A stretch of 64,000 bases of DNA from Novosphingobium sp. (GTDB taxonomy: Bacteria; Pseudomonadota; Alphaproteobacteria; Sphingomonadales; Sphingomonadaceae): contig JADLHU010000086.1 in assembly GCA_020848655.1 (NCBI GenBank), positions 1 through 64,000 on the forward strand, read 5' to 3'. Under the pieces are notes generated by a model. That model ran no database searches, was not told where the DNA came from, and saw only the letters and a list, made by a program, of their open reading frames with translations. The position numbers and the translations under genes were made by a program. Every line of letters starts with the position of its first letter. Position 1 is the first letter of the stretch. Positions 1 to 64,000 of the stretch are shown here, in pieces.

Positions 1-4
1 CGCA

Positions 5-53
5 GTCGAGACACGTGGCGCGCGGTGTCTCGACTGCGCTCGACACGAACGGG
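5..53. repeat. Dispersed hairpin repeat GTCGAGACAC-GTGGCGCGCG-GTGTCTCGAC plus flank, partner of 40142-40190
   Basis: Perfect 10-bp arms; flank tgcgctcgacacgaacggg matches the copy at 40172. Confidence 0.85.
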
Positions 54-74
54 GGTGGTTTCCGTAACGAGCGG

Positions 75-1526
75 TTACCCCTTCGCGCGCGGCAGGCGCA
101 GCCGGACCAGCAGTCCGCCCAGATCCTCGCTTTCGCCAAGCTCCACCGTACCGCCGTATATCTCCACCACATCGCGCACGATGGCGAGGCCAAGGCCGGT
201 GCCGGGCTTGCCGGTATCAAGCCGCGCACCGCGATCGAACAGGCGCGCCCGGTCTTCGTCGGGCACGCCCATGCCATCGTCCTCCACCCAGATCTCGCAC
301 CCGTCGGCTTCCTTCAACGGATCGACCGTGACGAAGACACTGCCGCCGCCATACTTGGCCGCGTTCTCGATCACGTTGCCAAGGATTTCATCGAGATCCT
401 GCCGCTCCACCGAAACCGCCGCATCGCGGTTGCCGTCGAGATCGAAGCGCGCCGCATCGTACAGCCGGGTGACCGCGCGCAGCACCGCTTCCACGCTGTC
501 CCACACGCTGGCGCGCGAAAGCCCCGCCGCGCGGCGGCCGACAGCCCGCGCCCGTGCCAGGTGATGATCGACCTGGCGGCGCATCACCGCCGCTTCGCGG
601 ATCACCGTATCGGCAAGGTCGGGCGCCTGCGCGGTGGCGGCGTTCATCACCACGGTCAGCGGCGTTTTCAGCGCGTGGGCGAGGTTGCCGGCGTGGGTGC
701 GCGCCTCTTCGGCCTGGCGATCGGTGTGGGCGAGCAGCGCGTTCAGTTCCTCGACCAGCGGCTGCACTTCCAGCGGCAGCGGATCGTCCACCCGGCTGGC
801 CCCGGTCGTGCGCATCTTCTGGATGGCGCGGCGCACGCGGCGCAGCGGAAACAGCCCGTACCAAGCCTGGATCGCCGCCATCAGGATCAGCCCCAGCCCC
901 AGGATCACGAAGCTGTAGAGCAGGATCGCGCGGATGCGGCGCAACTGGTCGTCCAGGTTCTCGCGGCTGGCGGCGACGGTGAACCACCACTGCGTCTTGC
1001 TGCCGGGCAGGATGATAGATCGTTCCATCACGCGCAGCGCCTCGCCTTCGAACTCCTTGCTGTCGAAGACATGCGGTTCGGCGTCGAAGTGATCGCCGCG
1101 CACCTTGAGGCTGCGATCCCACAGCGAGCGCGAAGGGAAATCCTCGTGCCCCTTGCCGCGAATCTGCCAGTAGAGGCCGCTGTTGGGTTCCAGGAAACGC
1201 TGGTCGCCCAGCGGGCGGTTGAAGAACACCTCGCCATCGGGGCCGATCTCGGCCGAACCGACCATCGCGGTCAGCATGTAACCAAGCTGTTCATCGAAAT
1301 TGCGCGTGATGAGCGAAGTCAGCGTGCGGTCCAGCGCGATGCCGCCGAGCAGCAGCAGGATGGTGATCCATCCCGCTGCGATCAGCATCATGCGCCGCGA
1401 CAGCGAACCGGTGTGCGGCTTGGCCTTGCGGGCCGGCGCATCGCGTTCAGCCGGCGGCGGGGCGGGCGCAGCCGCGTCCACGTCAACCGCGCGCGGGCAG
1501 CGCCGGATCGTCGAGGCTGTAGCCAA
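75..1526 (-). CDS. Sensor histidine kinase (FeuQ/PhoQ-like), partner of the adjacent response regulator
   Basis: Two TM segments, H-box NLAHALKTPLTVV, N-box IENAAKYG, G-boxes DDGMGVP and GTGLGLAIV; real start may be a GTG near 1481 just past the regulator stop. Confidence 0.9.
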   Translation of the reverse strand: MATASTIRRCPRAVDVDAAAPAPPPAERDAPARKAKPHTGSLSRRMMLIAAGWITILLLLGGIALDRTLTSLITRNFDEQLGYMLTAMVGSAEIGPDGEVFFNRPLGDQRFLEPNSGLYWQIRGKGHEDFPSRSLWDRSLKVRGDHFDAEPHVFDSKEFEGEALRVMERSIILPGSKTQWWFTVAASRENLDDQLRRIRAILLYSFVILGLGLILMAAIQAWYGLFPLRRVRRAIQKMRTTGASRVDDPLPLEVQPLVEELNALLAHTDRQAEEARTHAGNLAHALKTPLTVVMNAATAQAPDLADTVIREAAVMRRQVDHHLARARAVGRRAAGLSRASVWDSVEAVLRAVTRLYDAARFDLDGNRDAAVSVERQDLDEILGNVIENAAKYGGGSVFVTVDPLKEADGCEIWVEDDGMGVPDEDRARLFDRGARLDTGKPGTGLGLAIVRDVVEIYGGTVELGESEDLGGLLVRLRLPRAKG

Positions 1527-2160
1527 GCCCGCGGATCGTGGTGATCACGTCCGCGCCCAGCTTCTTGCGGATGCGCGTGACGAAAACCTCGATCGTGTTC
1601 GAATCGCGGTCGAAATCCTGGTCGTAGATATGCTCGATCAGTTCGGTGCGGCTGACCACCTTGCCCTTGTGGTGCAGCAGGTAGGACAACAGCTTGTATT
1701 CCTGCGCGGTCAGCTTCACCGGCTCGCCGTTCAGCGTGACGCGGCCCGAACGGGTATCGAGCCGCACGTCGCCGGCGATCAGTTCGGACGATGTATTGCC
1801 CGAAGCGCGGCGGATCAGCGCGCGCAGGCGGGCAATCAGTTCCTCGGTCTGGAAGGGCTTGGCCAGGTAATCATCGGCGCCGGCATCCAGCCCGGCCACT
1901 TTATCGGACCAGCTATCGCGCGCGGTAAGCACCAGCACCGGGAACTTGCGCCCTTCGCGGCGCCACATGCCCAGCACGGTCAGCCCGTCGATCTCGGGCA
2001 GGCCCAGGTCCAGGATCACGGCGTCGTATTCCTCGGTCGCGCCCATGAAATGGCCGTCCTCGCCGTCCACGGACAGGTCGACCGCATAGCCGTTCTGCTC
2101 CAGCGTGGACTTGAGCTGCTTGCCCAGAGTGGGTTCATCCTCGACAATCAGGATGCGCAT
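1483..2160 (-). CDS. OmpR-family response regulator (FeuP/PhoP-like)
   Basis: MRILIVEDEPTLG receiver domain plus C-terminal winged helix (NTIEVFVTRIRKKLG); start trimmed to MRILIVEDE. Confidence 0.93.
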   Translation of the reverse strand: MRILIVEDEPTLGKQLKSTLEQNGYAVDLSVDGEDGHFMGATEEYDAVILDLGLPEIDGLTVLGMWRREGRKFPVLVLTARDSWSDKVAGLDAGADDYLAKPFQTEELIARLRALIRRASGNTSSELIAGDVRLDTRSGRVTLNGEPVKLTAQEYKLLSYLLHHKGKVVSRTELIEHIYDQDFDRDSNTIEVFVTRIRKKLGADVITTIRGLGYSLDDPALPARG

Positions 2161-2210
2161 CGCGAAATTCCTCTTCGTGAATTGGGGTGGCAATGCGGCC
2201 AAAGCGCAAC

Positions 2211-2282
2211 CCGGTCAAGCGAAGGGCCGCTGGGCCGGTCAAGCGAAGGGCCACTGGGCCAGCCAAGCAAGCGCCCGCTAGT
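2211..2282. repeat. 24-bp tandem repeat, about 3 copies (third degenerate)
   Basis: ccggtcaagcgaagggccgctggg / ccggtcaagcgaagggccactggg / ccagccaagcaagcgcccgctagt. Confidence 0.85.
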
Positions 2283-2574
2283 CCGACTGGCCAACGACCG
2301 CCCCCGATCGGGCATCGACATCGACGAAGACCACACGCCCGTCGCGGATGAACTTCAGCCGGTAGGCCATCGCGGCGGGATCGTATTCGGGGCCGAGGTA
2401 CTGCATGCCGGGCATCATCGGCAGCACGCGGCGTTCAATATCGCGCAGCGAGCGCACGTTGCCGGCGCGCATTTCCTTGCGCACCTGCCCCTGCTCATGG
2501 CCGGGTTCGGCCAGCGCAGGCATGGCGGGAACGGCAAGCAGAAGCGCGATCAGGGCGGGCCATGGTCTGGTCAT
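2278..2574 (-). CDS. PepSY-domain-like small exported protein
   Basis: Signal peptide MTRPWPALIALLLAVPAMPALA, then YRLKFIRDGRVVFVDVDARSGAVVG; upstream of the two-component system. Confidence 0.8.
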   Translation of the reverse strand: MTRPWPALIALLLAVPAMPALAEPGHEQGQVRKEMRAGNVRSLRDIERRVLPMMPGMQYLGPEYDPAAMAYRLKFIRDGRVVFVDVDARSGAVVGQSD

Positions 2575-2717
2575 CACGGTTTTCTGCCTATCCCCGCGGG
2601 CTTGAACAAGGTGTGAATGTGGCACGGCCGCCATGTTTTGCCCAATCCCGGCATGGGGCAAGGCTCCGGGGACGGCAAACCTTGTCAAGCCGGGCGCGCA
2701 ACCGCTAGGGCGCGCGG

Positions 2718-4502
<1,785 letters not shown>

Positions 4503-4548
4503 GACAGGCGCTGCCGGGCGAATGCAGCACACCGCCCGCCCGGCGCCG

Positions 4549-5031
4549 TCACGCGATCCGGTAAAACCCCGCCACCCGGTCCAGCGCCAGACCAAGCACC
4601 AGCTTGCCGCTGCGCGCCGGCCAGGCCAGTGCGCGTTCGGCGTCGGGCAGCCCCTCGCCCGCGCAGACCACGCGCCACAGGATATCGGCCAGCCCCGGCC
4701 CCGCCGCCGCCACCGCGCCATCAAAGCGCGTCTTGGCCGCAATCTGGCGCTCGGTGGGATCAAGCCCGCGTTCACCACCGCGCACCCGCACCGCATCCCA
4801 GCGCATCGTGACGCCGGGCGCGAGTTGCGCGCGTTCCCAATCCGCGCGCAGCCGCTCGCCCGCATCGAACTGCCGGTCGGACAAGTGCCCGCGCGCGTGC
4901 AGCCAGGTCAGCGGCGATTCGGCCAGGTTCACCGAAACGCCGCGTCCGCCGCGCCGGGGCCGCCCGCGCCCCGGCCCCTCGCTGGTCAGTTCACGCTCCA
5001 CGATCATCCGCCGCCCATCCAATCGTTCCAT
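4549..5031 (-). CDS. DUF6456-like conserved hypothetical protein
   Basis: 160-aa ORF with coding bias, FDAGERLRADWERAQLAP and RQIAAKTRFD; family assigned from memory. Confidence 0.65.
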   Translation of the reverse strand: MERLDGRRMIVERELTSEGPGRGRPRRGGRGVSVNLAESPLTWLHARGHLSDRQFDAGERLRADWERAQLAPGVTMRWDAVRVRGGERGLDPTERQIAAKTRFDGAVAAAGPGLADILWRVVCAGEGLPDAERALAWPARSGKLVLGLALDRVAGFYRIA

Positions 5032-5138
5032 TATCCAGTCCTTTCGTGCTCTCCACGGGTTCTTGCCAAAAGCGCATGATTGTAGGAAAGCGTGAAAACC
5101 AGATCGGTTAATTCCCGATTGCCTGCCGGAGCGCCGCC

Positions 5139-5711
5139 ATGATCAACCGCATCCGCGATATCCGCCGCGAAAAAGGGCTGACATTGGCCGATGTCGCCGC
5201 CCGCTGCGCGCCGCCCACCACGCCGCAAACGATCGGACGGCTGGAAACCGGCATGCGCAATCTCTCGCTCGTGTGGATGAACCGCATCGCCGCCGCGCTG
5301 GCGGTGGAGCCGGAACTGCTGCTGCGCGGCGAAAGCCGGCCATCGCCGCGCATCGTCGCACGCCTCACCGAACAGGGCGCCGAGGCACTGCCCGCACCGC
5401 GCGACGCCATCCTGCCCTCGGCGCTGGCCGAGGACGGCGCGCTGATGGCGCTGGCGGTGGAGGCAAGCGCCGGCGAATACCGCGCCGGCGACCAGATCTG
5501 GCTGCGCGAAGTGCCGCCCGAGCGTTTCAGCCGACTGGTCAATCGCGATGTCCTGGCCCCCCGCCCCGGCGGACGCTTCGCCTTCGGGCGCCTGATCGAT
5601 CACGACAAGGTCCGCATCGCGCTGCTGCCGCCGGGGCTTGGCCAGCGCCAGATCGTGATGGACCAGCCCGAATGGCTGGCCGTGGCAGATATGCTGGTGC
5701 GACGGTTGTGA
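5139..5711 (+). CDS. XRE-family HTH transcriptional regulator
   Basis: N-terminal HTH MINRIRDIRREKGLTLADVAARCAPPTTPQTIGRLETG. Confidence 0.85.
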   Translation: MINRIRDIRREKGLTLADVAARCAPPTTPQTIGRLETGMRNLSLVWMNRIAAALAVEPELLLRGESRPSPRIVARLTEQGAEALPAPRDAILPSALAEDGALMALAVEASAGEYRAGDQIWLREVPPERFSRLVNRDVLAPRPGGRFAFGRLIDHDKVRIALLPPGLGQRQIVMDQPEWLAVADMLVRRL

Positions 5712-6895
5712 TCCGCGTTCTTTCGATCGCCACGCTGTTCCCCGCCCCGGCACGCCCCGCCTTCGGGCGCTTCGTCGCCAACCAGATGCGCGCCGTGGCC
5801 GCGCGCGGCGATGTGGCGATCGAAATCGTCAACCCGATCGGCCTGCCGCCCTGGCCGCTTACCCTCCGCCAGCCCGCGCGCGACCTTGCCGCGACACCCG
5901 CGCAGAGCGAGCTTGGCGGGATCGCCGTGCACCATCCGCGTTTCACCGCGATCCCGGTGATCGGCGGCGACGGCAACCCTGCCCGCATCGCGCGCGCCAT
6001 CCTGCCGCTGGTGCGCCGCCTCCACGCCGAACGCCCGTTCGACGTGGTCGATGCGCAGTTCTTCTTTCCCGATGGCCCGGCGGCGGCGCTGGTGGCGCGG
6101 GCACTGGCCCTGCCGCTGACGATCAAGGCGCGCGGATCGGATATCCACTATTGGGGCCACCGCCCCCGCGCGCTGGCGCAGATGCTGGCGGCGGCGCGAC
6201 AGGCGGCGGGAATGCTGGCCGTGTCCGCCGCGCTGCGGGCCGACATGGCCGCACTGGGCATGCCTGACGAGCGCATCGCCGTGCACTACACCGGGCTGGA
6301 TCGCGACCGGTTCCACCCGTCCGGGCAGATGGCCGCTCGCGCCGCGCTGGCCGAAGCACTGGCGATCCCCGGCGATGGCGCGCTGTTCGTCACCCCCGGC
6401 ACGCTGACCGCGATCAAGGGCCAGGCCCTGGCCATCGAAGCGTTGCGCCAGTTGCCCGGCGCGCACCTGGCGCTGGCCGGCACCGGACCCGACGAGGCGG
6501 CGCTGCGCGCGCTGGCGGCCGCGCCCGACCTTGCCACGCGCGTCCATTTCCTCGGGCAAGTCTCGCACGAGGTGCTGCCGCGGTTACTCTCCGCCGCCGA
6601 CGCGGTGGTGCTGCCTTCCGAGCGCGAGGGGCTGGCGAAGGCCTGGGTCGAAGCGCTGGCTTGCGGCGCGCCGCTGGTCATCCCCGATATCGGCGGCGCG
6701 CGCGAAGTTGTGCGCGATCGCTCCGCCGGGATAATCGCCGCACGCACGCCCGAAGCCATCGCGGCGGCGCTGCGCGAACTGCTGGCCGCACCGCCCCCGC
6801 GCGAAGCGGTGGCGGCCAATGCCGCGCGGTTCAGTTGGGACAGCAACGCGGCCGAACTGACCGCGTTCTGGCGCAAGGTGGCGGGGCGGGACTGA
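5708..6895 (+). CDS. Glycosyltransferase family 4
   Basis: GTG start overlapping the XRE stop; ...VVLPSEREGLAKAWVEALACGAPLVIPDIGGAREVV motif. Confidence 0.9.
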   Translation: MIRVLSIATLFPAPARPAFGRFVANQMRAVAARGDVAIEIVNPIGLPPWPLTLRQPARDLAATPAQSELGGIAVHHPRFTAIPVIGGDGNPARIARAILPLVRRLHAERPFDVVDAQFFFPDGPAAALVARALALPLTIKARGSDIHYWGHRPRALAQMLAAARQAAGMLAVSAALRADMAALGMPDERIAVHYTGLDRDRFHPSGQMAARAALAEALAIPGDGALFVTPGTLTAIKGQALAIEALRQLPGAHLALAGTGPDEAALRALAAAPDLATRVHFLGQVSHEVLPRLLSAADAVVLPSEREGLAKAWVEALACGAPLVIPDIGGAREVVRDRSAGIIAARTPEAIAAALRELLAAPPPREAVAANAARFSWDSNAAELTAFWRKVAGRD

Positions 6896-6911
6896 TCCCG
6901 CCCCTATGGCA

Positions 6912-7895
6912 TCACTGGCCGCCGGCCTCGCGCGCCAGGCGTTCCTGGCGGTCCATCTCGGATTCCACCTGGACGAAGCTGGTCGGATTGACCTTCAACC
7001 AGATCAGGATCGGCGCCGCCATGTAGATCGAGCTGTAAGTACCGACGAAAATGCCCAGCGTGATCGCGGCGGTGAAGCCGAAGATCACGTCCGGCCCGAA
7101 GATCAGCAGCGAAGCCAGCGTAATCAGCACCGACAGCGACGTGACGATCGTGCGCGACAGCGTCTCGTTCACCGAAAGGTCGAGCAGTTCGGGCATCGGC
7201 ATGCGCCGGTATTTCTTCAGGTTCTCGCGGATACGGTCATAGACGACGATGGTATCGTTCAACGAATAGCCGATCAGCGTAAGCAGCGCGGCAACGATGT
7301 TGAGATCGAACTCCATCTGCGTCAGCGCGAACATGCCCAGCGTCAGCGACACGTCATGGACCAGCGCGAACAGCGCGCCCACGCCGAACTGCCATTCGAA
7401 GCGCACCCAGATGTAGATCGAGATCGCCACGATCGCGGCAAGCAGCGCCTGCATGCCGGTCTTGAACAGCTCACCCGAAACCTTGCCGGATACGGAATCG
7501 ACACCGTCGATCCGCGCGTCGGCATGGCCGGCCTTGACGGTGGCCGTGACCTTGCGGGCCATGGCATCGGCCAGCGTCGCATCGCCTTCCGACCCTTCGG
7601 GCAGCTTCATGCGGATCGAAATCTCGTTCGGCTTGCCGAACTGCTGGATGATCGGCTCGCCAAAGCCCAGCCCGCCCACGCTCTCGCGCAGTTCGGCGAC
7701 CGGGGCGGTGGCGCTTTGCGTAAACGTCACACGGATCATCTGGCCGCCGATGAAATCGACGCCCAGGTTCAGCCCGCGCGTGGCCACCAGCGTCAGCGAC
7801 GCCACGATCAGCAGCACGCTGACCATGTAGAACGGCACCCGCCCGCGCAGGAAATGGATGTTGGTATGGTCGGGAACGAGCTTCAGCAGTTTCAT
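6912..7895 (-). CDS. secF: Protein translocase subunit SecF
   Basis: FIGGQMIRV, ALVHDVSLTLGMFAL, GYSLNDTIVVYDRIREN. Confidence 0.97.
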   Translation of the reverse strand: MKLLKLVPDHTNIHFLRGRVPFYMVSVLLIVASLTLVATRGLNLGVDFIGGQMIRVTFTQSATAPVAELRESVGGLGFGEPIIQQFGKPNEISIRMKLPEGSEGDATLADAMARKVTATVKAGHADARIDGVDSVSGKVSGELFKTGMQALLAAIVAISIYIWVRFEWQFGVGALFALVHDVSLTLGMFALTQMEFDLNIVAALLTLIGYSLNDTIVVYDRIRENLKKYRRMPMPELLDLSVNETLSRTIVTSLSVLITLASLLIFGPDVIFGFTAAITLGIFVGTYSSIYMAAPILIWLKVNPTSFVQVESEMDRQERLAREAGGQ

Positions 7896-7907
7896 CGGCC
7901 GCGCTCC

Positions 7908-9515
7908 TTAAAGGTTGATGTCGGCCGGCCGCGCCTTGCGCAGCCAGTTGGCGACCCACATGCGGGTCAGGGTGACGGCGGTGAACACCGACGTGACGAT
8001 GCCGATCATCAGCACCACCGCGAAACCGCGCACCGGGCCGGAGCCGAACAGGAACATCAGCACCGCCGCGATGATATTGGTGATGTTCGCATCGAAAATG
8101 GCGCGACTGGCTTCCTTGTAGCCCATTTCCACCGCCTGCACGACACGTCGCCCGCGATGGCGCTCCTCTCGGATGCGTTCGTTGATCAGCACGTTGGCGT
8201 CCACCGCCGCGCCGATCGTCAGCACGAAGCCGGCAATGCCGGGCAAGGTCAGCGTGGTGTTGGCGATGGCCATGACGCCCAGGATCATCAGCACGTTGAA
8301 GACCAGCGCGACGTTCGCATAGACGCCGAAGCGGCCATAGGTGATGAAGATGAAGCTCATCAGCGCCACCGTGCCGATCAGCATGGCGATCATGCCCTTG
8401 CGGATCGAATCGGCGCCGAGGTCCGGCCCGACGCTGCGTTCTTCGATCACCTTGAGATCGACGGGCAGCGCGCCAGATCGCAGCGCGATGGCAAGCTGGT
8501 TGGCCGTTTCCACCGTGAAGTTGCCCGAAATCTGCGCGCTGCCGCCCAGGATCGGCTCGTTGATGTTGGGCGCCGACAGCACTTTGCCATCAAGGATGAT
8601 GGCAAAGGGGCGATTGACGTTCTCGGTGGTCAGCTTGGCGAACTTGGCGCCGCCCTGCTGATCGAAGGTGATCGAGACGACCGGCGTGTTGCTGCGCGAT
8701 TCGAAGCTCTGGCGGGCATCGGTAAGCTGGTCGCCCTTGATGCCGCCCAGCCGCTTCACCGCGATCGCCGCGACGCCGCCATTCTTCTGCGCGTTCTCGA
8801 ACGGCACGACCTCGCTGCCCGGTGGGACGATGCCCTGGGCGATGTCGCTGGCCGAGGCGGTCGAATCGACCAGCTTGAATTCCAGCTTCGCGGTCTTGCC
8901 GAGCAAGTCCTTCAGCGCCTGCGGGTCCTTCAGGCCGGGCACCTGCACGACGATGCGGTTGGCGCCCTGGCGGATGATCGTCGGCTCGCGCGTGCCCAGC
9001 GCGTCGATGCGCTTGCGGATCACTTCGGTGGCCGTGTCCATCGCCGCGCTGATCGCCTGGTCGATGCCCGCCTTGGTCGGCGTCAGCACGAAGCGGCTGC
9101 CGTCATCGACGCGGATATCCCAGTCGCGCTGACCGGTCAGGCCGGCGCCAGTGGTCAGCGGCAGGATCAGGTCGCGCGCAGCATCGACCTGGCTCTGGTC
9201 CTCCAGCATGAAGGTCAGGCTGCCGTCCTTGCTGGAGATATCGCCGATGCGAATGCGCGTGGGCGCCTGGCGCAACCGGGCGCGAACGCTTTCCTCCATG
9301 TTCTCAAGCCGCTGGCGGCGCACCTGATCGGCGTTGGCTTCGAGCAGGATGTGGCTGCCACCGGCAAGATCGAGACCGAGGTTGATCATCGGGCGCGGCA
9401 AGGCGGAGGGCCAGTGCACGTTGTTCAGCGAGGCCAGCGAGGGCAGCGCCGCCAGCGCCGCGAACAGCGTGATGAACCAGTACCAGGCCTGCTTCCAACG
9501 GGGAAAATCGAGCAT
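7908..9515 (-). CDS. secD: Protein translocase subunit SecD
   Basis: GLDLAGGSHILLEA, GAAVDANVLINERIREE; adjacent to secF and yajC. Confidence 0.97.
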   Translation of the reverse strand: MLDFPRWKQAWYWFITLFAALAALPSLASLNNVHWPSALPRPMINLGLDLAGGSHILLEANADQVRRQRLENMEESVRARLRQAPTRIRIGDISSKDGSLTFMLEDQSQVDAARDLILPLTTGAGLTGQRDWDIRVDDGSRFVLTPTKAGIDQAISAAMDTATEVIRKRIDALGTREPTIIRQGANRIVVQVPGLKDPQALKDLLGKTAKLEFKLVDSTASASDIAQGIVPPGSEVVPFENAQKNGGVAAIAVKRLGGIKGDQLTDARQSFESRSNTPVVSITFDQQGGAKFAKLTTENVNRPFAIILDGKVLSAPNINEPILGGSAQISGNFTVETANQLAIALRSGALPVDLKVIEERSVGPDLGADSIRKGMIAMLIGTVALMSFIFITYGRFGVYANVALVFNVLMILGVMAIANTTLTLPGIAGFVLTIGAAVDANVLINERIREERHRGRRVVQAVEMGYKEASRAIFDANITNIIAAVLMFLFGSGPVRGFAVVLMIGIVTSVFTAVTLTRMWVANWLRKARPADINL

Positions 9516-9557
9516 GGCTATGCGTTCTCCGCAACCCTGATCCGCATCATGGCCCGA

Positions 9558-9899
9558 TCAGTCATTGGCCGGGGCGCCGCCGGTGGGCGACATCACATCG
9601 GCGATGGTCGACTTCACGGCCTTGACCTTCACATTGGGCGCGATCTCGATCTCGGCGTACTGGTCGTCGACTTTCACCACTTTGCCGACGAAACCGCCGC
9701 CGGTCAGCACCTGATCACCCTTTTTGACGCCGGCGATCTTGGTGCGGTGCTCTTTCTGCTGCTTCATCTGCGGGCGCAGGATCAGGAACCAGAAGATCAC
9801 GCCCATCGCCACCAGCGGCAGGAACGACAGCCATTGCGGCGGCGCGCCCCCGGCGGACGCGGCGGCGGAAAGAACGGAAAGGATCGTGCTGCTGCTCAT
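9558..9899 (-). CDS. yajC: Preprotein translocase subunit YajC
   Basis: FWFLILRPQMKQQKEHRTKIAGVKKGDQVLTGGGFVGKV; start trimmed to MSSSTIL. Confidence 0.95.
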   Translation of the reverse strand: MSSSTILSVLSAAASAGGAPPQWLSFLPLVAMGVIFWFLILRPQMKQQKEHRTKIAGVKKGDQVLTGGGFVGKVVKVDDQYAEIEIAPNVKVKAVKSTIADVMSPTGGAPAND

Positions 9900-10149
9900 G
9901 GGGGAAAACCGCTTTCTTCTCGGCACTTGCCCGTTGACGGCCCGGCGCCGCAACGCGGCGCGCCCGTGCCGTCTGGGGGCGGAATGCCGGGCGGTTAGCA
10001 GCAAAGCGCCACAGGTGCAACGCGCCGCACCCACGCCGCTGGCGCGCGCCAGCCACACGATCCGGCACCCCGCCGCCCTCCTCCGTCAAAATCCCGTGCC
10101 AACGCGCTTGCCATCCGCGCAAGCTCTGCCTATAGGCCCGCTCCTCGGT

Positions 10150-10226
10150 CGGGACGTAGCGCAGCCTGGTAGCGCATCACACTGGGGGTGTGGGGGTCGG
10201 AGGTTCGAATCCTCTCGTCCCGACCA
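10150..10226 (+). tRNA. tRNA-Pro (GGG)
   Basis: 77 nt cloverleaf, acceptor CGGGACG/CGTCCCG, anticodon loop CTGGGGG, GGTTCGAATCC T-arm, encoded CCA. Confidence 0.96.
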
Positions 10227-10526
10227 ATTTCCTGAGACAAAGCAATAGGGTATAACAGCGGCAAGGACCGCTGCCGCCTGCTTTCCCAAAATTTGCCACG
10301 ATGGTCTGCCGCTCGTCGCAACGAGCCGGCCCGCGGGCGCCACGCCTGCGTGCCATTCATCGTCGGGCTTGAACGGGTCCAACGGCGGCTCGGCCCGAAG
10401 CATGCCGCTCGGCCGAAACCTCACGCCCGGATCACCTCTCCGAGAGCCCAACTCCGGCAGCGCCAGAGCAATGAACGCGACGGACAGATCGCCAGTGATC
10501 CGCACGTCGCGTTCGTGTCAGTCGTG

Positions 10527-12608
10527 TCAGCGCTTGCCGCGCTCGGCCTTCAGGTCGTTGGCTCGCTTGATGACATAAGCGCGGATGGCTTCGGTTTCCT
10601 CCGGCGAAAGATCCTTGCCGAAGTTCGGCATCCCGCGCGGTTCGGCCGCGCCTTGCAGGACGAAGCCCGCGAAGGCGGCCTTGTCGCCGATCATGGCCGA
10701 CATCCTGAGGTCCGGTACTCCGCCCTTGTTCACGCCGGTATCGCCGTGACACATCCAGCACCGCGTGTGGAACAGCGTGCGCCCCCGGGCGATCACCGCG
10801 TCGGATGCGGTGACGGCGGGCGGATCGAACGGCATGGACTGTTCTGCCGGAAGCACGGGCAGCTTGCCGGTGCCGCCCAAGCGGAACGTGACCACACGGT
10901 TGACCTTGGGCAATTGCGCCTTGTCCAGCGCCGCGCCCATGTTGAGCGGCAGGATGCCCCCCCAGCCGACCGCCACCGAGATATATTGCACGCCGCGCAC
11001 CGAATAGGTGATCGGCGGGGCGACGACGCCGGAATCGAGGTTGATCGACCAGAGCTTGCGGCCGTTGGTCGCGTCATAGGCGGCGAATTCGCCCGTGCCG
11101 TTGCCTTCGAACACGAGGCCCGACGCGGTTGACAGCACGCCGCCGTTCCACGGCGTGTCGAGCGGCACCGACCAGACTTTCCGGCGCTTGACCGGATCCC
11201 ACGCGATGAGCGCCCCCTTGACCGACTTGCCGATCTCGGCCCGGATCGCCGGGTCTTCCGGCATCGAACTGCGCGCCGGGTCCTGCCCGGTGTTCCAGCC
11301 GCGCGGATCGTAGCGGAACGCCCCTGGCTTGTCGGAGACATAGGGATAGGCCATTTCCGCGATCGGGAAATAGACGAGACCGGTGTTCGGGTTGAAGCTC
11401 ATCGGCTGCCAGCTATGCCCGCCGGCGGGCGAAGGCAGGCCCATGAACGGCTCGCCCGTCGTGCTGTAGCGCGCCGCTGGCACGATATTGGGCCGCCCGG
11501 TCTTGGGATCGAGGCCCGTGGTCCAACTGACCGGCACGTACGGCGTGCCCGAGATGAACTGGCCGTTGGTGCGATCGAGCACGTAGAAATGGCCGTTCTT
11601 CGGCGCCTGCATCAGCACCTTGCGCGGCTTGCTGTCGATCGTCAGATCGGCAAGGATCATGTGCTGGGTGGCGGTATAGTCCCACTCGTCGCCGGGCACT
11701 TCCTGGAAATGCCAGACATATTCGCCGGTCGAGGGACGCAGCGCCACGATCGAGGAGACGAAAAGGTTGTCACCCTTGCCCTGGCTGCGCAGCTTGTAGT
11801 CCCACGGACCGCCGTTGCCGACGCCGATGTAGAGCAAGTCGAGATCGGCATCATAGGCCATCGAATCCCATGCGGTGCCACCACCGCCGTATTTCCACCA
11901 TTCACCGCTCCAGGTGCCGGCGGCCATTTCCATCGCTTTGTTCTCGAAGCCCTTCTTCGGATCGCCCGGCACGGTGTAGAAGCGCCAGGCCTGCCTGCCG
12001 GTGGCGATGTCGTAAGCGGTGACATAGCCGCGCACGCCGTATTCGGCGCCGCCGTTGCCGATCACCACTTTGTCCTTCACCACGCGCGGCGCGCCGGTGA
12101 TGGTGTAGGACTTGTCCTTGTCGGTGGTCTGCACGCTCCAGACCGGCTTGCCGGTCCTGGCGTCGAGCGCGATCAGGCGCCCGTCGAGCACACTGACGAT
12201 GACCTTGCCCTGCGCATAGGCGACCCCGCGGTTGACCACGTCGCAGCAGCCCTTGCGAGCGACGGCGCCGTCGATCTCGGGATCGAACTCCCACAGCTTC
12301 CGGCCGCTCACCGCGTCGAGCGCGAGCACCTTGCTCCAGGGACCAGAGGCATACATCACCCCGTCGACGACGATCGGGGTGCCTTCGACGCCGCGCAGCG
12401 AGCGAGCGTCGAAATCGGCGTACCAGGCCACCTTCAGCTCCGAGACATTGCCCGGCGTGATCTCTTCCAGCGCGCTGAACCGCTTCTCGCCCGCATCGAG
12501 GCCATGCAGCGCCCAATCGACGTCCGCCGCCGTCTTGTGACCCTGCGAACATCCCGCTGCCGCCAGTGCGAGCAGGACCGCCGCGCACCACTGATTGGTC
12601 AATTTCAT
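10527..12608 (-). CDS. PQQ-dependent quinohemoprotein alcohol dehydrogenase with C-terminal cytochrome c domain
   Basis: Beta-propeller repeats, vicinal Cys (ARKGCCDVVNRG), heme motif CWMCH, signal sequence ending LAAAGC. Confidence 0.92.
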   Translation of the reverse strand: MKLTNQWCAAVLLALAAAGCSQGHKTAADVDWALHGLDAGEKRFSALEEITPGNVSELKVAWYADFDARSLRGVEGTPIVVDGVMYASGPWSKVLALDAVSGRKLWEFDPEIDGAVARKGCCDVVNRGVAYAQGKVIVSVLDGRLIALDARTGKPVWSVQTTDKDKSYTITGAPRVVKDKVVIGNGGAEYGVRGYVTAYDIATGRQAWRFYTVPGDPKKGFENKAMEMAAGTWSGEWWKYGGGGTAWDSMAYDADLDLLYIGVGNGGPWDYKLRSQGKGDNLFVSSIVALRPSTGEYVWHFQEVPGDEWDYTATQHMILADLTIDSKPRKVLMQAPKNGHFYVLDRTNGQFISGTPYVPVSWTTGLDPKTGRPNIVPAARYSTTGEPFMGLPSPAGGHSWQPMSFNPNTGLVYFPIAEMAYPYVSDKPGAFRYDPRGWNTGQDPARSSMPEDPAIRAEIGKSVKGALIAWDPVKRRKVWSVPLDTPWNGGVLSTASGLVFEGNGTGEFAAYDATNGRKLWSINLDSGVVAPPITYSVRGVQYISVAVGWGGILPLNMGAALDKAQLPKVNRVVTFRLGGTGKLPVLPAEQSMPFDPPAVTASDAVIARGRTLFHTRCWMCHGDTGVNKGGVPDLRMSAMIGDKAAFAGFVLQGAAEPRGMPNFGKDLSPEETEAIRAYVIKRANDLKAERGKR

Positions 12609-12692
12609 TGCCTGAATCCGTCTCGGCGCTGACCGCGCCCGTTCATTCCGAAAGCGAACAGGCGGGCGCCGCGCGGCGCCCGCCTCCACCGG

Positions 12693-14963
12693 TCACATCG
12701 AGAAGCCGAGCTTCACGTACCACTGGCGCCCGCGATCGAAGCTTTCCTGATAGAAGCCGAACGAGGGCTGGTAATCGCCGTAAGTGCGGAATTTCCTGTC
12801 GGTCAGGTTGTCCACGCCCACGGTCAGCGCATAGATGCCGTGGTTGTAGCGGATGCTCGAATTGATCAGGCTGTAGCCCTTCTGGTAAAGATAGGGGAAG
12901 TTGATGCCATTGGCATTGGTGAAGAAGCCTGAACGATAGGACCAGTCGACGCGCGGGACGAGCGTGTCCTCGCCGAACTCGAAGGTCTTTTCGGCGGATG
13001 CGCTCAGCGTCCACTTCGACACCAGCACGAACCTGGAATCGAGCGTCAGGCCCTGCACGCTGTTGTCCAGTTCGCGGTACTTGGCGTCGGTCAGGCCCGC
13101 TGCCGCGTTGAAGCGCCAGCCACCGCCGGGCGCGAGGTTGCCTTCCAGTTCGAAGCCGCGAATGCGCGCCTTGCCCGCGTTGGTATAGAACGGGCCGATG
13201 CGCGTGCTGTCGGCGACCAGCAACTGCATGTCGTTGTAATCCATCTGGAACACCGCGCCGTTGAGGCGGAAGCGGTTGCCAAGGCCCGACAGCTTGAAGC
13301 CGGCTTCATAGGACGTGACCTTTTCCGGCTGGAACGTCGGCAGCGTCGGCTCGGGCGCGGACAGGCGCTGGGTGAAGCCACCGCCCTTGAACCCTTGCGA
13401 ATAGGTCACGTACGTCATCAGGTCGTCGGTCAGGTGGTAGGCCACGTTGACCATCGGCGTCCACTTGCCGGAATTGTTGGAATAGGCGCGCTTGGGGACG
13501 ATGTAGCTGCCCGGCGCCGCAACGAAGTACGGCGGAAAATCGCTGATGACGAACTGGTCCGGCGTGAACTTCTTGTTGTCCTTGGTGTAGCGGATGCCCG
13601 CCGTCACATCGAGCTTCGACGTGGCATGCCAGGTGCCTTGCGCGAAGCCGGCCCAGCTCTTGTAGTTGAAGTAGCCGCCGCTTTGCTGGTCAAGGACGAG
13701 GAAGTTGACCGGGTTGATGTCCTGCCCGGTTTCCTTGAAGAAATAGGCGCCGACGATGTAATCGAGCACGCCCGGCACCTTGCCGACGATCTGCAGTTCC
13801 TGGGTGAACTGCTTCTGGCGGAATTCGTTCTCTACCGCGTTGATATCCAGGTTCGAACCATCGCGATCCTGCCCGAAGGCACCGCTGGTGTGGCGGTAGG
13901 ACGTGATCGACTTCAGTTGCATGTGATCGGCAAGATCGACCACGGCGGTGAAGGCGGTCGACCAGACCTCGATGTCCGAATACGTCGGATCGGTGCCGTA
14001 GAAGGTGTCCTTGCTGAAGAAGCGCGAATTGTAACAGCCGGCCGTGTTGAGGTTGGCCGCGGTATAGCAGCCCGCCGGATTGCCCGGCGCCGTGAGCGTG
14101 CCCATGGCGATCGCGTTGTTCAGCGTCACCATGCTGCCGGCTTCGTTCTGGTTGATACCGGTGACGACGACGGGCGCGCCATTGCTCTTGTCGCGCATGT
14201 AGTCGGCGGCAAGCGTCAGGTCGACGGTCGGCGCCGGACGCCAGCGCAGCGCGCCACGCACGGTCTTGGTGTCCTGGTTGCCCAGCTTGCCCTTCTGGTA
14301 AGGCGCATCGACATAACCGTCCTGGCTGAACAGGCCCGCGCCCAGCTTGGCCGAGAGCGTCTCGGTCAGCGGGCCGGCGACGAAGCCGCGCACATTGATG
14401 CGATCATCGATGCCGTACTTGATGTCGCCCTTGGCCACAAAGTGGTCGTCGGGCTGGATCGAGGTTATGTTGACCGCGCCGCCGATGGTGTTGCGGCCGA
14501 ACAGCGTGCCTTGCGGCCCGCGCAGCACTTCGACCGACTGCACGTCGATCATGTCGAACACGCCGCCGACCGAACGGCCAAGATAGACGCCGTCGACATA
14601 GATGCCGACGCCCGGATCGACGCCGGGCGCGAAGTCGTTCTGGCCGATGCCGCGGATATAGACCGCCGCGTTCGAGGCAACGCCGCTGTTGGCCGGCACG
14701 TTCGAGAAGCTGAGGTTCGGTGTGAAATCGGCGATGCGGCTGACCTGGGTGATGCCCTGCGCTTCGAGCCGCTCGCCACTGTAGGCGCTGATCGAGATCG
14801 GCGTGTCCTGCAGGTTCTCGGTCTGCTTGCGCGCCGTGACGGTGATTTCCTCAAGCGTATTGGCGCTGTCCTGGGCATGGGCCGGAACGGCCACGATGCC
14901 CATGGCGCTGGCGGCCAGAAGTGATGCCCTCATGAACCGCTGTCGTGCGGATGTGCGTGTCAT
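12693..14963 (-). CDS. TonB-dependent receptor
   Basis: Signal peptide, TonB-box-like LEEITVTARK, plug domain VEVLRGPQGTLFGRNTIGGAVNI, C-terminal beta strand ending YVKLGFSM. Confidence 0.95.
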   Translation of the reverse strand: MTRTSARQRFMRASLLAASAMGIVAVPAHAQDSANTLEEITVTARKQTENLQDTPISISAYSGERLEAQGITQVSRIADFTPNLSFSNVPANSGVASNAAVYIRGIGQNDFAPGVDPGVGIYVDGVYLGRSVGGVFDMIDVQSVEVLRGPQGTLFGRNTIGGAVNITSIQPDDHFVAKGDIKYGIDDRINVRGFVAGPLTETLSAKLGAGLFSQDGYVDAPYQKGKLGNQDTKTVRGALRWRPAPTVDLTLAADYMRDKSNGAPVVVTGINQNEAGSMVTLNNAIAMGTLTAPGNPAGCYTAANLNTAGCYNSRFFSKDTFYGTDPTYSDIEVWSTAFTAVVDLADHMQLKSITSYRHTSGAFGQDRDGSNLDINAVENEFRQKQFTQELQIVGKVPGVLDYIVGAYFFKETGQDINPVNFLVLDQQSGGYFNYKSWAGFAQGTWHATSKLDVTAGIRYTKDNKKFTPDQFVISDFPPYFVAAPGSYIVPKRAYSNNSGKWTPMVNVAYHLTDDLMTYVTYSQGFKGGGFTQRLSAPEPTLPTFQPEKVTSYEAGFKLSGLGNRFRLNGAVFQMDYNDMQLLVADSTRIGPFYTNAGKARIRGFELEGNLAPGGGWRFNAAAGLTDAKYRELDNSVQGLTLDSRFVLVSKWTLSASAEKTFEFGEDTLVPRVDWSYRSGFFTNANGINFPYLYQKGYSLINSSIRYNHGIYALTVGVDNLTDRKFRTYGDYQPSFGFYQESFDRGRQWYVKLGFSM

Positions 14964-15158
14964 TATACCCTCCTTGGAGTCGGATTTACTGCCGGACGTT
15001 TCCCTGCGAACGGTTCCGGGCTTCCGCCGGATTTCGTCGTTGTCAGGTTCTCAAGAGGGCGGCCCGGGCGCTAGCCGCGAAGGGTAGCGAATGTGCGAAA
15101 TGGGAAGCAAAGCGACGCGCATTGGCGCATGCAATTAGTAGATTTTGCACGCTTTTCG

Positions 15159-15178
15159 TTTGGCCGGTTATGGCCAAA
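15159..15178. promoter_or_regulatory. Inverted repeat TTTGGCC-N6-GGCCAAA in the TonB-receptor/AraC divergent intergenic region (candidate operator)
   Basis: Perfect 7-bp arms, 6-nt spacer, AT-richer intergenic region. Confidence 0.4.
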
Positions 15179-15345
15179 ACCCCCTGAAATAACATTAAAT
15201 CCCGGAACTACAAAGCGGATCGCAGCCAGAACCACTTGACAATTCAACTAATTCAAGGTCCATTTTGCGTTTCGCAGTAAGCGACTGGATGCGTATCATG
15301 ATCGAGGCGATCCGGCGCCGTCAACCGTCCGCAAGGAGGCTGGAA

Positions 15346-16338
15346 ATGCTGTCAGTTCAGAATGGATCGTCGCAGGCCGTCACTCGCCAGTTCCAGTCGA
15401 GCCAGCCAGACGAAGTGATCGATTATGTGGCGCGCAATCTCTCGCCGCACAGGATGAACGTCACGAACCCATCGAACATGGCGGCAAGCCTGCAGTGCAT
15501 GCGCGTGGCGGGTGTGCAGATCGTCGATATCCGGTACGGCACCGATGTGTCGATCGATGCCGAGGACCTGGGCGACCAGTTCCTGATTCACGCCGGCGTC
15601 AGCGGGGTATCGAAGGTCACGTCTGGCGGGCGGGCCGCGCAGATCACGCCAGCCAATATCTATATCACATCCCCGGGCCGCAGTTCGCGCATCCATATGC
15701 CCGCGCAGTGCCGCCACATTGCCGCGCGCATCGCCGCATCGACGTTCGAAACCCACCTTGCCGGCGCGATGAACGTGACGATGAACCGCCCGCTGGTGTT
15801 CCACGGCGCGCGCGAGGAGGACCACAATCTGCCGGCCGCCTGGCGCCAGTTGCTCCACCACATCGTCAGCCAGTGCACGCTTGCCCCCGCGCTGATGAGC
15901 GAGCCACGCATCCAGCGCCAGTATTCGATGCTGATGCTGGAGATGCTGCTGGGCGGCTATGCCAACAGCTATTCCGACCAGATCGCGCGGCAGGGCAACG
16001 ACATCGCCCCGCGCCACGTGCGCAAGGCCCGCGAGATCATCCACGAATCGATCGAGGACAGTGTTTCCGTGGCGGACATCGCCGCGCAAGTCGGCGTCAG
16101 CACGCGCAGCCTGCAGAACGGCTTTCGCCAGTTCCTGGGCGTCACGCCGGCCGAATACGTGCGCCGCCACCGGCTCGAACGCCTGCACACGGTGCTCAAG
16201 GACGCGCCGCCCGACAGCAGCGTGACCGAACTGATGCTCGAATGCGGGATCGTCAATTTCGGCCGCTTCGCCAACTACTATCGTCGCCAGTACGGCTGCC
16301 GCCCTTCCGACACGCTGCGCGGGCTGGCCCTCGGTTGA
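15346..16338 (+). CDS. AraC/XylS-family transcriptional regulator
   Basis: C-terminal double HTH SVADIAAQVGVSTRSLQNGFRQFLGVTPAEYVRRHRLERLH; AAGGAGG upstream of ATG 15346 (longer ORF starts 15265). Confidence 0.88.
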   Translation: MLSVQNGSSQAVTRQFQSSQPDEVIDYVARNLSPHRMNVTNPSNMAASLQCMRVAGVQIVDIRYGTDVSIDAEDLGDQFLIHAGVSGVSKVTSGGRAAQITPANIYITSPGRSSRIHMPAQCRHIAARIAASTFETHLAGAMNVTMNRPLVFHGAREEDHNLPAAWRQLLHHIVSQCTLAPALMSEPRIQRQYSMLMLEMLLGGYANSYSDQIARQGNDIAPRHVRKAREIIHESIEDSVSVADIAAQVGVSTRSLQNGFRQFLGVTPAEYVRRHRLERLHTVLKDAPPDSSVTELMLECGIVNFGRFANYYRRQYGCRPSDTLRGLALG

Positions 16339-16401
16339 TCCGGCCGGTGGGTGCCGAGCCGAGGCGTCAGACGCCCCTCGCCCCGCCCCCCGGCCGCACC
16401 C

Positions 16402-16965
16402 TCAGCGAACCAGCGAAGTCATCAGCACCGACTGCGCGATGAGCGACTTGGTCCAGTCGTTCGGCAGGTCGGCGATGAACAGGTTTTCGGTGCGGTAGCG
16501 GGCGATCTTCCAACCCATTGGCGTCTCGCGGAAAAACACGTGCAGACGGCTGGAACGCAGGATCGATGTGCCGTCGTCATGGATCCACGGCTGGAACTGC
16601 ACCCACTGGCCTTCGGCGCCTTCCGCCGTCGCCTGCACTTGCTCCGAACAGACGTAGTGCGTGTTGAACACCTGCCTGGGATCGCGCGCGGCATAGAAGC
16701 GGCCCATGTGCGCCGCGATCTCGGCAGGGCCGTTGTGGCGGCCGAACTGCGCGCCGTGCGCGCCGCCCACGCCTTCCCAGATCGCGTCCTCGGTAAACAG
16801 GTCGCCGATCATCACGGCGCGCTCCTCGGCCGACATCTCGCCTTCGGGAAGGGGCGAATCGCACAGGAACATGTAGCGCCCCAGAACCCGCCGCGCCGCC
16901 GCCTCCGCCTTGAGCGCGGCGACATCCTGCCGAAGCTGCGCGACCGCTGCTGCCAAGTCTTCCAT
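16402..16965 (-). CDS. SnoaL-like / NTF2-fold protein (IacI-like candidate)
   Basis: FTEDAIWEGVGG, FNTHYVCSEQVQ..., WKIARYRTENLFIAD; start trimmed to MEDLAAAV. Confidence 0.75.
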   Translation of the reverse strand: MEDLAAAVAQLRQDVAALKAEAAARRVLGRYMFLCDSPLPEGEMSAEERAVMIGDLFTEDAIWEGVGGAHGAQFGRHNGPAEIAAHMGRFYAARDPRQVFNTHYVCSEQVQATAEGAEGQWVQFQPWIHDDGTSILRSSRLHVFFRETPMGWKIARYRTENLFIADLPNDWTKSLIAQSVLMTSLVR

Positions 16966-17124
16966 GGGTGATCCTTCGAATGTCCAAAACCTGCCGGCCA
17001 TCCTAGGGCGAGCCTGCCAGGCCGGCCACTCCCGTCGACGCGAAAACCCAGCATTTCTGCGCGTTTCGGACAAATCCTGCGCCCCCCGTACAGAGGTGCG
17101 CGACAGGGCGGGGTAGACAGCGGA

Positions 17125-18189
17125 ATGCACGATTTCCGCTATGCCGCGCTGCCTTCGCACGTCGTGTTCGGAGCCGGCGTGATCGGCACCCTGGCCGACG
17201 AACTCGACCGCCTGGGCCTCGGGCGCCTCGTCGTCGTTTCGACGGCGGGACAGCGCGCTGCGGCGCGATCCATCGGCCGGTGGATCGGTGCGCGCTGCGC
17301 CGGCTATTTCGCGGGCGCGGCGATGCACACGCCGGTCGACGTCACGCGCCACGCGCTGGCCCGGATCGCCCCGCTCGATGCCGACGGGCTGATCGCGTTC
17401 GGCGGCGGATCGGCGATCGGCCTGTCAAAGGCCATCGCCCTGCGCACCGGCCTGCCGCAGATCGCCATCCCGACGACATATACCGGATCGGAAATGACGC
17501 CGATCTTGGGCGAGACGGAAAATGGTCTGAAAACAACGCAGTCCGCCGCGATCATCCAGCCCGGTACGGTGCTTTACGATCCCGACCTGACAATGGACCT
17601 GCCGGTGTCGGTTTCGGGGGTCAGCGGTCTCAACGCCATGGCCCACGCGGTCGAAGCGCTTTATGCACGCAACGGCAATCCGATCACCAGCCTGATGGCG
17701 GCCGAAGGCGTGCGCGTTCTGGCCCGTGCCCTGCCCGTGATCGCCACCACGCCGGGCGATCGCCAGGCCCGCTCCGATGCGCTTTACGGCGCGTGGCTGT
17801 GCGGCGTGTGCCTGGGCACCGTGGGCATGGCATTGCACCACAAGATCTGCCACGCGCTGGGCGGCACGTTCGGCCTGCCCCATGCGCAGACCCACGCGGT
17901 GATGCTGCCCCACGTGCTTGCCTACAACGCGCCCGCTGCGCCCGATGCCATGGCCGCGCTCGCCGCCGCGTTGGGCGATGCCGATCCGGCGCGCGCGCTG
18001 TTCGAGATCGGCCGCACGGTCGGTGCGCCCGCCGGCTTGCGCGCGCTGGGCATGGCCGAAAGCGACATCGACCGTGCGCTCGCGCTGGTGCTGGCCAATC
18101 CCTACTGGAACCCGCGCCCGCTCGAACGCGGGGCGCTGCGCGCGATGCTGGCGCGCGCCTGGGCGGGATCACCCCCGGCAAGCGAGTAA
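17125..18189 (+). CDS. Maleylacetate reductase (iron-containing alcohol dehydrogenase family)
   Basis: FRYAALPSHVVFGAG, GGGSAIGLSKAIALRTGLPQIAIPTTYTGSEMTPILGETENGLKTTQ, HHKICHALGGTFGLPHAQTHAVMLPH. Confidence 0.92.
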   Translation: MHDFRYAALPSHVVFGAGVIGTLADELDRLGLGRLVVVSTAGQRAAARSIGRWIGARCAGYFAGAAMHTPVDVTRHALARIAPLDADGLIAFGGGSAIGLSKAIALRTGLPQIAIPTTYTGSEMTPILGETENGLKTTQSAAIIQPGTVLYDPDLTMDLPVSVSGVSGLNAMAHAVEALYARNGNPITSLMAAEGVRVLARALPVIATTPGDRQARSDALYGAWLCGVCLGTVGMALHHKICHALGGTFGLPHAQTHAVMLPHVLAYNAPAAPDAMAALAAALGDADPARALFEIGRTVGAPAGLRALGMAESDIDRALALVLANPYWNPRPLERGALRAMLARAWAGSPPASE

Positions 18190-18214
18190 CCCCAGAAAAC
18201 AAGAGAGGAAATCC

Positions 18215-19075
18215 ATGATCGACACCACCGCCGCCTATTTCGATGCCGGCCGCTCCGCCGCGATCGTCAATGCCCGCATGGGGCCGGAAACCGACCCGCG
18301 CCTGCGCGAGGTTATGACAATCTTCGTGCGCCACCTTCATGCCGCCGTGCGCGAGGCGCGCCTGACCGGCGAGGAGTGGATGCGCGGCATCGAATTCCTG
18401 ACCGCCATCGGCCAGATGTGCAGCGACTGGCGGCAGGAATACGTGCTTTTCTCCGACGTTCTGGGCGTTTCGATGCTCGTCGACGCGCTCAATCACCAGC
18501 GTCCCGAAGGCTCGACCGAGAACACCGTGCTGGGCCCGTTCCACGTCGCGAAAGCGCCGCGCTATGCCAATGGCGCGAACATCTGCCTGGATGGCAAGGG
18601 CGAGAAAATGCTGGTCCGGGGCCGCATCACCGACAACGCCGGCCGTCCCGTTTCCGGGGCGAGCGTGGACGTGTGGCAAGCCAACGACAATGGCTTCTAC
18701 GATGTCCAGCAGCCGGGGGTTCAGCCGGCGATGAACCTGCGCGGCATCTTCACCACCGATGCGGACGGGAGCTACGGCTTCTACAGTGTGCGGCCGCGCT
18801 TCTACCCCATCCCCGACGATGGCCCGGTGGGCAAGCTGCTGGCCATGCTGGGCCGCCACCCCAATCGCGCCGCACACCTGCATTTCATCATCGAAGCAAA
18901 GGGTTACGAGCGCGTGGTCACGCACATCTTCACGCCCGACTGCCCCTATCTGGCCGAGGATGCGGTGTTCGGCGTCAAGCAATCGCTGATCGCCGACGTC
19001 CGCCGGGCCGAAGAAAACCGCGAGGATGGCGCGCTGTGGCTGGTGGATTGGGACTTCGTCCTGGCCCCGCACTGA
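18215..19075 (+). CDS. Intradiol ring-cleavage dioxygenase, hydroxyquinol 1,2-dioxygenase type
   Basis: LGVSMLVDALN, STENTVLGPFHV, VDVWQANDNGFYDVQ, FYPIPDDGPVGKLL, RAAHLHFIIEA; downstream of maleylacetate reductase. Confidence 0.88.
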   Translation: MIDTTAAYFDAGRSAAIVNARMGPETDPRLREVMTIFVRHLHAAVREARLTGEEWMRGIEFLTAIGQMCSDWRQEYVLFSDVLGVSMLVDALNHQRPEGSTENTVLGPFHVAKAPRYANGANICLDGKGEKMLVRGRITDNAGRPVSGASVDVWQANDNGFYDVQQPGVQPAMNLRGIFTTDADGSYGFYSVRPRFYPIPDDGPVGKLLAMLGRHPNRAAHLHFIIEAKGYERVVTHIFTPDCPYLAEDAVFGVKQSLIADVRRAEENREDGALWLVDWDFVLAPH

Positions 19076-19198
19076 ACGACACCTAAAGGCACCAGAAGGC
19101 TGCTGAACAACGTTGAAGCGCACCACAGGCCCAGCCGCGAGCGGTCGAGAACGCCGGCGCAGCGGAAATCGCGCCTCCCCGCGCCATTAAGTTGCAAA

Positions 19199-19208
19199 TT
19201 CATTTGAA
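19199..19208. promoter_or_regulatory. Candidate operator TTCATTTGAA within the palindrome AAATTCA-TT-TGAATTT (19196-19211), upstream of the SDR gene
   Basis: Perfect dyad, 35 bp before the start codon; matches TTCAnnTGAA at the other sites. Confidence 0.5.
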
Positions 19209-19243
19209 TTTAGTATTTCCTACCTGCAAATCTGGAGAATCCG

Positions 19244-19996
19244 ATGTCCAATCCGTCGCCCGATGTCGCCGTCGTCACGGGCGCTGCCCGCGGGCTGGGC
19301 GCGAGCATCGCGACCGCGCTGCTGAAGGCCGGCTATCGCGTCGCCGTCACCGATATTTCCGAGGACGCGCTGGCCGCCTTCGCCGCGCCCGATGGCATCG
19401 CCGCCGACCGCGTGCTGACACTGGTGCTCGACGTGCGCGAGAAGGCCGGGTTCGAAGCCGCGCTTGCCCGGATCGTGGACACCTGGGGCGCCGCGCACGT
19501 GCTGGTGAACTGCGCCGCGCTGACGCGCACCACGCCGCTGTTCGACATTGCGCCCGAGGAATTCACCGAGGTGATGACCGTGAACCTGGGCAGCGTCTTC
19601 GTGGGCAGCCAGGTGTTCGGCGCGCATTTTCGCGACCAGGGCTATGGCCGCATCATCAACATCGCCTCGCTCGCCGCGCAGAACGGCGGCACCGCCACCG
19701 GCGCGCACTATGCGGCATCGAAAGGCGCGATCGTGACGCTGACCAAGGTGTTCGCACGCGAGCTGGCGGCGGCGGGCGTCACCGTCAACGCCATCGCCCC
19801 CGGCCCGCTCGACGTGCCGCTGCTGCGCGAAATCCTGCCGGCCGAAAAGCTGGCGGGCGTGCCCGGCATGATCCCGGTGGGCCATCTGGGCGATCCCGGC
19901 TTCATCGGCAAGATCGCCTGCCTGCTGGCGGATCGCGACGCCAGTTCGATGACCGGCGCCACGCTCGACGCCAATGGCGGCCTCTACGTGCGCTGA
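19244..19996 (+). CDS. SDR family oxidoreductase (IacE-like candidate)
   Basis: VVTGAARGLGASIATALL, active site ...GAHYAASKGAIVTLTKVFA. Confidence 0.88.
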   Translation: MSNPSPDVAVVTGAARGLGASIATALLKAGYRVAVTDISEDALAAFAAPDGIAADRVLTLVLDVREKAGFEAALARIVDTWGAAHVLVNCAALTRTTPLFDIAPEEFTEVMTVNLGSVFVGSQVFGAHFRDQGYGRIINIASLAAQNGGTATGAHYAASKGAIVTLTKVFARELAAAGVTVNAIAPGPLDVPLLREILPAEKLAGVPGMIPVGHLGDPGFIGKIACLLADRDASSMTGATLDANGGLYVR

Positions 19997-20063
19997 TAGA
20001 GCCAGGCCGATCCGGCCCCAGCATCAGCATCAGCAGCGCTAGGGATGCTGCGGCCGCTGTGCC

Positions 20064-20420
20064 CTATTCCGGCATGACCAGTTCGCGGCCAAGGCGCGCT
20101 TCGACGCGCAGGTACTTCCACAGGCGATATTCGCCGACTTCGATGGTGCGGAACAGGTTGCACACCGCCACGGCGGTGGCGCGGTCTGGCACGTCGGCCA
20201 GGATGTAGAAGGTCCAGGGCCAGCCGTTGGGCGACGTGCCCACCATCGTCTCGTCGTCATCGAAGGTGCCCAGCACCTCGACGCCGGGCGTATCGCGGAT
20301 CTGGCGCAGCAACTGGCCGGTCGCCTTCAGCACGGTCGGGATTTCGGCGCCGGGCAGGTCGAAGAAATTCTGCAGCACCGCGCCGCAGAACAGCGCACGG
20401 ATCTTCTTGGGTTCAGGCAT
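20064..20420 (-). CDS. Small IacB-like protein
   Basis: 118 aa, ALFCGAVLQNFFDLPG..., directly downstream of the IacA-like gene. Confidence 0.6.
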   Translation of the reverse strand: MPEPKKIRALFCGAVLQNFFDLPGAEIPTVLKATGQLLRQIRDTPGVEVLGTFDDDETMVGTSPNGWPWTFYILADVPDRATAVAVCNLFRTIEVGEYRLWKYLRVEARLGRELVMPE

Positions 20421-20457
20421 GACGGTCCTCGTTCAGGGCAGGAAATGGCACGGCGCC

Positions 20458-21621
20458 TCAGGGAAAGCCGGCGGGGGCATCAAGGCCCAGCAGGCAGCGC
20501 CCGGCATTGAGCAGGGTGCTGTCCGAAAGGAACGCATGCTGCGGTACGATCAGCGCATCCTGCAGCCGGCGACCGATCGTGCTGTCAGTGAAGATGCCGG
20601 TGGTGCCGGCGCACTTGTAGACTTCCATGCACACGTCCGCGCCGGTGCGCGCGGCATGGCTTGCGGCAAGGCGCAGCGCGACGACTTCTTCGCGGGTGAT
20701 CGCGCGGCCTTCGCACAGCGCGGCATAGGTGCGTTCGGTCTCTTGATAGAACAGCGCGCGCGCGGCGCGCAGGCTGGCCTCGCCCTGCGCCACCGCCATC
20801 TGCACGGTGGGGCGATTGGCCAGCGATGGCGAGCCGGTGATCGAGGTGCGCCCCGAAGCCATCGCGACGATATCGTCCAGCGCGCCGCGCGCCGCGCCCA
20901 GCGCGACGATCGCCAGCACTTGCGCCGCCAGCGCCATCGACGGATAGCGATAGAGCGGCCCGTCCAGGCTGGAAGGCCCGCCGCGCACGAACGTCCATTC
21001 GCGGGGCACGACGACATCCTCGACCACCATGTCGTGGCTGCCGGTGCCCTGAAGGCCGTTGACGTTCCAGTTCTCCTCGATGCGCACGCTGGCGGCGGGC
21101 ATAACCGCGATCAGCGGCAGTCCGCCGGTGGGGTCGCTATTGTCCACCTTGATGCCCACGCCCATGATATCGGCGCCGGTGCAGCCGCTGCCCCACGACC
21201 AGCGGCCGTTGACCTGCAATCCGCCGTCCACCGGAACGGCGCGCTGCGGCGGGAAGATGCCGCCGGCAAAGACCACGTCGGGACCATTCGCGTACATCGT
21301 TTCCAGCGTCGCGACCGGCAGCGAGCCAAGGTAGATCGCCGAGAAGCCGAAGCTGGCGACCCAGCCGGTCGAGGCATCGACCGCCGCGATCCGCTCGATC
21401 AGGTTCAGGAACTCGGTCGGCGTGGCCTCGTCACCACCGAAGCGGCGCGCCACCATCATGCGGTAGACGCCCGCGCGCTTCAGCAAATCGACGATCGCCG
21501 ACGGCAGGCGGTGATCCTGCGCGATCCGCCCTGCCTGCGAGGGCAGCACAGCGAACAGTTCGTCCAGCGCGGCGGCCCGGAACGCGGATGACGTCGCAAT
21601 ATCGGCGGTGAGAGTGTCCAT
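20458..21621 (-). CDS. Acyl-CoA-dehydrogenase-fold flavin-dependent monooxygenase (IacA-like)
   Basis: FGGDEATPTEFLNLIERIAAVDASTGWVASFGF, GRWSWGSGCTGADI, GTGSHDMVVEDVVVPREWTF; co-located with other iac-type genes. Confidence 0.78.
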   Translation of the reverse strand: MDTLTADIATSSAFRAAALDELFAVLPSQAGRIAQDHRLPSAIVDLLKRAGVYRMMVARRFGGDEATPTEFLNLIERIAAVDASTGWVASFGFSAIYLGSLPVATLETMYANGPDVVFAGGIFPPQRAVPVDGGLQVNGRWSWGSGCTGADIMGVGIKVDNSDPTGGLPLIAVMPAASVRIEENWNVNGLQGTGSHDMVVEDVVVPREWTFVRGGPSSLDGPLYRYPSMALAAQVLAIVALGAARGALDDIVAMASGRTSITGSPSLANRPTVQMAVAQGEASLRAARALFYQETERTYAALCEGRAITREEVVALRLAASHAARTGADVCMEVYKCAGTTGIFTDSTIGRRLQDALIVPQHAFLSDSTLLNAGRCLLGLDAPAGFP

Positions 21622-21670
21622 GCAGTTCCTCGCGTTCGGCGCTTCGTGTCTGGGGCATTTTAATACCTAT

Positions 21671-21680
21671 TTCACGTGAA
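21671..21680. promoter_or_regulatory. Candidate MarR operator TTCACGTGAA in the IacA-like / MarR divergent region
   Basis: Perfect 10-bp palindrome; shares TTTCACGTGAAT (12 bp) with the minus strand of the site at 26929. Confidence 0.6.
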
Positions 21681-21831
21681 TATGCAATATCATTCTCGGT
21701 GCCGCTTGCCGCTGGGGTTGAGGCCCGGCGCGGTTCGCCGTATTCGGGCGTGACGCGCGTGCCGTGGCCGATTTCGAATTGCCGTTTTTCGAATCGCGAC
21801 GGTTTTCGGCAGCGCAAGGAAAGCGAGCAAG

Positions 21832-22314
21832 ATGCCCACGAACACCCCGACCGAGCCGCCCGAAGAGACCGGGGAAGCCGCCTATGATTTCAATTTCATG
21901 GAATGGCCGTTCTACTGGCTGGCGCGCGCCGACCGCTCGTACCTTTCGATCCTTGAAACCGCGCTGGCCCGCCGTGATCTGGACATCGCAAGCTGGCGCG
22001 TGCTGATGATCCTGCACGCCCGGCGCTCGGCCAGCGTCAGCGAGATCGCCGAGCATTCGATCGTCAAGCTTTCGACGATGACCAAGATCATCCAGCGCAT
22101 GCAGGCGGCGGGCCTTGTCACCAACCACCCCAGCAAAAGCGACGGGCGCGTCACCATGGTGACGATCACCCCCCAGGGCGAGGAAGCGGGCCGCATCGCC
22201 TGGGCCGAAGCCACCCGCATCATGGAGCGCCTGTTCGAGGACTTCACCGAAGTGGAGCAGCAGTTGCTGGTCGCGCTGCTCAAGAAGCTATCGGACGCCC
22301 TCGGCCGGTATTGA
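21832..22314 (+). CDS. MarR family transcriptional regulator (IacR-like candidate)
   Basis: ASVSEIAEHSIVKLSTMTKIIQRMQAAGLVTNHPSKSDGRVTMVTITPQGEE wing-HTH. Confidence 0.9.
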   Translation: MPTNTPTEPPEETGEAAYDFNFMEWPFYWLARADRSYLSILETALARRDLDIASWRVLMILHARRSASVSEIAEHSIVKLSTMTKIIQRMQAAGLVTNHPSKSDGRVTMVTITPQGEEAGRIAWAEATRIMERLFEDFTEVEQQLLVALLKKLSDALGRY

Positions 22315-22350
22315 GCCGGCCGCCGGAATCCCGGATCAGGCCCCCGTAAA

Positions 22351-23787
22351 TCAGGCCCGATGGCGTTCGTAGACGATCTTGCTGTCGGTGAAGGCCAGCA
22401 GGCCTTCCTCGCCGAACTGGGTGCCCAGGCCCGATTGCTTGTGCCCGCCGAAAGGCACCAGCGGGTGCAGTTCGGCATGGGTGTTGATATAGACGGTGCC
22501 GGCATCCAGCGCGTCGCCCGTGGCCGCAAGGCCCTGCGGATCGCTGCCCCAGACAGACGCGCACAGGCCGTATTCCGACGCATTGGCCATGGCGATCGCC
22601 TGGTCGGGCGTGTCATAGCGCACCAGCGGGATGGCCGGGCCGAACTGCTCCTGCGCGACGATGCCCATGGCTTGCGTGCAATTGGCCAGCACGGCCGGGG
22701 TCAGCCCATAGCCTTCGCCCACTTGCGTGCCGCCCGCCAGCAGGTTTGCGCCATCGCGCACGGCCTGCGCGATCAGCGCCTTGACCTTGGCGTGCTGCGG
22801 AGCGTTTTGCAGCGGCCCCATGTCGGACGATGCCTCAAGCCCGTTGCCCACCGTGGTGCCGCTGGCGATCGCCGCCAATGCCTCGGCCAGCGTATCGTGC
22901 TGTTCGTTCGAAACGTAGATGCGCTTGATCGCGCCGCACGTCTGCCCGGCATTTATGAAGGCGCCGAAGAACAGCCCCGGCGCGATATCGGCGATGGCGG
23001 CGCCGGGAAGCACGATGGCGGCATCGTTGCCGCCCAGTTCCAGCGTGCAGTCGGTCACGTTGAGCGCGGCGTTCTGCATCACGCGCTTGCCGGTGGCGGT
23101 GGAGCCGGTGAAGATCACCTTGTCGATGCCTTCGTGCAAAGACAGGCGCGTGCCCACTTCGCCATCGCCGGTGACGACGTTGAACACGCCAGCCGGCAGG
23201 ATCTGGTTGAGCAGTTCGGCCGCCCGCAGCGTGGAAAGCGGGGTGAACGGCGATGGCTTCATCACCACGCAGTTGCCCGCGCGCAAGGCCGGCAGCAGGT
23301 GCCACACCGCGATCAGCAGCGGCCAGTTCCACGGCGTGATCGAGCCGACGACGCCCTTGGGAACGCGCTTCTGCACCGCCCGCACGCCGCCGCCTTCCAG
23401 CACCACGCGATCGTCCAGCGCGAATTGCGCGGTCGCCATCGACCAGCCGACGCAGCCGCCCAGTTCGAACTGCGAACCGAAGCCGTTGGCGATGATCGGC
23501 CGGCCCTGCTCCAGCGTTATCAGCCGGGCGAGTTCCCCAGCATGGGCCTGGAACACATCGCCGATGCGCGTGCAATAGTGCGCGCGCGCCGCGTCGCCCA
23601 GCGCCGCCCATTCGGGGAACGCCGCCCGCGCCGCCGCGACCGCCCTGTCCACATCGTCCACCGTGCCCACCGGGCAGGTGCCGACCAGGCTGAGGTCGAA
23701 GGGATTGCGCACCTCGTGCCTCTCGCCCGAGGAAACCGGCTGGCCGCCGATAATCATGGGAAAATGCGGGACTTCCGGCTGGCTCAT
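22351..23787 (-). CDS. NAD(P)-dependent aldehyde dehydrogenase
   Basis: ITPWNWPLLIAVWHLLPALRAGNCVVMKPSPFTP, LELGGNDAAIVL, FINAGQTCGAIKRIYV. Confidence 0.94.
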   Translation of the reverse strand: MSQPEVPHFPMIIGGQPVSSGERHEVRNPFDLSLVGTCPVGTVDDVDRAVAAARAAFPEWAALGDAARAHYCTRIGDVFQAHAGELARLITLEQGRPIIANGFGSQFELGGCVGWSMATAQFALDDRVVLEGGGVRAVQKRVPKGVVGSITPWNWPLLIAVWHLLPALRAGNCVVMKPSPFTPLSTLRAAELLNQILPAGVFNVVTGDGEVGTRLSLHEGIDKVIFTGSTATGKRVMQNAALNVTDCTLELGGNDAAIVLPGAAIADIAPGLFFGAFINAGQTCGAIKRIYVSNEQHDTLAEALAAIASGTTVGNGLEASSDMGPLQNAPQHAKVKALIAQAVRDGANLLAGGTQVGEGYGLTPAVLANCTQAMGIVAQEQFGPAIPLVRYDTPDQAIAMANASEYGLCASVWGSDPQGLAATGDALDAGTVYINTHAELHPLVPFGGHKQSGLGTQFGEEGLLAFTDSKIVYERHRA

Positions 23788-23849
23788 GGCGCTTCTCCTG
23801 GTCGCGGGGGTATCGCGGGGGGTCGATGAATAGCCGCATCGCTAGATTT

Positions 23850-23859
23850 ATTACGTGAT
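23850..23859. promoter_or_regulatory. Degenerate TTCACGTGAA-like site (ATTACGTGAT) upstream of the aldehyde dehydrogenase
   Basis: 7/10 match to TTCACGTGAA in an AT-rich upstream region. Confidence 0.25.
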
Positions 23860-23963
23860 TTGTCAACTATAACTGAACATATCCGAGCAGCGCGCGCGGG
23901 CCACGAAAAAGCCCGGCCCGCGCCTGCGGACCGGGCAAAGTCGGGGAGGCATTCCCGAGGGAA

Positions 23964-24461
23964 TCAGAACAGGTAGCCGATGCCCCACAGCGGCTCGTCG
24001 GAATTGAGCAGGAGCACTTCCTTGCGCTCCAGCGCGATGCCGCCCGGCCCGCGCACCAGATGGTATTCGACATCGGCGGCGAGCACGCGGGTGCGTTCGA
24101 ACTTGAACTCGACCAATGTCTGCGCGCAGCGCACCACGGTCACGCCGCGCGTCGTATCGCCGGGCACGAAGCGCGACACCGTGCGCACCGTGCGCGCCGA
24201 TGGTGCCGAAGAGATCGCGAACCCGCTTTTCAGGCGCTTCACGCGCGCCGCGCGCATATCGCCATTGTCATAGGCGATGTTGAGCCGGGTGGCGGCATCG
24301 CCATCGCCGCGCTCGATCGGGATCACGTAAAGGCCGCTGGCGGTCCACAAGTCCAGCCAGGGGCGGTAGTCCTGCCGGTCGAGCAGTTCGGCCTCAGCCC
24401 AGATGAATTCGGCCGCCTCGGCCAGCGAGATCGTGTCGAGAAGCTGGTCCACGGTGCTCAT
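23964..24461 (-). CDS. Rieske non-heme iron oxygenase beta subunit (IacD-like)
   Basis: AEAAEFIWAEAELLDRQDYRPWLDLW...YVIP; ATG overlaps the alpha-subunit stop by 3-4 nt. Confidence 0.85.
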   Translation of the reverse strand: MSTVDQLLDTISLAEAAEFIWAEAELLDRQDYRPWLDLWTASGLYVIPIERGDGDAATRLNIAYDNGDMRAARVKRLKSGFAISSAPSARTVRTVSRFVPGDTTRGVTVVRCAQTLVEFKFERTRVLAADVEYHLVRGPGGIALERKEVLLLNSDEPLWGIGYLF

Positions 24462-25723
24462 GCCTCCATCATCCTCTTCCACATGCCGTAGGCGGCGCGC
24501 ATGCCGGTTTCGGCGCTGACATCGCCGACATTGCTGCCCGCGCCATGGCCGACCAGCGGGTCCTGCCCGCGATTGACGAGAATCCACAAGTCGTCGCCCG
24601 CCGCCGCGCCGCGCTGCACGCGCTCCCAGCCTTCGGCATCGTCGGGCGAACCGAAGCCCATCGGCCCCTGGAAGTGCTCGTGCAGGCGAAGACGCATGCG
24701 GTTGCCCGCTTCAGAGCCGCCGTCCATGCCGATGGCGATGTGGCGGATCTCGGTCTCGTCCACCGAAACCGGGCGCAGCACGCGGAAGAACGCCATCGAA
24801 CAGGCGACGTTGGGGAACAGGTTGAGGTTGAACCCGGTGCCGCCGACCGCGCGCACGATCCTGCGCACTTCGGCCTCGTCGCGCCCTTCGGCGCGCAAGT
24901 CCTCGGCCAGGGCGGCGAAACGTTCGGGAATGTCGGCGTCCTGCTCCAGGTCGACCAGATCGGGGATCATCACCATCAGGCTGTGGCCGTTGCCCAGGTC
25001 TTCCACCCAGCCGCCCTGACCCAGCACGTCGAAGACGTTGCCCGTCTCGGCATCCAGGCTGTCGATGAAGGTCTTGTGGACGATCGGGAAGTGATAGGCG
25101 TCGGTGGTGTTCTCAAGCTGGATCTTCCAGTTGCCGTTGAAGCGGAACTGGTGCTCGCCCATGGTCTTGACCGGGTGGCCCGCGCCCTGCTTCATGAACA
25201 GGTCCATCCACGTCTTCGCGGGGCCGAGGAACTCGACCAGCGGCTCGATATCGTCGCGGAACGTCGCGAAGATCATGCCCTGGTAGTGTTCCACCCGCAG
25301 CGAGACGAGCGGGAAATCGGCCTTGTCGAAATCCTCGCCATAGACGGCCGAATGCGGCACGCTGCGCAGCTTGCCGTCGATGTCATAGCTCCAGCCGTGA
25401 TAGGGGCACACGAATACCGAAGTCTTGCCCTTCTTCTTCTCGCAGACGGTGGCGGCGCGGTGGCGGCAACGGTTGAGCAGGACGTGGAACCGGTCGTCCT
25501 TGTCGCGCGTGACGATCACCGGCTGGTTGCCGACCCAAGACTTGACGAAGCTGCCCTTGACCGGGATCTCGCTGGCGTGCGCCACCCAGACCCAGGTGTT
25601 CTTGAAGATGCGCTCCATCTCCTCGTCGAAAATGGCGGGGTTCCTGTAAAGCGAGGTATGGACGCGGTCATCCTGCACGAGGGCCGCAAAGTTCCGCGCC
25701 TCCTCCTCCATCACGGCTGTCAT
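24458..25723 (-). CDS. Rieske non-heme iron oxygenase alpha subunit (IacC-like)
   Basis: Rieske CRHRAATVC...CPYHGWSY, catalytic domain NWKIQLENTTDAYHFPIVH. Confidence 0.92.
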   Translation of the reverse strand: MTAVMEEEARNFAALVQDDRVHTSLYRNPAIFDEEMERIFKNTWVWVAHASEIPVKGSFVKSWVGNQPVIVTRDKDDRFHVLLNRCRHRAATVCEKKKGKTSVFVCPYHGWSYDIDGKLRSVPHSAVYGEDFDKADFPLVSLRVEHYQGMIFATFRDDIEPLVEFLGPAKTWMDLFMKQGAGHPVKTMGEHQFRFNGNWKIQLENTTDAYHFPIVHKTFIDSLDAETGNVFDVLGQGGWVEDLGNGHSLMVMIPDLVDLEQDADIPERFAALAEDLRAEGRDEAEVRRIVRAVGGTGFNLNLFPNVACSMAFFRVLRPVSVDETEIRHIAIGMDGGSEAGNRMRLRLHEHFQGPMGFGSPDDAEGWERVQRGAAAGDDLWILVNRGQDPLVGHGAGSNVGDVSAETGMRAAYGMWKRMMEA

Positions 25724-25785
25724 GGTCGTTCTCCTTTCCTGCCGGAACCGCGAACGGCGCCGGAAACTGCGTCATTCTCGCGGCT

Positions 25786-26916
25786 CTAGAGCGCCGCTTC
25801 GAGCACGCGCCCAATGGCGCAGAGCGCGGCATCGGCGTTCCTGCGCCCGACGATCTGGACCCCGGCCGGCAGGCCATCGGCGGTCAGCGTCGGCAGGCTG
25901 AGCGCGGGATGGCCCGACAGGTTGAACGGGCGCACCAGTTCGCTCAGGCGCAGCGCCGCCGCCGCATCGGCGGCATCGGCCACGCGGATCGGCACGGTCG
26001 GCAGCGTGGGCAGCACCAGCGCGTCCACGGTTGCGAGCGCGGCATCGATTTCGGCGATGAAGCGCGCCCGCACGCCCTCGGCCTCGGCCACCTGATCGGC
26101 AGACACCCTGGACGCGGCGGCAAGGCGCGCGTCGACATCGGCCCCCAGCAGTCCGGTGCCGACGAGGTGCGCGAAAAGCGGGGCCATTTCCGCCGCGATC
26201 ACCGTGATGCCCGCCTTGTGGGCGAGCGCGAGCGAGGGCAGTTCCACCGATACGACCGCCACGCCGCTGCGCGCCATCACGGCGTCGACGGCGGCATCGA
26301 CATCCCCGTCCGCGCCGGTGCGCACGCGGCCCAACGTGACGCGCGCCGGCGCGATGGCGGGCGCGAAGCCGGGGCACATCGCCGCCATCGCCCGTTCGAT
26401 CATCGCCATGTCGCGCGCGAAGGGTCCGATGCAATCGAGCGAGCTGGACGCAGGCGTGGCGCCTTCACGTGAAATCGCACCGAACGTGGGCTTGAAACCA
26501 AAGACGCCGCAGCACCCGGCGGGCAGGCGGATCGAGCCGCCGGTGTCTGTGCCGATCGCGAAATCGACCAGCCCGGCCGCAACCGCCGCCGCCGATCCGC
26601 TTGACGATCCGCCGACGATCCGTTCGGGAAAGCGCGGGTTGCGCGGCGTGCCGGTGTGCGCGTTGATGCCCGTCACGCCATAGGCCAGTTCGTGCATGTT
26701 CGCCTTGCCGACAATGCGGCATCCGGCGCGAAGCACCGCATCCACCACGGCGGCATTGGCCTTTGCCGGCGCCGCACCGTCGAACGCGGCGCTGCCGCAG
26801 CCGGTGGGGAAGCCGGCAATATCGAGGCAGTCCTTGATCGCGACCCGCAGGCCATCGCCGCCGATGTCCAGGGTCTGGGTGAAGATCGCAGAATCGTCGG
26901 TGAAGCTCATGCGCAT
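25786..26916 (-). CDS. Amidase-signature enzyme (IacH-like)
   Basis: AIKDCLDIAGFPTGCGS, GGSSSGSAAAVAAGLVDFAIGTDTGGSIRLPAGCCGVFGFKPTFG. Confidence 0.92.
   Translation of the reverse strand: MRMSFTDDSAIFTQTLDIGGDGLRVAIKDCLDIAGFPTGCGSAAFDGAAPAKANAAVVDAVLRAGCRIVGKANMHELAYGVTGINAHTGTPRNPRFPERIVGGSSSGSAAAVAAGLVDFAIGTDTGGSIRLPAGCCGVFGFKPTFGAISREGATPASSSLDCIGPFARDMAMIERAMAAMCPGFAPAIAPARVTLGRVRTGADGDVDAAVDAVMARSGVAVVSVELPSLALAHKAGITVIAAEMAPLFAHLVGTGLLGADVDARLAAASRVSADQVAEAEGVRARFIAEIDAALATVDALVLPTLPTVPIRVADAADAAAALRLSELVRPFNLSGHPALSLPTLTADGLPAGVQIVGRRNADAALCAIGRVLEAAL
26464..26473. promoter_or_regulatory. Intragenic TTCACGTGAA inside the amidase gene (possible auxiliary operator)
   Basis: Identical 10-bp palindrome, in AT-richer codons ATT-TCA-CGT-GAA encoding I-S-R-E. 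Confidence 0.4.
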
Positions 26917-26928
26917 TTTGTATTATCA

Positions 26929-26938
26929 TTCACGTGAA
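26929..26938. promoter_or_regulatory. Candidate MarR operator TTCACGTGAA in the amidase / hydratase divergent region
   Basis: Perfect palindrome 12 nt upstream of the annotated amidase start, AT-rich flank. Confidence 0.6.
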
Positions 26939-27066
26939 ACATCAATTAAATTGTCGAGGCATGGGCTTGACCCCGGCAGGACCGGATGGAACAGCCGATG
27001 CCAGCCCTTCACGCGACCCCTGGCGCGCAAGCGCCCCCAGACCAAACGTCCACCAAGGAAACGCAC

Positions 27067-27858
27067 ATGAACGACGAGGCCATCCGGGCAGTAGCCCGCA
27101 CTTTTGCGGAAAAGCGGCGTGCGGCGACCGGTTTCGACGCCTTTCCCGGCGCGATGCCGGCCGACCTGGCGACGGCCTATGCGATGCAGGCGGCGGCGAT
27201 GGCGGAATGGGACCGTCCCCTCGCAGGCTGGAAGATCGGCCGCATCGCGGGCGAACTGGCCGAGCAGACCGGCGAGAACCGCTTCGTCGGTCCGGTCTTC
27301 ACCGACAGCGTGCAAGCTGCCGACATGGCCGGGAGCACGGCTTTCCCGGCCATACCCGCAGGCTTCGCAGCGCTTGAAGCCGAACTCGTCGCGGTGGTTG
27401 GCAATGCGGAAAGCCGCGACGACTGGACCGCCGAAGCATGCGCGCCGGCCATCGCCGCATGGCATATCGGCATCGAAGTGGCGGGCAGCCCCTATGCCGG
27501 CATTCAGGATGCCGGCGCGCTGGCGACGATCGCCGGGTTCGGCAACAACATCGGCCTGATCCTTGGCCCCAAGGTAGCGATCGCCGATCCCGCCGCGATG
27601 GTCGCCGCGGTGACCATCGACGGCAGCGAGGTCGCGCGCAAGGCCGCATCCGAACTGCCCGGCGGCCCGCTGGCGGCGGTCGCCTTCGCGCTCAACCGCC
27701 TGCACCGCATGGGCATCGCGCTGCCGGCCGGCACCCTGCTCTCGACCGGCGCGATCACCGGCGTCCATGCGGTGACCCCCGGCCAGCAATGCAGCGCGGC
27801 CTTCGCCCAGGGCGGCACCATCGCCTGCACGGTCATCCCACTGGCGGCCGGATCCTGA
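27067..27858 (+). CDS. 2-keto-4-pentenoate hydratase family (FAH superfamily) protein
   Basis: AGWKIGRIAGELA, GFAALEAELVAVV, AAWHIGIEVAGSPYAG, GAITGVHAVTPGQQ. Confidence 0.82.
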   Translation: MNDEAIRAVARTFAEKRRAATGFDAFPGAMPADLATAYAMQAAAMAEWDRPLAGWKIGRIAGELAEQTGENRFVGPVFTDSVQAADMAGSTAFPAIPAGFAALEAELVAVVGNAESRDDWTAEACAPAIAAWHIGIEVAGSPYAGIQDAGALATIAGFGNNIGLILGPKVAIADPAAMVAAVTIDGSEVARKAASELPGGPLAAVAFALNRLHRMGIALPAGTLLSTGAITGVHAVTPGQQCSAAFAQGGTIACTVIPLAAGS

Positions 27859-27938
27859 GCCCGAACGGGGGTTTGCTGTTTCCTACATGAACCTATTTGG
27901 TTATTTCGATTCGCTCCCCTGGCAGACGGAGCTGGACC

Positions 27939-28352
27939 ATGCCAATCCTCGAAGCGCTTATCGGGCCGATCGCCGCGATCATCGACAAGGTCATCCCCGA
28001 CAAGGGCGCGCGTGATCGCGCCAAGCTGGAATTGCTGCGATTGCAGGGATCGCAGGAACTGGAAACGCTGAAAGCCCAGCTTTCCGCCATCGTGGCCGAA
28101 GCCAGTTCCACCGATCCCTGGACCAGCCGCGCACGGCCGAGCTTTCTGTACGTGATGTACGCGCTGATCCTGTGCGCGCTGCCCATGGGCGTGCTGGGGG
28201 CGATCAGCCCGGCCACAGCGGGCGCCATCGCCAGCGGCATGACCGCGTATCTGAACGGCCTGCCTGAACCGCTCTATGCGCTCTTCGGCACGGGCTATCT
28301 TGGCTATACGGCCGCGCGCCAGTGGGGCAAGGTTTCGGGCAGCGATCGCTGA
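27939..28352 (+). CDS. GTA-type 3TM holin family protein
   Basis: MPILEALIGPIAAIIDKVIPDK...RARPSFLYVMYALILCALPMG...ALFGTGYLGYTAARQWGKVSG. Confidence 0.82.
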   Translation: MPILEALIGPIAAIIDKVIPDKGARDRAKLELLRLQGSQELETLKAQLSAIVAEASSTDPWTSRARPSFLYVMYALILCALPMGVLGAISPATAGAIASGMTAYLNGLPEPLYALFGTGYLGYTAARQWGKVSGSDR

Positions 28353-28464
28353 GGGCCGCGCCGATGGGCCGCGCGGTTAACAAAGGCTAAGTGGTTTTGC
28401 CGCTATAGCGCCGGGTTGAAGACCCCATCGCGCCGCTGTGTGCGCGGATAGACGGAGTACCCGG

Positions 28465-28785
28465 GTGAGCAACGCCGCAACCGCATTCCGACGCAGCCGC
28501 GTCAGGACCATCGGCCTGCTGATCGCGATGGCGCCGGCGCTGCTGCTGGCCGCGTGCCAATCGCGCGATGAGGAAATGAACGCCAAAGTCGCCGCCGCCG
28601 AGGCCGCCGCCACTCGCGCCGTCGCGGCCCAGAAAGCCGCCGAAGCCGCCGCGGCGGCCGCCCGCGCTGGCCAGCCGGCGGCCCAATCCTTCGCCGATGA
28701 CCCCGAACCGGAACCGGCGGCGCACAACGAGGGCGAGACCACCGCCAACAGCGATGGCGTGGTCGAGGAACCCGTGCCGGGCTAA
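28465..28785 (+). CDS. Small predicted lipoprotein
   Basis: LLIAMAPALLLAACQSRDEE lipobox, Ala-rich helix, acidic tail; GTG start likely. Confidence 0.65.
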   Translation: MSNAATAFRRSRVRTIGLLIAMAPALLLAACQSRDEEMNAKVAAAEAAATRAVAAQKAAEAAAAAARAGQPAAQSFADDPEPEPAAHNEGETTANSDGVVEEPVPG

Positions 28786-28860
28786 GCCCCGTAAGCCCCG
28801 ATCGCCGGGGATCAAGCCACACGCTTGCCTCGCCCCGATGGCCGGCTTAGGGATAAGGCC

Positions 28861-29298
28861 ATGGCGAACAAGCTGATCTACGTCCTCAACGGACCCAACC
28901 TCAATCTCCTCGGCCTGCGCGAGCCGGAAATCTACGGCAGCGACACGCTCGACGATATCGCCGCCCTGCTCGAAGATCGCGCCGGCGAACTGGGGCTTTC
29001 GGTGGATATGCGCCAGTCCAACCACGAAGGCCATCTGGTCGACTGGCTGCACGAAGCGCAAGCCGAAGGCGCGCAGGCGGTGCTGCTCAACGCCGGCGCG
29101 TTCACCCACACCAGCGTGGCGCTATACGATGCGATCCGTTCGATCCGCACGCCCGTGATCGAGGTGCACTTGTCCAACCCCCATGCGCGCGAGGCGTTTC
29201 GCCACAAGAGCTATGTCGGCATGGCGGCGAAAGGTTCGATCGCGGGCTTCGGCGCGCGCAGCTATCTGCTGGCGCTGGACGCTGCCGCCGCGCTGTAA
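28861..29298 (+). CDS. aroQ: Type II 3-dehydroquinate dehydratase
   Basis: [58 protein letters not shown]. Confidence 0.97.
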
Positions 29299-29323
29299 GC
29301 GCGGGCCTGTCGGGTCTGGCCTA

Positions 29324-29794
29324 TTATTCGATATCGAGCGGCACGCCCGGCACTTGCTTGGCCGTGCGGATGGTCAGCGAAGTTTTTACGCTGGCCACGT
29401 TGGGCGCGGGCGTCAGCTTCGAGGTGAGGAATTCCTGGAAGCTCTGCAAATCGCGGCTGACGACTTTCAGGACGAAATCGATCTCGCCGTTCAGCATGTG
29501 GCATTCGCGCACTTCGGGCAGCGCGCTGACATGGTCCTCGAACTGGCGCAGCGCTTCCTCGGCCTGGCTTTTCAGGCTGACGAGCGCGAACACGGTAATG
29601 GCGAAGCCCAGCTTCGAAGGGTCCAGTTCGGCATGATAGCCGCGAATGACGCCCGAATCCTCCAGCGCACGCACGCGGCGCAGGCAGGGCGGCGCGGTCA
29701 ACCCGACGCGCTGGGCCAGTTCGACAGTGGTCATGCGGCCATCGTCCTGCAATTCCGCCAGAAGCCGACGGTCGATCTGATCCAGATTCGCCAT
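29324..29794 (-). CDS. Lrp/AsnC family transcriptional regulator
   Basis: LDQIDRRLLAELQDDGRMTTVELAQRVGLTAPPCLRRVRALEDSGVIRGYHA. Confidence 0.94.
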   Translation of the reverse strand: MANLDQIDRRLLAELQDDGRMTTVELAQRVGLTAPPCLRRVRALEDSGVIRGYHAELDPSKLGFAITVFALVSLKSQAEEALRQFEDHVSALPEVRECHMLNGEIDFVLKVVSRDLQSFQEFLTSKLTPAPNVASVKTSLTIRTAKQVPGVPLDIE

Positions 29795-30026
29795 ATCCCC
29801 CTCGAACTGCCCTCCCCTCGAACGGCTCACGATGCCTGGAAATCCCCATAGGGCAATTTCCGCCACCTGTGTGCCCTTCATGCGCTAATATTATTATGTT
29901 CTAGCGCAATCGTCCCGCTTTGCAACGCACCTCAAGCGCAGCCTTTCGCTGCGCCGCGAAACTGGTAGGAAGCCAGTTCACCCCTTCCGGCCGCCCGTTG
30001 CGTCGCCGGTCTTGTGCGGAGCCAGG

Positions 30027-31862
30027 ATGCATTTCGACGATCGCCTTGCCACGGTGCTGCGGCAACCGGCCACCGGCGAGGTCATCGCGCGCATCCAGTA
30101 TCGGCAATTGCTCGATCTGCTGGGCACGCTGCCGGTGGACGCACAGGGCGATCAGGTGGACCAGGCCTATTTGCGACTGGGCGACCTTTCGGGCACCGTC
30201 GCCGCGCCGGTGCGCGCCGCGATGCTGGGCGAACAGGGCCTGCGACTGCGCAATCCGCGCCTTGTCGCCACGCTGGCCGGCGCGGAGCCGGCGATTGCCG
30301 CCGCCACCATCGCCGCGGCGGACCTCAACACCGACCAGTGGATAGACCTGGTTCCCGCGCTGCCCGCCCACGCGCGCGCCTTCCTGCGCCAGCGCCGCGA
30401 TCTGGCGCCCGATGTGGCGGTGCTGCTGTCGCGGCTGGGCGTGCATGACCGGGGCCTGCCGCCCGCCGATAGCGTGGCCCTGTCTGAAACGGTTGCGCCG
30501 GAAACGGCTGCGCCCGAAGCGGCCCCGGCCGCGCCCGCCGCCGTCTCTCGTCCGACCCCCGCCAACGACGCCGACCCCGCGCCGACATCCATCACCGCGC
30601 TTCCCGCGCCGCCGCCGGGCCGCAACGATGGCATCGGCGCGATCGTCCGCCGGATCGAGGCTTTCCGCCGCACCCGCCGCGCCGGCGAATTCGATGCGTC
30701 GGGCCTGCGCCACGGCGGCGATGCGCCGCGCCTGCCGCTGAACGAGCCGCGCCCGGCCCATGCCGCCGCCTTCGATTTCGCCACCGACACCGAAGGCCGC
30801 ATCGTCTGGGCCGAACCGGCGATGGCGCCGATGACCGTGGGGCTGCGCCTGGCCGCCCGCGATCCCGAAGCGCCCTTGCAAGCGGGGCCGGGGCTGGTTT
30901 TCGCGATGCGCCGCCGCCAGCCGATCACGCGCGAACGCGTGGCGATCACCGGCGCGCCGGCGATCGAGGGCGAATGGCGGATCGACGCGACACCCCGGTT
31001 CGAACCGCTGGGGGGGCGTTTCACCGGCTATCTTGGCCGCATGCGCCGCCCCGCGCCCCGGCCCGCCGGCGAAGCGCCCTCCCCCGCGCATCCCCAAAGC
31101 GATCGGATGCGCCAGATCCTGCATGAACTGCGCACCCCGGTGAACGCCATCCAGGGCTTTGCCGAAGTGATCCAGCAGCAGTTGTTCGGGCCGACCCCGC
31201 ACGAATACCGCGCACTGGCCGCCACCATCGCCGGCGATGCGGCGCGCATGCTGGCCGGGTTCGAGGAACTGGAACGGCTGGCCCGGCTGGACAGCGGCGC
31301 GCTGGCGTTCGATCCCGGCGCTTGTGATCTGGCCGATGTCATCACCGCCACCGTCGCCCAGCTTGCCGCCTTTTCGCAACCGCGCCGCAGCGGCTTCGTG
31401 GTCGAGATGGAAGCCCCGGCGCTGCCCGTGGCGACCGAGCGCGGCGAGGCCGAGCGGCTGATCTGGCGCTTGCTGGCGACGCTGGCCGGCGCGGCCGCTC
31501 CGGGCGAAATGATCCGGCTGCGCGCGCGTGAACGCGATGGCGCGGTGCGCGTGTCGGTGCGCCTGCCCGCCGCGCTGGCCGCGCGCGAGGACGAAGCCCT
31601 GTTCCACACCGGCGGCGGCCAGCCGCAAGCACTGGCGGCGGGGATGTTCGGCGTGGGCTTTGCCTTGCGCCTCGCCCGCGCCGAAGCCCGCGCCGCGCAT
31701 GGCACGCTGGACCGCCGGGGCGACAAGCTGCGCCTGACGCTGCCCACCGCCGCAATGGCCGTCGCCGCGCCGGCAGCCGTCTGCGATGCCGCGGATGCCC
31801 CGCGCGAAACCGATGGCGCGGCAGCGGAACGCCCGGCCGGGATTGACCACGCCGCGTCCTGA
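30027..31862 (+). CDS. Histidine-kinase-like protein with conserved HisKA box and degenerate ATPase domain
   Basis: QILHELRTPVNAIQGFAEVIQ H-box; no recognisable N-box or DxGxG, only a GVGFAL-like remnant of G2. Confidence 0.75.
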   Translation: MHFDDRLATVLRQPATGEVIARIQYRQLLDLLGTLPVDAQGDQVDQAYLRLGDLSGTVAAPVRAAMLGEQGLRLRNPRLVATLAGAEPAIAAATIAAADLNTDQWIDLVPALPAHARAFLRQRRDLAPDVAVLLSRLGVHDRGLPPADSVALSETVAPETAAPEAAPAAPAAVSRPTPANDADPAPTSITALPAPPPGRNDGIGAIVRRIEAFRRTRRAGEFDASGLRHGGDAPRLPLNEPRPAHAAAFDFATDTEGRIVWAEPAMAPMTVGLRLAARDPEAPLQAGPGLVFAMRRRQPITRERVAITGAPAIEGEWRIDATPRFEPLGGRFTGYLGRMRRPAPRPAGEAPSPAHPQSDRMRQILHELRTPVNAIQGFAEVIQQQLFGPTPHEYRALAATIAGDAARMLAGFEELERLARLDSGALAFDPGACDLADVITATVAQLAAFSQPRRSGFVVEMEAPALPVATERGEAERLIWRLLATLAGAAAPGEMIRLRARERDGAVRVSVRLPAALAAREDEALFHTGGGQPQALAAGMFGVGFALRLARAEARAAHGTLDRRGDKLRLTLPTAAMAVAAPAAVCDAADAPRETDGAAAERPAGIDHAAS

Positions 31863-31929
31863 TCATACCCAACGGTCCCTTAAGACTTTTGCCGCATAAG
31901 CATCGCTCGTCATCTGGCGGGAGGACGCG

Positions 31930-32961
31930 ATGTATCTCGGCATGGGGGGCTGGGCCTTGTCTAGTGTAAGCATTCCCGAATTGCCGGGGACGCCGGATTT
32001 CGTCCGGTTCCGCGAAGGATTCGGCCAGAAGTTCATCGTCACGGTCGATACCGAGGAAGAGTTTGACTGGGGCGCGCCGCTGCGCCGCGATGGCCACACG
32101 CTCGATACCATTCCCGATATCGCCCGCTTCCAGCAGTTCTGCGAAAAATTCGGCGTCGTGCCGATCTACCTCGTCGATTATCCCGTCGCCACCAGCCCGG
32201 TCGCGGCCGAAGTGCTGCGCGCGCCGCTGGCCGCCGGCCGCGCCGAAGTGGGCGTGCAACTGCACCCTTGGGTCAGCCCGCCGTTCGATGAAGACGTCAA
32301 CGAATTCAACAGCTTTTCCGGCAATCTCCCCACCAGGCTCGAGCGCGAGAAGTTTCGCCGCCTGCGCGATGCGATCGAAAGCAACCTGGGCAAGGCGCCG
32401 CTGATCTATCGCGCCGGGCGCTATGGCGTCGGCCCGTCGTCGGCCTCGATCCTCGAGGAATGCGGGCTGGCCATCGACAGTTCGGTGCGCGCGGGCTTCG
32501 ATTACAGTTCCACCGGCGGGCCGAATTTCCGCGACCATCCGGTGCGGCCCTACTGGCTGGGCAGCCCCGGCGGGTTGATGGAACTGCCGCTGACCACGGT
32601 ATACTGGGGCCTGCTGCGCCAGATCGGGCACTGGCTCTATCCCAGCTTGTGGCGCATGCCGAAGCTGCGCGGCGCGCTGGCCCGCATCGGCATGCTGGAA
32701 CGCATTCCCCTCACCCCCGAAGGGGTCAGCGTCACCGAGGCCATCCGCGGCATCGACATCGCCCTCGACGAAGGGCTGCCGGTGCTGGTGTTCTCGTTCC
32801 ACAGCCCCTCGCTGGCGCCGGGCCATTCGCCCTACGTGCGCAGCGCCGCCGATCTCGACCGGTTCTACGACTGGTGGCGCGAAGTTCTGGGCTATCTCGC
32901 CCGGCGCGGCGTGGCGCCATCCAGAGTCGGCGAGATCCTTTCGTCGGTGGAGCTTGCCTAG
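31930..32961 (+). CDS. Polysaccharide deacetylase family protein (WalW-like)
   Basis: FIVTVDTEEEFDWG, GVQLHPWVSPPFDE, YRAGRYGVGPSSASILEECGLAIDSSVR, VFSFHSPSLAPGHSPYV. Confidence 0.85.
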   Translation: MYLGMGGWALSSVSIPELPGTPDFVRFREGFGQKFIVTVDTEEEFDWGAPLRRDGHTLDTIPDIARFQQFCEKFGVVPIYLVDYPVATSPVAAEVLRAPLAAGRAEVGVQLHPWVSPPFDEDVNEFNSFSGNLPTRLEREKFRRLRDAIESNLGKAPLIYRAGRYGVGPSSASILEECGLAIDSSVRAGFDYSSTGGPNFRDHPVRPYWLGSPGGLMELPLTTVYWGLLRQIGHWLYPSLWRMPKLRGALARIGMLERIPLTPEGVSVTEAIRGIDIALDEGLPVLVFSFHSPSLAPGHSPYVRSAADLDRFYDWWREVLGYLARRGVAPSRVGEILSSVELA

Positions 32962-33029
32962 CGGCGACAGGCGGGCTAACGGCACTCGTCCGGCGGCGAT
33001 CCGATGGGTCGTGGCGGGCGCGGCAAAGG

Positions 33030-33105
33030 GGGCCTGTAGCTCAGCGGTTAGAGCTGGCCGCTCATAACGGCTAGGTCGCGGGTTCGAATCCTGCCGGGCC
33101 CACCA
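33030..33105 (+). tRNA. tRNA with CAT anticodon (tRNA-Ile2(k2C) or elongator tRNA-Met)
   Basis: 76 nt cloverleaf, acceptor GGGCCTG/CGGGCCC, loop CTCATAA, encoded CCA; short D-loop AGCGGTTAGAGC is more Ile2-like. Confidence 0.93.
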
Positions 33106-33142
33106 GAGCCGCAGGGACGTGGCCAGACGGCCACCGAAAGGT

Positions 33143-33222
<80 letters not shown>

Positions 33223-33249
33223 TCCTTACATCACGACCCTACGGCCCCT

Positions 33250-33666
33250 TCACCACTCGCCGACATTGGGCATCGACGCCCACGGCTCGGCCGGGGCGGC
33301 GGCGGGGGTCTGGAGGAGTTCGATCGAAATGCCGTCGGGCGTGCGCACGAAGGCCATGTGGCCGTCGCGCGGGGGGCGGTTGATGGTCACGCCGGCATCG
33401 GCAAGCGTCTGGCAGGTCGCGTAGATATCGTCGACGCGATAGGCGAGATGGCCGAAATTGCGGCCACCGCCATAGTCTTGCGGATCCCAGTTGTAGGTCA
33501 GTTCCACTTGCGCCGCCTCGTCGCCCGGCGCGGCCAGGAAGCACAGCGTGAAGCGGCCGGCTTCGCTTTCCATGCGGCCGGTTTCGCGCAGGCCCAGCAG
33601 TTCGAAAAAGCGGATCGTCTCGTCCAGGTCGGTCACGCGGATCATCGTGTGCAGGTACTTGGTCAT
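33250..33666 (-). CDS. gloA: Lactoylglutathione lyase / VOC family (glyoxalase I)
   Basis: MTKYLHTMIRVTDLDETIRFFELLGLRE, LTYNWDPQDYGGGRNFGHLAYRVDDIY. Confidence 0.93.
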   Translation of the reverse strand: MTKYLHTMIRVTDLDETIRFFELLGLRETGRMESEAGRFTLCFLAAPGDEAAQVELTYNWDPQDYGGGRNFGHLAYRVDDIYATCQTLADAGVTINRPPRDGHMAFVRTPDGISIELLQTPAAAPAEPWASMPNVGEW

Positions 33667-33823
33667 CGCCGGCTCCTTCATAAGGCAAACGTGGCAGAAT
33701 TCGCGTATCGCACCCCACATCGGAAGACGCGCGCGGGAACGCAAGCCCCCCGCTTGCGGCAGCGCGCCCGCGCCTGTAGAGCGCTCGCAACTTTCCCCGA
33801 TCGCATTCCCCAGAGGACTCTCG

Positions 33824-35503
<1,680 letters not shown>

Positions 35504-35627
35504 TCTTCGCCGCCGCAATTATGAACAGAAGGCTATCAGGCCGGTTCAGAATTGCGACAGTGCGTCAGGGGTAGACCTTCATCAACAGTCGCCGCCATGC
35601 ACGCGGCGTTTGGGATGGAGGTCTAGC

Positions 35628-36635
35628 ATGACCGTTGGTAAACTCTTGAATTCGGGCGGCCTCGCCGCTCTTGCCGCGGGCCTGGCGCTGATCGCGCTGC
35701 CCGCATCCGCCAGCGCACAGGAACGCGGCCAGTGGCGCGGCGGCGGCGATGGCGCCGCCAGCGTCCAGCGTGGCGGCGGTGGTGGCGGCAACTGGGGCGG
35801 CAATAACGGCAACGGCCGTGGTTCGCGCTGGAACGGCGCTTCGTCGCAAGGCGGCGGCGGCCCGGCCAGCGCGCCGCAAACCAGCAGCAGCCCGTCCAGC
35901 ACCGGGCCGTCCAGCACCAGTCAGGCGCAAGTGCGCGGCAACTGGCGTGGCGGGGTCGATCGCTCGTCGCCCGCGCTGCGGCAGGAGCAGGCCGCGCAAA
36001 GCGCGCAAGGCCGGCCGCAGCGCTGGTCAAGCCAAAGCGGCGGCACCGTCAACAGCGGCACCCCCGGCCGCGACGGCAACCGCAACCCGGCCTGGTCGGG
36101 CGGGGATCGCGATGGGCGCAACGGGCGCGATGGGCGCGACGGGCGCTGGGACGGCAACCGCGACCGGGCCGACCACACGCGCAACGACAATGCCCGCAAC
36201 GACAACGACCGCTGGCGCGACAACAACAATCGCCGTGGCAACGATCGCTGGCGGGACAACGACGGCCGGCGCGACAACGAGCGCTGGCGCGACAGCAACA
36301 ACCGCTGGGGCCACAACGATTCGCGCAACTGGAACCGGCAGTGGCGCAACGACAATCGCTATAACTGGCAGGGCTGGCGGTCGAGCAATCGCCACACCTA
36401 TCGGCTCGGCAGCTACTACGCGCCCTATCGCGGCTACAGCTATCGTCGGCTGGGCATCGGGTTCAGGCTGGATTCGCTGTTCTTCGGCAGCCGCTACTTG
36501 ATCAACGATCCGTGGGACTACCGCCTGCCCGCCGCCTACGGACCCTATCGCTGGGTGCGCTATTACGACGATGTCGTGCTGGTCGATATCTACAGCGGCG
36601 AAGTGGTGGACGTGATCTACGACTTCTTCTGGTAA
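35628..36635 (+). CDS. RcnB-family periplasmic protein with Asn/Arg/Asp/Gly-rich low-complexity region
   Basis: Signal peptide, RWRDNNN-type repeats, C-terminal INDPWDYRLPAAYGPYRWVRYYDDVVLVDIYSGEVVDVIYDFFW. Confidence 0.85.
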   Translation: MTVGKLLNSGGLAALAAGLALIALPASASAQERGQWRGGGDGAASVQRGGGGGGNWGGNNGNGRGSRWNGASSQGGGGPASAPQTSSSPSSTGPSSTSQAQVRGNWRGGVDRSSPALRQEQAAQSAQGRPQRWSSQSGGTVNSGTPGRDGNRNPAWSGGDRDGRNGRDGRDGRWDGNRDRADHTRNDNARNDNDRWRDNNNRRGNDRWRDNDGRRDNERWRDSNNRWGHNDSRNWNRQWRNDNRYNWQGWRSSNRHTYRLGSYYAPYRGYSYRRLGIGFRLDSLFFGSRYLINDPWDYRLPAAYGPYRWVRYYDDVVLVDIYSGEVVDVIYDFFW

Positions 36636-36650
36636 GTCCGGCAATGAAAG

Positions 36651-36686
36651 GCCCCCGCGTGCCCTGGTGCATGCGGGGGCTTTTTT
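36651..36686 (+). terminator. Rho-independent terminator
   Basis: GCCCCCGC...GCGGGGGC stem-loop followed by TTTTTT just after the RcnB stop. Confidence 0.88.
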
Positions 36687-36843
36687 GCGAGTATGTCCTG
36701 TGCGGACGCACGACCGGATGGCTGGGTTTGGACAGGATCATCGGCCCTCCCCGCGGATCGTCATGCTGAACCGGGTTCGGGAGCCGATCGCCTTTGGCCG
36801 CTTTTGCCAACGCGATGATGACCCATTTGGGATTGAGGCAGGC

Positions 36844-37407
36844 TCAGGCGGTGCGGCCCCAGGGCAGCATGCGTTGCATCGTGCCATCGCGATCGATCAC
36901 CGCGTGCTTGATCACGGCGGCCACGTGCAGCGCCAGCAGCACCAGCATCAGCGTGGCGCCCAGTTCGTGAACTTCGTGGAACACTCCGGCCAGCGCCTTG
37001 TCCGCCTGGAACGGCAGGCCGGGAATGGCGAACAGGCCGAAAAAGCCCACCGGCTGCCCGCCGCTGAAAGCAGAGGACATCGCCCAGCCGGCAAACGGGA
37101 TCGCGATCATCAGTACGTAGAACAGGCCATGCACAACTTTGGCCAGCGCCACTTCCCAGGTTTTGAGCGTTTCGGACAGCGGCGGCGGGCGATGCGTCAG
37201 CCGCCACACGATGCGCAGCACCGTCAGCCCCAGGATCAGCATGCCGATGGCCTTGTGGTTGAGCATGACCTGCTGGTGCTGTTCCTTGGGCAAATCCTCG
37301 GAAATCCAGGCCGCCGCGAAATTGAGCACGATCAGCGCCGCGATGACCCAGTGAAAGACGATGGCGCCGCGCGAATAGCGCGAGGCAGTGTTGCCGGGGT
37401 GTGTCAT
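36844..37407 (-). CDS. Cytochrome b561
   Basis: YSRGAIVFHWVIAALIVLNFAAAW, HKAIGMLILGLTVLRIVWRLTHRPPP, HEVHELGATLMLVLLALHVAAVIKH. Confidence 0.93.
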   Translation of the reverse strand: MTHPGNTASRYSRGAIVFHWVIAALIVLNFAAAWISEDLPKEQHQQVMLNHKAIGMLILGLTVLRIVWRLTHRPPPLSETLKTWEVALAKVVHGLFYVLMIAIPFAGWAMSSAFSGGQPVGFFGLFAIPGLPFQADKALAGVFHEVHELGATLMLVLLALHVAAVIKHAVIDRDGTMQRMLPWGRTA

Positions 37408-37517
37408 GGCGCGAAAGTGCCGCATGCCAGCGGCAGGGGCAAGCGGCTTTTGCTTGCCCTGCGCCGCGCATCGGATAAGCAGTCCGGCACGATGCCCGCC
37501 GCGCCGTTCCTTCGCCC

Positions 37518-38183
37518 GTGACCAGGCCCCCGCGCAACGATGCGGCCGCGCTCGCGCGGCTGGGCGAAGCGGTTCGCGCGCGCCTCGCCGCAGACCCCGC
37601 AGCCTACAAGGTTCCGGTGGAAAGCGCGGAAATCTTTGCGATCGGCGGCTTTCTAAGCACATCGGAATGCACGCGCCTGATCGAACTGATCGATGTCGTG
37701 GCACGGCCTTCGCCCGTCTATGACCCGGAAACGGGCGGCGCCTATCGCACCAGCTACTCGGGCGACATCGACCCGCTCGACAGCGTGGTGCGCATGGTCG
37801 AACGGCGGATCTGCGATCTGCTGGGCATCGATCCGGCCTGGGGCGAACTGGTGCAGGGCCAGCGCTATCGCCCCGGCCAGGAATTCCACGCCCATTACGA
37901 CTGGTTCGATCCCGCCGCGTTCTACTGGCCGATGGAACAGGCGCGCGGCGGCCAGCGAAGCTGGACGGCGATGGCCTATCTCAACGAAGTGGAGGAAGGC
38001 GGCATTACCGATTTTCCCAACATCGGCATCAACATTCCGCCGCAGGCCGGCGCGCTGCTGGTCTGGAACAACGCCCGCCCCGATGGCACGCCCAACCCCG
38101 CAGTGGTCCATGCCGCAAGGCCGGTGGTGCAGGGCGTGAAATACGTCGTCACCAAATGGTTCAGGACGCGGCCATGGGGCTGA
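37518..38183 (+). CDS. Prolyl 4-hydroxylase-type 2OG-Fe(II) oxygenase
   Basis: YRPGQEFHAHYDWF, WTAMAYLNEVEEGGITDFPNIGINIPPQAGALLVWNN, VQGVKYVVTKWFR; GTG start. Confidence 0.88.
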   Translation: MTRPPRNDAAALARLGEAVRARLAADPAAYKVPVESAEIFAIGGFLSTSECTRLIELIDVVARPSPVYDPETGGAYRTSYSGDIDPLDSVVRMVERRICDLLGIDPAWGELVQGQRYRPGQEFHAHYDWFDPAAFYWPMEQARGGQRSWTAMAYLNEVEEGGITDFPNIGINIPPQAGALLVWNNARPDGTPNPAVVHAARPVVQGVKYVVTKWFRTRPWG

Positions 38184-40048
38184 GGTTTGCCACAACCGGA
38201 TCGCTTCCCCCACGTCCCTTCGTGGCAGGTCGGTGGACGCTGCTCGCGCTGGCCTTGGCGGGATCGCTGCTGGCCGCGCCGGCCAGTGCGCAGCAGGCCG
38301 CCTCCCCCGCCGACAGCACTCCCGCCTATGCCCGGGCCGCCGAGGAAGCGCGGCTGGTGCGCATCTTCGACGAGGACGAAGCGCGCGAGGCCGGTCTCGA
38401 TCCGCTTGAAGCGCTCTATCGGGGCGAGCGGATCGATCCCGCCGCGCTCGCCCAGCTTTACACCGACCGGCTGGACCGGCGCGAACTGGCTTCGGGGCAG
38501 CAGGGGCTGGCCGCGCTGGCGACGATCGACGCCGCGCGACTCTCGCCCGAAAGCCGCATTTCCTATGACGTGTTCCGCATCGCCAAGCAGCGCGAAGTGG
38601 CCTGGCTGCGCCCCGATGTGCGCGCGCTGACGCGGGTTCGCCCGTTCAACCATTTCGGCGGGCTGCATGTCGAATTTCCCACGCTGATGGCGCGCGATGG
38701 CGTGATCGCCTATCGCACCGAGGCCGACTATCGCTATGCGCTGCAACTCCAGCAGGCCTTCGCCGGCGTGCTCGATACCGCGGTCCTGCGCCTGCGGCAG
38801 GGCATGGCGGCCGATGTCGTCGAATCGAAGCTGACGGTGCGCAACATGATCGCGCAGATCGATGCGCTGCTGGCCGAACCGATCGAACGATCGCCGTTCT
38901 ATGCCGCCACGCTCGATTTCCCGCCAAGCGTGCCCGAAAGCGCCCGCCCCGCGCTGCGCGCCGCCTATGCCACCACGATCGGCGAAACGGTCTATCCCGC
39001 CTATCGCCGCTTGCGCGCCTTCCTGGCCGACGAATACCTGCCCGCCGCGCGCGACAGCGTGGGCCTTTCCGCCATGAAGGGCGGCGCCGCGCTGTACCGC
39101 CTGATGATCGAGCGGGAAACGACGCTGCGCCTCGATCCCGATGCCGTGCACCGGCTTGGCCTTGACGAAGTGGCCCGCATCCAGCGCGAGATGGCCGGGG
39201 TGCAGGCCGAACTGGGCCATGCCGGGCGCTTGCGCGATTTCTTCGACCAGATGCGCACCGATCCGCGCTTTCACCCCAAATCGCGCGAGGAACTGTCCGA
39301 TGGCTTCGCCGCCATCGCGCGCGCGGTGGACGCGCAGATCCCGCGCTTTTTCCTGCGCGTGCCCAAATCGCCGCTGATCATCCAGCCCTACCCCGCCTAT
39401 AGCGAGCGCTTCGAGGCGGGCGGCAGCTACAACCAGGGTTCGGTTGACGGCACGCGGCCGGGCATTTTCTATTACAACACCTATGACCTGCCGAGCCGCT
39501 TCCTGACCGGCATGACCACGCTTTACCTGCACGAAGGCGCGCCGGGGCATCATTTCCAGATCAGCCTGGCGCAGGAAAACACCGAGCTTCCCGCCTTCCA
39601 GCGCTTCGATGGCAACAACGCCTTCGTCGAAGGCTGGGCGCTCTATGCCGAAACGCTGGGCTACGAAATGGGCTTCTACAAGGACCCGATGCAGCACTGG
39701 GGCACGCTGGACGACGAGATGCTGCGCGCCATGCGCCTCGTCGTCGATACCGGGCTGCACGCCAAGGGCTGGAGCCGCGACCAGGCGATCGACTACATGC
39801 TGGCCAATTCGGGCATGGGCCGCACCGATGCCGAGGCCGAGGTCGACCGCTATGTGGCGATCCCGGCGCAGGCGCTGTCCTACAAGATCGGCTCGCTCAC
39901 CATCCAGCGGCTGCGCCGCGAAGCCGAAACCGCGCTGGGCGCAAAGTTCGACATCCGCGCCTTTCACGAACAGGTGCTGGGATCGGGCGCGCTGCCCCTG
40001 CCCGTGCTGGAAGCGAAGATCGGCCGCTGGATCGCGGGGCAGCGATAG
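38174..40048 (+). CDS. DUF885 family (M32/M3-like zinc peptidase-type) exported protein
   Basis: Signal peptide, TTLYLHEGAPGHHFQISLAQEN HExxH-type motif, NNAFVEGWALYAE. Confidence 0.88.
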   Translation: MGLRFATTGSLPPRPFVAGRWTLLALALAGSLLAAPASAQQAASPADSTPAYARAAEEARLVRIFDEDEAREAGLDPLEALYRGERIDPAALAQLYTDRLDRRELASGQQGLAALATIDAARLSPESRISYDVFRIAKQREVAWLRPDVRALTRVRPFNHFGGLHVEFPTLMARDGVIAYRTEADYRYALQLQQAFAGVLDTAVLRLRQGMAADVVESKLTVRNMIAQIDALLAEPIERSPFYAATLDFPPSVPESARPALRAAYATTIGETVYPAYRRLRAFLADEYLPAARDSVGLSAMKGGAALYRLMIERETTLRLDPDAVHRLGLDEVARIQREMAGVQAELGHAGRLRDFFDQMRTDPRFHPKSREELSDGFAAIARAVDAQIPRFFLRVPKSPLIIQPYPAYSERFEAGGSYNQGSVDGTRPGIFYYNTYDLPSRFLTGMTTLYLHEGAPGHHFQISLAQENTELPAFQRFDGNNAFVEGWALYAETLGYEMGFYKDPMQHWGTLDDEMLRAMRLVVDTGLHAKGWSRDQAIDYMLANSGMGRTDAEAEVDRYVAIPAQALSYKIGSLTIQRLRREAETALGAKFDIRAFHEQVLGSGALPLPVLEAKIGRWIAGQR

Positions 40049-40141
40049 GGCGGCGGGGCGGAGTTTGTGCCCGATCCTGTTCCCATCCGTTCATGTCGAG
40101 CCCTTCGCCAAGCTCAGGATAAACTTCGCCCTTTGGGCCAA

Positions 40142-40190
40142 GTCGAGACACCGCGCGCCACGTGTCTCGACTACGCTCGACACGAACGGA
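40142..40190. repeat. Dispersed hairpin repeat GTCGAGACAC-N10-GTGTCTCGAC plus flank ctcgacacgaacgg, second copy at 5-53
   Basis: Identical arms and near-identical right flank in both copies; loop reverse-complemented. Confidence 0.85.
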
Positions 40191-40233
40191 GGCGGCATGT
40201 GGCAGAGGACTGGGCTGAACCCGGCCCCGAACG

Positions 40234-41844
40234 CTACCCCTCCAGTGCTTCCGCGATCAGCCGCCGCGTATTTTCCACGCCATAAAGCGCGATGAAGCTG
40301 CCCATGCGCGGCCCTTGCGACGAGCCGAGCAGCGTTTCGTAAAGCGCCGTGAACCAGTCGCGCAACTGGTCGAAGCCGTAATGCGGGTCCTTGCCGATCT
40401 CGTAGACGAGGTTCTGCAATTCCTCCGCGCTCGCGCCATCGGCGGTCGCCGCCAGTTCCTCGTCGAGCGCGGCGAGCGCGGCGGCTTCGTTGGCTTCGGG
40501 CTTGCGGCGCAGCAGCGTGGGCGCGATGAAATCGCGGTTGTAGGCCAGCGCGCACGTCACCAGCGTGTCGAGCGCCGGATGCGCGGCGGGATCGGCGTTT
40601 TCGACGTAGTTGCCCAGGTAGGACCACACCTGATCGCGCGTCGCGCCCGCGCCCAGCACGCCGACCAGGTTCAGCAGCAGGCCATAAGTGACGGGAAGTG
40701 TCTCGTCCCCCGCCGCCGCCGCCGCGCCATTGGCGCGCAGCAAGTGCCACACCGGGGTGCCCAGCTTCTGTTCGACCGGCTGTTCGGCCAGCTTGTCGCG
40801 GAACTGCCAGTATTCATCGACCGCGCGCGGGATGATGCCGATGTGGAGCTGCTTGGCGCTCTTGGGTTCGCGAAACAGGTAGAAGCCCAGGCTTTCCTCG
40901 CTGCCATAGGTCAGCCACTGGTCGATGGTCAGCCCGTTGCCCTTCGATTTCGAGATCTTTTCGCCCTTTTCGTCCAGGAACAGCTCATAGATCAGGCCTT
41001 CGGGCCGGCGGCCGCCCAGCACCTGGGCGATCTTGCCCGATTGGGTGACGCTGTCGGTCAGGTCCTTGCCGCTCATTTCATAGTCGACGCCAAGCGCCAC
41101 CCAGCGCATCGCCCAGTCGACCTTCCATTGCAGCTTGGCATGGCCGCCGAAGATGCAGCTTTCCACCGTCTCGCCCAGATCCTCGAAGCGCACCAGGCCG
41201 GCTTCGGCATCGACCACTTCGATCGGCACTTGCAGCACCTGCCCCGTGGTGGGCGATACCGGCAGCACCGGCGAATAGGTCTTGCGGCGTTCCTCGCGCA
41301 GCGTGGGCAGCATCACGCCCATGATCGCGTCATAGTTGCGCAGCACGTTCTTCAGCGCATCGTCGAACGCGCCGGCGTTGTAACGGTCCGCCGCCGAGAC
41401 GAATTCATATTCGAATCCGAAGCGATCGAGGAATTCGCGCAGCATCGCGTTGTTGTGGTGCGCGAAGCTTTCGTACCGGTTGAACGGATCGGGAATGCGG
41501 CTCAGCGGGTGGCCGATATAGGCGGACAGCAGCCCCTGGTTGGGCACGTTGTCGGGCACCTTGCGCAAGCCATCCATGTCGTCCGAAAAGGCCACCAGCC
41601 GCGTCGGCGCGCCGCCGGTCAGCGTTTCATAGGCGCGGCGCACCAGCGTGGTGCGCAGCACTTCCTGGAACGTGCCGATGTGCGGCAGGCCCGACGGGCC
41701 ATAGCCCGTTTCGAACAGCACCGGCACCACCTGCCCGCTCGCATCCGTCTTGCCCTGCGGATAGCGCTTCACGAGCTTGCGGGCTTCCTCGAACGGCCAT
41801 GCCTTCGAAGTCTGGGCGGCGATGCGGAGCTGGTCTTCGGTCAT
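40234..41844 (-). CDS. lysK: Class I lysyl-tRNA synthetase
   Basis: FETGYGPSGLPHIGTFQEVLRTT HIGH region, EKISKSKGNGLT KMSKS region. Confidence 0.95.
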   Translation of the reverse strand: MTEDQLRIAAQTSKAWPFEEARKLVKRYPQGKTDASGQVVPVLFETGYGPSGLPHIGTFQEVLRTTLVRRAYETLTGGAPTRLVAFSDDMDGLRKVPDNVPNQGLLSAYIGHPLSRIPDPFNRYESFAHHNNAMLREFLDRFGFEYEFVSAADRYNAGAFDDALKNVLRNYDAIMGVMLPTLREERRKTYSPVLPVSPTTGQVLQVPIEVVDAEAGLVRFEDLGETVESCIFGGHAKLQWKVDWAMRWVALGVDYEMSGKDLTDSVTQSGKIAQVLGGRRPEGLIYELFLDEKGEKISKSKGNGLTIDQWLTYGSEESLGFYLFREPKSAKQLHIGIIPRAVDEYWQFRDKLAEQPVEQKLGTPVWHLLRANGAAAAAGDETLPVTYGLLLNLVGVLGAGATRDQVWSYLGNYVENADPAAHPALDTLVTCALAYNRDFIAPTLLRRKPEANEAAALAALDEELAATADGASAEELQNLVYEIGKDPHYGFDQLRDWFTALYETLLGSSQGPRMGSFIALYGVENTRRLIAEALEG

Positions 41845-41956
41845 CCCCGGCCTTTTGCGGCTTTGCGCCGCTTTCGCAAGGGCCAAGGGATGCGGCGCGG
41901 GCGGAACCCTTGGCCGCCAGCCCGGTTTTCCCACCCAAGACAGACGGGAAAGCCAT

Positions 41957-42769
41957 ATGAATGCCTTTGAAACGCTGCACCGCCAGATAGACGCCATGGC
42001 CCAGGGCTTTGTGGCGCAGGTGCCCACGCTGGCAATCGCCGTGGCGATCATCCTGATCACCTGGCTGGTGGCGCGATCCGCCGTCCGCATTGCCGATCGG
42101 CTGACCAGCAAGGCCCCGATGCGCGACAATCTGAAGCAGTTGAGCGAAACGCTGGTGCGGCTGGCGATCTGGTTGATCGGCCTGATGATCGCGGCGACGG
42201 TGGCCATGCCCGGCCTGACCCCGGCCAGCCTGTTCGCCGGACTGGGCATCGGCGCGGTGGCGATCGGCTTTGCCTTCCAGGACATTTTCCAGAACTTCCT
42301 GGCCGGCGTGCTGATCATGCTGCGCGACAAGATGCGCATTGGCGATCTGATCGTCTGCCAGGGCATCAACGGCCGCGTCGAGCGGATCACCTTGCGCGAA
42401 ACGCATGTCCGCGCCCCGTCCAACGAACTGACCATCGTGCCCAACGCGATCCTGTTCAAGAATCCCGTGGAAGTGCTGACCGACAGCCCGTTGCGCCGTT
42501 TCGAACTGGTGGTGAACCTGCCCGACGACGCGGACCTCGATGCCGCCACGCAGGCGATCCACACCGCCGTGCGAGAGATCGACACCGTGGCCAGCGAGCG
42601 CGGCGTCGATGTCTATGCCCAGGACATGAAAGGCAAGAGCGTGGAAGTGCTGGTGCGCTGGTGGGCCGGATCGCGCCCGCACGACATGCGCGCCACACGC
42701 GATGCGATCATCCGCAAGGTTCGCGCCGCCATCGCCGCCTTGCCCGATCGCCTGGGCGAAACGGCCTGA
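41957..42769 (+). CDS. MscS-family mechanosensitive channel
   Basis: FAGLGIGAVAIGFAFQDIFQNFLAGVLIMLRDKMRIGDLI, PNAILFKNPVEVLT. Confidence 0.94.
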   Translation: MNAFETLHRQIDAMAQGFVAQVPTLAIAVAIILITWLVARSAVRIADRLTSKAPMRDNLKQLSETLVRLAIWLIGLMIAATVAMPGLTPASLFAGLGIGAVAIGFAFQDIFQNFLAGVLIMLRDKMRIGDLIVCQGINGRVERITLRETHVRAPSNELTIVPNAILFKNPVEVLTDSPLRRFELVVNLPDDADLDAATQAIHTAVREIDTVASERGVDVYAQDMKGKSVEVLVRWWAGSRPHDMRATRDAIIRKVRAAIAALPDRLGETA

Positions 42770-42884
42770 TCCCAGCGCAGACCCCGCGCCCTTTGCGCGA
42801 AAATGCGCGGAAACCGCACCCTGCCGCGCTTGCCCCCCGTTCCAGTTGTGTTCTAGGCCAGTTGTGTTCTAGGGTCTTCGCGCC

Positions 42885-45668
42885 ATGCCCGCCCTTGCCC
42901 TTCCCTCGCTCCATGCCAGCCATGGCGGCTGCTGGCTGCGAGAGGCGAGCCTGCTCGATCGCGGCGGTGCCACGCGCGGCATCGGCAAGGGCGAGGCGAT
43001 CATGGCGGCGGCGGACACGCCGCTGCTGATCCTCAACGCACCGCTGGTGGCGACGCGGCTGGGCTATCCCGATCTTTCCGGGCTGGATCTGCTGGAACTG
43101 TTCGCCTTCGTTCATCCGGCGCGTTTCGTGGTGCCCACGGCCAAGGGCCTGGCCCACGCGCTGGGGCTGGACGAACCGGCCGGCGACGATGCCGTGCCCG
43201 CGCTGCTGCAGCAGGCGGCGGGCGTGCTGCTGGAAACCTGCGCCAGCCCCGACTGGGCGGAGCGCGAGGGCGCGTGGAGCACGCTGCAATCGCTGGTGCG
43301 GCTGCGCTGGCCCTGGGCTTCGGTCGTATCCGGGCACATCGCCATGCCCGATCGCGCCGAACGCTGGCTGTTCTCGCGCCTGCCCGAATGGGACGAAGCG
43401 CCCGAACGCCCGCAGCCCGCGCAAGTCACGCTGGATGAAGCCGAGGTGATCGATCGGCTCGCGCTGCTGACCGGCAGCGCGGCCGAACAGCGCCCCACCC
43501 AGCGCGCCTATGCGATCGAAGCCGCGCAGGCCTTTGCCCCGCGCCGCCGCGAAGGCCTGCCGCATGTGCTGCTGGCGCAGGCCGGCACCGGCATCGGCAA
43601 GACGCTGGGCTATCTCGCCCCCGCCTCGCTCTGGGCGCAGCAATCGGGCGGCACGGTCTGGGTGTCCACCTATACCAAGGCGCTGCAACGCCAGCTTCGC
43701 CGCGAAAGCCGCCGCGCCTGGGGCGGGCCGCGCGCCGATGGCAGCCAGCCGGTGGTGGTGCGCAAGGGGCGCGAAAACTACCTGTGCCTGCTCAACCTGG
43801 AAGACGCGCTGCAAGGCGGCTTCAACGGCCGCGCCGCGATCCTGGCGCAGCTTGTCGCGCGCTGGGCCGGCTATACGCAGGACGGCGACATGATCGGCGG
43901 CGACCTGCCCGGCTGGCTGGGCACGCTGTTCCGCCAGCGCGGCATCACCTCGCTTACCGACCGGCGCGGCGAATGCGTCTATGCCGGGTGCCCGCACTAT
44001 CGCAAATGCTTCATCGAACGCGCCACGCGCGCCAGTGCGCAGGCCGATCTGGTCATCGCCAACCACGCGCTGGTCATGGTCAACGCCGCGCGCGCCGGGG
44101 TCGGCGGCGGGCGTGACGGGGCGCAGCGGCCGACGCGCATCGTCTTCGACGAAGGCCACCACGTGTTCGAAGCCGCCGATTCCACCTTCGCCGCCGCGCT
44201 GACCGGGGCCGAGGCGATCGAACTGCGCCGCTGGGTGATCGGCCCGGAACGCGGATCGAAAGGGCGGCGGCGCGGGCTTTCTGCGCGGCTTGCCGATATC
44301 GCCAGCTATGACGAGGCCGGCGGCAAGGCCATCGCCGCCGCGCGCGACGCGGCCGAGGCGCTGCCCGGCGACGGCTGGCTGCAACGGCTGGGCGAAGGCG
44401 CGCCCTCCGGCCCGATCGAGGCGCTGCTCGCCGCCGTGCGCGCCACCGTCTATGCCCGCGATGAAAGCGGCGGGCAGGAAGCCGGCTATGGCCTGGAAAC
44501 CGAAGCCGCGCAGTTGGACGGCCCGTTCATCGAACTGGCGCAAGCGGCGGAAGCCGCGCTGGCGGACTTGCGCCAGCCGCTGATCCGGCTGGGGCTGCGG
44601 CTGGAAGCGCTGCTTGAAGAACCGCCCGACTGGCTGGACGGCCCCGGCCGCGCCCGCATCGAAGGCGCGCGCCATTCGCTGGCCTGGCGGATCGACCTGC
44701 TGGTCGCCTGGGAAGCGCTGCTCAATCGGCTGGGCGGCCCGGCCGATCCCGAATTCGTCGACTGGCTGGCGGTGGAGCGCAGCGAGGCGCGCGAGTTCGA
44801 CATCGGCCTGCACCGCCGCTGGCTCGATCCGATGAAGCCTTTCGCGCGCACCGTGCTGGAACCGGCGCACGGGGTGATGATCACCTCGGCCACGCTGAAG
44901 GACGGCAAGGGCGAAACCGATGCCGGCTGGAACGCGGCGGTGGAGCGCAGCGGCGCCGGCCAGATCGGCGTCACCCCGCGCCTGTCGGCCTTCGCCAGCC
45001 CGTTCGACTATGCCCGGCAGGCCGAAGTGCTGATCGTGACCGACGTGCCCAAGGGCGATATTCCCGCGCTTGCCGCCGCCTATGCGCGGCTGATCGAGGC
45101 GGCGCGCGGCGGCGCGCTGTGGCTGTTCACCGCGATCCGGAGGCTGCGCGCGGTCCACGGCCGCATTGCCGACCGGCTGGCCCGCGCCGGGCTACCGCTG
45201 TTCGCGCAGCATGTCGATCCGATCGACACGGGGACGCTGGTGGACATCTTCCGCGACGATCCGCGCGCCTCGCTGCTGGGCACGGATGCACTGCGCGATG
45301 GAGTGGACGTGCCCGGCCACTCGCTGCGGCTGGTGGTGATGGAACAAGTGCCCTGGCCCAAGCCATCGATCCTGCATCGCGCGCGGCGGCTGGCCGGCGG
45401 CGGTTCGGCACATGACGATCGCATCATCCGCGCGCGGCTGGCGCAGGCCTTTGGCCGCCTGATCCGCAGCCGCGACGATCACGGCCATTTCGTCGTGCTC
45501 TCGGCCGCGTTCCCGTCGCGGCTGCTTTCGGCCTTCCCGCCCGAAACGCCCGTGCGCCGCGTGACGCTCGACGAGGCTTTACAACGGCTGGCGGCCAGTG
45601 TCTGTGAACCCACACCTTCGCCTGAGACCACACCTTCGCCTGAGAATCGCGTCCAACCTGAATCATGA
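42885..45668 (+). CDS. DinG-like ATP-dependent DNA helicase
   Basis: LLAQAGTGIGKTLGYLAP Walker A, Cys set CVYAGCPHYRKC, FDEGHHVFEA DEAH, QAFGRLIRSRDDHG. Confidence 0.92.
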   Translation: MPALALPSLHASHGGCWLREASLLDRGGATRGIGKGEAIMAAADTPLLILNAPLVATRLGYPDLSGLDLLELFAFVHPARFVVPTAKGLAHALGLDEPAGDDAVPALLQQAAGVLLETCASPDWAEREGAWSTLQSLVRLRWPWASVVSGHIAMPDRAERWLFSRLPEWDEAPERPQPAQVTLDEAEVIDRLALLTGSAAEQRPTQRAYAIEAAQAFAPRRREGLPHVLLAQAGTGIGKTLGYLAPASLWAQQSGGTVWVSTYTKALQRQLRRESRRAWGGPRADGSQPVVVRKGRENYLCLLNLEDALQGGFNGRAAILAQLVARWAGYTQDGDMIGGDLPGWLGTLFRQRGITSLTDRRGECVYAGCPHYRKCFIERATRASAQADLVIANHALVMVNAARAGVGGGRDGAQRPTRIVFDEGHHVFEAADSTFAAALTGAEAIELRRWVIGPERGSKGRRRGLSARLADIASYDEAGGKAIAAARDAAEALPGDGWLQRLGEGAPSGPIEALLAAVRATVYARDESGGQEAGYGLETEAAQLDGPFIELAQAAEAALADLRQPLIRLGLRLEALLEEPPDWLDGPGRARIEGARHSLAWRIDLLVAWEALLNRLGGPADPEFVDWLAVERSEAREFDIGLHRRWLDPMKPFARTVLEPAHGVMITSATLKDGKGETDAGWNAAVERSGAGQIGVTPRLSAFASPFDYARQAEVLIVTDVPKGDIPALAAAYARLIEAARGGALWLFTAIRRLRAVHGRIADRLARAGLPLFAQHVDPIDTGTLVDIFRDDPRASLLGTDALRDGVDVPGHSLRLVVMEQVPWPKPSILHRARRLAGGGSAHDDRIIRARLAQAFGRLIRSRDDHGHFVVLSAAFPSRLLSAFPPETPVRRVTLDEALQRLAASVCEPTPSPETTPSPENRVQPES
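45610..45645. repeat. 18-bp perfect tandem repeat (2 copies) in the 3' end of the helicase gene
   Basis: ccacaccttcgcctgaga x2, encoding the TPSPET-like C-terminal tail. Confidence 0.9.
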
Positions 45669-45681
45669 CCCATCCGGCCGC

Positions 45682-46227
45682 ATGAAAACCCTGGGCCTCT
45701 TCCGCCACGCCAAGTCCGACTGGAACGACCAGCGCGCGCGCGATTTCGATCGCCCGCTGAACAAGCGCGGCCGCAAGGGCGCGGAAGTGATGGGGCGGCA
45801 CCTCGTCGAACACGGCTGCTTCTGGGATCGCATCATCGCCTCGCCCGCCGTGCGCGTGGCCGAAACGATAGAGATCGGGTCCGCGGCCGGGCAGATCAAT
45901 CCGCAAGTGCGCTGGGACCGGCGCATCTACCTGGCCAGTTCGGCCACGCTGCTCGATCTGCTGCGCGAACAGGAAGGCGATCCGCGTTCGATCCTGATGA
46001 TCGGGCACAATCCCGGCCTGGAAGACCTGATCTTCGATCTCGTGCCCGATGATGGCACCTGCCCCTTGCGCGATATCGTGGAGCAGAAGTTCCCCACCGC
46101 CGCCTATGCGGTGCTCAAGCTCGACATCGATGACTGGGGCGATCTGGCCGAAGGCTGCGGCCGCCTGATCCACCTGAAGCGACCGCGCGATCTCGATCCC
46201 GCGCTGGGGCCGGAAGCGGCGGACTGA
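45682..46227 (+). CDS. SixA-like phosphohistidine phosphatase (histidine phosphatase family)
   Basis: MKTLGLFRHAKSDWND RHG-type motif, LMIGHNPGLEDLIFDL. Confidence 0.92.
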   Translation: MKTLGLFRHAKSDWNDQRARDFDRPLNKRGRKGAEVMGRHLVEHGCFWDRIIASPAVRVAETIEIGSAAGQINPQVRWDRRIYLASSATLLDLLREQEGDPRSILMIGHNPGLEDLIFDLVPDDGTCPLRDIVEQKFPTAAYAVLKLDIDDWGDLAEGCGRLIHLKRPRDLDPALGPEAAD

Positions 46228-46267
46228 ACGGGCGAATCCCGCCCTTTCCGTTCAGGCCTTTTCCAGT

Positions 46268-46669
46268 TCAGGCGACTGCGAGCGCCTGGGCCAGCGTATC
46301 GCGAATCGCGCGAAGGCGCGGGGCGATGTCATCCGCGGTGGCGGCGGCCTGGTCGGCGGGTGGCGGGGCCATGGGCGCGGCCGGCGCTTTCGCATCGCCG
46401 CTGCCTTCGATCGCCAGACGCGCGCCGCGCAGCGTGTAGCCTTCCTTATCGACCAGCCGGTCGATCGTGGCGAGCAGGCGCACGTCCTCGGGCCGGTAAT
46501 AACGCCGGCCGCCGCTACGCTTCAGCGGCTTGAGCATCGGGAACTGTTCTTCCCAATAGCGCAGGACATGCTGGCGAATGCCCAGCGCCTTGGCGACTTC
46601 GCCGATCGTGCGCAGCGCATCGGGGGCCTTGCCGTCGTCGAAGCCGGGAAGAGAGGCCTGTTCGATCAT
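46268..46669 (-). CDS. MerR family transcriptional regulator
   Basis: [44 protein letters not shown]. Confidence 0.94.
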
Positions 46670-46953
46670 TTCCCGGCTATTCGATCCTTGAGCATCTGGC
46701 TGGCGCGGAAGGTCAGCACCCGGCGCGGCGTGATCGGCACTTCCACACCGGTCTTGGGATTGCGGCCGATTCGCTCCGCCTTGTCGCGCAGCAGGAATGT
46801 GCCGAAACCCGAAATCTTGACGTTTTCACCGCGTTCAAGCGCATCGCATACGTGCGTGAGTATGGCTTCCACCATACCCAGCGATTCCGCCCGGGATAAA
46901 CCAAGCTTGCGATTGATCGCTTCGGCAATCGCTGCCCGCGTAAGCGTTTCCAT
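46666..46953 (-). CDS. ihfA: Integration host factor subunit alpha
   Basis: [24 protein letters not shown]...[39 protein letters not shown]. Confidence 0.95.
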
Positions 46954-47116
46954 GGAGCGCATAGCCCCCAACCCCTGTCGCTGCTGCCCCAGGGACGGGA
47001 TAATAAGGGAAATGCACACAAAAGCAATGGAATGAACACGATACCGAAAAGATGCCTTAGAATGGCACAATCGTTCGCCAGCCGGCGCTGCGTGGACGGG
47101 CGGCGCGCGGGGCCGG

Positions 47117-48091
47117 TCAGATCCGAATCAGGCTGGCGCCCCAGGTAAAGCCGCCGCCCATGGCCTCGAGAACCACGAGGTCGCCCGGCTTGATCCGCCC
47201 GTCGCGCACCGCCACGTCGAGCGCGAGCGGCACCGAGGCGGCGGAGGTGTTGGCGTGCTGGTCTACCGTGACGATGACCTTGTCGGGCGACAGCCCCAGC
47301 TTGCGCGCGGTGGCATCGAGGATGCGGGCATTGGCCTGGTGCGGCACAACCCAGTCGATCTCGGCCACGGGGGTGCCGGCTTCGGCCAGCACTTCGTTCA
47401 GCACTTCGGCCAGGTTGGTCACGGCGTGGCGGAACACCTCGCGCCCCTTCATGCGGACCTTGCCGACCGTACCGGTGGTGGACGGCCCGCCATCGACATA
47501 GAGCAACTGGTTGTGATCGCCATCGGCGTGGAGCCGGGTGGCCAGCACGCCGCGCGGCTTGTCCTCGTTGCCATCGTCGCGCGCTTCGAGCACGACCGCG
47601 CCTGCGCCGTCGCCGAACAGCACGCACGTGGTGCGGTCTTCCCAATCGAGGATGCGGCTGAAGGTTTCGGCGCCGATCACCAGCGCGCGCCGGGCCATGC
47701 CGGTGCGCAGCATCGAATCGGCCACGCCCAGCGCATAGAGAAAGCCCGAACACACCGCCGCGACATCGAACGCGATGCCGCCGTTGCAGCCCAGTTCCTT
47801 CTGCACGATCGTGGCCGTGGCCGGAAAGGTCTGATCGGGCGTGGCCGTAGCCAGCACGATCAGGTCCACCGACCCGGGATCGATCCCGGCCGCCTCGATC
47901 GCCTTGCGGCCGGCCTGGGTGGCCAGCGTGCCGGTGGTTTCATCGGGGCCGGCGATATAGCGATTGCGGATGCCGGTACGCTCGACGATCCATTCGTCGG
48001 TGGTATCGACCCGCTGCGCCAGTTCGGCGTTGCTTACGGCATTGCGCGGCAGCGCGGAGCCGGTTCCGATCAGCACGGAGCGAAGCGTCAA
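47117..48091 (-). CDS. fabH: Beta-ketoacyl-ACP synthase III
   Basis: [54 protein letters not shown]. Confidence 0.97.
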
Positions 48092-49149
48092 CGCACGTCC
48101 CCCACGGCGCGGGTAATCTTGAGGTTGTCCTCCGCGACACGGGCCAGGTCAGCGGTAATCCGCTCCGTCACATTTTCCTCCAGCAGCCGCGCCGTCACCT
48201 CGACGGCATTGGCGACGCCGACGGCGTTCGCGCTGCCGTGGCTTTTCACGACAATGCCGTTGAGGCCCAGGAATACGGCCCCGTTATGATTGTTGGGATC
48301 AAGATGATGCTTGAGCAGTTCGGTGGCCGGGCGCGAGATCAGGAAGCCGATCTTCGAGCGAGTCGAACTGGAAAAGCTGCTGCGCAGGAGATCGGCCACG
48401 AATCGCGCCGTGCCTTCCACCGCCTTCAACGCGATATTGCCCGAAAAGCCATCGGTCACGACAACGTCGACATCGCCGCGGCACAGCTTGTCGGCTTCGG
48501 TGAAGCCATCGAACGACATCGAAAGCTCCGCCGCCGAAGCCTTGAGCAGGTTGGCCGCATCGCGCAGCTCGTCGGTGCCCTTGATTTCCTCGGTGCCGAT
48601 GTTGAGCAGCCGCACGCGCGGCGCGGCGCGGCCGGTCACCACGCGCGAATAGGCCGCGCCCATGATCGCGAACTGCACGAGGTTGCGCGCGTCACACTCG
48701 GTATTCGCGCCAAGATCGAGCATCACCACGTCGTTGTCGCCCAGCGTGGGCAGCAGCGCGGCCAGCGCAGGGCGATCGATGCCGGGGATGGTGCGCAAGG
48801 CCAGCTTGGCGATCGCCATCAGCGCGCCGGTGTTGCCGGCGCTGACCGCCGCGCCCGCCGCCCCCGATTTCACGGCGTGGATCGCCATGCCCATCGAAGT
48901 CGTCTTGGCGCGGCGCAAGGCCTGGCTCGGCTTGTCCTCGCCACTGATGACATCGGCGGCGTGGAGAATCTCCGAAGCGCCGCGCAAGTTCGGATGGCTG
49001 TCCAGCGCGGCCTTGATCCTGGTCTCGTCGCCGACGAGCAGGAACTTGAACCGATCATGCTGACGCCGCGCGAGCGCGGCGCCTTCGACCATCACGCGCA
49101 CGCCCACATCGCCGCCCATCGCGTCGATAGCGATACGCGGTAAAGTCAT
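48088..49149 (-). CDS. plsX: Phosphate acyltransferase PlsX
   Basis: [54 protein letters not shown]. Confidence 0.97.
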
Positions 49150-49173
49150 CGGACGTGCCTCAGTTTCGCGGGG

Positions 49174-49353
49174 TTAGAGACCGACCGCGATGATTTCGCG
49201 CCCGTTGTAGTGGCCACAGGCCGGGCACAGGTTGTGCGGGCGCTTCAGTTCGCCGCAGTTGCCACATTCGTGGAAGGCTTCGACCTTCAGCGCATCATGG
49301 CTGCGACGCATGCCACGGCGGGAGGGCGAGGTTTTTCTTTTGGGGACTGCCAT
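49174..49353 (-). CDS. rpmF: 50S ribosomal protein L32
   Basis: 59 aa [59 protein letters not shown]; not in the supplied ORF track; upstream of plsX. Confidence 0.96.
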
Positions 49354-49557
49354 TTCGGCACCTGTTCCTGCAAATTGGTTCTTGGCGTAGAAGACCGCCC
49401 GGAACCTTGGAAGGCCGGCGGCAGCGAAGGCGCGCCTATAGCGAATTTAGCGTGCGTTGCAAGCGTTGGCGGACTACCGACATTTCCAGCATCGTCACGG
49501 CGCGGGCAATCACGGCCCGGCGCCGGGGCACTGACACGAATACCGGGGAAACGCCAC

Positions 49558-49950
49558 ATGATCCTGCAAACCACGCTCAGCCTGGCCGCGGCGGCCGCGA
49601 TCATCAACCTGTGGATCATGATCCGGGTCGTTTCGCTGCGCATGAGCGCGAAAGTTATCCACGGCGATGGCGGCAACCCCGCGCTGATGCAGCGGATGCG
49701 CGCGCACGCCAATTTCATCGAGAACGCGCCGCTGGCGCTGATTCTGATCGGCGCGATCGAGATGACCGGCAAGGGCGGCACCTGGCTCGCCATCGTCGGC
49801 GCGGTGTTCATGCTGGCGCGCGTCGCCCACGTCATCGGCATGGACAAGACCGCCCCGAACCCCATGCGCGTCGTCGGCGTGCTGGTGACGATGTTCACCC
49901 ACCTGGGCCTGGCGGTGATGGCCGTGCTGATCGCGCTGGGGAAATTCTAG
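49558..49950 (+). CDS. MAPEG family protein
   Basis: RMRAHANFIENAPLALILIGAIEM, ARVAHVIGM. Confidence 0.9.
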   Translation: MILQTTLSLAAAAAIINLWIMIRVVSLRMSAKVIHGDGGNPALMQRMRAHANFIENAPLALILIGAIEMTGKGGTWLAIVGAVFMLARVAHVIGMDKTAPNPMRVVGVLVTMFTHLGLAVMAVLIALGKF

Positions 49951-49999
49951 GGTCAGGGCCTAGTATGGTGGAAACGAAGTTCGTGGCTGTGAATGAGCC

Positions 50000-50155
50000 G
50001 TCACCCTGAACTTGTTTAGCTGCGCTGGCCTGCGGCTCAGGGTCCATTTCTCCGCCAGGTCCGATGAGGATCGAACGCACATACGGCGCCGCCGCGCACC
50101 CGGCAGCACTCCTGCGCGCGAGGCATGATGGACCCTGAAACAAGTTCAGGGTGAC
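50000..50155. repeat. REP/BIME-like element with 18-bp perfect terminal inverted repeats
   Basis: GTCACCCTGAACTTGTTT (50000-50017) / AAACAAGTTCAGGGTGAC (50138-50155), inner CAGGGTCCAT / ATGGACCCTG. Confidence 0.85.
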
Positions 50156-50229
50156 GACGAAGCATGAACCGGACTTCGGTTCCATCATTCTAGGGTCAGG
50201 ATCGACGGGAACGCAACAGGCCCTGCCCC

Positions 50230-50895
50230 TCACCCGAACCGCGAATCCGCGACGAAGGGATTGGTCTTGCGCTCGTGCCCGAACGTGCTGTTCGGGCCGT
50301 GGCCGGGGATGAAGGTGATGTCATCGCCCAGCGGCCACAGCTTCTGCGTGATCGAGGCAAGCAACTGGTCGTGATCGCCCTTGGGGAAATCGGTGCGTCC
50401 GATCGATCCGGCGAACAGCACATCGCCCACGATGGCCACGTGCGACGGCTTGTGGACGAAAACCACATGGCCTGGCGTGTGGCCGGGGCAATGGATCACG
50501 TCGAGCGTGAGATCGCCCACCGTCACCGTGTCGCCATCGTGAAGCCAGCGGTCCGGCTCGAAACTTTCGCCTTCCAGGCCATAGCGCGCCTTGGGATCGT
50601 CCAGGCTTTCGATCCAGAAGCGGTCGCCCTCGTTCGGGCCTTCGATAGGCACGCCCATTTCTTTCGCGAGCACGCCGGCCTGGCCGCAGTGATCCATGTG
50701 GCCATGGGTGACGAGGATCTTCTCCAGCGTCACCCCGGTCTTTTCCAGCGCCTGCTTCAGCCGATCGAGATCGCCGCCCGGATCGACCAGCGCGCCGCGC
50801 ATGGTGTGCGTGCACCAGATCAGCGAGCAGTTCTGCTCGAACGCGGTTACCGGCACGATGCCGATCCGCAGCGGCGGTTGGGTCTCTTCGCTCAT
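50230..50895 (-). CDS. MBL-fold metallo-hydrolase (glyoxalase II-like)
   Basis: ILVTHGHMDHCGQAG, VIHCPGHTPGHVVFV, VAIVGDVLFAGSIGRTDF, FIPGHGP. Confidence 0.94.
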   Translation of the reverse strand: MSEETQPPLRIGIVPVTAFEQNCSLIWCTHTMRGALVDPGGDLDRLKQALEKTGVTLEKILVTHGHMDHCGQAGVLAKEMGVPIEGPNEGDRFWIESLDDPKARYGLEGESFEPDRWLHDGDTVTVGDLTLDVIHCPGHTPGHVVFVHKPSHVAIVGDVLFAGSIGRTDFPKGDHDQLLASITQKLWPLGDDITFIPGHGPNSTFGHERKTNPFVADSRFG

Positions 50896-50951
50896 GTCCG
50901 CCAGATGGCGGCACGGGGCGCGATAATCAATGCTTCGCCGCCCACGCCCTT

Positions 50952-51614
50952 TCACAGCCGGCCGGCCTTCCACACCACCCGGCCGATCACCCGCACTTCG
51001 GCCATGGGCAGGTCGACGCGCGAATAGGCGTCGTTGTCGCTGATCAGGCCGATGGTGCCGGGCCGCCCCATGTCGAGCCGTTTCACCAGCAGCGCGCCTT
51101 CGACCATGACCACGTGGATGCCATCGCGCGGCGGGCGGGGCGTGCGATCGACCAGGATCTCGTCGCCATCGCGCAGCGTCGGTTCCATCGAATCGCCGGC
51201 AACCGCGATGGCCGACAGCATCGCCGGTTCCAGCCCCTGCCGCCGCAGCCAGTCGGCGGTGAAACCGAACGCGCCGACCGGTTGTTCGTCGTCCGCCAGC
51301 GCGCCCGGCCCGGCCGACGCCCCCAGCGCCAGGCGCGGCACCGCGACCCAGCCGACACGCGGGGCTTTTCCTTCGGGAATGGAGGAAATTTCCTCTGGCG
51401 CACCAAGCTCGCCCTCTGCCACGCCGAAGAAGCGCGCCAGCGTGCGGCGATCCGTCTCTTCCAGCTTGCGCGGGCTGCCCTTGCGCACAAATTGCTGGAG
51501 ATAGCTGGCATTGCGCCCGATCAGCGCGGAAAGCTGGGACAAGCTGATCCCGCGGCCTTCGGCCAGGGCCAGCAGGCGCGCGCGCGGATCGGCGGATGTC
51601 AGGGAAGAAGCCAT
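50952..51614 (-). CDS. S24/LexA-like HTH repressor
   Basis: N-terminal HTH LSQLSALIGRNASYLQQFVRKG, C-terminal IAVAGDSMEPTLRDGDEILVD and ALLVKRLDM. Confidence 0.9.
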   Translation of the reverse strand: MASSLTSADPRARLLALAEGRGISLSQLSALIGRNASYLQQFVRKGSPRKLEETDRRTLARFFGVAEGELGAPEEISSIPEGKAPRVGWVAVPRLALGASAGPGALADDEQPVGAFGFTADWLRRQGLEPAMLSAIAVAGDSMEPTLRDGDEILVDRTPRPPRDGIHVVMVEGALLVKRLDMGRPGTIGLISDNDAYSRVDLPMAEVRVIGRVVWKAGRL

Positions 51615-51618
51615 GGCC

Positions 51619-51654
51619 TTTTCCTAGACGAAGTATTTTTCCTAGACAAGTAGG
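51619..51654. promoter_or_regulatory. Direct-repeat operator/promoter candidate TACTT(C)GTCTAGGAAAA x2 upstream of the S24 repressor
   Basis: Two 16-17-nt repeats in tandem, 18-bp period, next to the repressor ATG. Confidence 0.45.
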
Positions 51655-51709
51655 ATTTCAATGGGAACAAATAGGGAACTTCGAATCGTCAGCACAACAG
51701 GGAGGCGAG

Positions 51710-51937
51710 ATGCTGATTCGCCAGATCGAAACATTCCTGCGCCGCACCGGCATGCCGTGGACCAAGTTCGGCCGGCTGGCCGCGCACGATCCGCGCTTCG
51801 TGGGGGATTTGCGCAACGGCCGCACGCCCCGCGCCGATACCGCCGCGCGCATCGAACGCTTCATGGCCGGCTACCTCGCCGGCCACCACCCCGCGCTTAC
51901 CGCCGAACACCCGTTGGAGAACCACCATGCAGATTGA
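51710..51937 (+). CDS. Small HTH-like conserved protein
   Basis: MLIRQIETFLRRTGMPWTKFGRLAAHDPRFVGDLRNGRTPRADTAARIERFM; divergent from the S24 repressor. Confidence 0.7.
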   Translation: MLIRQIETFLRRTGMPWTKFGRLAAHDPRFVGDLRNGRTPRADTAARIERFMAGYLAGHHPALTAEHPLENHHAD

Positions 51938-52301
51938 TCCCGCCGCCACGCGCTCGATGCTGGGCAATGCCGGCAGCGCGCGCCGTCCGCGCGAACCCTG
52001 GGCGCGGCTGCTCGATGCCGTGCTGCGGCTGGGCGGCGGCCAGGCCCGCCTGCTGCGCCATGCCGAACGGCCCTGGGCCAGCGCCACCTTCGCCGGCACG
52101 CGGCACACCGTGGCGCTGACGTTCGCTGGCGCGGGCGCGCAGGCCGCCGGCGAAGCCTTCATCGCCGCGCTGCCCGAGCACGAGTTCGCGATTCCCGGCC
52201 AGCTCGTCGCCGACGCGGCGATCGCCTCGGTCGATCAGGTCATGCTGCCCGAACCGCTGCTGACGGTGGAAGCCGAACTGCTGCTGCTGGACGATGCGTA
52301 A
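51927..52301 (+). CDS. Hypothetical protein
   Basis: 124 aa, overlaps the upstream stop by about 11 bp, coding bias. Confidence 0.6.
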   Translation: MQIDPAATRSMLGNAGSARRPREPWARLLDAVLRLGGGQARLLRHAERPWASATFAGTRHTVALTFAGAGAQAAGEAFIAALPEHEFAIPGQLVADAAIASVDQVMLPEPLLTVEAELLLLDDA

Positions 52302-52377
52302 GCCGTGAAGCGTCGCTAAAGGTGCCTGCATCGCCCCGAACGCCCGCACGGCGTCCGGGGCGATGCCATTCATGCGG

Positions 52378-54066
52378 CTACAGCGCCTTCGACAGTTCCT
52401 TGATCTCGATATTCAGGATGCGGTCGTTCTCGGTGTAATCGACCGGGCATTCGATCAGGTTCACGCCCGGCGTATCGCGGCAATGGGCGAGCAGTTCGCG
52501 CAAGTGCGCGGCGCTTTCCACGCGGTAGCCGTTGGCGCCATAGCTTTGCGCATATTTCACGAAATCGGGGTTGCCATACGTCAGCCCCCAGTCCTCGAAC
52601 CCCATGTTCGCCTGCTTCCATCGGATCATGCCATAGGAATTGTCGTTGAGGATCAGCACGGTGAGGTTGAGGCCAAGGCGGACCGCGGTTTCCATTTCCT
52701 GGCTGTTCATCATGAAGCCGCCATCGCCGCAGATCGCCATGACCTTGCGATCGGGATAGAGCATCGCGCTGGCCATGGCCGAGGGCAGCCCTGCCCCCAT
52801 CGTCGCCAGCGCGTTGTCCAGCAGCACGGTATTGGGCTTGCAGGCGGTATAGCCGCGCGCGAACCAGATCTTGTAGACGCCGTTATCCAGGCAGATGATG
52901 CCATCATCTGGCATCGCCGCGCGCACTTGCTGCACCAGGTGCGGCGGGAAGATCGGAAAACGCTCGTCCGCCGCCAGCTTGCCGGTGTGTTCGACTTCGG
53001 CCCGGCGATAGGCCAGCATGTGATCGAAGCTCCACTCGGGCGAAGGCTCGATCGCTTCCTTGATCTGCCAGATGGCGTTGGCGATATCGCCGATCACCTC
53101 GATATGCGGGAAGTAGACCGGATCGACTTCGGCGGTTTTCGTGGAAATGTGGATCACCTTGGGCGCGGCGCGGCCATGGCCCGGGTCTTCGCCTTCGTTG
53201 CGCATGAAGAACGGCGGCTTTTCGATCACATCGTGGCCGATGTTGACGATGCAGTCGCTGTCCTCGATCGCGCGGTGCACGAAGTCTCCGGCCGATAGCG
53301 CGGCGCAGCCCAGGAACATGGGGTGCCGTTCATCGATCACGCCCTTGCCAAGCTGGGTGGTGAGGAACGGGATGCCGGTCTTCTCCACGAACTCACTCAG
53401 CATCTTGCCGGTCATCTTGCGGTTCGCGCCGGCGCCGATCACCAGTACCGGCGATTTCGCGGCGCGCAGCGCATCCACCGCCCAGCGCACCGCCTTCACG
53501 TCGGCGGTGGGGCGGCGCACCTCGCTGCGCTGGAGCGGCCGGGCATGGGTATGCTCGTCGGCGATGTCCTCGGGCAGTTCGATATGGGTAGCGCCGGGCT
53601 TTTCCTCCTCGGCCAGGCGGAACGCCTCGCGGATGCGGCTGGGCAGGTTGTCCGATGACGCCATCTGGTGTGCGTACTTGGTGATCGGCCCCATCATCGA
53701 CACGACGTCGAGGATCTGGAAGCGGCCCTGCTTCGATTTCTTGATCGGCTTCTGGCCGGTGATCATCAGCATCGGCATGCCGCCCAGCGTGGCATAGGCG
53801 GCGGCGGTGACGAAGTTGGTCGCCCCCGGCCCCAGCGTGGCCAGGCACACGCCGGTCTTGCCGGTGTGGCGGCCATAGGTGGCGGCCATGAAGCCCGCGC
53901 CCTGTTCGTGCCGGGTCAGCACCAGCTTGATCGTCTGCGAGCGCGACAGCGAATCAAGGAGATCGAGATTTTCTTCGCCCGGAACGCCGAAGATATATTC
54001 GACGCCTTCCTTCTCAAGGCATTCGATGAACAGATCTGAAGCCTTCTGGCCGCTTTCTTCGGACAT
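52378..54066 (-). CDS. Acetolactate synthase large-subunit-like ThDP enzyme
   Basis: YIFGVPGEENLDLLDSL, LTRHEQGAGFMAATYGR, GDGGFMMNSQEMETAVRLGLNLTVLILNDNSYGMIRWKQ. Confidence 0.94.
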   Translation of the reverse strand: MSEESGQKASDLFIECLEKEGVEYIFGVPGEENLDLLDSLSRSQTIKLVLTRHEQGAGFMAATYGRHTGKTGVCLATLGPGATNFVTAAAYATLGGMPMLMITGQKPIKKSKQGRFQILDVVSMMGPITKYAHQMASSDNLPSRIREAFRLAEEEKPGATHIELPEDIADEHTHARPLQRSEVRRPTADVKAVRWAVDALRAAKSPVLVIGAGANRKMTGKMLSEFVEKTGIPFLTTQLGKGVIDERHPMFLGCAALSAGDFVHRAIEDSDCIVNIGHDVIEKPPFFMRNEGEDPGHGRAAPKVIHISTKTAEVDPVYFPHIEVIGDIANAIWQIKEAIEPSPEWSFDHMLAYRRAEVEHTGKLAADERFPIFPPHLVQQVRAAMPDDGIICLDNGVYKIWFARGYTACKPNTVLLDNALATMGAGLPSAMASAMLYPDRKVMAICGDGGFMMNSQEMETAVRLGLNLTVLILNDNSYGMIRWKQANMGFEDWGLTYGNPDFVKYAQSYGANGYRVESAAHLRELLAHCRDTPGVNLIECPVDYTENDRILNIEIKELSKAL

Positions 54067-54197
54067 GCTGTATTCCCCCCGGTGCCATGCCCCCGCAACC
54101 GCGCGGTGGCGGGTCATCCTGCATTATTGTGCGGATTGATCCCTTCAGTCCCGTTACCGAACCTGTACCAGCCGCCGCGCCAATAGCCAGCCCCGGC

Positions 54198-54698
54198 TTA
54201 CCGCCCGGCGGCGCGCGCCAGCGCTTCGTCCTCGGCAATCGTTTCACGGATGGTCAGGCCCAGCCCGCGCGGCATGTCGGGCGTGAACAGGTCGTCCACA
54301 CGCCATTCGCCGCCTTCGCGCACGAAGACCAGCCGCGCGGTGCGCGTGGCCCCACCGCCCAGCGCAAAGCGCACCGAAACCCGCGCCGCGCCCGAACGCA
54401 GCCGTTCGCGCCGGGTAATGGCCAGGCGGAACGCGGCCGGCTCCCAGTCCTGGCACTGGCAGAACCAGTCGCCATCGCTGAGCCGGTCCGGCTCGTCCGC
54501 CGGCGTGACCTTGCGCCAGCGCGCCAGCAGCGCCGCGATCCGCGCCGAATAGATCGGCGCGTCGAGCAGGCCGGGCGGCATCGCCGGATCGGCATAGGGG
54601 GCGTAGATGCGCCGCACCAGCGCATCCACCGCCGCTTGCTCCGCCGCCGGCAGCGCGGCGGCGGACAACAGCAGCGCGGGCAGGATCGCTATGGCCAT
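54198..54698 (-). CDS. Exported hypothetical protein (DUF3828-like)
   Basis: Signal-like N-terminus, VDALVRRIYAPYADP, LVFVREGGEWRVDDLFTPD. Confidence 0.6.
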   Translation of the reverse strand: MAIAILPALLLSAAALPAAEQAAVDALVRRIYAPYADPAMPPGLLDAPIYSARIAALLARWRKVTPADEPDRLSDGDWFCQCQDWEPAAFRLAITRRERLRSGAARVSVRFALGGGATRTARLVFVREGGEWRVDDLFTPDMPRGLGLTIRETIAEDEALARAAGR

Positions 54699-54750
54699 CT
54701 ATTCCCCCTTGGCAGGCGCGCGATCTTATCGAGCCGGCCGGCCGGCCGCG

Positions 54751-56211
54751 TCAAGCGCCGAGTTTCCAGTCCCAGCCAAGCGGATCGCCGTCCATCGCCT
54801 CGACCCCTTGCGCCGCCAGTTCATCGCGCAGCGCATCGGACGTGGCGAAGTCCTTCGCGGCGCGCGCGGCCTTGCGCCGCACGAGGATCGCCTCGATCTC
54901 CGTCTCGGTGATCGTCGCGGCGCTGGGGCGAATGCGCAAGTCCGTGCGGTCGAGCGTCAGCAGGCCAAGCCCCAGCACCGCATCGAGCGCGGCGATGGCG
55001 GCCCGCTTCTCGCCGGCGTCCACCTTTTTCAGCGCCAGCGTTTCGTCCAGCACGGTCAGCGCGACGGGGGTGTTGAGATCGTCGGACAGGGCCGCGTCGA
55101 ACCGCGCGATCAGCGGCAGCACTTTCGCGCCGACACACCCTTCGGCGTGTTGCAAGGGCTGAACCGCCATGACCATCCGCTTCAGCCGCGTCAGCGCCGC
55201 GCCGAGGCCGTCCCACGAGAATTCCAGCTCGCCGCGATAGTGCGCCTGCAGGCACATCAGCCGGTAAGCGAGCGGGTGATAGCCCTTGTCGATCAAGAGC
55301 TGCAGCCGCAGGAATTCGCCCGAGGACTTGCTCATCTTGCCTGATCGTTCGACCAGGAAGTTGTTGTGCATCCAGATGCGCGCGCCCGAATTGGCCGGCA
55401 CGTCCAGCCCGTTGGTGCAGCAGAACGCCTGGTTCTGGGCGATTTCGTTGGGGTGATGGATTTCGCGGTGATCGATGCCGCCGGTGTGGATATCGAACGG
55501 GAAGCCAAGCAGTCGCCCGCTCATCACCGAGCATTCCAGATGCCAGCCCGGCGCGCCCCGGCCCCAGGGCGAATCCCATTCCATCTGGCGCTTTTCGCCT
55601 TCTGGCGTCTTGCGCCAGATCGCGAAGTCGGCCGGGTGGCGCTTGCCGTCCACCGGATCGATGCGGCTTTCGCCCTCCGCTTCGCTGGCATCGGTGGCGG
55701 TGCGCGCCAGCCGGCCGTAATCGGCCACCGTGGTCACATCGAAATAGAGGCCCGAGGGCAGTTCATAGCAGTGCCGATCCGCGATCGACTGCGCGAATTC
55801 GATCATCTGCGGCACATATTGCGTGGCGATCGACCATTGCGCCGGCTCACGGATGTTCAGCGCCCGCACATCGGCCCAGTAGGCTTCGGTATAGTGCTGC
55901 GCGATGTCCCAGATCGACTGCGCGCGGTCCTTCGCGGCCTTTTCCAGCTTGTCTTCGCCCGCATCGGCATCGTCGGTCAGGTGGCCGACATCGGTGATGT
56001 TGATGACGTGGGTCAGCCGATAGCCCTTGAAGCTCAGCGTGCGGCCCAGCACATCGGCGAAGACATAGGCGCGCATGTTGCCGATGTGCGGATAGTTGTA
56101 GACCGTCGGCCCGCACGAATAGACGCGCGCCTCGCCCGGATGGACGGGTTCGAACGCTTCAAGCTGGCGAGTCAGGCTGTTGAACAGCTTCAGGGGAACG
56201 GCTTGGGTCAT
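54751..56211 (-). CDS. cysS: Cysteinyl-tRNA synthetase
   Basis: VYSCGPTVYNYPHIGNMRAYVFAD, GWHLECSVMS, KMSKSSGEFLRL. Confidence 0.97.
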   Translation of the reverse strand: MTQAVPLKLFNSLTRQLEAFEPVHPGEARVYSCGPTVYNYPHIGNMRAYVFADVLGRTLSFKGYRLTHVINITDVGHLTDDADAGEDKLEKAAKDRAQSIWDIAQHYTEAYWADVRALNIREPAQWSIATQYVPQMIEFAQSIADRHCYELPSGLYFDVTTVADYGRLARTATDASEAEGESRIDPVDGKRHPADFAIWRKTPEGEKRQMEWDSPWGRGAPGWHLECSVMSGRLLGFPFDIHTGGIDHREIHHPNEIAQNQAFCCTNGLDVPANSGARIWMHNNFLVERSGKMSKSSGEFLRLQLLIDKGYHPLAYRLMCLQAHYRGELEFSWDGLGAALTRLKRMVMAVQPLQHAEGCVGAKVLPLIARFDAALSDDLNTPVALTVLDETLALKKVDAGEKRAAIAALDAVLGLGLLTLDRTDLRIRPSAATITETEIEAILVRRKAARAAKDFATSDALRDELAAQGVEAMDGDPLGWDWKLGA

Positions 56212-56227
56212 GGCCCGCGCCTTACGG

Positions 56228-57139
56228 TCAAGCCGCGTGGGCGGCAAGCAGCAGCGCAAGGCCCGCCAGCACCAGCGCCAGCCCCAGCCACTCGTTCCGG
56301 CCCAGCGCCTTGCCGCCCGAAAAGCGGCGCGAGACGAGCGCCGCCAGCGGCATCTCGATCAGCGCCAGCGTGCGCACGTTCGCGGCCGGGGTCAGCGAAA
56401 AGGCGATGAACCAGCCGGACGACGCCAGCGCCCCCAGAAACCCCGCCCCCAGGCTGGCGCGCCATTCGCGCAGCGACCCGACAAAGGCCTCGCGGTCGCG
56501 CAGCGCCAGCCACAGGCCGAGCAGCACGCTCTGGATCGCCAGCGACAGGGCCAGCATGGTCAGGCTGCGCAGCACCGCGCCGCCTTCGGGCACCGCCTCT
56601 ATCGCGGCGCGAAAGGCGATTGCCGACAGGCCGAACAGCCCGCCGCCCAGCATGCCCGCGCCGATCAGCCGCCCCTCGCTAAGCAGCAGCCGCGCCTCGC
56701 CCGGCCGGATCGACGACAGCACCACCCCCGCCGTCACCACGCCGATCGCCAGCCAGGACAGCGGCGACAGCACATCGCCGATCAGCGCCACGCCCAGCAA
56801 GGCGACGATCACCGGCTCGGTCTTGATATAGGCATAGGCGACCCCGAAGGCGCGCGCCTTCATCACCACCAGCATCAGCGCGGTCGCGCCGATCTGCGCC
56901 ACCGCGCCCAGCGCGCACCACGCCAGCGCCGTGCCGCCAACGGGCGGCAGGCCGGTGCCACCGATCGCCAGCGCCAGCGCCAGGAACAGCAGCGCGAAGG
57001 GAAAGCCGAAGACGAAGCGCACCTGCGTTGCGCCCAGCGTGCCGATCTTGCCGGTCAGGCTGGCCTGCGCGCCATTGCGGAACACTTGCGCCGTCGCGGC
57101 GCCGATCGTGACCGGCACCCACAGGAGCGGCACAGCCAC
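56228..57139 (-). CDS. DMT/EamA-family transporter
   Basis: About 10 hydrophobic segments, internal EamA duplication. Confidence 0.88.
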   Translation of the reverse strand: MAVPLLWVPVTIGAATAQVFRNGAQASLTGKIGTLGATQVRFVFGFPFALLFLALALAIGGTGLPPVGGTALAWCALGAVAQIGATALMLVVMKARAFGVAYAYIKTEPVIVALLGVALIGDVLSPLSWLAIGVVTAGVVLSSIRPGEARLLLSEGRLIGAGMLGGGLFGLSAIAFRAAIEAVPEGGAVLRSLTMLALSLAIQSVLLGLWLALRDREAFVGSLREWRASLGAGFLGALASSGWFIAFSLTPAANVRTLALIEMPLAALVSRRFSGGKALGRNEWLGLALVLAGLALLLAAHAA

Positions 57140-57140
57140 C

Positions 57141-58955
57141 TCAATCGTCCTCGAACAGGCCCGCGAGCTGTTCGATCATCGTGCCGCCAAGCTGCTCCAC
57201 GTCCATGATCGTCACCGCGCGCTTGTAATAACGCGTCACGTCATGACCGATGCCGATGGCGACGATCTGGACCGGGGATTGCCGCTCGATCCAGTCGATC
57301 ACCTTGCGCAAGTGCTGTTCGAGATAGCCGGCGCTGTTCACCGACAGCGTCGAATCGTCCACCGGCGCGCCATCGGAAATGACCATCAGGATGCGGCGGT
57401 CCTCGGGCCGGGCAAGCAGGCGCGAATGCGCCCAGAGCAGCGCCTCGCCGTCGATGTTTTCCTTCAGCAGCCCTTCGCGCATCATCAGGCCCAGGTTGCG
57501 GCGCGCGCGGCGCCACGGCTCGTCGGCCTTCTTGTAGACGATATGGCGCAAGTCATTCAGGCGGCCGGGCTGTGCCGGCTTGCCGTTGTTGAGCCAGGCC
57601 TCGCGGCTTTGCCCGCCCTTCCAGGCGCGCGTGGTGAAGCCCAGGATCTCGGTCTTCACGCCGCAGCGTTCCAGCGTGCGGGCCAGCACGTCGGCGCTGA
57701 TCGCGGCGATGGAAATCGGCCGCCCGCGCATCGATCCCGAATTGTCGATCAGCAGCGTGACGATGGTGTCCTTGAACTGGACGTCGCGTTCGATCTTGTA
57801 GGACAGCGAATGGCCGGGCGAGATGACGACGCGCGCCAGCCGCGCCGCATCGAGCATGCCTTCTTCCTGGTCGAAATCCCAACTGCGGTTCTGCTGCGCC
57901 ATCAGCCGCCGCTGCAACCGGTTGGCCAGCTTGGTGACGATGCCCTGAAGCCCCTTCAACTGCGCATCGAGATAGGCGCGCAGCCGGGTCAGTTCCTCTT
58001 CGTCGCACAAGTCCCCCGCGCCGACCACTTCGTCGAAGGCGGTGGTGAAGGTGCGATAATCGAAGGCATCGGAAAGGTCGTGCCACTGGCGGTTGGGGCG
58101 GACCGGCAGCATGCCCTCCTCGCCCTCATCGCCATCGTCGACATCATCGGCGTCGTCCGAACTGTCGCTTTGCGAATCGCTGTCGCCGTCGTCCTCGCCC
58201 TCGCTGGGTTCGGCGGCGGCTTCGGACGGGTTCTGGTCGTCGCCGGTGTTCTCGCCGTCTTCCTGCTCTTCGGTTTCCTGATCGCCGTCCTGGTCGTCGT
58301 TGTCCTCGGGCGGGAGGTCGTAAGGCTCCATCCGCGTGAGTTCGAGATGCTGGAGCATGTCGAGCGAGCGCTGCTGGAAGGCCTTCTGATCATCGAGCGA
58401 GGCGGCCAGCGCATCGAAATCGCCGGCGGCCTTGTCCTCGATCCAGCCGCGCATCATGTCGACGCCGGCCTGCGCGGCGGCGGGGATCGCCTGCCCGGTC
58501 AACCTTTCGCGCAGCAGCAGCGCCAGCGCGGCCTGCACCGGCACTTCATCGGGCGTGCGGGCGCGCGTGATCGGATCGCCGCCAATGCGCACTTCGGTGG
58601 CCGCGTCCAGGTTGTCGCGGATGCCGGCATAGGCGTTGGCTCCCAGCGCTTCGTAGCGGACCAGTTCCACCGCATCGTAGCAGGCCCGCGCCGCCGGCTC
58701 GACCGGGGCATGGCGATTGTGTAGCGCATCGTTGTGGTGGCGCAGCTTCAGCGCGAAACTGTCGGCAAAGCCGCGCGCTTCCATCGCCGCCGCGCGCGGC
58801 AGGTTGCGCCCCGGCATCGGCAAGCGAAAGGTGTGGCCCGACTGGCTGGGCGCGTCGGCCGTCCAGTTGACCTCGACCTCGGCATCGTGCGCCAGCGCCC
58901 GCGACGCCCCGGTGAGGACGGATTTGAAGCGATCTGCGGGGGATTCGTCGGACAT
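57141..58955 (-). CDS. cobT: Cobaltochelatase subunit CobT-like
   Basis: Central acidic tract, C-terminal [61 protein letters not shown]. Confidence 0.95.
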
Positions 58956-58980
58956 CTATGGACTTCGCGCTACCCTGGGC

Positions 58981-59075
58981 ATCATCCTGAACGCGTTTCA
59001 GGATCCATTTCGCCTTGAACTCGGCAGCCAAGCTTGGGGCACAATGGATGCCGAAACAAGTTCGGCATGACGAAG
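58981..59075. repeat. REP/BIME-like inverted-repeat element, related to 50000-50155
   Basis: CATCCTGAACGCGTTTCAGGATCCATTTC ... AATGGATGCCGAAACAAGTTCGGCATGACGA. Confidence 0.75.
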
Positions 59076-59106
59076 AATTGGCCATAAGGCCTTAGATCGA
59101 CCGGCC

Positions 59107-59757
59107 TTAGATCGATTGGCCCGTCTTGGCCCAGTCGGCCAGGAAGCCTTCGATGCCCTTGTCGGTCAGCACGTGCTTGAACAGGCTGCGGATCACCGAG
59201 GGCGGCATCGTGGCGACATCGGCGCCGATCTTGGCGCTTTCCAGAACGTGGATCGGATGGCGGACCGAAGCGACGAGGATTTCGGTGGCGAAGGCGTAGT
59301 TGTCGTAGATCAGGCGAATGTCGTTGATCAGCGCCATGCCATCGAAGCCGTTGTCGTCGTGCCGGCCGACGAAGGGCGAAATGAACGTCGCCCCGGCCTT
59401 GGCCGCGAGCAGCGCCTGGTTGGCCGAAAAGCACAGCGTGACGTTGACCATCGTGCCGTCGCTGGTCAGCTTCTTGCAGGTCTTCAGGCCATCGACGGTC
59501 AGCGGCACCTTGATGCACACGTTATCCGCGATCTTGCGCAGGATTTCAGCCTCGCGCATCATCCCGGCGTGATCGAGCGCGACCACTTCGGCGCTGACCG
59601 GCCCATCGACGATGCCGCAGATTTCCCGCGTCACCTCCATGAAGTCGCGCCCCGACTTGGCGATCAGCGAAGGATTGGTGGTCACGCCATCGAGCAGGCC
59701 GGTTTCGGCGAGGTCGGCGATCTCCTGGGTGTCGGCGGTATCGACGAAGAACTTCAT
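59107..59757 (-). CDS. Transaldolase (fructose-6-phosphate aldolase-like, TalB/FSA type)
   Basis: [69 protein letters not shown]. Confidence 0.95.
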
Positions 59758-59876
59758 GGTCACTCCAACCGGATAAGGGATTCGCGAAAGCCTATAGCCA
59801 CGCGGGGGCCGTGGCACCAACCCCCGCCGTCACCTGCCCCCGAACCTTTCAGGCCCGAACCTTGAGGCCCGACCCT

Positions 59877-60569
59877 TCAGGCCCCGCGCAAGGCCGCGAC
59901 CAGCGCCGCATCGCCCGTGGCTTGGGGATTGGCGCGGATGCGCGCTTCGGCGGCGCCGATCTCGTACCAGATGCCGTTGTCGGCGACGAGCGCCACCGCA
60001 TGCGCCACGTCGCGCAGCGTCACGCCCGCCAGCAGCGCCACGGCCTGGGTGACGGTGGGATCGTTCTGCGCGGCCAGCGTCTGCTGCAGCGGCGGGATCA
60101 TGGCATTGACCAGCCCCACGCCCGTTTCCAGCCGCAGCGCCGAAGTGGCCGACGTGATCCGCCCATGCAGGATCGCGGCGGGATCGGCCACCGCCAGCTT
60201 GCGCGCCGCATCCTGCACGCCGGCTTCCGCCCCGCGCGCGCCGGCTTCGGCGAAGATGTTGAGCTTGTATTCCAGATCGAAGCGGAACGCATCGTTGGCC
60301 AGCGGCGTGCCGGCCACGGCGGGCGTCTTGCGGAACAGGATCGGCAGCGGAAAGCGCGCGACGCGGCTGTTCCAGAAGCCCTGGCTGGCGCTCAGCCGGG
60401 CGAAGGCATCCTGCGTGGCGCGGCCCAGCAGGCGGCGGATGGCATCGGTGCCCGCGTCGGCGGCGGCCGCTTGCGCGCGCGCCATTCCGGGCAGCGCCAA
60501 GGACCCCACGGCCAGCGCGCCGACAAGAAAGCCACGACGCCCCAGGGCTTCGGATGCTGATGCAGGCAT
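59877..60569 (-). CDS. DUF4197 domain-containing exported protein
   Basis: Tat/Sec-like N-terminus RRGFLVGALAVGSLALPGMARA, ATQDAFARLSASQGFWNS, RANPQATGDAALVAALRGA. Confidence 0.85.
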   Translation of the reverse strand: MPASASEALGRRGFLVGALAVGSLALPGMARAQAAAADAGTDAIRRLLGRATQDAFARLSASQGFWNSRVARFPLPILFRKTPAVAGTPLANDAFRFDLEYKLNIFAEAGARGAEAGVQDAARKLAVADPAAILHGRITSATSALRLETGVGLVNAMIPPLQQTLAAQNDPTVTQAVALLAGVTLRDVAHAVALVADNGIWYEIGAAEARIRANPQATGDAALVAALRGA

Positions 60570-60649
60570 AGAGGCACTCCCATAAAATACGCGATTGATT
60601 CTGCTCGCCCCTGTTGGGGGGGCGCATCACTACCCTATATGGCCCACGG

Positions 60650-62815
60650 ATGGAACGCGTTCGAATCCTTGTCTTCAATGCGGCGCTGAGCGCGCTGGAT
60701 TACCGCGTCCCGCCCGGAATGACGGTGGTGCCCGGCTCGGTCGTGCTCGCCCCGCTGGGGCCGCGCCAGATCGTCGGCATCGTCTGGGATGAAGGACGCC
60801 TGGCGGCCGGCGATGTTCCCGAGGCCAAGCTGCGCCCGCTGATCGAAGTGCTGCCGGTGCCGCCGCTGCGCCCGGCCCTGCGCCGCCTGATCGAATGGAC
60901 CGCCGATTATTACTGCGCCTCGCTGGCCTCGGTCGCGCGCATGGCGCTGTCGAGCAGCGCGGCGCTGAAGGGCGGCGGCACGATGACCGAATATCGCCTG
61001 ACCGGCGCGGAGCCAGCGCGCCTCACCCCGCAGCGCGCCGCCGCGATGGACGCGCTGGCCGGCGAGCAGGCGACGATCCGCGAACTGGCCGAGATCGCCG
61101 GCGTTTCCGACGGCGTGCTGCGCGGCATGGTCGGCGCGGGGCTGCTCGAACCGGTGACGGTGGACATCGATCGCCCCTACCCCCGCGCCCGGCCCGATTT
61201 TTCCACGCCCGATCTCAACGAAGGCCAGCGCGCCGCCGCCGATGCCTTCGTCGCCGCCACGCGAAGCGGCGGCTTTGCCCCCTTCCTGCTCGATGGCGTG
61301 ACCGGATCGGGCAAGACCGAATGCTATTTCGAAGCCATGGCCGCCGCCATCACCGCCGGCCAGCAGGTGCTGGTGCTGCTGCCCGAAATCGCGCTGACCG
61401 AAAATTTCCTGCGCCGCTTCGAACACCGCTTCGGCGTGCCGCCGGTGCTGTGGCATTCCTCGCTCAAATCCACCGAACGGCGGCGTGCCTGGCGTGCGAT
61501 CGCGTCTGGGCAGGCCCAGGTCATCGTAGGGGCGCGCTCTGCCCTGTTTCTACCCTATCTCAACCTCGGTCTGATCGTGGTCGACGAAGCGCACGAAACC
61601 TCGTTCAAGCAGGACGAAGGGGTGCGCTACAACGCCCGCGACGTGGCCGTGATCCGCGCCCGGTTCGAGAAGATCCCGGTGATCCTGGCCAGCGCCACCC
61701 CGGCGCTCGAATCGATGCACCTGGCCGATACCGGGGTCTATCGCCGCATCGCCCTGCCCGATCGCTTCGGCGGCGCGCAACTGCCTGAAATCTCTATACT
61801 TGATCTGCGCGAGGAAGCGCCGGAACGCGGGCGCTGGCTGGCCCCCCGGCTGGTCGCCGAAATGCGCGAGCGGCTGGCCCGCGGCGAACAGTCGCTGCTG
61901 TTCCTCAACCGCCGCGGCTATGCCCCGCTGACGTTGTGCCGCCACTGCGGCTATCGCTTCCAGTGCCCCAATTGCACGGCCTGGCTGGTCGAGCATCGCC
62001 TGTCGCGCCGGCTGGCCTGCCACCACTGCGGCCACGAAGCCCCCGTGCCCGATGCCTGCCCCGAATGCGGCACCGGCGATTGCTTGGTCGCCTGCGGCCC
62101 CGGCGTGGAGCGCATCGCCGACGAAGTGGCCGAACTGCTGCCCGGCGCGCGCGTTGCCGTGGTGACATCGGACACGCTTAACAGCCCTGAAAAGGTTGCA
62201 GAATTCGTCGCGGCGGCGGAAGAAAAGCTGATCGACGTGATCGTCGGCACGCAGTTGGTGACCAAGGGCTATCACTTCCCCGAACTGACGCTGGTGGGCG
62301 TGGTCGATGCCGACCTGGGGCTGGAAGGCGGAGACTTGCGCGCGGCGGAACGCACCTACCAGCAAGTCGCCCAGGTCGCCGGGCGCGCCGGGCGGGGCGA
62401 GAAGCCGGGCGAAGTGCTGATCCAGACGCGCCACCCCGAAGCGGCCGTCATCGCCGCGCTGGCATCGGGGAACCGCGATGCCTTCTATGCCGCCGAAACC
62501 GAAGGCCGCCGCGATGCCGGCGCGCCGCCGTTCGGGCGCTGGGCGGCGATCATCGTCTCGTCCGAGGACGAAACCGAAGCACGCGACTGCGCCCGCGCCA
62601 TCGGCGGATCGCGGCCCGATCATCCCGACGTGGCGATCCTGGGCCCGGCGCCCGCCCCGCTCTCGCTGCTGCGCGGGCGCTATCGCTATCGCCTGCTCAT
62701 CAACGCGCGGAGATCGGCCGAATTGCAGTCCATCATCCGCGAATGGCTGGGCCGTTTCACCTTCCCGGCCAGCCTGCGCGTCAGCGTCGATATCGATCCC
62801 TACAGTTTCGTCTGA
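60650..62815 (+). CDS. priA: Primosomal protein N' (replication restart helicase PriA)
   Basis: FLLDGVTGSGKTECYFEAM, VDEAHETSFKQDEGVRYNARDVAVIR, zinc cluster CRHCGYRFQCPNC...CHHCGHEAPVPDACPECG. Confidence 0.97.
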   Translation: MERVRILVFNAALSALDYRVPPGMTVVPGSVVLAPLGPRQIVGIVWDEGRLAAGDVPEAKLRPLIEVLPVPPLRPALRRLIEWTADYYCASLASVARMALSSSAALKGGGTMTEYRLTGAEPARLTPQRAAAMDALAGEQATIRELAEIAGVSDGVLRGMVGAGLLEPVTVDIDRPYPRARPDFSTPDLNEGQRAAADAFVAATRSGGFAPFLLDGVTGSGKTECYFEAMAAAITAGQQVLVLLPEIALTENFLRRFEHRFGVPPVLWHSSLKSTERRRAWRAIASGQAQVIVGARSALFLPYLNLGLIVVDEAHETSFKQDEGVRYNARDVAVIRARFEKIPVILASATPALESMHLADTGVYRRIALPDRFGGAQLPEISILDLREEAPERGRWLAPRLVAEMRERLARGEQSLLFLNRRGYAPLTLCRHCGYRFQCPNCTAWLVEHRLSRRLACHHCGHEAPVPDACPECGTGDCLVACGPGVERIADEVAELLPGARVAVVTSDTLNSPEKVAEFVAAAEEKLIDVIVGTQLVTKGYHFPELTLVGVVDADLGLEGGDLRAAERTYQQVAQVAGRAGRGEKPGEVLIQTRHPEAAVIAALASGNRDAFYAAETEGRRDAGAPPFGRWAAIIVSSEDETEARDCARAIGGSRPDHPDVAILGPAPAPLSLLRGRYRYRLLINARRSAELQSIIREWLGRFTFPASLRVSVDIDPYSFV

Positions 62816-62840
62816 GGCCGCCCGCCAAGCCTGCCTGCGC

Positions 62841-63923
62841 TCAATCGCCCCGTTCGCGCTTCAGCAGTTCGCGCTTGATCGCCAGGCCATAGGCATAGCC
62901 GCCCAGGCTGCCATCGGCGCGGATCACGCGGTGACAGGGGATCAGCACCGCCACGTTGTTCGCGCCATTGGCCGATCCCGCCGCGCGCACCGCGCCGGGA
63001 TTGCCCACGGCGGCGGCGATCTGCGCGTAACTGCGCGTCTCGCCCGGCGGAATCCGGCGCAGTTCGCGCCACACCGCTTCCTGGAAAGCCGTGCCCTGCA
63101 CGTCGAGCGGGATGTGCGGCGAATCGCCCGGCTGCTCGACCGCGGCGACGACATTTTCCAGCAGCGCGGCAAAGTCCGCGCCGCCTTCGCGCAAGTCAGC
63201 ATGGGGAAAGCGCGCGGCAAGATCGGCCCCGGTTTCGTGGAAAGACAGCCGGCAGACACCCTTGTCGGTCGCCGCCACCAGCATCGGCCCCAGCGAGGTG
63301 GGCACCACCGCCCAGCGGATCACCACGCCCCGACCGCCATCGCGCCAGGCCGAAGGCGCCATGCCCAGCCGCCCCTCGCTGGCCGCATAGAAGCGCGACG
63401 GGCCGGAAAAGCCGGCGTCATAGACCGCATCGGTCACCCGCCCGCCGGCGCTGAGCGCGTCCGCCGCGCGCTCCAGCCGCAGCGCGCGCACGAAGGCGGC
63501 CGGCGACAGGCCGACCGCACGCTTGAACAGGCGCTGGAAATGCGCGGGCGAATAGCCGGTCAGCGCCGCCAGTTCGGCCAGCGGCACCGTAGCCTCGGCC
63601 GCTCGCAACCGCGCAATGGCCTGCGCCACGGCGGCCTCGTCGCGCGCCGCCGCATCGGGGCGGCAGCGCAGGCAGGCGCGCAATCCCGCCGCCTCGGCCT
63701 CGGCCGGGGTGGCATAGAACGCCACGTTCTCGCGCCGGGGCGGCCGGGCCGGGCACGATGGGCGGCAATAGATCCCGGTCGAATGCACCCCCATCACGAA
63801 GACCCCGTCGAAGCGCCGGTCCCGGGCCAGCGCGATGCGCCAGCGCGCCGCGTCATCGGCGGGGCACGGGGTATCGGCGGCAGGTTCGGGTGTAGCTTCG
63901 GGATGCATGGTGGACAGATACAT
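62841..63923 (-). CDS. ada: Ada bifunctional methyltransferase/transcriptional activator
   Basis: GIYCRPSCPARPPRRENVAFY...CLRCRP, AraC-type HTH, IPCHRVIRADGSLGGYAYG. Confidence 0.95.
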   Translation of the reverse strand: MYLSTMHPEATPEPAADTPCPADDAARWRIALARDRRFDGVFVMGVHSTGIYCRPSCPARPPRRENVAFYATPAEAEAAGLRACLRCRPDAAARDEAAVAQAIARLRAAEATVPLAELAALTGYSPAHFQRLFKRAVGLSPAAFVRALRLERAADALSAGGRVTDAVYDAGFSGPSRFYAASEGRLGMAPSAWRDGGRGVVIRWAVVPTSLGPMLVAATDKGVCRLSFHETGADLAARFPHADLREGGADFAALLENVVAAVEQPGDSPHIPLDVQGTAFQEAVWRELRRIPPGETRSYAQIAAAVGNPGAVRAAGSANGANNVAVLIPCHRVIRADGSLGGYAYGLAIKRELLKRERGD

Positions 63924-64000
63924 GGCAGCGCTCCTCGTGAAGGCAAGCCTGCCCTGATCACGGCAGCGGCGCGTCCCGCGCCTTGCGATCAAACCGGACG

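Follow-up and report, generated by a model that had tools for sequence, protein, structure and literature searches.

The iac pathway, by which bacteria degrade the plant hormone auxin (indole-3-acetate), as known from Pseudomonas putida 1290, Acinetobacter and Caballeronia glathei, leads to catechol, which is then processed by the catABC route. In the pNL2-type island of Novosphingobium aromaticivorans, the arrangement is amine dehydrogenase, aldehyde dehydrogenase (ALDH), iac genes and catBCA. Hydroxyquinol lower pathways are known from degraders of resorcinol, nitrophenol and chlorophenol, in which a hydroxyquinol 1,2-dioxygenase (HQD) and a maleylacetate reductase (MAR) together yield 3-oxoadipate, with hydroxyquinol usually supplied by the action of a phenol or hydroquinone hydroxylase. 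In C. glutamicum, the MAR and dioxygenase genes of the iolT2-rhcM2D2 operon are under the control of a repressor released by indole and 1,2,4-trihydroxybenzene (PMC7764795). This system is not an iac pathway, and indole is an effector there and not a shown substrate (PMC7764795). A search of the open-access literature returned no pathway in which iac is joined to hydroxyquinol, maleylacetate reductase or serotonin, a result that we regard as provisional.

The window, the whole 64,000-nucleotide stretch analyzed here, lies on contig C86 of a Novosphingobium metagenome-assembled genome (MAG; G000, 199 contigs, 88% complete) and contains an island spanning approximately 10527-27858. The iac core (iacA, iacE, iacC and iacD) is all within this island, as are iacB, iacH, iacR and an IacI-like SnoaL gene, and these are the components shared with the known iac pathway. 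The sequence-only reading had placed its MAR and dioxygenase genes in iac-like surroundings, which domain matches and island comparison bear out. Unlike the known pathway, the island carries HQD-MAR and no catABC, ALDH and PQQ-dependent alcohol dehydrogenase (PQQ-ADH) genes are added, and the window holds no match to the iacF/iacG reductase partners in tblastn searches using reductases of other islands as queries. The same iac genes and the same AraC, ALDH and SnoaL families are found in the pNL2-type island, which ends in catBCA-pcaD, whereas the window has HQD-MAR and a PQQ-ADH and lacks amine dehydrogenase genes; the TTQ amine dehydrogenase light chain has no match at 1e-25 in the 88% complete MAG. 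The HQD and MAR pair is as in hydroxyquinol lower pathways, but its neighbors are iac genes. In order, the features of the island are:

10527-12602, minus strand: PQQ-dependent type II quinohaemoprotein alcohol dehydrogenase with fused cytochrome c (TIGR03075 over cut-off; PDB 1kv9/1yiq), some 90 bp downstream of the TonB receptor gene
12693-14903, minus strand: TonB-dependent receptor (Pfam Plug and barrel; 61% to the TonB receptor of the G180, G390 and G398 iac islands)
15415-16338, plus strand: AraC-family regulator (49% to the AraC adjoining ALDH in the EMRT-2 and pNL2 islands), with an uncertain start, as homology reaches back to about 15346
16402-16965, minus strand: SnoaL-like protein, IacI-like (PF13577; homologues in most iac islands examined)
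17125-18189, plus strand: MAR (PDB 3hl0, 3w5s; Fe-ADH Pfam)
18215-19075, plus strand: HQD (PDB 8r2x, 3n9t, 1tmx; tree; motif columns)
19196-19211, no strand: palindrome AAATTCATTTGAATTT, a possible variant iac operator 5' of iacE (palindrome search)
19244-19996, plus strand: short-chain dehydrogenase (SDR), IacE-like (68% to the G121 island SDR; 56-59% to the SDRs of loci L057-L060)
20064-20420, minus strand: IacB-like protein of 118 aa (70-85% identity to the iacA-adjoining gene of other islands)
20458-21621, minus strand: IacA-like flavin monooxygenase of acyl-CoA dehydrogenase fold (59-67% to IacA of EMRT-2, pNL2 and G121; tree)
21670-21681, no strand: palindrome TTTCACGTGAAT, a putative IacR operator in the iacA/MarR gap (palindrome search)
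21832-22314, plus strand: MarR-family regulator, IacR-like (74% to the MarR adjoining iacA in G121)
22351-23787, minus strand: ALDH (PF00171; best PDB matches include phenylacetaldehyde dehydrogenase 4o5h; 70% to its counterpart in the G121 iac/amine-dehydrogenase island)
23964-24482, minus strand: IacD, ring-hydroxylating dioxygenase small subunit (PF00866; island comparison)
24458-25714, minus strand: IacC, ring-hydroxylating dioxygenase large subunit (Rieske and Ring_hydroxyl_A; 83-84% to G121 and G180 IacC)
25786-26916, minus strand: amidase, IacH-like (PF01425; island comparison)
26928-26939, no strand: palindrome ATTCACGTGAAA, a second putative operator copy 5' of iacH (palindrome search)
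27067-27858, plus strand: FAH/hydratase-decarboxylase family protein (PF01557; homologues in loci L049, L051-L053, L055, L152, L153 and L155)

The FAH/hydratase-decarboxylase gene recurs next to iac genes in many sphingomonad islands. Just past the island, 27939-28352 encodes a gene-transfer-agent holin-like protein (PF11351).

The MAR and HQD reading frames are both on the plus strand and are separated by 25 bases. The best solved relatives of the former are the maleylacetate reductases 3hl0 (1.8e-113) and 3w5s (2.6e-113), matched at full length over residues 1-352. The HQD is closest among solved structures to 6-chlorohydroxyquinol dioxygenase 8r2x (3.9e-93), followed by PnpC 3n9t and HQD 1tmx, with CatA 1dlm far behind (4.9e-36); no NCBIfam name for either protein was over cut-off. 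A phylogeny of 46 intradiol dioxygenases, of the kind proposed in the sequence-only reading, places the window protein within HQD, which is separated from CatA with 100/100 support. Aligned columns show that the Tyr/Tyr/His/His iron-ligand positions are kept, and that the pocket motif is the HQD-type V-L-G-x-F as opposed to I-E-G-x-L in CatA. By sequence class, the product of 18215-19075 is a hydroxyquinol 1,2-dioxygenase and not a CatA, its substrate preference being predicted; coordinates, PDB ranking, tree and motif thus agree with the earlier assignment of a MAR followed by a hydroxyquinol-type dioxygenase. The location of an intradiol dioxygenase in an iac island might still suggest that it acts on catechol here, with the MAR as a leftover. 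We consider this very improbable given the separation from CatA and the HQD pocket motif, and moreover catechol-derived muconate needs catB/catC, not MAR, and in most of the loci read MAR and HQD occur as a pair.

Hydroxyquinol had also been argued for from the missing catB and catC. No relatives of either were recognized among the island genes, and to that extent the observation stands, but the inference fails at the genome level because contig C162 of this MAG carries a catB-catC-catA-pcaD run, with a muconolactone isomerase and another intradiol dioxygenase (binning may misplace contigs, C162 among them). Plain indole-3-acetate (IAA) could therefore still go via catechol and the C162 run. 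In that event iac and HQD-MAR may be fortuitous neighbors, with HQD-MAR serving an unrelated source of hydroxyquinol such as hydroquinone, resorcinol or nitrophenol. The resemblance of the upper iac enzymes to those of HQD-free islands is in keeping with such an arrangement; against it, no hydroquinone or resorcinol hydroxylase was found adjoining HQD-MAR in the island, and the pair is placed between the IacI-like gene and iacE, within the iac genes themselves.

Regulatory sites bear on the same question. Exact TTCACGTGAA palindromes are found in the iacA/MarR gap, 5' of iacH and once inside iacH, and a variant, ATTCATTTGAAT, is found 5' of iacE. Copies of TTCACGTGAA, exact or differing at one position, also occur close to the iac genes of G121, G180 and a small number of others; it is absent from the pNL2 and EMRT-2 loci, and G395 has one one-mismatch site. 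Because the sites lie by iac genes and none of the TTCACGTGAA type lies 5' of MAR, the palindrome is likely an IacR operator in this island, and MAR-HQD may be regulated apart from the iac genes. A separate promoter for iacE is suggested by the palindrome lying between HQD and iacE. A promoter motif common to MAR and the iac genes was sought and none was found, and sigma-70 and terminator scans were near chance. Co-expression of MAR-HQD with iac is only presumed, because the putative operator is absent 5' of MAR and iacE may be transcribed separately, and the lack of an iac operator 5' of MAR adds to the case for fortuitous neighbors.

The strongest support for a hydroxyquinol ending comes from comparison with other islands. 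In the pNL2-type order (G397, which is N. aromaticivorans pNL2, G347, G261 and G405), flavin reductase-iacE-iacB-iacA is followed by ALDH, AraC, iacD-iacC-iacH and amine dehydrogenase, ending in a CoA-transferase-thiolase-pcaD-catBCA block; the stretch read in G261 showed no iacDCH. The G395 island is collinear with pNL2 from the flavin reductase to the cytochrome gene, over about 15 genes at 57-84% per protein, and has MFS-HQD-MAR at the place of the pNL2 cat block, together with an extra TonB receptor and PQQ-ADH relative to that order. No cat genes were found in 60200-137700 of the G395 contig, including 28 kb read past MFS-HQD-MAR, and its IacA is sister to the IacA of cat-type islands (100/99 in the IacA tree). 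A related module containing amine dehydrogenase, MFS, HQD and MAR is found in EMRT-2, G265 and G328, located hundreds of kb from iac or on another contig, and the iac loci of these three have their own catBCA.

Together with 8r2x, the HQDs of G395, EMRT-2, G265 and G328 make up one clade (100/99). The window HQD belongs to a separate clade (100/99), where its closest relatives (72-75% identity) come from plasmids or from genomes lacking linked iac, a point on the side of fortuitous proximity; iacA was checked for and is absent in G570, G571, G104, G286, G411 and others. Since the window and G395/EMRT-2 enzymes belong to two clades and the nearest relatives of the former lack linked iac, the trees indicate that HQD-MAR has joined iac islands at least two times in Novosphingobium. 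PQQ-ADHs of 72-80% mutual identity go with HQD-MAR in the window, G395, EMRT-2 and G265 (the window protein is 72-73% identical to those of the EMRT-2 and G395 modules), and the cat-type islands read yielded none of these PQQ-ADHs. The EMRT-2/G395-clade TTQ amine dehydrogenase (light chain at 80% or more) is present in 9 of 196 Novosphingobium genomes (G265, G276, G328, G346, G347, G261, G397, G405 and G395), all 9 of which have iacA, and likely points to the use of tryptamine or serotonin. At the EMRT-2 module on pABRDHK22 (L109, 643573-649376), HQD-MAR is adjoined by enoyl-CoA hydratase, formylglycine-generating enzyme, GH3 and arylsulfatase genes, whose products might free sulfated or glycosylated conjugates. 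For the G328 HQD (L090), the match in one search extends over residues 7-184 only and the region of the second Tyr is missing from the alignment; this HQD is possibly damaged.

To see how widely the two modules occur, we surveyed 251 Sphingomonadaceae genomes, where a close IacA was found in 13 and a clear HQD in 11, and 196 Novosphingobium genomes, where iacA was found in 21 and HQD in 13. Among the Sphingomonadaceae loci read with 14-20 kb around the match, iac and HQD-MAR occur together in the window only, and a contig scan with HQD returned three distant loci only. Both iacA and HQD are present in 7 of the 196 Novosphingobium genomes (G000, G265, G276, G279, G357, G371 and G395), where 1.4 are expected (hypergeometric 7e-5, ignoring shared ancestry and genome size; G265 and G276 are close relatives), while 6 of the 13 HQD genomes are without iacA. 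In G279, HQD and MAR lie next to catBCA-pcaD-iacH-iacA-iacB, and in G357 and G371 HQD-MAR is unlinked to iac. IacA similarity was rejected as a marker of HQD linkage, as the tree needs 5 changes for the HQD-linked rows and 49 of 500 shuffles are as low. Given that HQD-MAR takes the place of cat in the collinear island of G395, that there were two separate recruitments and that iacA and HQD co-occur in excess, we consider it doubtful, though credible, that iac and HQD-MAR are neighbors by chance. The claim that hydroxyquinol is the ring product accordingly draws on this comparative evidence and no longer on the missing catB and catC.

We lean slightly towards reading the island as a variant iac pathway for an indole already hydroxylated at C5 (or C6) that ends in hydroxyquinol, the substrate being most plausibly 5-hydroxytryptophol, 5-hydroxyindole-3-acetaldehyde or 5-hydroxyindole-3-acetate (5-HIAA) of the serotonin family. 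The sequences themselves establish what the genes are, the HQD rather than CatA class, the linkage, the exchange of cat for HQD-MAR in a relative and the two recruitments; we infer the substrate, the order of steps and the meeting of iac product and HQD in the cell. The substrate would be taken up by the TonB receptor, its alcohol oxidized to the aldehyde by PQQ-ADH and the aldehyde to the indole-3-acetate by ALDH; IacA and IacE would oxidize the pyrrole ring, and IacB, IacH and IacI with IacCD would leave a ring with two adjacent hydroxyls. The positions para to the nitrogen-bearing C7a and to C3a of indole are C5 and C6, respectively. With oxygens left at C3a and C7a, a hydroxyl on C5 or C6 would therefore come to position 4 of the resulting catechol, giving 1,2,4-trihydroxybenzene, that is, hydroxyquinol, which HQD would convert to maleylacetate and MAR to 3-oxoadipate. 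A more specific version, in which Novosphingobium has at least two times assembled a dedicated mineralization of serotonin, 5-hydroxytryptophol and 5-HIAA via iac to hydroxyquinol by exchanging or adding the lower pathway, is possible and is put forward tentatively. The published iac work consulted here ends in catechol; a hydroxyquinol ending, if true, would make the iac route modular and able to be aimed at hydroxylated indoles of plants and animals. Cat-type and HQD-type islands would then offer a natural contrast for iac substrate scope and for the steps from dioxindole-acetate to catechol, and the hydroxyquinol ending is directly testable in cultured Novosphingobium.

Several observations favor 5-hydroxyindole substrates by analogy. 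The PQQ-ADH and ALDH pair fits a sequence from indole-ethanol to indole-acetate. The Caballeronia IacA oxidizes tryptophol and IAA and not tryptamine (PMC7225977), so that an amine would sensibly be deaminated beforehand. In Acinetobacter, 5-chloro-IAA inhibits growth on IAA, an effect that the authors ascribe to iac processing of substituted IAA (PMC12502551). A point against is that the window IacC is 83-84% identical to the IacC of HQD-free islands, so the upper pathway bears no visible mark of a hydroxylated substrate. The lack of amine dehydrogenase, iacF/iacG relatives and an MFS gene in the window island also counts against this reading, as do the distance of the HQD module from a cat-equipped iac locus in EMRT-2, G265 and G328 and the 6 HQD genomes that have no iacA. 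The sequence-only reading had offered either a further ring hydroxylation of IAA or a hydroxylated indole substrate, and the second fits better. Under the first, plain IAA (or tryptophol or tryptamine) would be the substrate and one more hydroxylation of an iac intermediate would yield hydroxyquinol from IAA itself, and the G395 swap, which leaves the rest of the island (amine dehydrogenase, ALDH) in place, is what an unchanged substrate would produce. We judge it unlikely: the genes of the window island are accounted for without an additional ring hydroxylase and none was found there, no extra hydroxylase gene goes with HQD-MAR in G395 or EMRT-2, and IacA and IacC closely resemble their counterparts in catechol-type islands.

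Compared with the 5-hydroxyindole route, another substituted indole-acetate (e.g. 6-hydroxy, 5-methoxy or halogenated), whose substituted catechol would pass to HQD-MAR, seems a rather remote prospect. Among solved structures, the HQD is closest to a 6-chlorohydroxyquinol dioxygenase, and the Acinetobacter effect of 5-chloro-IAA could be read in the same direction, but a halogen without a hydroxyl would lead to a chlorocatechol and not to hydroxyquinol, and neither a dehalogenase nor an O-demethylase was recognized in the island. The chlorinated natural auxin 4-chloro-IAA was likewise considered as a substrate and dropped, as it would be expected to give chlorocatechol, not hydroxyquinol.
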